Assembly (NCBI GenBank): GCA_019448385.1
Contig: JAGTXO010000099.1
Coordinates: 1 to 40,000 of the forward strand
Length of the DNA: 40,000 bases
Source: Diacronema lutheri
Taxonomy: Eukaryota; Haptophyta; Pavlovophyceae; Pavlovales; Pavlovaceae
Direction of reading: 5' to 3'
Position numbers and translations under genes: made by a program. This document shows positions 1-40,000 of the stretch, one piece after another. Every line of letters begins with the position of its first letter. The stretch's first letter is position 1. The notes under the pieces are model-generated. The model made no database searches. It saw only the letters and a program-made list of their open reading frames with translations, and was not told the DNA's origin.

Positions 1-1
1 G

Positions 2-191
2 CCGCCCAGCCCCCGCCGCGCCGCCCGCCGCCCCTCGCCTGCTGCCGCCACGTCCGCCGACGCCGAGCGCGACGCCTCGCCTTCCGACCGCCTGCGCGCG
101 CTGACGCTCGCCGTGCGAGTCGCGCTCGCGCGCGGCGTGCTGCGCCACCTCCTCGCCGACGCGTCGCCGGGCGCGTCCGCGACCGCTGGCG
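2..191 (+). CDS. Partial exon at left edge, possibly the 5' exon of the giant Fanzor gene
   Basis: Frame 2 is open from the left edge and reads as ordinary protein: an Ala/Pro/Ser-rich start, then a helix-like stretch (DRLRALTLAVRVALARG) and a small-residue end. The next recognisable frame (frame 1) has a stop at 193-195, so a join needs splicing. A donor GT at 192-193 leaves one base, and an acceptor CAG ending at 379 would continue frame 1 in the matching phase. That makes a candidate 188-nt intron 192-379. The link to the downstream gene is inferred from phase only; the exon could belong to a different gene whose start lies outside the window. No known domain is visible. Confidence 0.35.
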
Positions 192-195
192 GTAG

Positions 196-3100
196 TTGCG
201 CGACGCCGTCGAGGCGGCCGCGTCCGCCGCCGCGCCGCCCGCCACGGGCGTCGTAACGAGTGGCGTTGCGGCGGGCGCTGTGGCGGCCGCACCGGCTGCT
301 GCGGGCGGGGCGACGGCGGGTGCATCGCCCATCACGCGGCCGGCGAAGCGCGCGCGGCGCACGCTCACCGCCGCTCCAGCCACCTCGGCCGTTGCGGCCG
401 CTGGAGGCGCACGCGCTGGCGCACGCGGCGCGGCCGGCGCGCCTCGCGCGCGCGCCGCGCGCGCGCCGGCCGAGTACGTCTGGCTTGCCATCGCGCGCCG
501 GATGCTGGCGGCGCGACACGCGGCGGCCGCGGGCGGCGACTTTGTCGCGTCGTGCGTCGCCGCGATGCAGGCCGAGTACGGCGACGGCTGTGCCGTCGTC
601 GTCGGCGACGCGCCTGGTGACGCCTTGGTCGAGGCTGCGGCGGCGGCGCTGCTCGAGGGCAAGCACGCGGCGGTGAGCCTCGGCTGCGTCGACCGGCCGG
701 CGGTGCTCGTCGTGCAGCGCGCCGTGGACGCGCCCACGTCGCGCGTGCACGGGTGGTGCGCGCACGCGGCGGGCGCCGCCGAGTTTGACGAGGGCGCCGC
801 GCACGGCGTGTTCAACGCGATCGTCGAGCGCGCGTGGGCGCTGCGTCCGGACCCGGCCGACGGCAGCCCGCCGCCCACGCGCACGTGGGAGGTCGAGCGC
901 ATCGCTGACGACGCGCCCGACCAGGCGGGCGTGGCCGCGCTGCGCGTGCTCTACGCGCTCGTCGCGGCGCACGGCCGCTACCGCTCGGCCGCCGCGCTCT
1001 CTGGCGCGCTCGCGCAGCTGCACGCGCCCGACGCCGCCGGCGCGCGCGCGGAGGTCGTCGCGGCGGCGTGCGCGGTGCCGCCCGGCGCGCGGCCGGGCGC
1101 CGCGCCGGCGGCCGCGCGGGACGACGCGAGGGAGCGCGCATGGGAGGGCGCTCGGATCGCCGCGCTCGCCGTCGGCGCGGACGCTGCGCGCAGGCGTGTC
1201 GCGCCCGTGCGCGCGCTCGTCGACGCGCTCGGCACGCCACCGACCTCGGCGATCACGGGCGGGCCGGCGGTGCGGCTCGCGGGCGCGGGCGACGGCGGCC
1301 ACGGTGCACGGTGGGTGGGCGGGCAGGCGGCGACGCCCGCCGAGCAGCTGCCGAGGGAGCTGCTGCGCGCCTACCACGAGGCGGTGCTGTGCGTCACGCC
1401 CGGCAGCCTCCAGCTCGACTCGGCGGCGCTCGACGCGGTCACGCGGCCGCGCGAAGACGACACGCTGGAAGGCCTCCTCGCGCGCGTCAGCTGGCAGTGC
1501 GGCGCGAGGGCGAGCACGTGCGCCATGCTCGCCATGTTTTCCGAGCAGGCGGGCACCGGCTCGCGCGTCGCGCTCAAGGCCCTCCGCACGAGCTCCGACC
1601 TGGCCGGGCTGACGGCGGCTGCGGTCGGGCAGCAGGCGCCGCAGACGCCGCCGCCGCCGCTGCTCGTGATGCTCGGCCGCTGCCCCAGCCCGCTCGTCGG
1701 CGGCGGCCTCTTCCCGCCCGACCGCGCGACGGGCGAGCCGGCGGTGCACGCGGCGACGTCCGAGCTCGCCGTCGAGCTGCTGCGCGACGCGCGCGCGCTG
1801 GCCGGCACGGACGGGCGGCTCGTCGTGCTGTGCCTCGAGGCGTCCAACCCGCTCTGGTTCTGCCCCAAGGTGCGCGAGCTCGAGCTGCCGCGGACGCGGT
1901 CGGACGGCGTGCGCGCGTCCGGCTGCACCTGCCCTGCGACGTGCAGCGATGCGCGCGGCGCGGCGGGTGGCGCTGCCCGCGGCGCATCGACGCGGCCGGC
2001 GGCGCGCGCGATCAACAAGGCGGTGCTCGACCACTTCGTCGCGCTTTTCGGCCGCGAGGGCTTCGCGACCTTTGAGTTTGCGGGCGGCGGCGAGGCGAGC
2101 TGGCTGTGCGACAGCGCGGCCGGCAAGACGACCGTCGCGGCGTGCGCGTCGCTCCCGCCGCGCATGGGCGATGGGCAGCTGGCCATCCGGCGGCACACGC
2201 TCGGCACGGGCGCCGACGCGCCGGCGCACGCCGTCGTCTCGCTCCGCGTCGCGCACGTGAGCCACGCCATCCGCCGCGCGGCGGACGACGGCGGCGCGCG
2301 CGCCGAGCGGATGGCGCGCGCCGCGCGCGCGTTTTGCGATGTGGCGGCCGCGCTGCGCGTCGACGCGATCCTGGCGGAGGTGCCCGAGGACCGCCCGACG
2401 GGCACGCCCTTCCTTGGCGGGCTGCTCGAGTTTTGGAACAAACGCCACGGGAGCTCGACGGCGCCAGCCACGCTCGCGCTCGGAGACGTGCGCGAGGTGG
2501 CCAAGCGGACGGCCGACGCAGCGGCCGGCCGAGCGGACGAGGTCCCTGCGGCTGGCCGTCCGCAGGTCGCGGCGCGCGCGTGCGCTGGCGCGATTGGCGG
2601 CGGCGCGGGCGCGGCGGGCGCCTCGGACGCTGCGCCCCGTGCACTGGCGGGCGCGTCGGGTGCGCGCACGGACGGCGGCCCTGCCGACGCACCGCGCCAG
2701 CTGGAGAGCCGCTACGGCGAGGCGAGCAAGCTCGACCTACCCCAAGATTCCACTACGGGCTGCGTCCTCGACGCTCGCGAGGCCCAGGACCGCGCGCGCG
2801 TGCCTGCTGCGCCCGACGGCACAGCGCTGCGCCGCGTGCTCGACGCCGTCGGCGCGGGCGCGCCCGCGCAGCGCAGCCCGCGCTGGCACGACGAGCGATG
2901 GGAGGAGGTCACGGGCAGCAAGGTTGGCGACGTCGTGAACGACAACGCCGGCGTCGCGCACGAGACGCTCACCGACGAGTACGTGCACCGGCGGCGGCGC
3001 GAGGTGCGGACCAAGGCGACGACCGCGGGCATCCTCGGCGAGGCCGTCGCGCTGCGCAAGCTGGCGGCCGCGTACGGCATCACCGTCGTGTGCAACCTGC

Positions 3101-6100
3101 CGATGGTGCGTGCGGACCCGCACGACAAGAGCGCGCCGTTCGCCTTCTCGCCGGACGGGCTCGCCATCCTCCCCGAAGACAACGAGCAGGTCCTCGTCGA
3201 GGTGAAGACGCTCACCAAGGCGGACGCCAAGGCGCACGAGGACGGGCCGCCGCAGCCGCACCGCGATCAGCTGCAGCTCGGCATGCACGTCCTCGGCGTG
3301 CGCAAAGCGCTCTACGTGCAGTACCTCAGGCACGAGGACCGGATCGTCGTGCACGTCGTGACGCGCGGCGTCGGCTGGCTTGCATTCGCGCAGCCGAGGG
3401 TGCAGGCCTTCTGGGCGCGCGTCGTCGAGCGGCGCGCGCGGCTCGAGCGCGCGCGCGCCGACCACCCGGCTGCGAGCCGGCGGCACCGGCGGCAGCAGAC
3501 GCCGGCCGGGCCGCCGCTCGTGCTCGCGCTGGACGGGCGCATCCCCGCCGCGCGCGCCGCCGCGCTGCACGCCGTCGCGCACGGCACCGCGAGCGCGGCG
3601 GCGGTGGCGGCGACGGCGGCGACGGGCGACGCGACGGCGTTGCAAGACGCGATCGCGGCGCTGCGCGCGCCCGTCGGCAATGCGGCGATCGACAGCGCAG
3701 CGCGTGCGGAGCGCGCGGCCGTCGAGCGGGCGATCGCGTACCTCGGGCAGCCGGCAGGCGACGCCGCCGCCCGCGGCACGGCCGAGGCAGCCGAGGAGGA
3801 GAGGACGGTCGACGCCGACATCTGCGCGTTGCTGCACCAGCTCGGCGCGAGCGTGGCGCACGTGCACGTCGAGGACGCGGATTGCGTCACGCGTGAGCAC
3901 TGGGGCGAGGCGGTGCTCGCTGCAGCGGGCGACCCGTCGAGCGCCCCCGCCATTTCGAGCGTCATCGTCGCGCACATCGTGCGGCTCGCCGGCTTTGGCG
4001 TCGAGCTCCCGCAGTCGATTCGCGTCGCCCCCAGCACGGCCGACTGGCACGAGGGCTGGCTCGACGTGCAGTGCGTGCTGCTGCGCACGCGCCGGCGCGG
4101 GCGGCGCGACGACGACTTTGTGGCCGTCGTCAGGCGCGGTGGGCGCTGGTTTGCGTGCGAGCCCGGCCGCGCGCGGCGGCTGCAGTGGCGGTCGGTCCTG
4201 CGCCGCGCGCGCGGCGGCGTCGACGGGACCGGCGAGGAGGCGTTCGCGGTCGTCTACGTGCGGCGCGGCGACGCGGCCGGCGACGCGGCTGGCGACGCGC
4301 AGGCCGAACGGGCGCGCGGCGGGCGCGCGCGCAGGCGCACGCGCGGCGGCACGCGCAAGCGCAAGCGCGGCGCCTCCGCCGGGCTCGAGGCGGCCGCGCC
4401 CGCCGGCGCGCCGGCTGCCGCGCCCGCCGGCGCGCCGGCGGGCGCTGCTCACCGCCCGCCCGCCATGCGCGCGACGGTCGCCGCGCGCACCACGCGCTCT
4501 GTGACCGACGCGCGGCACTCGGCGCCTGCCGCCACGGTTGCACCTGTCTTCGACTGGCGCGCCGGCCGCCCGCCCCCCGCCGCTCGAGCCCGCCACCCGC
4601 GGCCGCGTGGGCGCGCGCCACCGGGCAAGGCCTGGGACAGCGTCTCGGGTGCGTGGGCGGACAAGCCGACTGGTGCTGCCGTCGCCGGCGCGCCGCCGCC
4701 GCTGCCGCCCGCCGCCGCGCCGCCGCCCACCGCCGCGCCGCCGCCCGCCGCCGCGCCGCCGCCCGCCGTCGCGCCGCCGCCCGCCGCCGCGCCGCCGCCG
4801 CCGCCGCCACCGGCGGCGCTCAACCGCTGGCAGCACGTCGGCGCGGGCGGCAGCGCGGCAGGCCGGCGGCTCGCGGCCATCGCACGGCGGCAGCGCGGCG
4901 TGCGCGCGCCGCCGCCCGCCGCGCGCTTCCTCGCTACGCTGCCGCCACCGCCACGCGACGGCCTCGCGCGCACGAGCAAGCAGGCGCGCGCGAGGCGCAA
5001 CGCGGACGGACGGCCGGCGCACGCGCGCGCGGCCAACGCGCGCGCCTTCTACCGCGGCGTGGAGCTCGGCGTGCACGCGACGCGCGCCATCGTCGACGCG
5101 CGCCACGCCGACCTGCCGCAGGCCGTCTTCGTGGCGGAGGCGCGGGCGATCGTCGCGCGCTCCGCCGGCGGCGGCGCGCTGCTCGCGCCGGACGACGTGC
5201 GCGACCTGTGCGACGCGCAGACGGACGCCGATCGCGCTGCGATCTGGGCGTCGGTGGGCGCGCACGAGGCGACGCGCATCTTCGCGCTCGTCACGCGCAA
5301 CGCGAGCTTGGCGGGCGCGGCGCTGCTCGTGCTGCACACGCCGGCGGGCGCGCCGGCGCGCGCGCTCGGGCTCGTGGCGACGCGCTCGCGCGCGCCGTCG
5401 ACGGGCGCGCCGCGCGACGCGCACAGGGCGCTGGTGCAGCGGTTGGACGTGCTGATGGACGCGATCGCCGCGGCGCGAGGCGCGTCGCCGCTCGAGCTCG
5501 AGCTCGCGCTCGCGCCCGAGCCGCAGAGCGCGTGCAACGCGCGTGCGGCCGCGCTGCTCTGCCTGCAGGCCGTCGCGGACGCGAGCGGCCGTCCCGCCGC
5601 TGAGGACGCGCTGGCCGCGCTCGACGACGCGCGCGGCATCGACCGGCACTGCCACGCCGTCCGGCAGCAGATCGAGGCGAAGCTCGCGTGGCGGCGCACC
5701 GACGGCGCCGTCGGCGTTGACGGCGCCGACGGCGCGCCCGCGCTCGCGCCTGCCGCCGCACCGCCGGCGTGCGCGCCGGCGCACGCTGCCGGCGAGGCGG
5801 CGGTCGACCAGGCGATCATCACGCGGGTGCGCGACGCGCTGCGCGCGTGGGCGACGACTGACACCGCGCCCAGCGCGGCGGTGCTCGACGACGCCTGCGC
5901 CGCGTACACGGCGCGCGCACGCGCGCGCAAGGACGCGCGCACGGCGCTGGGCCCGACGCGCGCGGCCGAGCTGCTCGCCGCGGCCGCGCGCGGCGGAGCC
6001 GACGGGGCGGATGCCGCGCGCGCGCTGCTCGGCGGCACGCCGCGCCTGCTCGTCGTGCTCCTCTGCGTGCCCGTCGCCGCGCCGTCCGGCGAGCCGCCGC

Positions 6101-9100
6101 GCCCGGTCGGGCTGCTCGTCGCCGACCGGCCGACGGACGACTCGCGCCCGGCCGCGCTCGTGCGCTACGACTTTGCGCCGCTCGACGCGGACGTGGCCGT
6201 CGCGGTCGGCGCGCATGCCGTCGCGCTGGCCAGTGCGATCTGGCCGCTGCTCGCGGCCGAGGGGGAGCCGCGGCCATCGCCCGTCGTGCGCTCGCAGCCG
6301 CGCGGCGGCGACGATGGCGCGCGTGCGCTCGCAACGTTCGCGTGCCTCGACGCGCTGATGACCGCCAGCGTCGGCGCGCTCGGCCTCGCGGGCGGCGCGG
6401 GCATGCTGCCCGCGCTGGTCGCGCGAGGCGCCGCGGCCGCCCAGCGCGAGCGGCAGCTGCGCGCGGCCACCGAGAGGCTGGGCGGCACGGTCGCTGGGTG
6501 GCCGGACACGGGCGCGAGCGCGGCGGGCGCGAGCGTCGACGAGGAGGCGCGCACGTACGAGGTCGAGGCGGTCGTCGACGAGCGCCGCAAGGCGGGCAAG
6601 AGGGTGACGTTCCAGTTCCGGATCAGGTGGCGGGGCTACGACGAGAGCGCCGACACGTGGGAGCCTGAGGCCAACGTGAGCAGCGACCTCGTCGCCCAGT
6701 TCCGCAAGACGCGCGACGAGCAGAAGCGGCGCGCGGGCGGATCGGGCAGCGGCAGCGGCGGCGCGGGCGCGGCGTCGGCATTGGCGTCGGCGCCGCTTCG
6801 CGCGCACGGCGTGTCGGGCGCCGCGGGCAAGCGCGCCGTGGCGGGTGCCGCCGCGAGCGCGCGCGACGCCGCGGGCGCGCGCGCGCCGAGCGTTCCCCGC
6901 GCGCGCGGCGTCGAGCGCGCGCGCGTGGACGAGCCCGCTGCGCCGAGCGCGCGCGCCGCCGGCGGCGCGACGGCGCGCACGCGCGGCAGCGTGCTCCCGG
7001 GCTTCGTGGTCAAGCGCTCGACGCTCAACGCGGGGCCGCAGGCGGTGACGGCGCAGCCCGGTGCGCGGAAGGAGCTGCGGCGCATCGCGGCGGCCGTGCA
7101 CAGGCTCACGACACAGGCGTACCGCGTCATCAACAAGGTGGTGCGCGACGAGGCTGCGGTGGCGAGCGCGCAGGCCGTCGGCGCGGCGTCGGGCGGCCCG
7201 TCGACCAGCGTGCACACGTCGACCACGATGGACAAGGGAACCGTCCTTGCGATCTTCTCGGCCATCGGCTGGCACAAGGACGAGAGCACGTACGGTGCAG
7301 CGCCCCGAGGCAAGCCCGCCGAGCAAGCCGCCGCGCAGACCAAGGCGGCGACGGCGCGCGCCGTCGGCGAGATGGCCGAGGGCGTCCAGCCCGTCTGCGC
7401 GGTGGGCCTCACGAGCATCCTCAAGGAGGAGGCGACGCAGGTGTCCACCGCGTGCCTGATGCACCCATCGCGCGTCGTGAACGGGCTGCTCCGCGACGTC
7501 GTCCGCGCGGCAGTCGAGCGCGACGAGGCGCTCGTCGCGCTGCCCGAGATGCAGCGAAACGCGCGCGTGCGCGAGCTGTGCGAGCGGCTGCTGCGCGGCG
7601 ACGTGGAGGGCGCGCGCGTCGGCTGCCCCGCCGCGCTCGACCGCCACCTGCCCGACATGGTCCTCCACGAGGTCGACTACAAGTGCGCGCCCACGGATAG
7701 GTGGAACTACGACCGGCACACGACGCGCTACTTCCTCGTGCAGATCCGCAACCTGCAGCACGTGGCCGAGGGGCAGGCGCTGCTCTGCCGGCTCGCGCGC
7801 CTGTACACGCAGCTCACCGACCGGCCGCCGCGGTATAATGTGGCGCCACTGCGCACGCACAATGTGCGCGCGAGGCGCGGCTGCCGCTGCCGCCGCCGAG
7901 CGCCCAAGCGCGCGCGCCGCCGCCGTGCGCGCCGCCCCGCGGCCAGGTTGGTCACGCGCCCGCGCGCTCGCATGCCGCGCGCTGCGCGCAGGTGCCGCGC
8001 AACGTGCGCCTCACCGCGAACGCCATCTGGGAGACGCTCCCGGACGACGAGCGCAAGGAGCTGCGCGCGCGGCTCAAGGCGCTGGACCTGCGCGACCACG
8101 ATGGCGAGCCGATCAAATGGACAGGCACAAACGGCAACACCCCGCCGATGTCGGACGTGCGTGTCAGGTACGCGGTCTTTGCGACGCGCTTCGACATCTC
8201 CAACCGCGTCTTCGACTACGCCGGGCGCGAGCGGCCGCCGGCCGATCTGCCGTGGCACGCGCGGCGCTCGTGGGTTGGCCTCGCGCCGCTGCCGCGCGTG
8301 CCGCTTCCGGGCCGGCAGCCCGTCAAGTCGGTGGTGACAGATGGCGTCGCCGTGCACGCCGTCGGGACCGTCCTCGTGCCGAAGGCGCAGGCGCCGGCCG
8401 GCGGCTCGGGCGTCCTGCACCGCTGGCGCCGGCCGGACGGGCGCATCGCCGTCGCGCTCGGCTCCGAGCTGCGGCGGGCGATCGACGTCGAGGCGGCGGT
8501 CGTCGTCGCGGCCGACCCGAACATGGGCAACATCACCACCTACTCTGCGCACGTCGGGCGGGCGGCCGTCTGGCGGCAGTTCACGCAGCGCGCGCGCGCG
8601 CGCGCCGCGGGCTTTGCGCGCGAGACGGCCAAGACCAACGCGGCGCGGCGGCGCGTGCGCAAGGACGGGCGCGGCGGTGAGTTCAGCGTGGAGGCGGACG
8701 AGGCGCGGCTTGGCGAGGCGCACAGCGCCAAGGTGCTCGGCGAGGGCGAGTTCCACGCCTTCCACCGCGAGAGCGCGCGGGTGCGCGAGCGCGCCGCCGA
8801 GCACGTGTACGACGCGCCGGCGCGCCGGAAGGAGCGCTGGCGGCGCGACAGCGGCGGGCGGTCCAACGCGGCGCGCGTCGCCGAGGCGCTCATCGCGGCG
8901 CACTGCGTCGACGGCGTGACGCGCGACCGGCTGCTCGTGTGCGTGGGCAAGTGGCTGCGCGACCACAAGGGCGCGCAGCCCAAGGGCGCGCCGCCCGCCT
9001 TCCAGGTGGGGCTGCTGCGCGAGCTGCGGCGGCGCGGCGTCGCGGCCGTCTTCGTGCCCGAGCCGTACACGTCGATGCACTGCTCGATGCCGCGGCTCGC

Positions 9101-9716
9101 CAAGGGCGGCAGGCTGCAGCGCTGCGGCGCGGAGCTCGCGCAGAACCCGCGCCTGCCCGTGGCAAAGGGCGGCACGCGCACGGTGCACGCGCTCGTCATC
9201 TGCCCGGCGTGCAACGGCGGCAAGAAGCCCGTGCACCGCGACTACAACGCCGCGCGCAACATCTTCTACGACGTGCACGACATGGCGGCGCACGCGGCCG
9301 GGCGCGACACCACGTCGACGCCTGAGCGCTTTGCCCTCGTGCTCGCCTGGTGGGCGCGCGGCGAGGTGTGGGAGCGTGAGGAGCGCATGGTGCACGGCGA
9401 GGGCGACGACTGCGACGACGAGTGCGACGGCGACGACGAGGGCGACGACGAGGGCGACGACGACGACGACGACGACGGCAGCGGCGACGGCGGCGGCGGC
9501 GAGGGCGACGGCGACGGCGACGGCGACGGAGGCGGCGGCGGCGGCGACGACGATGACGGCGGGGGAGGCGGCGGCGGCGACGGCGGTGGCGACGACGGCG
9601 GCGGGCGCGGCGACGGTGGCGGCGGCGGCTCTCGCGCCCGCACCCCCGCCCGCGGAGCTGCCAGCGCCAGTGCCGGCGGCGGCAGCGCGCGCGGGCCGAA
9701 GCGCGGCCGGCGTTGA
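196..9716 (+). CDS. Giant multidomain protein: YqaJ-type nuclease, chromodomain and Fanzor (TnpB-like) nuclease
   Basis: Two exons (to 7863 and from 7992) give about 3130 residues; the intron 7864-7991 is phase 0 (GTGCGC...GCGCAG) and joins PLRTHN to VPRNVRL, the usual TnpB/Fanzor wedge-to-RuvC transition. Approximate order: NLS-like basic start; C48-like module 95-275; unrecognised Cys-containing region 490-775; YqaJ-type PD-(D/E)XK nuclease 896-1078; a cryptic USP/OTU-like module 1205-1357; basic and PPPAA-repeat linker 1370-1540; C48-like modules 1610-1830 and 1870-2090; chromodomain 2118-2175; Fanzor 2265-3040; Asp/Gly tail ending PKRGRR. The Fanzor part has RuvC-I Asp2731, RuvC-II Glu2913, zinc cysteines 2920/2934/2960/2963 and RuvC-III Asp2973, so it looks intact. 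Expected role: RNA-guided DNA cleavage in the nucleus, likely carried by a mobile element. Long open frames are cheap at this GC content, but three recognisable domains in one frame argue for one protein. The true start is uncertain (no ATG at 196). Confidence 0.78.
2880..3430 (+). other. Domain: YqaJ-type PD-(D/E)XK exonuclease/recombinase nuclease
   Basis: Within the giant protein, residues 896-1078 show the order seen in YqaJ/lambda-exonuclease-like nucleases: a W-x3-TGSKVGD entry, GILGEA with Glu949, SPDG with Asp987, LVEVKT with Glu1002 and Lys1004, then a Gln-rich helix (RDQLQLG, Gln1025 and Gln1027) and a closing beta strand. All metal-binding positions are present, so the nuclease is probably active. 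Family members process DNA ends for strand annealing in phages and viruses. That it helps the Fanzor module repair or copy DNA is inference. Confidence 0.72.
6547..6723 (+). other. Domain: chromodomain
   Basis: Residues 2118-2175 of the giant protein match the chromodomain pattern closely: TYEVEAVVDERR, then a strand FQFRIRWRGYDESADTWEP, then EANV and a C-terminal helix ending in Gln/Lys/Arg. The aromatic cage positions are present as Tyr (in TYEVE), Trp (in IRWRGY) and Trp (in DTWEP). Chromodomains bind methylated histone tails and are common at the ends of integrases and transposases in eukaryotes. Here it sits directly before the Fanzor module. Confidence 0.88.
6985..9716 (+). other. Domain: Fanzor (eukaryotic TnpB homologue), RuvC-type RNA-guided nuclease
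   Basis: The exon-1 part holds the N-terminal recognition and wedge region, ending in the PLRTHN segment; exon 2 holds the RuvC fold. RuvC-I reads VVVAADPNMGNITTYSA (Asp codon 8514). RuvC-II reads VFVPEPYTSMHC (Glu codon 9060), the counterpart of the TnpB EYTSxxC motif. A zinc finger follows with Cys codons at 9081, 9123, 9201 and 9210. RuvC-III reads HRDYNAARNIFYD (Asp codon 9240). The glutamate is in the canonical place rather than rearranged. After residue 3040 there is a tail of about 90 residues, almost pure Asp/Gly, then Arg/Ala/Ser and a basic end. TnpB and Fanzor proteins act with an omega RNA encoded at or beyond the 3' end of their gene. Confidence 0.9.
7864..7991 (+). other. Spliceosomal intron in the Fanzor gene (128 nt, phase 0)
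   Basis: The donor is AAT|GTGCGC and the acceptor GCGCAG|GTGCCG. Frame 1 before and frame 3 after are joined without breaking a codon, and the join restores the conserved PLRTHN-VPRNVRLTA segment. The presence of an intron shows the gene is adapted to the nuclear genome. Confidence 0.85.
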
Positions 9717-10135
9717 CGCACGGCCGAGCCGCGCAGCGGTCGACGCTTTGCGGGCTCTGCCCAGGTCGCGCGCGGCTGGCGACGCGTACCGCATTCGGCA
9801 CGCCCGTGCACGCCGCCACCCGTGGCCGAGCGCGCCGCACCAGCCGGCCCGCTCCAACCGCCGTGCGGATCACGGACGCTCGCTACGGCTCGTCGGCGCG
9901 CGTCACCTGCGCCGGCGGCCACGGCGCCGTCTGCTCCGGCCTCGTCGCGAGCAGCCCGACCGCTGCTCGCCGCCCGCACGCCGCCGCAGCAACGCTGCGC
10001 GTCGTGCTCCCCCGCTCGCCAAACGCGAAGAGCTCCCTCACAAGGACGTCCTTCCGAATGGCCCGCGCTGCACTCGGGGCGCTCGATCGTGCCCCTGATC
10101 GGATTTGGCTTGACCATCTATACACGCTTGCCCAA
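9717..10135 (+). other. Region downstream of the Fanzor stop; no gene seen, candidate omega-RNA location
   Basis: This strip follows the Fanzor stop directly and precedes the first copy of the direct repeat. Frames are open only as expected from base composition and show no family resemblance. In TnpB systems, and in studied Fanzors, the guide RNA scaffold overlaps the 3' end of the gene and the element end, so this is where one would be expected. I cannot fold it here and see no obvious terminal repeat, so this is a location inferred from family knowledge only. Confidence 0.3.
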
Positions 10136-10405
10136 TTGAAGTTGTCGGACCTCGACATTTCCGCACCCCCGCCGAGGCCATTATTTTGCAGTCTTCAAAA
10201 TCAATATCATTCCCTGGACGGCTTGGGAGGGGAATGGCGCGCGGTGCAGTCGCCACAACTGTTGGGGCGCGGCGCTCGGCGTGAGCGGCGCACCCTATAC
10301 GGTGGAAGTAATGGGCGGAGCAACCGCTTTCGAGGTCCTCTACCGTCCGCAACCGGCACACGGCGCGCGCAAGCGCGTCGCGCTGCTCGTCCGCGCCGTC
10401 GACGC
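10136..10405. repeat. Diverged direct repeat, copy A (truncated copy of the 3' end of the 701-residue gene)
   Basis: This stretch aligns along its length with 12961-13210. Shared blocks include TTGTCGGACCT, GACATTTCC, GCAGTCTT, TTGGGGCGCGGCGC, GGCGTGAGCGGCGCAC and CTCGTCCGCGCCGTCGACGC. Copy B includes the last codons and 3' flank of the minus-strand gene at 13140-15625, so copy A is a displaced remnant of that gene end. It lies just downstream of the TIR-like gene's stop. Scattered substitutions and small indels indicate an old duplication. Confidence 0.75.
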
Positions 10406-10430
10406 CTAGTTGTGCGAATGACATGGGTGC

Positions 10431-12580
10431 TCAGGGTTTCGACAGGTACGGCTCGGGACGGTGGCTGATGGGCGCGACGCGGCTTGTCCATCGCCTCGCG
10501 TGGCCGAGCCCGAGCAGCGCCGCGCGATCGTGCGACACGCCGACGGCGCCGCGTGCCGCACGGCACGGCGCGGCGTGGTCGCAGCGCAGCAGCATTGCGC
10601 GAATTTCGCTGTGGAAGCGCGCAAGCCCGCCCGGATAGGTCTCGACCAGGTCGAGCAGACGGTCGTGATCGCCGCTCACCGTGCAGACCGCGTCGCGCGC
10701 GTGGAAGCGCGCGACCAGCGCCTCGATCGACGGCATCTCGCACGCCTCGTCCGACGATGATTCCCCACCGCTCGGCGTGCGCGACGCGCGCGACCCGTGC
10801 AAAGAGCGCAGCGAGGCACGCGCCGCACCCACGGCCGCGCTCGGCAGTCGCGCAATGACGCGCTGCTTCACCAACGCCGTCGTCGCCAACCATGATGTGG
10901 CGGCGCGCGACGCCGCACGCACGCACGCGCTCGGCTCGGGTGCGACGATCTGCGGCGCAGCCGCCGGCGCGGCGCGGTGCGCGCTCACGCCCAGCTCGGC
11001 GCACTCGGCCGTCTGTGCGCCGATGGAGCGTTCGGGCAATTCCCGCGACGCATTGGCCCCGCGGCGTGTGTCGCGCACGTCGACGCACTGTGGGTCGCCG
11101 CCCATCTGCGCGGCGCACGGACGAGGCGGCGGGCCGCGGACGCGCGTGCTCGGCGCCTTAGCATCGGACGCGCGCTGCGCGTCCGGACTTTTCTGTGCCA
11201 CGCGCCGCGCGCTGCGCGCTCGGGGCGCCTCACCGCCAGGAAGCACCATAGCTCGACGACGCACCACAGCCGCGAGAGGAAGGTCTCGTCGAAGAGCACG
11301 AGCAGCGTGTTGCACGCCGAGACGAACACGGGCAGGCACGCGACGCTCATCGACGCGTCGCGCGAGCTGACGCAGAATCGGTCGATCCAAAGCAGCGGCC
11401 ATCGGCCATGCAGCCGCTTAAAGTCGTCGCACCACGCGACGAGCGCCGCCCACTTTGCGGCCGGATCGCCTTGCCAGCTGCACGGCGCACGGGCGCGGCA
11501 GGCGCGCGCCGGAATCGTCATGGGTGCGCGCCGTCGCGCCGGGGACACAACGCGCGTGTGCGGAGCGGCGACACGCAAAGTGGCAGCCGGGCGGCGAGCG
11601 CGCACACGCGCGTGTGCGGAGCGGCGACGCGCACAGTGGCAGCCGGGCGGCGAGCGCGCACACCTGTGCGAGACGAAGGCGTCGATCTCGCCCGCGTACG
11701 CGCGGCGCGTGCGTGCGGCCGCGTCCGCCGGGATGAAGGCGGTCGCAAAGTCGCTCGCGCGCAGCTGCTCGGCGGAGACGGCGCACAGGAGCTCGCGGCT
11801 GCGTGCTAGCACCTCGTCCGTCGAGCCCGCGCCCATCAGCGTCGAGATGGCGATGGCCGACGAGCCCGCCTCGCCGCGCGCCGCGAGCCAGCCGACGAGC
11901 GCCGCTCGCAGCGATGGCCGCAGCGAGAGAACGCCGACGGCGACGATGACGGCGTGGCCGACGAGCGAGACGGGAGGTGTGGGGTAAGAGCCGCGGCCAC
12001 CAAGCGCGGCGGCCGCGACAAAGACTGTTGTGTACGCGGTTCCGAAGACGACGCAGTTGCAGCCAAGCGAGAAGAAGAGCGCGTCGAGACGCGGCCGGCC
12101 GTGCGCAAAGCGTGCAAGCGACAGGGCGACGTGGGCGGCGCCGAGCATCCAACCGGTCACCTGCACGATGCCTGAGGCAAGCTGGACGGTGCGGATCGCG
12201 CACTCCGTCCGCGTCGCCACCCACGCCTCCGCGGACAAGCACCAGTGCTCGACGCCGAGATGCGTGCCGGCGGCGAACGCGAAGAACGGCGTGTCGCGCC
12301 GCGCGTCCTGCGTGTTGGGCGTCTTCTGGTCGCCGTGCTCGACGCGCAGGACGACGTACAGGAGGACGATAGTTGCGTACGCCACGTGAAGCGCGAGCGT
12401 GACCATGCCGAACGCCGCGACCGTCCGCCGCTCGGTCGGCAGCACGGACAGGAGGAAGGTCACGAGCCCGATCAGCGTCATCTCGATGACCGCGAGCCGG
12501 AACGCCGCGCCCTTCATGAGCAGCGCGACGGCAACGTTGCCGACAATGAGGCATGCGGCTCCGAAAAGCATCGGCGGCAT
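10431..12580 (-). CDS. Multi-pass membrane protein with TIR-like cytoplasmic domain
   Basis: Three exons, read right to left: 12580-11664, 11477-11234 and 11105-10431 (611 residues). Introns are 186 nt and 128 nt; both have GT-AG ends and phases match. The first join restores DAFVSH-SWQGDP, the second ELWCFLA-MGGDP. About six hydrophobic segments fill the N-terminal half (near residues 4-22, 28-47, 55-79, 125-150, 158-182, 188-215). A cytoplasmic domain follows: DAFVSHSW, WCDDFKR, LLWIDRFCV, CLPVFVSACNTLLVL and LSRLWCVVELW, a TIR-like fold common in haptophyte and pelagophyte membrane proteins. A C-terminal block (DRLLDLVETYPGGLARF) is typical of the same family. The start was set at the Met just before the first membrane segment; the frame stays open to 12706. 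Function is unknown; signalling or self/non-self sensing is only a guess. Confidence 0.72.
11551..11662. repeat. Tandem repeat, 56 nt x 2, inside intron 1 of the TIR-like gene
   Basis: Two adjacent copies (11551-11606 and 11607-11662) differ at only a few positions. They sit wholly within the 186-nt intron and abut its splice donor, so the duplication may have lengthened the intron. The intron length is a multiple of three and has no in-frame stop, so retention would give a longer protein rather than a truncated one. Confidence 0.9.
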
Positions 12581-12960
12581 CTTGACTCGCAGCTGCCGGC
12601 GCCGGCCCTGTGCGGTGCGCGGCGCGACGCGAGACGGAGGGGGGAGGGGGGCGGAGCAGCGGGCACGCGCGTGACGCGCGCGCACGCGGGGGCGCACGCC
12701 TAGCACGGCGCGGGGGCGCGCGTGAGTGCAATGGCGCGCACGAGCTTACGGGCCGCGCGCAGGTGCGCGCGGATCTGCTCGATGTGCGCGTGCTCCTCCG
12801 ATCGCGGCTCCACCGCGTTGGCGTCCGTCAGGGAGTTTGGCATCAAGCAGAGCGCTCTGTACTCCTGGGTATTTCCAGGCGTTGCGTGTTTTTCCATAAG
12901 CGCTCGGAGATCTGTCCGTTAAGAGGATCACCATGATCCGTAAAACGCACGCTCGGGAGC
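12581..12960. other. Intergenic region upstream of the TIR-like gene, no separate gene seen
   Basis: From the chosen start of the TIR-like gene to copy B of the direct repeat. The TIR-like frame stays open to 12706 with an Arg/Ala/Pro-rich extension that may be 5' leader or an alternative start. From about 12800 to 12960 base composition is visibly less GC-rich than the flanking genes, like the matching 10040-10135 region, which suggests both belong to the same duplicated unit. Confidence 0.4.
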
Positions 12961-13210
12961 GTATTGTCGGACCTGGACATTTCCTCACCCGCTGGGAAGC
13001 CATCCTGCATGCAGTCTTTAAAATCTCTTGGACTCGGGAGGGAAATGGCGCGGGGTGCAAGCCGCCACAATCGTTGGGGCGCGGCGCGCGGCGTGAGCGG
13101 CGCACTGCTTGCGGTGGGGGTGAGGGGCGAGGCACCCGATTACACCGGGTCGTCCGCCGCCCGCATCCGGCGCACGGCGTGCGCGAGCGCGTCGAGCAGC
13201 TCGTCCGCGC
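12961..13210. repeat. Diverged direct repeat, copy B (includes the 3' end of the 701-residue gene)
   Basis: Partner of 10136-10405, about 2.8 kb away in the same orientation. The last 70 nt are the final codons of the minus-strand gene ending at 13140; the rest is its 3' flank. The TIR-like gene lies between the two copies. This could be a segmental duplication that later lost most of one gene copy, or an insertion between duplicated flanks. Confidence 0.75.
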
Positions 13211-15625
13211 CGTCGACGCGCGACACGCGCGGCGCGGCGCCCACCCGCACGCGCTCGGCCGCGCCACCGTCCGCGCGCGCGCCCGGTCCGTCGTCCACCG
13301 CCCACGTCGCCCAGTAGAGCGACGCGGACGCGAGCGCGGCGGCTGGCGGCGCGCGCGGGCTGTCGGCGCGCGCCGCACCGCCCGGGCCGCCCTGCCCGTC
13401 CCCACCGTCGCCGCCGCCGTTGCGCGGGGTCGCCGCGCCGACCGCGCCGCTCGCGAGCTCGAGCAGCTCGCGCGGATCGCCGCTCAAAAAATGCACGACG
13501 CGCCTCGCAGGCCCGCGCGCCAGCGCGCGCGCGCGCACCGGCGCGCGCGCCGCGCCGCCGCCGGCGGCGGCGGCAGCGTCGGCGGCGGCGGCCCGCGCCG
13601 CCGCGGCGCGCCGTGCGGCGGCCGCGTCGATGCGCGCGCCGAGCGCAGCGACGCGCGAGGCGCGCGCGCGCGTGCGGTCGCCGGCTGGCGACGCGCGCGC
13701 CCCCGCGGCGAACGCGCCGTCGGTCGACGCGCGCGTCGACGCGGCCGCGCGCGACGGAGCCGGCGGCGGCGGCGTTGGCTGCGCGCCGAGGCCGACGCCG
13801 GCAGCTCGCGCGATCGCCGCGCGCGCGCCGCCCGCGCCGAGCGTGGGCGCGGCGAGGATCTCAGCGCGGACGGAGGTGGGCGGCGGCGCGTACGCGGCGC
13901 CGTACGCGCTGCCGCCCACCTCCGCCGCGACGCGCGGCTGCTGCGGCTGCGGCCTGCCGTCGCGCGCGGCCGCCACCGCGGCCGCGGCGAGGCGTTCGAG
14001 CAGCGGCGAGGCGCGCGCGGCGGGGAGGTGCGTTGCGATGAAGACGGCGGAGATGCCAGCGGACGCGAGGCGTGCGCCATCGTCACACGCCGCGGTGCCG
14101 GGCGGCGCGGCGGAGCTGGCGGGCGGCGCGAGCGCGCGCAGCAGCGGCAGCGCGGCGGCGCGGGACACGTGCGCTGCCGCCCAGCCCTGGCGCGGGAAGA
14201 CACAGGTTTGCGCGGGAAATGCGATGGCGGTGCACTGCGTGAGGCGGTAGTGAGAGCTCGGCGCAAAGCAGGCTGGCGCGGGGTGCTGCGCGTCTTGGCC
14301 GACGGATCCCGGCCCTCGGATCGCGGCCCTCGGATCGCGGCCCTCGGATCCCGGCCCTCGGATCGCGGCCCTCAGATCGCGGCCCTCGGATCCCGCGCTG
14401 CACGGATCGCGCGCGCTGGCCGCGCGCGCAGACGGTGCGGCGCGCGCGTACGGCGCGCGCACCTGCGGGTCCGCCGCCCACCACTCGGCGCGCACCGCCC
14501 CAACGGCCGCCTCGAGCTGCGCGGGCGAGACGCCGAACCGCCGCAGCAGCAGCGCCGCGAACGGACGGCGCGCGTACGTGTGCCGTGCGCCACTGTAACC
14601 GTGACCGTCACCGTCACCGTCACCATCGTCACTGTCGTCGTCACCATCGTCACCGTCGGCACCCTCGTCCCATGCCGCGGCAATCTCACCGACGGTGAGC
14701 GCGCGACACGCGGAGAGGGGCGCCGCCGCCGCGCCGGCTGTCGCCGGCGCGCCGGCCGCGGCCGCGCGCTCGCGCGCCGCGCGGCGCGCGTGCGCGCCGA
14801 CCGCCTCGTCCGCGCAGAGGCGCGCGATGAGCGCGAGCTCGGCGGCGCTTTTTAAAAGCGGCGCCGGTCGGGGGTCGGCCGCGCGGCGGCTTCGCACCGG
14901 AGGCGGCGGCGGCGGCTGCGCGGGCGCGAGCGCGCGCAGCTTGAGGCGAAGCCATGGCGGGCAGGCGACGGCCGCGTTGCGCTCGGGGAAGGAGGGCGCA
15001 AAGGCCTGGCGCGAGGGGCGGCGCGCGGGGAGCGGGAGGGCGGAGGGCGTGGCTGAGAGGAGGGGCTCGCGCGTGTGCACGCGTGCACGCGCGGCCGGCG
15101 CGCGCGCACCTCGGCTGCGATGCGCCGCTTGTCGGCGGCGGTGACGCCCGGCTGGTGCCGCCTGATCCCCGCATCCGCCGAGGGCACATACGCGCACGCC
15201 GCCATCTCGCGCGGCCACAGCCGGTGCGCGGCGCCAAACGCGACGAGCGACACCTCTGGCTCGGGGTCGCAGAGGACGGCGTAGAGCGGCACGCACAGCA
15301 CGTGCTCCGCGCCGGCGGCGGCGGCAGCGGGCGGTGCAGCCGAGTCGCCGCTGCCAGGTGAAGCGGAGGCGGCGGCGGGGCGCGCCGCGAGCGCGGGCGT
15401 GCCGGCTCCGGCGCCGTCTCCGCGCGCCGGCGCGAGCGCGTCGGCGGAGGACGGGCGGAGCGTCGCGCGCGCGCGCTCCGTGGCAAGCTGGAACGGGAGG
15501 GAGGGCACGCGTGGCGTGGCGCGCATGCCGCGCGGCGGCTCGCCGCCGCCACGGCGTGGCCGCGGCGCGCCCATCCCGTTCGCGCCGACGGCGAGCGCGA
15601 TCACGAGAATGCCGCCCCCGCCCAT
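13140..15625 (-). CDS. Unrecognised protein with N-terminal signal-like segment (701 residues)
   Basis: Three exons, right to left: 15625-15110, 15005-14463 and 14186-13140. Introns are 104 nt (GTGCGC...CCAG) and 276 nt (GTGCGC...CCAG), both phase 0, total 2106 nt including stop. I do not recognise the family. The N-terminus is short and hydrophobic (ILVIALAVGANGMG), possibly a signal or bipartite plastid signal. A compact stretch follows around residues 100-175 (CVPLYAVLCDPEPEVSLVAFG) and could be a conserved core. Middle: Pro-rich linker, an acidic Asp/Gly run near 290 and a helical segment (FAALLLRRFGVSPAQLEAAVGAV). Third exon: Ala-rich coiled-coil-like helices and an ending HFLSGDPRELLELAS ... 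SLYWATWAVDD. The start shares a 122-nt upstream region with NCBP1 on the other strand. Its 3' end is duplicated at 10136-10405. Confidence 0.6.
14303..14397. repeat. Tandem repeat, 14-nt unit x about 7, in intron 2 of the 701-residue gene
   Basis: Units of the form CGGATCSCGGCCCT run head to tail with alternating G/C at one position. They sit entirely within the intron 14187-14462. Confidence 0.92.
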
Positions 15626-15747
15626 CGTGCCCTGCGCTCGGGTTTTCTAGTATGGGTATTATACGCGTCGGACGACTTGTCGGAATGTTGCGCTCCGGGA
15701 CGTCCCGATAGTGACGGCCGCCATCGCTCTCGCTCGAGCCACGCGCG
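15626..15747. promoter_or_regulatory. Shared 122-nt intergenic region of a divergent gene pair
   Basis: It separates the start codon of the minus-strand 701-residue gene from the NCBP1 start codon, so it must hold both 5' leaders and core promoters. It is less GC-rich than its flanks and contains an AT-rich patch, GGTATTATACGCG, near 15655-15667. No individual factor site is claimed. Confidence 0.5.
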
Positions 15748-18700
15748 ATGAAGCGCGGGCGGCACAGCGACGGCGACGAGCGCGGGCGCGGCGAGCGCGC
15801 GCCGCCGTCCGCCGAGGAGGTGCGCCGGCAAGCCGAGGCGCGCATCACCGGTCTCATCGCGCGGCTCGGCGAGCGCTCGACCGACGGCCTGCACGCGCAT
15901 CTCGACCAGCTCGCGCGGGTGCGCGCCGCGCGCCGCGGCCGAGAGCGCGCTCCGCGATGCGGCGCGGCGTGCGGTGCGGGCGGTGGGCGAGCGCGCGCGT
16001 GCGCGCGCGTGCGCGCGCGCGAGCGCTCGAGGTGGAGTCTGTGCGCCGTGCGCGCACGGCGGCCGCGCGCGCGCGCGCCGCGATGCGCGCACCGCACGCC
16101 GCGCGCGCTTCGGCCGAGCGCGCGCCGGCCGCGCGGCGCGCCGACGCGCCACCCGCCGCCCGCTGCCGCCGCCGGCCCCCTTCCGGCCGGCCGCGCGCGC
16201 GCGTGTACACGCGCGCACGCGCGCGTGCACAGGCCTTATACGACGACGCGCCGCGTTTCGGCGAGTGCATCTGCGAGTCGCTCGTCGACGCGGCGGTCTG
16301 CCTGCCGCACAAGGCGCCGATCTATGGCTGCCTCGCGGGGCTTTTAAACGCAGCGGACTCGGCGTGGGGGCGGGACTGCGTGCGCGCCGTCTTCTCGCAG
16401 CTGCAGCACGCCATCTCGTGCGCGCCGCTGCCGCGCCTTTGCTGTCCTTCCCGCGAGGGGCGTTGGGGGGAGGGGGGTTGGGGGGGGGCAGCACGCCATC
16501 TCGACCGGGTGGCGCGGCGCGGTGGGGCGGCGGGCGCAGCGAGCAGGCCAGTCCGGGCCAGTCCGGGCCAGGCAAGCCAATCCGGGCCAGGCCAAGCCCA
16601 GCCAAGTTGGCTCATGAACGGCTCACCCACCCGCGCCCGCACCCGCGCCCGCGGCGCGCAGGACGCACCACGCCACTTCCGCGAAACTTCTCCTCCGCCT
16701 CCTCGCCGAGTTGGCCAACTGCCGCGCCGTCTCCGCGCTCGCGCTGCTCGCCACGCTCAACGACTTGATTGACAACGCCGCCACCGCCGCCGCGGCCGGC
16801 GCGGCGGACGCCGCCGCCGCCGCCGCCGACGCCGCCGACGCCGCGCCGGCCGCCGGCCGCGCCCGCGCGCGCCGGCCGGCGGCGGCGCTCGCCGCGCAGC
16901 TGACGGCGGACGGGTGGGCGCTCGCCGCGCTCGCGGCGTTGCCCTTCTGCGCGTCGACCTTGCGCGCGCGCGTCGAGCCCGTCGCGCTCAACGAGCTGCT
17001 CGCGAAATGCGCCGCGTACGGTGCGCGGTCCGGTGCGCGGTCCGGTGGCGGCGGTGGCGGGTCCGGTGGCGGGTCCGGTGGAGAGTCCGGTGGTGGCGGC
17101 GACGGTGGCGGTGGTGGCGGCTCCGGTGGCGAAGGCGGCGCGCAGCGCGCGGACCTGATGACATGGGACGCGGCGGCGGCGCTGCGTGTGCTGGGCGGCA
17201 CGCTCGGCGCGCGCGACGCTGGCGTTGGCCGCGAGGACGGTGGTGCCGACGTCGACGCCGACGGGGGTGCCATGGAGGGCGGCGTGAACGAGCCCCACGA
17301 TGGCGGCGATGGCGACGGCGACGCGCGCGGCGCGCGCGCGCGCGCGATCCTTGTGGACACGGTGCGCGAGTGGGCGGGGCCGGCACTTCGTGCGCTCATC
17401 GCCGCAGACCTGCAGCCGCCCACGATGGTCCTGACGCCCTGGGCCCGATGCGACGCCGCCGGTGCGCGCCGAGCCGCCGCGCCGCCCCGTCGCGCCGCGC
17501 GCCGCGCGCGCTGGTCTGCGCCGACGCGCGCGGCGGGGCGCGCGGCCGTGTGCGCGCCGGCACGCACCGACGCCGCGCGCCGCGGCGCCGTCGGCGCGTG
17601 GCGGCGGGGGCGGCGGGGGCGGCGGCAGGGGCGGCGGTGGCGGCGGCGGCGGTGGCCGGGCGGAAGCGTTGCCGCCCGTCGCCTGGCGGCGCAGCGCTGC
17701 GCTGCGCTGCGTTGCGTTGCGTTTGGTGCCGCCGCCGGCCGCCGCTGCCTTCGCCAACGGCACGCTGCTTCGCGCTGCCCTGCCCTGCCCCGCCCTGCCC
17801 CGCCCTGCCCCGCCCTGCCCCGCCCTGCCCTGCCCTGCCCCGTCCGCTCCGTCCCTGCAGGCGACTTTGAACGGGCGGTGGCCCACCCAATTCCGCGGCT
17901 CATTTTCCCGCCACTCCCAGCCGCGGGCACCGCCGAGGGCGACGGCGGCGGCGGCGACGGTGGCGGCACGCCGGCGCGCGGCGGCGCGGGCGCGCGCGGC
18001 GCGGGCGGCGGCGCGCGCGCCATTTCCCGCCCATGCCTCGCGTTACGCTTCTTCGCGTCGACGAAGGCGCAGCTTGGCTCCGGGCTGCTCGCAAACTCGG
18101 CGGTGGAGAGGTGCCTCGCCGAGGACTTCTGCGCCGACCTGGTCGAGGCCTTCCACGGCTCCGCGGCGGAGGGCGCAGCGCAGCTCGCACACTGCCGCGA
18201 GGTTTTTAAAGTCGAGACGAGCGGCGTGGTGGTCGAGGCGGCGCTTTCGGCGATGCTCGCGATGGCGGCGCCGCGCCGTTTGCCGCTCTACTACTGCGCG
18301 CTGCTTGGTGGGGCGGCCCCTCTCCCCTCTCCCCTCTCCCTTTCCCCCTTTCCCCCTGCCGCGCCGTTTGCCGCTCTACTACTGCGCGCTGCTTGGTGGG
18401 GCGGCCCCTCTCCCCTCTCCCCTCTCCCCTCTCCCTTTCCCCCTTTCCCCCTGCCGCGCCGTTTGCCGCTCTACTACTGCGCGCTGCTCGGTGGGGCGGC
18501 CCCTCTCCCCTCTCCCCTCTCCCTTTCCCCCTTTCCCCCTGCCGCGCCGTTTGCCGCTCTACTACTGCGCGCTGCTTGGTGGGGCGGCCCCTCTCCCCTC
18601 TCCCCTCTCCCTTTCCCCCTTTCCCCCTGCCGCGCCGTTTGCCGCTCTACTACTGCGCGCTGCTCGGTGGGGCGGCCCCTCTCCCCTTTCCCTTCTCCCT

Positions 18701-20231
18701 TTCCCCCTTTCCCCCTTTCCCCCTGCCGCGCCGTTTGCCGCTCTACTACTGCGCGCTGCTTGGTGGGGCGGCCCCTCTCCCCTCTCCCCTCTCCCCTCCC
18801 CTGCCGCTCTACTAGTGCGCGCTGCTTGGTGGGGCGGCCCCTCTCCCCTCTCCCCTCTCCCCTCTCCCCTCCCCTGCCGCTCTACTAGTGCGCGCTGCTT
18901 GGTGGGGCGGCCCCTCTCCCCTCTCCCCTCTCCCTTTCCCCCTTTCCCCCTGCCGCGCCGTTTGCCGCTCTACTACTGCGCGCTGCTCGGTGGGGCGGCC
19001 CCTCTCCCCCCTCCCCTCTCCCTTTCCCCTCTCCCCCTGCCGCGCCGTTTGCCGCTCTACTACTGCGCGCTGCTTGGTGGGGCGGCCCCTCTCCCCTCTC
19101 CCCTCTCCCCTCTCCCTTTCCCCCTGCCGCGCCGTTTGCCGCTCTACTACTGCGCGCTGCTCGGTGGGGCGGCCCCTCTCCCCTCTCCCCTTTCCCTTTC
19201 CCCCTTTCCCCCTGCCGCGCCGTTTGCCGCTCTACTACTGCGCGCTGCTTGGTGGGGCGGCCCCTCTCCCCTCTCCCCTCTCCCCTCTCCCTTTCCCCCT
19301 TTCCCCCTGCCGCGCCGTTTGCCGCTCTACTACTGCGCGCTGCTCGGTGGGGCGGCCCCTCTCCCCTCTCCCCGCTCCCCTCTCCCCTCCCCTGCCGCTC
19401 TACTACTGCGCGCTGCTTGGTGGGGCGGCCCCTTTCCCCTCTCCCCTCTCCCTTTCCCCCTTTCCCCCTGCCGCGCCGTTTGCCGCTCTACTACTGCGCG
19501 CTGCTCGGTGGGGCGGCCCCTCTCCCCTCTCCCCTCTCCCCTCTCCCCTCTCCCTTTCTCCCTTTCCCCCTGCCGCGCCGTTTGCCGCTCTACTACTGCG
19601 CGCTGCTCGGTGGGGCGGCCCCTTTCCCCGCTCCCCTCTCCCCTCTCCCTTTCCCCCTGCCGCGCCGTTTGCCGCTCTACTACTGCGCGCTGCTCGGTGG
19701 GGCGGCCCCTCTCCCCTCTCCCCTCTCCCCTCTCCCCTCTCCCCTCTCCCCTCTCCCCTCTCCCCTCTCCCCTCTCCCCTCTCCCCTCTCCCCTCTCCCC
19801 TCTCCCCTCTCCCCTCTCCCCTCTCCCCGCTCCCCTCTCCCCTCTCCCCTCCCCTCTCCCCTCTCCTCTCTCCCCTCCCCCCCCCCCCTTTCCCCTTCCT
19901 ACCCCTTCTCTCCCTTCCCCTCCCGTCCCCTCCCCCTTCATCTCATGCCCCCCCCCCCCCCCCCCCCCCCCTTCCCCTGCAGTCCACCTCTGCCGCGGGC
20001 AGATGCACGCGTTGCCCCTCGCCCTCGAGCGCGCCGCCACCGCGCTGCTCGCCGCCGCGCCCCGCCTCGACCCCGCCGCGGCGGACGGCGTGGCCGCGTG
20101 GCTTGGCTTCCAGCTCGGCCACTTTGGGTTTGAATTGCGGCAGGTGGGGCGGCCGTTACGCGGCGGCCGTTACGGCGCGGCCGTTACGCGTTGCGCGCGC
20201 TGGGAGCCGCCGGGCGGGGCGGGTGGAAGCT

Positions 20232-20273
<42 letters not shown>

Positions 20274-20842
20274 ATGGGGAAGCGAAGGGGAAGGGGGGAG
20301 AGGGGAGAGGGGGGGGGGGGAGGGGGGAGGAGAAAGGGGGATGGGGGGGGGGGGGGGGGGTGAATCGCAGCGGTGCGTGCGCTGCGCTGCGCTGCGGTTG
20401 CGGGAGCGGGCGCGTGCGCTGACTGAACGTGCGCTGACTGAACGTGCGCTGACTGAACGTGCGCTGACTGAACGTGCGCTGACTGAACGTGCGCTGACTG
20501 AACGTGCGCTGACTGAACGTGCGCTGACTGAACCCCTTCCTCCCCCCTCCCCCCCTTCCCCTTCCCCCCCCCTCCTTCCCCCAAACTCGCAGTTCGCCCG
20601 GCCCTGGGGGGCGGTGCTGCACGCGGCGCGATCTCAGCCCGCCGCGCCCGCCGCGCTCGCGTGCCCTGCGCTGCTGCGTGCCGTCCTGGGCCGCTGCCTT
20701 CGCCTCTCCTACCACGAGCGCATTGCCGAGGTGTGTGCGCACGCGTCACAGCCCCCCCGCGTTCACACACACCCCTCCCCCCCCCCCCCCCCCCCCGTGC
20801 CCCCCTCTTCACCCTTCATCTCATCCCCTGCCCCCTTTGCCA

Positions 20843-20874
<32 letters not shown>

Positions 20875-22750
20875 TTTGCACCGCCCCCATTGGCGATTCG
20901 CGCCGCGCCGGCCCGTCACCCGCCGTCACCCGCCGTCACCCGCCGTCACCCGCCGTCACCCGCCGTCACCCCACCGTCACCCCACCGTCACCGCCGTCAC
21001 CCGCGCGCACAGGCCGTCGCAACCGCCGCGCGCGAGGCGGGGGCCGCGGGCGGGCAGCTCGGCGCGTGCCTGCCGCCCAAACCGGCGCCCCTTTTCGCTT
21101 TTGCCCCCGCAGCACCCGCCTGGCTGCTTGAAACGCTCGGCGCGCGGACGGACGGCGCGTCGTCGGCGGCCGCGTGCGAGGCGGCGGCGCAGCTCATGGC
21201 GCAGGTGAAGGCCAAGGTGAGGCGTTGCGCTCGACCGTGGCTGACGGCTGGCTGCCGATGCCGCCGCCATCTGCCCGCCCTGTGCTCTCGACCCCCTCCT
21301 CCCCCCCCTCCTCCCCCCCCCCCCCCTCCTCCCCCTTGTTTCCTGAAAAGCGGCGCCACCCCCCCCCCCCCCCCTTTCCCGCCTCGCCGCCAACTGCGCG
21401 CAGGCCAACCCGGCGACGACGCTGCACTGGCTCGCCACCGACCCAGCCGCGCAGCCGCTCGCGCCCGAGCTCCTCGTGCAAACAGCGCTGCAGCTCGGCC
21501 ACAAGAGCCTCACACACCTCGACAACGTGCTGCTGCGTTACGACCCGGTGTGTGCCGCACGATGGCGGCCGCACGATGGCGGCCGCACGATGGCGGCCGC
21601 ACGATGGCGGCCGCACGATGGCGGCCGGCGCTTTGCCCCGTGGCGACGCGGCGCGCCTGCCCGCGCCGCGTGGCCGCCCACGGCACCTCACGAGACCCGC
21701 GCCTGCCTCTGCCCTGCCCCGCCCCGCCCCGCCCCTGCCTCACCCTGCCCCTGCCCTGCCCCCTCTCCCCTTCCCCACCCCTTCCTCTCTCCCCGCGCGC
21801 AGCTGCTGCGTGCCGCCATCGCCGACGGCACCGCGCGGCTGCGCGCCGTGCACGCGGCGGCGGCTTTTTGGGCAAACTGCCCGCAGCGCGCGGCGCTCGC
21901 GCTCGGCCGGCTGCGCACGCTTGGCATCGTTGACGGCGTCGCGCTGCTGCACTTTGCCCTCGCCCCCGCCGCGCTGCGCGCCGCCGCCGGCCTCAGCGCG
22001 CCGCGCGCGGCAGGCGCGCCGCGCGGTGGTGGCGGCGGTGGTGGCGCGTGGGAGCTCGTTGCGCTCGCCTTCGACGCGGCGGCGGCACGCGCCGAGTCGG
22101 CGGCTGACGCACTTGACGCCGCGCGCGCCGCCGCCGCCGCCGACGCGCGCCGCCGCGCGCGCGCCGAAGGCGCCGACGGCGGCGCTGCCTCCGCCGCCGC
22201 CGCCGCGGCGCCGACGGCGGCGGCGGCGCGCGCGATCGCAGCGGCGACGGCGGAGGTGGAGGCCGCCTCGCGCGAGCGCAAGACCCTCTTCCTTGCGCTG
22301 ATGCAACGCGTCGCTGCCGCGCTCGCTACGCCGCCGCCGCGCGTGGTGCCCGCGGCGGCTGGCGGCGGCGGCGGTGGCGCGGAGGCGGAGGCGGCGGAGG
22401 CGGCGGAGGCGGCGGAGGCGTGGTTCGCGCAGCACGTGTGCGCGCGGACGGTGGCCGTGTGCCGTGCGCACGGCGCTGCGCTCGGCCCATTCGTCCGGCC
22501 GCTTGACTCGTTGCTCTTCGCGGGCGGAGGCGTGGGCGATGGGGCGGGCGGGGCGCGCAGCGTTGCATTGGGGCGCGCGTGGCGCGCGGTGAAGGCGGTG
22601 TGCGGCGTTGACGATGGCGACGGGCTGGACGGGGCGGAGGGCGGGGAGGGCGGCGCGCGTGCGCTCGGCGCGGAAGGAGCGCGCACGATGGCGGTCGACA
22701 CGATGGCGGTCGGCACGATGGCGGTTGATGCGGCAGACGGCGGCGAGTGA
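15748..22750 (+). CDS. NCBP1: Nuclear cap-binding protein subunit 1 (CBP80)
   Basis: Nine exons: 15748-15918, 16233-16417, 16662-17461, 17861-18307, 19983-20143, 20593-20730, 21013-21216, 21404-21547 and 21803-22750; 3198 nt, 1065 residues, all phases closing. It binds CBP20 and, through it, the m7G cap of new transcripts, supporting splicing, export and decay control. Family matches run end to end: KRGRHSDGDERG at the start, ITGLIARLGE, YGCLAGLLN, LLAELANCRAVS, an IPRLIF motif after intron 3, PLYYCALL-VHLCRG across intron 4, LGRCLRLSYHERIAE, TLHWLATDPAAQ, and KTLFLALMQRV ... LDSLLFAG near the end. The MIF4G-type helical architecture spans most of the length. It is longer than the roughly 790 residues of animal forms because of Ala-, Gly- and Asp-rich inserts in exons 3, 4 and 9. 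It ends in a short repeat (TMAVDTMAVGTMAVD). Every intron boundary was chosen by phase and family continuity. Confidence 0.93.
16535..16612. repeat. Degenerate 10-nt repeat in NCBP1 intron 2
   Basis: CCAGTCCGGG-like units recur with small changes up to 16612, within the intron 16418-16661. A G-run (GGGGGG-rich) precedes them at 16465-16490. Confidence 0.8.
17775..17842. repeat. 10-nt pyrimidine-rich repeat in NCBP1 intron 3
   Basis: CGCCCTGCCC-type units repeat just before the acceptor of the intron 17462-17860 and may double as its polypyrimidine tract. Confidence 0.85.
18268..19715. repeat. Minisatellite built from the end of NCBP1 exon 4 plus its splice donor, about 17 copies
   Basis: The first unit is the real exon end: GCCGCGCCGTTTGCCGCTCT, then a stretch coding YYCALL, then the donor CTGCTTG|GTGGGGCGG. 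The same block recurs about 16 more times through the 1675-nt intron 18308-19982, each followed by a variable CCCCTCTCCC tract. Most units are about 85-100 nt; three shorter ones (near 18800, 18870 and 19395) lack the GCCGCGCCGTTTG part. CTGCTTG and CTGCTCG versions alternate. Every unit keeps an apparent GTGGGG donor. Confidence 0.95.
19716..19982. repeat. CT-rich simple repeat and C-run at the 3' end of NCBP1 intron 4
   Basis: TCTCCCC units run to about 19880, then a C-rich stretch with a 24-nt C-run (19948-19971) and the acceptor CCCTGCAG at 19975-19982. It serves as a very long polypyrimidine tract. Confidence 0.93.
20232..20533. repeat. 41-nt G-run, further G-rich tracts and 8 copies of a 15-nt repeat in NCBP1 intron 5
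   Basis: The intron is 20144-20592. G-run 20232-20272, purine-rich tracts to 20360, then GTGCGCTGACTGAAC repeated eight times exactly from 20414 to 20533. A C-rich tract and acceptor CGCAG follow. Confidence 0.95.
20774..21005. repeat. C-runs and CGCCGTCACC repeats in NCBP1 intron 6
   Basis: Two long C-runs (near 20778-20796 and 20843-20871) are followed by several copies of a 10-nt CCGTCACCCG unit before the acceptor at 21012. The intron is 20731-21012. Confidence 0.9.
21556..21627. repeat. 14-nt repeat x 5 in NCBP1 intron 8
   Basis: GCACGATGGCGGCC units run head to tail just after the donor of the intron 21548-21802. A related GCGCACGATGGCGGT pattern recurs in the last coding codons of NCBP1 (22680-22730), where it encodes TMAVDTMAV. 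Confidence 0.9.
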
Positions 22751-23203
22751 CGGTTCCCACAGTGGAGCCTCGGGATTTGCCCCGCTTGCCCCGCGCCTCG
22801 CCCAGCCAAGCGCAGCTCACGCAGGCGGTGGGCGGCGGGCCGGCGGCTGGTGGGCGGTGGCGCGGGCGGCGGCGCGCATGGGGCGGCGGACGGCGGACGG
22901 TGGTCGGGTGGACGGCCGTGCGACGGGAAAGCCCTGCCGTATGCGAGTCGGCCGTCAAACGCCACGGTCCTCGCTCGCCCGTGGCGTTTGGCCGGTACGC
23001 ACACGATCCGCCATCTACTTGTACTCACTTGAGCCATCACCATGGTACTCACTTGGGCCCCTTTTGGGGCCGGCGAGGGGCGGCTAGGCGTGTGTGGGTG
23101 TACGCCCATAACGCGTCCTGCCGCGCCCTTGCCGTCCCGGCCGTTCCCGCTGCCGGCGTGCACAGGGTCGACGCCCTGATTTCGGCCTGATGTTGCGTGC
23201 GCC

Positions 23204-23281
23204 CTTTCGCTCGCTCCGTTTGTCCAGCCTCGGCCCCGTGCGCGCCCCTCCTGCTGACCCGCCTGTAAGCGTCGTTAGTAT
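23204..23281 (+). repeat. Inverted repeat, left arm
   Basis: Two blocks, 23204-23223 (20 nt) and 23250-23281 (32 nt), are perfect reverse complements of 26106-26125 and 26068-26099. The left arm has about 26 nt between the blocks, the right arm about 6. Weaker similarity continues outward (GTTGCG). Arms face outward around 2.9 kb, as terminal inverted repeats would, but two copies of one short repeat in opposite orientation would look the same. Confidence 0.88.
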
Positions 23282-23511
23282 TCTACTGGGCGTCAATCAC
23301 CCAAGCGGCCAAGCCCTTCCGGTCGCCCGCATTCCGGGGTCGGACTCTCCGTCGGCCCGGCTCGGGCCCTCCGTCCGCCGCGCCCGCTCGACCCCGAATT
23401 CTACTCAAAATCGGCCGGTCAGGAGGAAGGTCTCGGTCCTAGGCTCGTCCTAACTCCTAAGCCTCGCTCCGACCCCTCGAGGGCTCATTGGCTGGCTTTT
23501 AACCCTTGGTT

Positions 23512-23529
23512 GTACGACCCGGGTCGTAC
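23512..23529. repeat. Perfect 18-bp palindrome
   Basis: GTACGACCCGGGTCGTAC, each half 9 nt with no spacer, lies about 100 nt beyond the stop of the P-loop ATPase gene. It could be a protein-binding site or a remnant of a mobile element end. Confidence 0.85.
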
Positions 23530-23626
23530 TCTCAGCCTTACACTGGCCGGACCAGCCCGGACCGCGCCCTGTATAGTGATCAGTAGGTTCCCTCCGTGCT
23601 CCCTCCTCCACGGGCCACTGCACGGC

Positions 23627-25147
23627 TCACTTGAATTCCACGGCCGGCCCGCCACTGGCGAAGAGCCAGGCAAGCAGGCCGGACGGGCTGGGCGACAGCA
23701 GCTTGGCCGCCGCCTTGCGGTGCGCGCTGCTGGCAAAGTCGACCGTGTTGGCGACGAGGTCCACGTCAAAGGTCGCCTTGGCCGCGTTCGACTCGCGGAT
23801 CTTGGAGGCGAAGAGCTCTGCGGGCACGTTGTACCCGGCGCTCGGCAGCTCGATGGGCCTGCCAGCGTCGAGCAGCGCGCGCATCAGGTCGCGCGTGCGG
23901 CACGCGCGGTCCTTGAAGTCGCCTTCGTCATCGCGGATGAAGATGGAGAGCACGGGGTTGAGCGAAGCCGCCACCTCCTTGCGCGCCGCCGCCTCGAAGC
24001 CGCTCGCCCACGCCTCTGCGCGCGCCGCAAACTCCTCCTCGTCCTTGCTGCCGAGCACCGCCTCAACCACCGCACTCAATCGGCTCGGGCGCGTGGTGAG
24101 TGGCAGCACGCGCTCCTTCACCGCGGCCACCGCCGCAGCAGTCGCAACGTGCTCTGGCAGCAGCGCTTTGAAGTTGGACTCGAGCTGCGCGCGGGCCTCG
24201 CCGTCCGAGAGGGCGCCCACGCGCACAAACTGTTGCCGATCAGGGTCGCGCGGCAGCTCGGCCACCGCAAACGAGCTGCTGAGCAGGAGGATGGCGTGGC
24301 AGAGTGCCTTGTCGTGCGCGAGCACCTTGAGCCGCGCGCACGCAGCCCTGATCAGCGGGCCGTCGCCCGACAGGTTCATGTCGAGCACGATCGTCGGCCG
24401 CCAGCCCGGCTCGCCGCGCGCCTTTGCCACCGCCTCGAGCCGCTCTGCGAGATACCCGCCCTTGATGGGCTCGGACGTGGCGTGCGGCGAATCGGTCGGC
24501 AGCTTGTACTTCTTGAGCGCCGCCTGCACGATGAGCGCATCCAGGTCGGATGTCGTCGACGACGCCTCGCCGAGCGGCACGATGAGCACGCCGCCGTCCA
24601 TCTCGCTCAGCACGTGTTCCACGAGGGTCGACTTGCCCGCGCCGCGCGCACCGACGACGACCATGTACATGCCGCCTGCTGTGCTGAGCTTGCGCACGAA
24701 CGACTTGAGCTCATTTTCGAGCTCGAGGCGTGGCACGTACACCCCGAGCTTGTCCGCGGCCGGCGGAGGCACGCGCGAGGCGAGGATCGACGCAACCTCC
24801 GTGCGCGCGCGCTCCAGCTCGGAGGTCTGGAGGCTCTTCGCGGCCTCCGAGCGGTGCGAGGTCCACGCGAAGACGATGCCGGCGATCGTACCGACAGCCG
24901 CAAGACTCGCGCCGCCGACCGCCGCCAATCGGGCAAACCGCCCCGCACCATTCATCGACACGCCGGTCGAGGAAGGGCCGGTGGAGTAAGGCGAGAGAGG
25001 CGCCGGGTGGACATGGTGCAGAACACGTTGTGGGCCGCCGGCAGGCCGCCCCAAGCGGGGAACGAGAGCGCGAACCCAGATCTGAAATCTCTTTGCGCGA
25101 AGCACCATCGTTTGACGGCGGGCCTGTACCCCCCATACTGCACTCAC
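23627..25147 (-). CDS. Membrane-anchored P-loop ATPase (AAA/STAND-like)
   Basis: One uninterrupted exon, 506 residues from the first Met, or 442 from Met65 (24955). One hydrophobic segment at about 74-95 is followed by a charged linker, a Walker A motif GARGAGKST (166-174), a Walker B-like IVLDMN (253-258), a sensor-like ILLLSSSFAVAE strand and an alpha-helical lid with ERVLPLTTRPSRLSAVVEAVLG. The layout resembles the ATPase_2/Orc-Cdc6-like group that binds and remodels protein or DNA partners. Residues 14-64 are Arg-rich without acids and could be a mitochondrial presequence if the upstream Met (residue 14) is used. It is unusually intron-poor and lacks the Ala/Gly inserts of its neighbours. 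It lies between the inverted repeats, so it may be cargo of a mobile unit, but nothing in the protein is transposase-like. Confidence 0.8.
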   Translation of the reverse strand: MSAVWGVQARRQTMVLRAKRFQIWVRALVPRLGRPAGGPQRVLHHVHPAPLSPYSTGPSSTGVSMNGAGRFARLAAVGGASLAAVGTIAGIVFAWTSHRSEAAKSLQTSELERARTEVASILASRVPPPAADKLGVYVPRLELENELKSFVRKLSTAGGMYMVVVGARGAGKSTLVEHVLSEMDGGVLIVPLGEASSTTSDLDALIVQAALKKYKLPTDSPHATSEPIKGGYLAERLEAVAKARGEPGWRPTIVLDMNLSGDGPLIRAACARLKVLAHDKALCHAILLLSSSFAVAELPRDPDRQQFVRVGALSDGEARAQLESNFKALLPEHVATAAAVAAVKERVLPLTTRPSRLSAVVEAVLGSKDEEEFAARAEAWASGFEAAARKEVAASLNPVLSIFIRDDEGDFKDRACRTRDLMRALLDAGRPIELPSAGYNVPAELFASKIRESNAAKATFDVDLVANTVDFASSAHRKAAAKLLSPSPSGLLAWLFASGGPAVEFK

Positions 25148-26061
<914 letters not shown>

Positions 26062-26067
26062 TTATGT

Positions 26068-26125
26068 ATACTAACGACGCTTACAGGCGGGTCAGCAGGG
26101 GGGGAACAAACGGAGCGAGCGAAAG
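26068..26125 (-). repeat. Inverted repeat, right arm
   Basis: Reverse complement of the left arm at 23204-23281: a 32-nt block at 26068-26099 and a 20-nt block at 26106-26125, both perfect. The arm overlaps the final codons of the putative minus-strand gene at 26092. Confidence 0.88.
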
Positions 26126-26994
26126 AGAGCGCGCAACGTCGGGCCGTCGGCGCGCGTGCGCAGCGCGCCGCCGCCGCCGGCGGGCCACTGCTCGGTCGTC
26201 GCCATCGCGAGCGCGCACGCCACCGCCTCGGCCCGCGCGCGCGCGAGGCCGAGGCCGTCGAGCGCGCGCGCGCGCGAGCCGTCGGCCGCCGGCGGCGCGC
26301 GGCCGCGCGCCGCCGCCGCGCGCGCGCGCGCGCGCACGAACGCGAAGCGCGCGCGGTTGCACGTCGGCGTCGTCCAGCGCGCGAGCTTGGCCGCGCGCAC
26401 GCACAGCGCCCAGCGCGGCAGCGGCACGTCCACGCGGCCGACGAGCACGCTCGACGGGCTCGGCCGCGTCGCCGAGCGCAGCGCGAAGTGCACGTACCCG
26501 CAATCGACGAGCAGCAGCGCGGCGCACGCGCGCGCCGCGTCGGCGCCGGCGCGCGGCGTGTGCGCGAGGCCGAGGCGCGCGGCAAAGGCGACGACGCCGC
26601 CGACGTCGCGCACGCCCGCGCTCGGCACGAGCACGAGGAGCAGCGCGAGCCCGTGCGGCGCGAGCAGCCGCTCGTGCCAGCCTGGCAGCCGGCGGCGGAA
26701 GCCCTGCACCGTGCCGCTCGACGCGCGGTACTCGACGAGCAGCGCGACGACGGACGCGACGCCGCCCGCCGGCGGCGCGCGCACCGGCGTGTGGGCGAAG
26801 CGGCGCGCGCCGAAGAGGCGCGCGCCGAGCGAGCCGAGCGCGCCCGCGCGCGTCGTCGCGTTGCACTGCCGGCCGGCGTTCTGCGAGTAAGGGGCGGGGC
26901 CCGTCTTGCTGTTCTGGACCCAGGCACGCGACCAGGCGTCCCGCCATCGCGGACGGCCAGAAATGGCTCGCGTCGCCTGCATGAGAGTAGACAT
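26092..26994 (-). CDS. Hypothetical protein, unrecognised
   Basis: Open frame of 301 codons from the Met in MSTLMQATRAISG, a start that resembles an organelle-targeting peptide; a further in-frame Met lies at 27021. The composition looks protein-like: alternating hydrophobic strands (GLALLLVLVPSAG, CAALLLVDCGYVHFAL) and a basic middle (AKLARWTTPTCNRARF). I recognise no family. The last ten or so residues (LRALFRSLRL) lie inside the right inverted-repeat arm, and the left arm can encode a near-identical peptide, so the C-terminus derives from the repeat. At this GC content an open frame alone is weak evidence. Its 5' end crowds the NIT1 gene on the other strand. Confidence 0.4.
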   Translation of the reverse strand: MSTLMQATRAISGRPRWRDAWSRAWVQNSKTGPAPYSQNAGRQCNATTRAGALGSLGARLFGARRFAHTPVRAPPAGGVASVVALLVEYRASSGTVQGFRRRLPGWHERLLAPHGLALLLVLVPSAGVRDVGGVVAFAARLGLAHTPRAGADAARACAALLLVDCGYVHFALRSATRPSPSSVLVGRVDVPLPRWALCVRAAKLARWTTPTCNRARFAFVRARARAAAARGRAPPAADGSRARALDGLGLARARAEAVACALAMATTEQWPAGGGGALRTRADGPTLRALFRSLRLFPPC

Positions 26995-27019
26995 AAAGAC
27001 GTCTTCCTTTTCCACCAGC

Positions 27020-29009
27020 ATGGTGTCCGGCGGGACGAACACGGCGCTGCGTCTCGTGGCGGTCGGCCAGATGACTTCGACGGCGTCGCATGCGGCGAAT
27101 CTCGCGCAGGTGAGGCGCAGCGCGCCACCTTGTGGCGCCGCGCGCGCGTGTGCAAAACGCCCTCGCGCGAGGGCGCGCCGCTGCGAGCGGCACGCGTTGA
27201 TTTTCCTGCGAGCGCCGCACCGCGCCGCGCCGCGCCGCTGTGACGCCAAGGTGGCGGAGCTGTGCGCGCGCTCCGCCGCAGCGGGCGCGCAGCTCCTGTG
27301 CGTGCCCGAGGCCTTCTCGTTCATCGGCACCCACTTCACCCAGACGGTTGCGCAGGCGCAACCGCTCAGTGGGCCGAGGCTAAGTGAGTACCGGAACCTG
27401 GCGCGGCAGCACAAGCTGTGGCTCAGCCTCGGCGGCTTCCATGAGGCGCGCGCGCCGAGCGCGCCCGCCGGCGCGCCCATGCGTGCCGCCACGTTCGCGT
27501 CGGCCGCCGCCGAGCCGCCGGCCGCCGCCGAGCCGCCACATGTGGGCGCGCCTTCGCCTCCGACGGCGCCGGTTGAGGCCGCCGCCGCTCCCGCTTCGTC
27601 GCCGCGCGTCTTCAACACGCACGTGCTCCTCGACAGCGATGGCGGAACGGTCGCCGCGTACCGCAAGGCTCATCTCTTCGACGTCGAGGCGCGCGCAGCC
27701 GCGACGCGCTCGCGCGCACCGCCCGCCCGTCGTCCCGGCCAGCGCGCGCTCCGCCGCACACGCCGCCGTGCGCGCCGTCGCTCGCGACGCGATGCCGCGC
27801 ATTCACACCGCTGCGCGTCGCTGTGCGTCCGCTCGCCCGCCCGCCCCCGCACACCGCTGCGCGTCGCTGTGCGTCTGCTCGCCCGCCCGCCCCCGCACAC
27901 CGCTGCGCGTCGCTGTGCGTCCGCTCGCCCGCCCGCCCCCGCACACCGCTGCGCGTCGCTGTGCGTCCGCTCGCCCGCCCGCCCCCGCACACCGCTGCGC
28001 GTCGCTGTGCGTCCGCTCGCCCGCCCGCCCCCGCACACCGCTGCGCGTCGCTGTGCGTCCGCTCGCCCGCCCGCCCCCGCACACCGCTGCGCGTCGCTGT
28101 GCGTCCGCTCGCCCGCCCGCCCCCGCACACCGCTGCGCGTCGCTGTGCGTCCGCTCGCCCGCCCGCCCCCGCACACCGCTGCGCGTCGCTGTGCGTCCGC
28201 TCGCCCGCCCGCCCCCGCACACCGCTGCGCGTCGCTGTGCGTCTGCTCGCCCGCCCGCCCCCGCCCGCCCGCCCGCCTGCCCGGCGCGCACATGGCGCAG
28301 GTGCCCAACGGTCCGGTGATGCTCGAGTCGCGCTACACCGCGCCCGGACCCGCCATGGCGGTCGTGGTCGACTCGCCGGTGGGCAAGCTTGGGCTCACAA
28401 CGTGTTACGACCTGCGCTTTCCGGAACTTTTCACAGCGCTCGCGCGGCGCGGCGCGGAGCTGATCCTCGTGCCGTCGGCGTTCACCGTGCCCACGGGCGA
28501 GGCGCATTGGCACCTGCTCCTGCGCGCGCGCGCGGTCGAGACGCAGACGTGCGCGCCGCGCCGCGCGGCCGCCGCCGCCGGCGCTTCCGTGCGTCCGCGG
28601 CTCCGCGCGCGCTCGCGCAGCGAACCGGACTGGATTTCACCGGACCCAACCGTTTCACCCGAGCCCTGGGCTCACGTTTGGGACGGTCAAACCCGTCGCG
28701 CCGACCCTTCCCCGCAGCTTCGTGCTCGCAGCCGCGCAGGTCGGCCGCCATTCTGAAACGCGCTGCTCGTACGGCCATGCGCTCGCCGTCGACCCGTGGG
28801 GCCGCGTCCTCGCCGACGCCGGCGCCGACGCGTCGCCGGCGCTCGCGCTCGCGCACATCGACCTGGCCGAGCTGCGGCGCGTGCGCGAGCGGATGCCGAT
28901 CGGCGCGCACCGGCGGTTGGACGTGCTCGCGCTCGCGGCGGAGGATGTGCAGCCGGCGGGCGCGACCGAACGCGAGAGCGCGGCGGTGGAGCCGGAGGCG
29001 GAGGCGTGA
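27020..29009 (+). CDS. NIT1: Nitrilase-family amidase, NIT1 type (deaminated glutathione amidase)
   Basis: Four exons: 27020-27109, 27251-27688, 28301-28548 and 28718-29009; 1068 nt, 355 residues. NIT1 enzymes hydrolyse deaminated glutathione, a side product of transaminases, and act in cytosol and mitochondria. The Glu-Lys-Cys triad is complete: Glu50 in LLCVPEAF, Lys169 in YRKAHLFDVE and Cys211 in TTCYDLRFPEL. The family context RARAVETQTFVLAAAQVGRH and YGHALAVDPWGRV is restored by splicing. Intron 2 (27689-28300) appears to start with GC (GAG|GCGCGC); joining there gives DVE-VPNGP, which matches the family exactly. About 50 Ala/Pro-rich residues are inserted after GGFHE, before FNTHVLLD. 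An earlier in-frame Met at 26963 is possible and would add a short leader. Confidence 0.92.
27808..28268. repeat. 46-nt minisatellite x about 10 in NIT1 intron 2
   Basis: Units begin GCTGCGCGTCGCTGTGCGTC, continue CGCTCGCCCGCCCG and end CCCCCGCACACC, nearly identical from copy to copy apart from a CCGCTC/CTGCTC change. They fill most of the 612-nt intron. Since 46 is not a multiple of three, all six frames read as long Arg/Ala/Pro repeats, which are not genes. Confidence 0.95.
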
Positions 29010-29152
29010 TTGGGCGGGATGGACGGCGGGCGGCGGCGGGCGTTGCTAGGGTCGCAGGGTCTGCGGACGGTGCCGGCGCCGGGCGCGGTGAGCCGGCAGT
29101 GGACGTGCGGCTGTAGGCCAGAGTGAGCTCACTGAGCGGACACGGGGCTGAG

Positions 29153-29194
29153 TGCTGACTGGAGCGGACGCAATGCTGACTGGAGCGGAAAAGG
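29153..29194. repeat. 21-nt direct repeat x 2 upstream of the PLP-TtcA gene
   Basis: TGCTGACTGGAGCGGA occurs twice, 21 nt apart, 25-65 nt before the start codon. It lies in the only intergenic space (209 nt) between NIT1 and the next gene, so it may be in the 5' leader or promoter. Confidence 0.6.
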
Positions 29195-29218
29195 CGGGGG
29201 GCTCGAAAGTGCGGCACG

Positions 29219-32118
29219 ATGCCCCGCATGACGGGCGCACCGCCGCGTGCGAGCGCGGAGGAGGTGGACGCGCTGCGCGAGACCGTCGGCGCGCAGGAGG
29301 TGGAGCTCGCGGCGCTGCACGCCGAGCTCGCCGCGTGGCGCGCCACCCTGCTCGCGACGACGGACGCGGCCGGCGACGACGCGAGTGCGGGCGCGGACAC
29401 GGACGGCGACGCGGACGACGCCGACGCCGTCGCGAGCACGCCGGGCGCGGAGCGCACGCCGTCCGCGCGGCTCGATGCGCGCATGGTGGCAGCGCTGGCC
29501 GACACGCCGCCGCCGTCGCGCGCGCCGCTCTCGCAGCGGCTGCTCGCCGCCGCCTCGCCCTCGGCGGAGACGGTCGGCGGCGCGACGCCGCGCAGCGCGC
29601 GCGCGCCGCGCGCCGGCGGCGGCGGCTCGGCATCGTCGGCGGGCGCGGCGGCGCGCGTTGTGGTCGGCGGGCTCGACGCGCTGCGCGGCTGGCTCTCGCC
29701 CTTCGCCGCGGCGCGTTTGGGCGCGTCCCCGCAGAGCGCCGGCGTTGTCGGCGCATCGGGCGAGGCGCGCGCGCGCGCGTGCGCCGCGCGCGGCGCGCTG
29801 CTCGCCGCCACGTCGGCGCGCCGCGTTTCGGGCGCGGCGGAGGATGGCGGCGGCCGTGGCGGAGGCGGCGAAGTGGATCCCGGCCGCGCGCTGCTCGAGC
29901 AGGTGCGCCGCTCGCTCGTCGGTCGCGACGCGGAGCTGACGACGCCATTTGGCTCTCGGCGGCTCCTGTACGCTGATTGGACGGCATCAGGCCGCGCGCT
30001 CCTGCCCGTTGAGGCCTTTGTGCTGCACGAGGTGCTGCCCACGTACGCCAACGTGCACTCGGCGGTGACGACAGCCGGGTTACAGACGGTGCGCGCGCGG
30101 CCGCGGCGGCGCGCCGGCCGGGCGCGGTGCGGCGGCGGGGGGGGCGGCGGGGCGGCGGCGGGGCGGCGCGCGCGCGCCGCGCGCGCCGCGCGACGGCAGC
30201 GTGACGCGCGACGGCCGCGCGCGCGCGCGACGAGCGGCGGTCGTGTGTCACGGCCGTGTGTCACGGCCGCGTGTAACGGCCGCGTGTAACGGCCGCTTGT
30301 AACGGCTGAACGGCCGCGTGAGACGGCCGCGCGTAACGGCGCGCCGGACGGCCTCGCGCCCGGCGTGCGGCGCGCGCTTGCAGGGCCTATTCTGCGGCGA
30401 GGCGCGCGAGATCGTCTGGCGTGGCGTGCGCGGCTCGCGCGAGGATGCGGTCATTTTCGCGGGCGCAGGCGCGACGGGCTGCTTTGCGCTGCTGGTCCAG
30501 CTCCTTGGGCTCGCCGCGCCGAGGGCGGGCGCGGCGGAGGGCGGCGGCGGTGGCGGCGGTGGCGGCGGTGGCGGCGGTGGTGGCGATGGCAGCGGTGGCG
30601 GCGGTGGCGGCGGTGGCGGCGGTGGCGGCGATGGCAGCGGTGGCGGCGGTGGCGGCGGTGGCAGTGGGTCCGATGTGCTCGAGCCGCGCGGTGATGCGCT
30701 CGGCGGGGAATGTGCGGTGGCGCGGATCGTTGTTGGCCTGCCCGGCGCCCTGGCCGATCGCGCGGCGGTGGCGGCGGCAGCGGCGGCGTCGACACGCGGC
30801 AACGACGCTGACGGTGGCGGCGGCAATCATGGCGGAGGTGGCAATGGCGGTGGCAATCACGGCGGCGTGCAGCCGGCGGGAAAAGGCGACGCGCTCGGCG
30901 CGCGCACTTTCACCGCACACTCGTTGCGCCACCCGGGCGCGCGCGCGCCCGCGCCGCTTGGCCGCTCGAAGTGCGCTGGGTACACCGAGGGCGGCGCGGC
31001 GGGCGCGCGCGTGTGCTGCGTGTTCGTCGGGCCGTTTGAGCACCATTCGGCGCTGCTGCCGTGGCGCGAGAGCACGGCCAAGGTGGTGCAGATCCGCGCG
31101 CGACGCGCCGGCGAGCGCGGCGGCGCGCCGTGCGCGCCGTGCGCTGCGGCGAACGCGCGCGCGGACGGCGGCGGTGGGCCGGCGCGCGTGCTGCGCGCGT
31201 GCGCGAGCGCGCGCTGCGGCTGGGCGGTGGACGTCGCGCAGCTCGAGGCGGAGCTTGAGGCGCATCGCGACTGGCCGCTCAAGGTGACGTTGCGCGTTAC
31301 GGTGGCGTGACGCGTTGCGGAGGCGTTACGCGTTACGGTGGCGTTACGCGTTGCGGAGGCGTTACGCGTTGCGGAGGCGTTGCGCGTTACGGAGGGGCGG
31401 TGGCACGCGCGCGGCGCGGCGGCGCGGGCGCGGCGCGGCAATGCGCGGCCGTGCGCGCGCGCACGGCCTTTCGCGCCATGGCTTGCCCGCACACACCCAC
31501 CCGCTTCCTTGCCCGCTCAACCGCCCAACCGCCCAACCGCCCAACCGCCCAACCGCCCAACCGCCCAACCGTCCGCAGGTGGGCGTCTTCTCCGCGGCGT
31601 CCAACCTGACGGGCGCGCAGCCGCGCGTCGACGAGTTGTGCGTGCTGCTCCACGTGCACGGCGCGCTCGCCATCTTCGACTACGCCGCGGCGGGGCCGCA
31701 CGTGCGCGTGGCGATGAACCCGCCCTCCCTCGTCCTCTCGCCGCGCGTCGCGGCGAGGGCGGGCGCGGCCGTGCCCGCCGCCGAGCTGCGCGGCGAGCGC
31801 GCGGACGAGGCGCGCGCGTGGCCGGCGGACGGCCGCCTCCTCGCACTCGGGCGCAAGGACGCGGTCGTGCTCTCGACGCACAAGCTGCCCGGTGGCGTCG
31901 GTGCGCCGGGCGTGCTGGTCGTGAAACGGTCGTTGCTTGCGCACAACGAGCGGCCGGCGATGCCGGGCGGCGGGACGGTCTTCTGGGTGAGGCGCGCGGT
32001 GGGCGGCGGGCATGGCGGGGTTGGCGGTCGCGTTCGAGCGGGCGGACAGGCGCGCTGCCCACTTGTTTGGCGCCGAGCCCAACGCTTTTCAAACCCCGTC
32101 TCCCATTCATACCTTTCT

Positions 32119-32169
<51 letters not shown>

Positions 32170-35100
32170 CCCACGGTGACCTAAATCACTCATCCCTAAC
32201 CCTAACCCCAACCCGCACAATTCAACACCCTATCCCGAATTCACCCCAACCCTTCAGGTCTCCGACGAGGGGCACCGTTACGTTTCGTCACTCGAGGAGC
32301 GAGAGGAGGGCGGCACGCCGCACATCCTCGGCCAGGCGCGCGCAGCCGCGCGCGCGTACGCGCACTGCTCGCGAGGCCGCTGCGATGGCCGTTGCGGCGC
32401 GGCCCCTAGCCCTAACCCTAACCCTAACCCTAATCCCATGCAACCCAAACCCTAACCTCAATCCAACCCTCATCCGCGCGCAGGTGCGTGCGGGCCTGGC
32501 GTTTCAGCTGCGCGAGCGGGTGGGCCACGCGCAGGCGGCGGACGAGGAGCGCGCGCTGCTGCGCGTGCTGTGCGCGCGCATCGCGCCGTGCGCGCAGCTC
32601 GCAGTCCTCGGCGGTGTCGGTGGCCTGCCCGCGCTGCCGGCGCTGCGGCGCACGGCGGCGGACGGCGGCGACCGGCGCGCCGACGACGGCGACGGCACCG
32701 ACGACGGCGACGGCGGCGACGGCGCGCCGCGCGGCGAGTGGCGCGCGACCGAGCGGCTGCCCATCGTGTCACTCGCCGTGCGCTTCGCGCCCGATGGTGT
32801 AACGTTCGACGGTGACGGTGACGGTGACGGTGACGGTGGCGGAGGCAGCGATGGCGGCTGGCTGTGCGCGGCGCGGCACGCGCCGATGCTCGGCGTGCCG
32901 GCGGCGGGCGAGGCGCGGCAGCTGTGGCTGCACCCGTCCTTCGTCGCCGCGCTTCTCAACGACCTCTTCGGCGTGCAGGCGCGGTCAGGCTGCGCGTGTG
33001 CGGGCCCGCACGCGCAGCGTCTGCTTGGGCTCAGCGCGCAGGACGGGAGGCGCCTCGAGGCGGAGTTGCTGCGCGCGACGGCGGAGGTGCCGACGGACGC
33101 GGCCGGGCGCGCGGCGGCGGCCGCCGCCGCGGCGGTGCGCGACGGCGGCGGTGACGCTGGCGGTGGCGGTGGCGGCGGTGGCCGCGGCGGTGGACGGGAG
33201 GGTGGCCGGTCGGGCGAGCTGCTGCGCGTCGGCGCGGTCCGCGTCTCGCTCAGCTACTGCACGAGCGAAGCGGAGGCGGACGCGATCGGCGCGGCGATCG
33301 GTTGGGTGGGCGTGCATGGATGGAAGCTGCTGCCATTGTACAGGCCGTTACCGCATTCGGCGGAGTGGCGGTTTCGCGCAAAGGGTTTCGTCAAAGGCGG
33401 CGGGATGGGCGGCTCGGCGTGGGGGCGGCGCTGGCTGCACGAGGCGACGCCCGGCGGTGGCGGCGGTGGCGTCAGCGGTGGTGGCGGTGGCGGGCGCGCG
33501 CGCGCGCCCGCGCCGACGGCCGACGCGCTGCTCGCCGCGGCCGACGAGGCGCTCGCCGACGCGCTGCGCGATGCGCTCGCGCCCGCGCTCGCGGCCAAGC
33601 CGCCGCCCGCCGACGTGCGCGCCGCGGACGCGCTGCTCGCCGGCGAGGAGGCGGAGGCACTCCGCTGGTTTGCCCTCGGCTCGGACGCGTGGGCGGCGCT
33701 CGGCCGCGCGCGTGCCGGCGCGTACCCGCCGCCGCGCGCGCGCCGCGCGCTGCAGCCGCACGTGCCGCCCGCCGAGCGGCCGGCGCGCTCGCGCGGCGGC
33801 GGGGACGACGGCGCGGCGTACAGCGCGGAGCGCGCGCCGAGGCTTGCTGCGCGCGCGGCAGGTGTGCCGCCGTCGCCGCTGCCGCCGCCGACGGGGCGCG
33901 GCGCGGCGGCGGCGGCACACGGCGCCGCCGCGCCGTCGGGCGCGGACGCTCGCTTGAAGGCGGAGGCGGAGGCGGAGGCGGAGGCGGAGGGCGACGCGGA
34001 GTTTGCGCGCCTCTGCGCCGCGTTTGGCATCGCGGTGTGCCCTCGCCCGGCGGCGGACGCGACGGCCGCTCGCGCGCGCGCGCGCGCGCGGAACGCGCCG
34101 GTGGGCGAGCATTGGCGCAGCGCGCGCGCGGCGGTGTGCGCGCTCGCGCGGTGGACGGGCTGCGCGTGCCGCGCAGCCCTCGTGCTCGCCGTGTCGCCGC
34201 GCGCGCCGCTGCGCGCGCTCGCGCTGCTCGCCGCGCGCCCCGCGCGCGCGCTCGATCTCGCGGCCGCCGCGCTCCGCGCGCTCGCCGCCGCGCTTGACGG
34301 CGCCGCCGGGCGCGCGCCCTGCACCGCCGGCGCGCGCGTGGACGCGGGCGTGGGCGAGCAGCGCGTGGGGAGGGCGCCCGCGCTGCTCGCGCCGCCGGGC
34401 TTGGCCGCCGCCGGCGCTCGCGCGCCGCGCACGCCCGAGCCGTCGACGACGCCCGAGCCCGCGCCCGCCGTCGCGAGCGCGCGCGCACGTGGCGATGCGC
34501 GCGGCGACGCCGAGGGCGACGGGGACGGCGGTGGCGGGGGCGACGGCGCCCTCGAGGCCGTGCTCGCGCGCCTCAACGCGGCGATGGGCGACGGGGACGG
34601 CGGTGGCGCGGGCGGCAGCGATGGCGGCGGCGGGAGCGGGTTGACGAGTGCGCGCCGTGCGCTGGCGTTGCGCGCGGAGGGGCGGGCGGGGCGGGCGGGG
34701 CGCGCGCCGTCGTCTCCGAGCGATGGCGCCTTGCGCGCCGAGGCCGAGGCCGAGGCCGAGGCCGAGGCCGAGGTCGACGATGACGATGGCGGCGGCGACA
34801 GGAGCGGCACGCGTCAGGCCGCAGCCGCCGTCGCGCGCGCGCGCGCTGGCGACGAGTCCGACGACGGCGACGACGGCGCCGACGACGACGCCGGCGACGA
34901 CGGCGACGACGACGAGGCGCTCGAGATCGCCGTGGGCAAGCGGCTCGCGCGTGACGGCGCGTGCCCGCTCACCAGGCGGCGCGCGGCCGCGCAGGCCACG
35001 CTGCCGGCGATGCGCGCGGGCGCCATGGACGGGTGCGTCACGACGCGCGGCGCGCAGCCGCCGCTGCTGCCGCCCGCGCGGCCGCACCGCCGGTTGAGCA

Positions 35101-36649
35101 AGGCGTTCCACTCCGCGCTGCACGCGTACGGCATGTTGCGCGAGGGCGACAGGCTGCTCGTGGGCGTGTCGGGCGGGAAGGACTCGCTGTCGTTGCTGCA
35201 CATGCTCGTTGGGCTGCAGCGGCGCGCGCCCTTTCGCTTTGAGCTCGCGGCTGCGACCGTCGACCCGCAGGCGGCGGAGTTTGACCCGTCACCATTGGGC
35301 GGGTACGTGGCGTCACTCGGTGTCACGCATCACCTCCTCTCGGAGCCCATCGTGCAGCTGGCGCAGCGCGTGCAGCCCACGTCCATCTGCTCCTTCTGCT
35401 CGCGCCTCCGCCGCGGTGCGCGCGCGCCGCGCGCCGCGCGCCGCGCGCCGCGTCCGCGCGCGGCGCGGACGCGCGCGCCCGACGCCGCCGCCGCCGTTGC
35501 CGCCGCCGCCGGCCGCCGCGCCTCGTGGCCGCGTGCAGGCATGCTCTATACGTGCGCCAACGCGCACGGGTACAACGTGCTCGTCCTCGGGCAGCACCTC
35601 GACGACCTGGCCGAGTCCTTTGTGATGGCGGCTTTTAATAACGGGCAGCTTGTCACAATGAAGGCGCATTACGAGCCAATCGGGAAGGGCGGGCTGCGCG
35701 TGATTCGGCCGCTCGTGCACGCGCGCGAGGCGGAGCTGCGCGCCTTCTCGCGCGCGGCGCATCTGCCCGTCATCGAGGACAACTGCCCCGCCTGTTTCGA
35801 GGCGCCGCTCGAGCGCGCGCGCGTCAAGCGCCTTCTCGCGCAGCAGGTGCGCGCAGCCCGAGGGCGCGTTGCCATGGGGCGCCGTCCGTGTGCGCAGCCC
35901 GAGGGCGCGTTGCCATGGGGCGCCGTCCGTGTGCGCAGCCCGAGGGCGCGTTGCCATGGGCGCCGTCCGTGTGCGCAGCCCGAGGGCGCGTTGCCATGGG
36001 CGCCGTCCGTGTGCGCAGCCCGAGGGCGCGTTGCCATGGGGCGCGTTGCCATGGGGCGCGTTGCCATGGGGCGCGTTGCCATGGGGCGCGTTGCCATGGG
36101 GCGCGTTGCCATGGGGCGCGTTGCCATGGGGCGCGTTGCCATGGGGCGCGTTGCCATGGGGCGCCGTCCGACAATGGCGGCGGCACGAAAGGGCGGGCGC
36201 GCGAGCTGGGGCGCGCGCGCGGGCACGTGCGCGCACGCGCGCGCTTCTTGGCCCGTGCGGCGCGCGCCGCGCGGGGATCCGCGCAGCGCGCCCGCCATGA
36301 CCTACGCCCGCCATGACCTCCGCGCCGAGCGCGAAAACGGCCGCGCCTCGCCCGCGGCCTTTTTTTCGGTTTTTTTGTTTTTGTGGTTTTTGTGGTTTTG
36401 TTTTTTTGGCTGCAGGAGGTCGAGATCCCCGTGCTCTTCTCCGCGCTGCTGCGCACGATGGCGCCGCTGATTCGCAAGGGCTGCCCTGCGCGCGCGCAGC
36501 CGCCCTCGCGCGCGGCCGTGCGCGAGCGCATGGTCTCGCTCGCGGCCGCGTCGGCGACCGCGCGCCGCGCGGCGGAGCGGGGCGGCGTCGAGGCGGAGGG
36601 CGAAGAGGGCGAGGGCGGAGAAGAAGGCGGCATCTTTGACGACGAGTAG
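29219..36649 (+). CDS. Fusion of class-V PLP enzyme (cysteine desulfurase-like) and TtcA-type tRNA thiolase
   Basis: Seven exons: 29219-30088, 30384-31283, 31579-31986, 32258-32335, 32484-35415, 35539-35846 and 36416-36649; 5730 nt, 1909 residues, all phases closing. The first half is a class-V aminotransferase fold: LLYADWTASGR, THxS-like NVHSAVTTAG, VIFAGAGATG, VGPFEHHSALLPWRE, a Lys in STHKLPGG (residue 692, expected PLP Schiff base) and EEREEGGTPHILG. A C-terminal subdomain follows (SFVAALLNDLFGVQ ... CACAGP). The second half is TtcA-like: SGGKDS PP-loop at 1648-1653, CSFC (1721/1724) plus RLRRG-MLY, LGQHLDDLAES, and NCPACF (1812/1815), which would supply the third cluster ligand. TtcA makes 2-thiocytidine at tRNA position 32 using sulfur from a cysteine desulfurase, so the fusion could channel sulfur. 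A long Ala/Gly/Asp-rich linker (about 1000-1600) joins the parts. Intron 4 starts with GC. Confidence 0.88.
30240..30345. repeat. Degenerate GTGTMACGGCCGC repeat in intron 1 of the fusion gene
   Basis: Units of about 10-13 nt (GTGTCACGGCC, GTGTAACGGCC) recur within the intron 30089-30383. Confidence 0.8.
31290..31575. repeat. Two tandem repeats in intron 2 of the fusion gene
   Basis: GCGTTACGCGTTGCGGAGGC-type units with a 17-nt period run from about 31293 to 31395. An 8-nt unit (AACCGCCC) repeats about six times just before the acceptor, near 31520-31570. The intron is 31284-31578. Confidence 0.9.
32120..32167. repeat. 48-nt C-run in intron 3 of the fusion gene
   Basis: Unbroken run of C inside the intron 31987-32257, followed within about 30 nt by telomere-like repeats. 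Confidence 0.95.
32190..32460. repeat. Interstitial telomere-like CCCTAA repeats in introns 3 and 4 of the fusion gene
   Basis: In intron 3: CATCCCTAACCCTAACCCC near 32192-32211. In intron 4 (32336-32483): TAGCCCTAACCCTAACCCTA and on, about four perfect CCCTAA units from 32407 to 32432, then degenerate copies to 32456. The small exon 4 (78 nt) lies between the two. On the minus strand these read TTAGGG, the telomere unit of animals, fungi and several algal groups. Confidence 0.9.
35847..36172. repeat. Nested minisatellite in intron 6 of the fusion gene
   Basis: About five copies of a roughly 40-nt unit (starting GCGCAGCCCGAGGGCGCGTT) change into about ten copies of a 16-nt unit, GCGCGTTGCCATGGGG. 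The 16-nt unit is contained in the larger one, so it arose from it. All lie in the intron 35847-36415, which ends in an unusual T-rich tract (36361-36410). Confidence 0.95.
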
Positions 36650-37131
36650 CGCGCCGGAGCGTTGCACGTGCGCAGGGGGCACGTGCGGCTCATGCCTGCG
36701 CAGGGGGCACGTGCGGCTCATGCCTGCGCAGCGCGGCGCCCAGCAGCCGCGTGCCGCTCAAAGCGCGCGCGGGCTCGAGCGAGGCGAAATTTCGGGGGGC
36801 CAAATGGCAAATCTGTATTTCGCCCCCAAATCTGATTCCCGGGCTCGAACGGGTCCGCGCGGCCTTTCGGCACGCGCCCGTTCAGCGCGCGTGGATAGAA
36901 GTGAGCTCGACCACTGACTATCTCAGTGCGAGGCGTACGTCGAACACTCGTCGCCGAGCAAGCTCGCTTGGCCGTGGGCGCACCGCGGCCTGTGCACCTC
37001 CTGTGCCGCAGGGCGGGGCGGGGCCGCACGCTCCGTGGCAACTGGGGAGCGGGGGCCGGCGCGCCAAAGCCACGTCGCCCGCGCCCGCCCACCCGCCCGT
37101 GCGCCCGCCCATGCGTGCGTCGGTGCGGCGG
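36650..37131. other. Intergenic region between convergent genes, with a 28-nt repeat
   Basis: Two perfect 28-nt copies, 36669-36696 and 36697-36724, each contain GCAGGGGGCACGTGCGGCTC; a third begins at 36725 and breaks off. They lie about 20 nt after the fusion gene's stop, so they are in its 3' untranslated region. From 36780 to 36930 the sequence is less GC-rich and shows no coding character. No gene seen. Confidence 0.7.
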
Positions 37132-37719
37132 TCAGCAGTGGTTGTGCGGGTCTTCACGCCGCGCCTTCTCGAAGCGCTCCGCCTGCACCTCGCGCAAGAT
37201 GCGCAGCCTCTCCGCCTCCTCCGCCACGGTGCGATGCGCCTGGTGCGCCCGTTGCAGCCGTTTGAGTTCGGCAAGCCGCTCGGCGGCGGCGGCATTGTCC
37301 TGTTCGCGCTGCGACGCGGCGGCCTGGAGCGACGCCTGCGTCACCGCCGCCACCGCCGCCTTGAGCGCGGCGCGAGCGTGCGCGACGAGCGCGGCGTCGG
37401 CAGTGTCGGGCAGGACGAGGTGGCGGCCGTCGGCGGCGTCGACAAAGCCGGCGGCGCGGAGCAGGCGGACGGCGCCCTTGATGGCGGCGAGTGTGGCGGC
37501 AAAAGCGTGCGACTCGCGGTTCAAGCTGCGGTGCTTCGCCTCGCCCAGCCGCGCGCCGCCGCCGCCGCCGCCGCCGCCGCTGCCGCCGGCCGGCGCGGGC
37601 GCGGCCTTTTTTAGGATGGCGAAGAGCGCCTCGGCGGCGCGAAAGAAGTCGGCGGGCGGGTTGGCGCGGAGGAGCTTGAGCGCCTCGTCGAGCGACGGCG
37701 CCGACGACGTGCCCGCCAT
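37132..37719 (-). CDS. PUB/PUG-domain protein (probable p97/CDC48 adaptor)
   Basis: Single exon, 195 residues starting MAGTSSAPSLDEALKLL; nine more codons lie upstream in frame to another Met at 37746. Residues 8-125 fit the PUB (PUG) domain found in peptide N-glycanase and UBX proteins: helix ALKLLRANPPADFFRAAEALFAILKKA, the AKHRSLNRESHAFAATL block corresponding to KYRxIRxxNxxF, and LLRAAGF ... HLVLPD. A Gly/Ser insert lengthens the first loop. The rest is one charged coiled-coil helix (LAELKRLQRAHQAHRTVAEEAERL) ending PHNHC. PUB domains bind the C-terminal tail of the AAA ATPase p97 and link it to ubiquitin-dependent degradation; the role here is inferred from the family. Confidence 0.78.
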   Translation of the reverse strand: MAGTSSAPSLDEALKLLRANPPADFFRAAEALFAILKKAAPAPAGGSGGGGGGGGARLGEAKHRSLNRESHAFAATLAAIKGAVRLLRAAGFVDAADGRHLVLPDTADAALVAHARAALKAAVAAVTQASLQAAASQREQDNAAAAERLAELKRLQRAHQAHRTVAEEAERLRILREVQAERFEKARREDPHNHC

Positions 37720-37746
37720 CGCTCGGTTGAGCCGGGCTGGGCGCAA

Positions 37747-39637
37747 GAGGCGGCGTGCGACGGCGAGCAGGGCTGCGTCAAATTGTTGTGGTTGGGCACG
37801 ATGGCGGGACGGTTGGGCACGCCGTCGCTGTGGTGGCTCGCCGCGCGGCGGTGCCGGACGTGGCCTTGAAGGCTGCGGCGGGTTCGTCGCTGTGCTGTTT
37901 CACGGGGATCTCGTCGCGCTGGCAGCCACGACCTCTTCTGAGACGGCCCTCACGTCTTCCGCCTCACACCCGCCGCCTACGCGGCAGGCCCGCCAGCGCT
38001 GAGCGTCACTGCGTGCGAGCCGGCCGCGGGCCCGCGTGCGAGCCGGCCGCGGGCCCGCGTGCGCGCGGCCGCGGGCGCGCGCCGGCCCGTCGGCGCGGCA
38101 AGCAGCTCAATCTCGGCGCCGTCGCCGGCCTAGTGCGGGTCGGGCACCAGTGACGCGCGCGACCAATCGATCGGCGCGCCGGCGCATCCGCGCGCCCGCC
38201 GTGCGCCGCTCGGCCGGGCTGCAGCCGTGCGCAGAAGGCGGCGAACGGGCAGAAAGCGCTGCACAACGAGACGTCGCGCGCGAGCGTGGTCGGCGCCGCA
38301 TCTCAGGGCGAGCGCCCACGCCACCTGATTTTGCGTTCGTGCCGTCGGCGCGCGCGCGGCAGGCGATGCCGTCCGCCGTCGCGACGCGCCCGTCGGCGCT
38401 TTTGGCGTGCGGCGCGATGTCGAGCCGTACGCTTGCGGCTAGGTCGGCCACGTCGAGCTTGCGGCGACGCGCTGCGCACCAGCCGCCGCATGGGCGACGA
38501 CCTCGAGCTGCATCGCGCCGAGGCGTAGATGACGGGGAGGGTACGCGTTCGGCGGTGTGCGAGCCAAGCGGCGGTGTTCCGCTTTGCCGCGCTGGCGGCG
38601 AGCCACACGAGCACCGCTCTCAGCCGCGTCGCGTCACCGATCGGCATACGTTAGGGCCGGTCGCACAGCCGGCGAGTCACGAGCCCGGCTCTGGCGCGAG
38701 CCCCGTGGGCAGCTCGCCGCGGCCTGACGCGGGCGTCGCGATGGCGTCGCGGCACGGCGCGCACCGTGCGCGCGCGCTGCTCGTGCAGCGCAGTGCCCCA
38801 CTCCTCTCACATCGGCGAGATGAGGCGGCAGAGGCGCTGACAAAGCGCATGCATTGCGCGCAGACGGGCAGCAAGTGGACACGGGCCGAAGGTGCGCGAT
38901 AAGCGTCACGTGTCCAGCAGCTCGCCGACGAACGCGACGGCCGCAGAGAGCGCACGCACGTGAGCGCTTTGCGCAAAGCGTCCTGAAGATCGACAACCGA
39001 CGCGAGCGAACGACCGCGCGCGAGCGTGGGTCTACCGAGCTGCGCACCGCAGTGCCGGAAGCGAGCGAGCTGCGCCACACCCTGGAGGCCGGCGGTTAGT
39101 AGTCTGGGCGAACGCGAAGGGAGCGTTTCGCGGCAAACCTGGCCAGGCCGATCGATAAAGTAGACCTTGGGGACACCTGGCTCAAATTTTGAGCGACTTT
39201 GGCCTGGTGGGTCATGCGCGACGGTCGCGCGAGCGTGTCGGACGGCCCAACGAGGCGCGCGCGGCGCCGACCACGCGCGTGCGGGTGATCGAGGTGGAAA
39301 GTGCGCGGACCTGCCGAGCCGATTCAATGCGCATGGTGCATGGAGCCACGCGCCAAAGTCTCGCGACATTCGGACCAGCCAATCTGCCGGACGAGCACCT
39401 GCCGGCGCGGCGCAGCCTCGCACGGTGTAGGACGCGCCGCACGCGCGGCCTCGCGAGTGGCGTGCGGGCGTTTGGCGGGCGGAGGCGGGCGATGAGGGCA
39501 CAGGACAGACCACACACGGCCCGTTGGCAGCCACACGCACGCCTCAGCCGAGCAAGGGCGCCCATCCGCCTCACCGCAGCGCGCCGCCGACGCGCTCTCC
39601 ATGCCATGCCCGCCATCCCTAAGGCACATTTCAAAAA
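37747..39637. other. About 1.9 kb without a convincing gene
   Basis: Open frames exist on both strands but are broken, lack family resemblance and contain no consistent splice pattern. Two minus-strand stretches look like decayed coding sequence: near 38340-38450 (ADLAASVRLDIAPHAKSADG) and near 38780-38880, a Cys-rich segment (CAQCMRF then CAPCRDAI) like a degraded zinc-binding domain. I found no RNA gene. It should contain the promoter of the minus-strand PUB gene at its left end. Confidence 0.5.
38011..38081. repeat. 24-nt tandem repeat x 3
   Basis: Two exact copies (38011-38034 and 38035-38058), each containing GCGTGCGAGCCGGCCGCGGG, and a third altered copy to 38081. Confidence 0.9.
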
Positions 39638-39735
39638 GGGCTGCCCTAACCTAGCTTAGGGCTAGGGCAGCCGGTTTTAAATCCCCCCTCGGTTTTGTAT
39701 GGGCTAGGGCTAGGGCAGCCGGTTTTCAAATCCCC
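39638..39735. repeat. Hairpin-forming and direct repeats with telomere-like core
   Basis: GGGCTGCCCTAACC (39638-39651) is nearly the reverse complement of GGGCTAGGGCAGCC (39659-39672), a stem with a short loop. The second arm plus GGTTTTMAAATCCCCC recurs at 39707-39735. The unit contains TAGGG/CCCTA. It lies immediately before the partial exon at the right edge. Confidence 0.88.
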
Positions 39736-39753
39736 CTGCGCCCGCAGACGCAG

Positions 39754-40000
39754 CAACTTCGTGGTGGACGACGACACGTCGTCCGACGACGAAGCGAGCG
39801 ACGCACGTGCGGATCCACCTGCGGGCGGAGCGCGCAGCGCGCGTGACGGTGCAGCTGGTGACGAGCAGGCGGCGGATGGTGGCGGGCGTGGAGCGCGCAG
39901 CGGGACGGGCAGCGACGCGACGGCGGACGACGGAGACGGTGGTGCAGGCACCAGGCGCGCGCGCGCACCTTACATACCTCGGCTCCACGAGGCAAGTGGC
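39754..40000 (+). CDS. Partial acidic exon running off the right edge
   Basis: Frame 2 is open to the end of the window and reads NFVVDDDTSSDDEASDA, then an Asp/Gly/Ala/Arg-rich disordered segment and RARAPYIPRLHEASG. The exon would start after the acceptor ACGCAG (ending about 39753) or CCGCAG (ending about 39747). No known domain is visible. The Asp/Ser run could be a casein kinase 2 target region of a nuclear protein. The strand and frame are favoured because the acidic composition is unlike the Arg/Ala reading of other frames. Confidence 0.4.

Follow-up and report, generated by a model that had tools for sequence, protein, structure and literature searches.

Organization of the Locus

The window analyzed here consists of 40,000 nucleotides of DNA from the marine haptophyte alga Diacronema lutheri. 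The 3' part of a mobile element occupies positions 1–10,123 on its plus strand, where the last (3') gene of the element is seen as two open frames, 196–8337 and 7839–9716, both on that strand. Exon 1 of this giant gene (196–7863, frame 0), which was delimited on the basis of the open reading frame, the comparison between copies, and a codon model, includes a PD-(D/E)XK domain of the YqaJ/RecE/lambda-exonuclease type (2884–3291), a linker which is first basic and then Pro/Ala-rich (4343–4830), a chromodomain (6556–6708), and the probable N-terminal part of a Fanzor nuclease (7000–7863). After a phase-0 GT...AG intron of 128 nt (7864–7991), exon 2 (7992–9716) encodes the RuvC and zinc-finger region of the Fanzor, an acidic Gly-rich tail, and a TGA stop at 9716. 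In the element, the open frame ahead of the single intron comprises about 4,500 codons, and about 570 more come after it.

The original prediction had placed YqaJ-type motifs, a chromodomain, and full Fanzor RuvC motifs in one frame, the last of these across a phase-0 intron. Profile matches, open reading frames, and the codon signal all bear out this arrangement, and the intron holds on the evidence given below. The span of 196–9716 given for the gene was correct as regards the stop at 9716 and too narrow in its extent: the element runs to 10,123, and the frame begins at 196 because the window copy lacks one base near 207 which is present in the other copies. This 1-nt deletion could be an assembly error.

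Domains of the Giant Gene

The exonuclease domain matches PF09588 (YqaJ) with an E-value of 0.0095, which is under the cut-off in the window ORF; the same profile exceeds its cut-off in the genome scan. Two independent models agree with this assignment, namely phrog_434 (RecE-like exonuclease; E 4.6e-15, on copy A of the element) and TIGR03033 (lambda-exonuclease; E 4.4e-6, under its own cut-off). The domain contains GE, SPDG, VEVK, and DQLQ, which we take to be the catalytic motifs of a PD-(D/E)XK exonuclease. The predicted catalytic residues of both the exonuclease and the Fanzor are present in the window copy.

The chromodomain matches PF00385 above the cut-off (E 5.8e-12; 45.8 bits vs. 25.1), and its matches in the PDB are CDYL and HP1 chains, the best at 5.3e-9. 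Its translation has Y, W, and Y at what are presumably the usual places of the methyl-lysine cage; histone binding of this kind is putative.

The codon signal, the annotated D. lutheri protein KFE25_006464, and a comparison with SpuFz1 suggest that 7000–7863 is probably the WED/REC-like N-terminal part of the Fanzor, encoded in the frame of the chromodomain. At a scale of 60 nt, frame 0 loses the codon signal near 7860, and none is seen up to approximately 7980, after which it returns in frame 2; this gap and the intact splice sites, which are unbroken in all 11 distinct copies examined, support the intron at 7864–7991. KFE25_006464 is spliced at the same place and continues over the junction with exon 2.

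The RuvC and zinc-finger residues of exon 2 are numbered here according to the frame starting at 7839. The RuvC-I aspartate, which an alignment also supports, lies in ADPN (D226; 8514–8516), the RuvC-II glutamate at the "alternative" place of Fanzors (E408; 9060–9062), and the RuvC-III aspartate in HRDYNAARN (D468; 9240–9242), while a C4 zinc finger (9081–9212) has its Cys codons at 9081, 9123, 9201, and 9210. The RuvC-I motif, for which DPG is the form looked for in Fanzors, is DPN in the window copy, DPG in the relatives P0006, P0007, and P0008, and DTG in P0002; the alternative glutamate is also aligned in P0002 and P0006. In PMC3627910, the TnpB/Fanzor motif is given as D-X(125,275)-[TS][TS]-X-X-C4 zinc finger-X(5,50)-RD, which the present sequence follows with D226, T411-S412, C415/C429/C455/C458, and R467-D468. 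PMC10711439 places the alternative glutamate six residues ahead of the zinc finger, as in the case of E408 and C415. A published Fanzor search pattern is CxxC-x(12,18)-CxxC with D 4–8 residues later; here, there are four Cys residues, the first pair having 13 residues between them instead of 2, the pairs being 25 residues apart instead of 12–18, and D468 coming 9 residues on. PF07282 (TNB) matches 9024–9263 above its cut-off (E 2e-6; 28.3 bits vs. 26.3), the NCBIfam model guided_TnpB scores 13.8 bits vs. a cut-off of 100, and the only match of the Fanzor exon in the comparison with solved structures is Cas12f1, at E 0.3.

The 3' region (9717–10,123; 407 nt) is the place where an omega RNA would be expected. 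It has no match in Rfam, and its predicted folding is barely better than that of shuffled sequences (z -1.5).

Coding Evidence for a Single Frame

The GC content is 74–84% in the first 10 kb of the window, and the minus strand has an open frame of 1,757 aa at 2737–8010; in such GC-rich DNA, the length of a frame is no proof of coding by itself. Codon usage does distinguish the frames. The model used had Fanzor exon 2 and one helicase exon as its sole training set, and was applied to the six frames in segments of 240 nt. Frame 0 ranked first in all 31 segments between 431 and 7870, the score being positive in 27 of them (the weak ones begin at 2591, 4271, 4511, and 4751), and was not the top frame in the first segment tested (191–430). 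The signal is weak across the linker region 4271–4990. A codon-position pattern covers the greater part of a stretch of about 19 kb in the element, and is weak at approximately 15.3–17.6 kb.

The frame has at least 4,000 codons in 105 of the 150 copies scored (median, 4,502.5). The chromodomain lies 3.41–3.70 kb 3' of the YqaJ domain in 104 of these 150 copies; the two share one open frame in 93 of the 104 testable copies, and their frames differ in 11. The Fanzor follows on the same strand, 5.97–6.17 kb from the YqaJ domain, at 80 loci at least among the 150 YqaJ places scored. A frameshift occurs near 1113–1148 in two of the ten copies fetched. Differences in linker length among copies (24, 33, and 18 nt, the second of which combines alignment gaps of 29 and 4) are all multiples of three; an 18-nt repeat which forms part of the linker could alone yield such steps.

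Purifying selection was not seen among the copies, where the variants look neutral: the substitutions include 2 stops vs. 1.9–3.0 expected and 48 synonymous changes vs. approximately 53 expected. Selection was therefore dropped as proof of coding, and the integrity of the frame may reflect youth alone. The fusion into a single protein is predicted from the codon signature and the splice signals. The comparison of domain order covered the D. lutheri genome. The best 8,000 word-sharing candidates included no homologue of the giant frame, in a search which low-complexity words may have swamped, so that this negative is uninformative. Searches with the Fanzor part, subject to the same limit, yielded its relatives only as short proteins of 271–674 aa lacking the other domains.

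Copies and Ends of the Element

The element is well supported as a mobile, young, high-copy unit of 31 kb when complete. At ten loci fetched because their TNB scores were equal or nearly equal to that of the window, the segment 1–10,123 was present in every case, with 97.7–99.2% identity; the alignments end at 10,123, except for one at 10,120 and one at 10,129, and the sequences then diverge. Two complete copies, A (31,050 bp) and B (31,042 bp), are 99.26% identical to each other and lie in differing flanks. The presence of near-identical segments at all ten loci and of full copies in different surroundings gives good support to the mobility that had been thought probable, and the ends of the element have now been mapped. 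The element is larger than had been noticed and has further genes for a helicase and a UCH peptidase. The contig starts inside the element, the 5' end of which would lie about 20.9 kb upstream if the window copy is of full length; since shorter copies exist, this figure is uncertain.

The contigs C3, C32, C33, and C43 terminate exactly at the 3' end of the element. A telomeric element was considered and rejected: among the matches listed, TTAGGG arrays occur elsewhere (at the starts of C15 and C30, and near 890 kb of C29). The read N50 is 23.458 kb according to PMC8379373, which is below the length of the element, so that these contig ends are best explained as assembly breaks. A viral origin was also rejected, since two scans of viral contigs detected no relatives and the element ORFs scanned contain no capsid or polymerase domain.

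The ends of the element read CTATATACGG...CTATAC, with the 3' terminus at 10,118–10,123 and unique flanking sequence beyond. A candidate 3' asymmetric terminal inverted repeat (10,059–10,068) is complementary in copy A to bases 10–19 of the 5' end at 9 of its 10 positions, and the window copy has one additional difference; 9/10 was reached in 21 of 1,000 base shuffles, the end pieces having been picked after the repeat was seen. A subterminal hairpin, GGGGC...GCCCC, lies at 10,076–10,095; the 5' hairpin is weak. CTATA is invariant at both ends, and in the 16 copies with both flanks no site-specific target-site duplication was detected beyond this constant CTATA of 5 nt (in copy B, 3 nt); control pairs of mismatched flanks show it equally often. 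Either a stretch of the element itself or a fixed target duplication, possibly of TA type, could account for the constant CTATA. Canonical Helitrons lack a target duplication.

Upstream in the element, a PIF1-type helicase is encoded on two frames (PF05970, 1.9e-15 and 9.4e-23), the top PDB match being Helraiser in both cases (1.9e-7 and 5.4e-12), together with the UCH peptidase (E 4.3e-8). Pfam searches of the element ORFs scanned found no Rep/HUH domain; since they covered open frames rather than defined exons of the helicase gene, a Rep which is very divergent or divided among exons might have escaped them. PF14214 (Helitron_like_N) was found at a single place in the genome, on C63, outside the element. 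Although its ends appear similar to those of Helitron2, the element was not classified as a Helitron, since no Rep/HUH domain was found. A DDE transposon was rejected, given that the ORFs scanned have no DDE domain, the extreme ends have no terminal inverted repeats, and there is no site-specific target-site duplication, although the constant CTATA at both ends may be a fixed duplication of TA type.

Comparison with Known Systems

Fanzor1 genes occur in the Helitron2 elements CRe-1, -2, and -3 of Chlamydomonas reinhardtii, which are described as non-autonomous in PMC3627910. The D. lutheri element resembles them in its Fanzor, which has RuvC residues and a C4 zinc finger, its high copy number, its 3' hairpin and candidate asymmetric terminal repeats, and its full-length insertions, in which no target-site duplication of variable sequence was seen. 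Unlike these non-autonomous elements with a Fanzor gene, it is 31 kb long and carries helicase and UCH genes, and an exonuclease and a chromodomain are in frame with its Fanzor via one intron. SpuFz1, the catalytic residues of which are at 383, 541, and 606 (PMC10432273), and GtFz1 share with it the D-E-D RuvC residues and presumably the use of a guide, which is only predicted here; in contrast to SpuFz1, the D. lutheri Fanzor ends a frame of approximately 4,500 codons plus an exon.

The motif set and the profile matches link the exonuclease domain to the YqaJ/RecE/lambda-exonuclease family. The known enzymes of this family are phage or bacterial recombination enzymes of a few hundred residues, whereas the D. 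lutheri domain belongs to a eukaryotic element, where it is a single module within a giant frame. With the Helitron RepHel protein of Helraiser, the element has in common a PIF1-type helicase and putative hairpins near the ends; it differs in that no HUH/Rep domain was found, extra genes are present, and the termini are not 5'-TC...CTRR-3'. To our knowledge, the Fanzors described so far are separate nucleases, and transposons of various kinds carry them. In the open-access literature, the scope of which makes absence a weak argument, we found no description of a Fanzor–chromodomain fusion in the text available, and nothing on YqaJ with a Helitron, YqaJ with a eukaryotic PIF1 transposon, or a Fanzor in a giant transposon; among the open-access matches listed for pairings of Fanzor, lambda exonuclease, YqaJ, and PIF1, none dealt with such a fusion by its title.

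Possible Roles of the Fusion

We give an even chance to the full explanation, in which the protein of this giant element joins exonuclease, chromodomain, and Fanzor and forms with the helicase a machine for retention and copying. The most likely role of the fusion would be RNA-guided cutting tied to end resection and long-tract copying. The element itself would transpose by a route perhaps similar to that of Helitron2. The Fanzor would use an omega RNA derived from the element's 3' end, the guide part of this RNA extending into the flank, and would break an unoccupied copy of the flank site. The exonuclease would resect this break, which would then be filled as the helicase drives the copying of a long tract from the occupied site, the three enzymes acting as one retention and copying machine, while the chromodomain may keep the complex on the modified-histone chromatin where the copies sit. 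It is distinctly improbable that the element is complete in itself as an RNA-guided homing replicon, in which a guide from its own flank directs the Fanzor cut, the attached exonuclease resects the ends, PIF1 drives break-induced copying of the 31 kb, and the chromodomain confines the process to marked chromatin. Self-homing would need a target-adjacent motif, and the absence of any conserved one in 19 5' flanks (the strongest column being A in 10/19 at -3) counts against the full explanation given above. So do the neutral look of the substitutions, the copies with differing frames or a frameshift, the lack of a Rep/HUH match in the ORFs scanned, the invariant CTATA, the unremarkable folding of the 3' region, and the weak codon signal of the linker.

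The Fanzor and the exonuclease may instead be passengers, fused without any joint function, the element being moved by a Rep acting in trans or by an unrecognized domain. This explanation, which we consider to have an appreciable if smaller chance, is in line with the lack of detectable selection among the copies, with the Helitron_like_N place elsewhere in the genome, and with the existence of non-autonomous Helitron2 elements carrying a Fanzor in Chlamydomonas (PMC3627910). The catalytic residues retained by both nucleases argue against it, as does the frame kept open in most copies, though youth alone could explain the latter.

It is rather unlikely that exonuclease, chromodomain, and Fanzor are two or more adjacent genes sharing a stop-free frame by chance, with the Fanzor having its own promoter and start. 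In favor of this reading, stops are rare at such a GC content, as the open frame on the opposite strand illustrates, the codon signal weakens at 4271–4990, and four Fanzor relatives start exactly at the start of exon 2, three of them with Met. However, frame 0 ranks first throughout 431–7870 without any stop, the linker varies by multiples of three, and KFE25_006464 crosses the junction. The exon-2 start also lies only about 175 residues before the RuvC-I aspartate, which in SpuFz1 is at 383 (PMC10432273), so that a Fanzor starting there would miss much of its N-terminal part.

We are equally doubtful about a polyprotein cut by the element's own cysteine peptidases into exonuclease, chromodomain, and Fanzor proteins. 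The UCH peptidase is encoded upstream, and several H...D...C patterns, which to our eye resemble Ulp1-type peptidases, are visible in a 1,345-aa frame and in the giant frame; these patterns have no Pfam match at E <= 0.05, however, and no cleavage sites were identified. An artefact of non-coding DNA can hardly be entertained. The GC content of up to 84% and the numerous long frames that arise by chance on either strand speak for it; against it stand the ordered succession of domains from three families, of which two share a frame and the last comes past one intron, the codon-position pattern across most of about 19 kb, and the six-frame test.

The size and abundance of the element are sufficient to limit the assembly of its host's genome, in which several contigs stop at it. 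The retention and copying machine proposed here, in which the principal gene of a giant element with many young copies includes a Fanzor in frame with an end-resection enzyme and a chromatin reader, and beside a helicase, is a concrete and testable proposal as to how a Fanzor might serve its carrier. Natural Fanzor fusions of this kind may also be of use in genome engineering.

Domains of the Proposed Giant Gene

The original prediction placed a YqaJ domain and a chromodomain in a single frame, and Pfam located both of them inside the forward-strand frame 196-8337: the chromodomain (PF00385) scored 5.8e-12 and YqaJ (PF09588) 0.0095, which is sub-threshold. With models other than Pfam, the sequence-based assignment of this predicted exonuclease is firm, since a match to the RecE-like exonuclease phrog_434 was obtained at 4.6e-15 in copy A, one of two complete copies of the element used for comparison; a TIGR03033 match to the same region (4.4e-6) lies under the cut-off of that model. 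The proposed Fanzor was also recovered: the TNB profile (PF07282) of TnpB/Fanzor matched at 2e-6 inside the forward-strand frame 7839-9716, the published TnpB/Fanzor motif spacing is satisfied, and a glutamate occupies the Fanzor-type place. This part departs in detail by having DPN instead of DPG and a widely spaced first cysteine pair, and the Fanzor exon showed a weak match in the PDB, to Cas12f1 (E 0.3).

In a search of 5.8 billion proteins with 8000 candidates scored, the Fanzor exon gave four partial homologues (43-51% identity), all starting at the exon-2 boundary; a further relative, matching at 98-99%, lies on an ENA contig, and none was found in viral contigs. The presence of Fanzor in Helitron2 elements is already known (PMC3627910). 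In the literature searched, mostly titles and abstract openings, neither the 31-kb element nor any Fanzor joined to both an exonuclease and a chromodomain was found to be described.

Coding Potential and Probable Intron

Because the GC content is so high, the length of the open frame is uninformative, and a six-frame codon model, trained on Fanzor exon 2 and one helicase exon only, was therefore applied. From 431 to 7870, frame 0 ranked first of six in 31/31 windows and was positive in 27 of them; the codon signal is weak in the linker 4271-4990, and frame 0 was not favoured in the first window (191-430). At the 60-nt scale, with parts of the same proposed gene as training data, the signal ends near 7860, stays flat and restarts in another frame near 7981. 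The intron claimed within the Fanzor, at 7864-7991, is supported by the switch of frame, by the GT/AG found in all 11 distinct copies, and by the identical junction annotated in D. lutheri gene KFE25_006464. One copy has a 2-nt insertion within the intron. Outside it, the coding part varies in length by multiples of 3 if a 29-nt and a 4-nt gap are summed as one; the exceptions are single-base changes, found in the copies on contigs C3 and C40 and, near 207, in the window copy. Across 8.8 kb, 11 copies yielded 196 variants, which look neutral and reveal no selection.

The product of KFE25_006464 (P0003) is annotated as a SAM-domain protein and opens with a piece of the element's Fanzor, with the same intron spliced; its start is possibly an exonised or captured transposon fragment.

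Domain Order in the Genome

The genome scanned amounts to 43.49 Mb in 103 contigs, the window being the first 40 kb of C16. YqaJ was scored in 150 of 203 candidate places; of the 306 TNB candidates, 150 were scored and 148 of those matched. In at least 80 of the 150 YqaJ places, TNB follows 5.97-6.17 kb further on in the same orientation; the remaining 70 have no listed TNB at that distance, at least partly because TNB was scored in 150 of 306. A chromodomain follows YqaJ at a distance of 3.41-3.70 kb in 104/150 places (146 of the 150 chromodomain matches being used), the two reporting equal open-frame lengths in 93 and unequal ones in 11. The YqaJ frame reaches at least 4,000 aa in 105/150 scored places and falls below 3,000 aa in 23; decayed copies are represented by 16 frames shorter than 2,500 aa, some of which are perhaps truncated by contig ends.

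None of the scored YqaJ places (150 of 203) lies 4-9 kb upstream of any of the 31 top-scoring TNB matches, and the eight of these matches that were fetched belong to one other Fanzor family. Among the matches listed, the exonuclease fusion appears to be specific to the Fanzor family of the window element.

A second high-copy Fanzor family is present in the same genome (loci L001-L008, on C11, C1, C4, C9, C25, and C69), with 95-99% identity between copies. At the 3' end of most of the eight copies, a hairpin precedes TATATATG; the RuvC-II region of the family has the sequence DESYTSQDCSKC.

Copies and Ends of the Element

All ten loci chosen for TNB scores equal or nearly equal to that of the window align over its first 10.1 kb and end at or a few bases from 10123. 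The full copies A (31,050 bp) and B (31,042 bp) are 99.26% identical and have different flanks; another pair shows 99.93% identity across 16 kb. Some copies are about 21.6 kb long and carry a different helicase match, which indicates at least two subfamilies with both ends in common.

The 5' end is CTATATACGG in all 19 junctions read, two of which (C39 and C45) have one flank in common. The 3' end is CTATAC in 24 of 26 sequences with flank (copy A being counted twice) and CTAACG in the other two, which are one copy; a copy at the end of C43 terminates in CTATAA. No site-specific duplication was found in 16 copies with both flanks. CTATA is present at both ends of every two-flank copy except B (10118-10122 in the window), and since mismatched flank pairs carry it equally often, it is either element sequence or a fixed target sequence or duplication. 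The flanks of the 31-kb copies may have been wrongly joined in the assembly; nine copies of about 12.7-26.5 kb, as calculated from coordinates, show the same end behaviour. An inverted-repeat pair at the ends was matched by 21 of 1000 shuffles, the end pieces having been picked after the repeat was seen. The ends carry candidate Helitron2-like features (PMC3627910).

The ends of contigs C3, C32, C33, and C43 fall exactly or nearly at the element 3' end, and C1, C6, C10, C12, C26, and C29 start at or near it, judging from TNB or 5'-end coordinates; the element thus limits assembly contiguity. Within the 5' portion of the element, which is richer in AT, an approximately 870-bp inverted repeat (locus L033, 7049-7935) has arms about 90% identical and is a possible regulatory or replication signal. 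The genome paper (PMC8379373) puts repeats at 22.9% of the D. lutheri genome, names LTRs and then LINEs as the chief annotated kinds, and uses no word with the stem 'transpos' in its main text.

Sequences Downstream of the Element

Just downstream of the element, diverged direct copies 2.8 kb apart (10248-10405 and 13060-13219) show 79-86% identity, and two tandem 56-bp units at 11550-11661 are 96% identical. A long pyrimidine-rich stretch at 18001-20000 has GC skews of -0.27 and -0.58 and AT skews of -0.65 and -0.85. Likely host genes encode a carbon-nitrogen hydrolase (26891-28756; 4.8e-32) and a member of the PP-loop ATPase family (31311-36470; 5.9e-14); an internal telomere-type repeat, (TTAGGG)4, is located at 32410-32433.

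Other Genes and a Possible Mode of Maintenance

A PIF1 helicase, the closest PDB relative of which is the Helitron transposase Helraiser, is encoded near the element 5' end, and a UCH peptidase is also encoded in the element. The region ahead of the helicase in its frame, which had no database match, appears to resemble a single-strand-binding protein. Among the element ORFs scanned, none showed a domain of the HUH, DDE, tyrosine recombinase, or reverse transcriptase type, and PF14214 (Helitron_like_N) occurs at one place in the genome, outside the element. At loci L011 and L030, H...D...C patterns like those of Ulp1-type cysteine peptidases were observed in a 1,345-aa frame and in the giant frame; Pfam does not recognize them.

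The guides of TnpB/Fanzor come from the element 3' end plus flank, 5' ends are resected by lambda-type exonucleases, long strand-displacement synthesis is aided by PIF1 helicases, and methylated histone tails are bound by chromodomains. The lack of any conserved motif in 19 5' flanks counts against maintenance by break-and-copy, since TAM-dependent homing would need one, unless the TAM is very short or lies within a fixed CTATA. The architecture, copy number, ends, and domain order were observed directly; read in the light of established biology, the co-occurrence of a presumably guide-using Fanzor, a predicted 5'-resecting exonuclease, a PIF1 helicase, and a chromodomain suggests that the element is maintained by break-and-copy: the Fanzor, with a guide from the element 3' end and flank, would make the break, the lambda-type exonuclease part would resect the 5' ends, the PIF1 helicase would support long strand-displacement copying, and the chromodomain would bind methylated histone tails.
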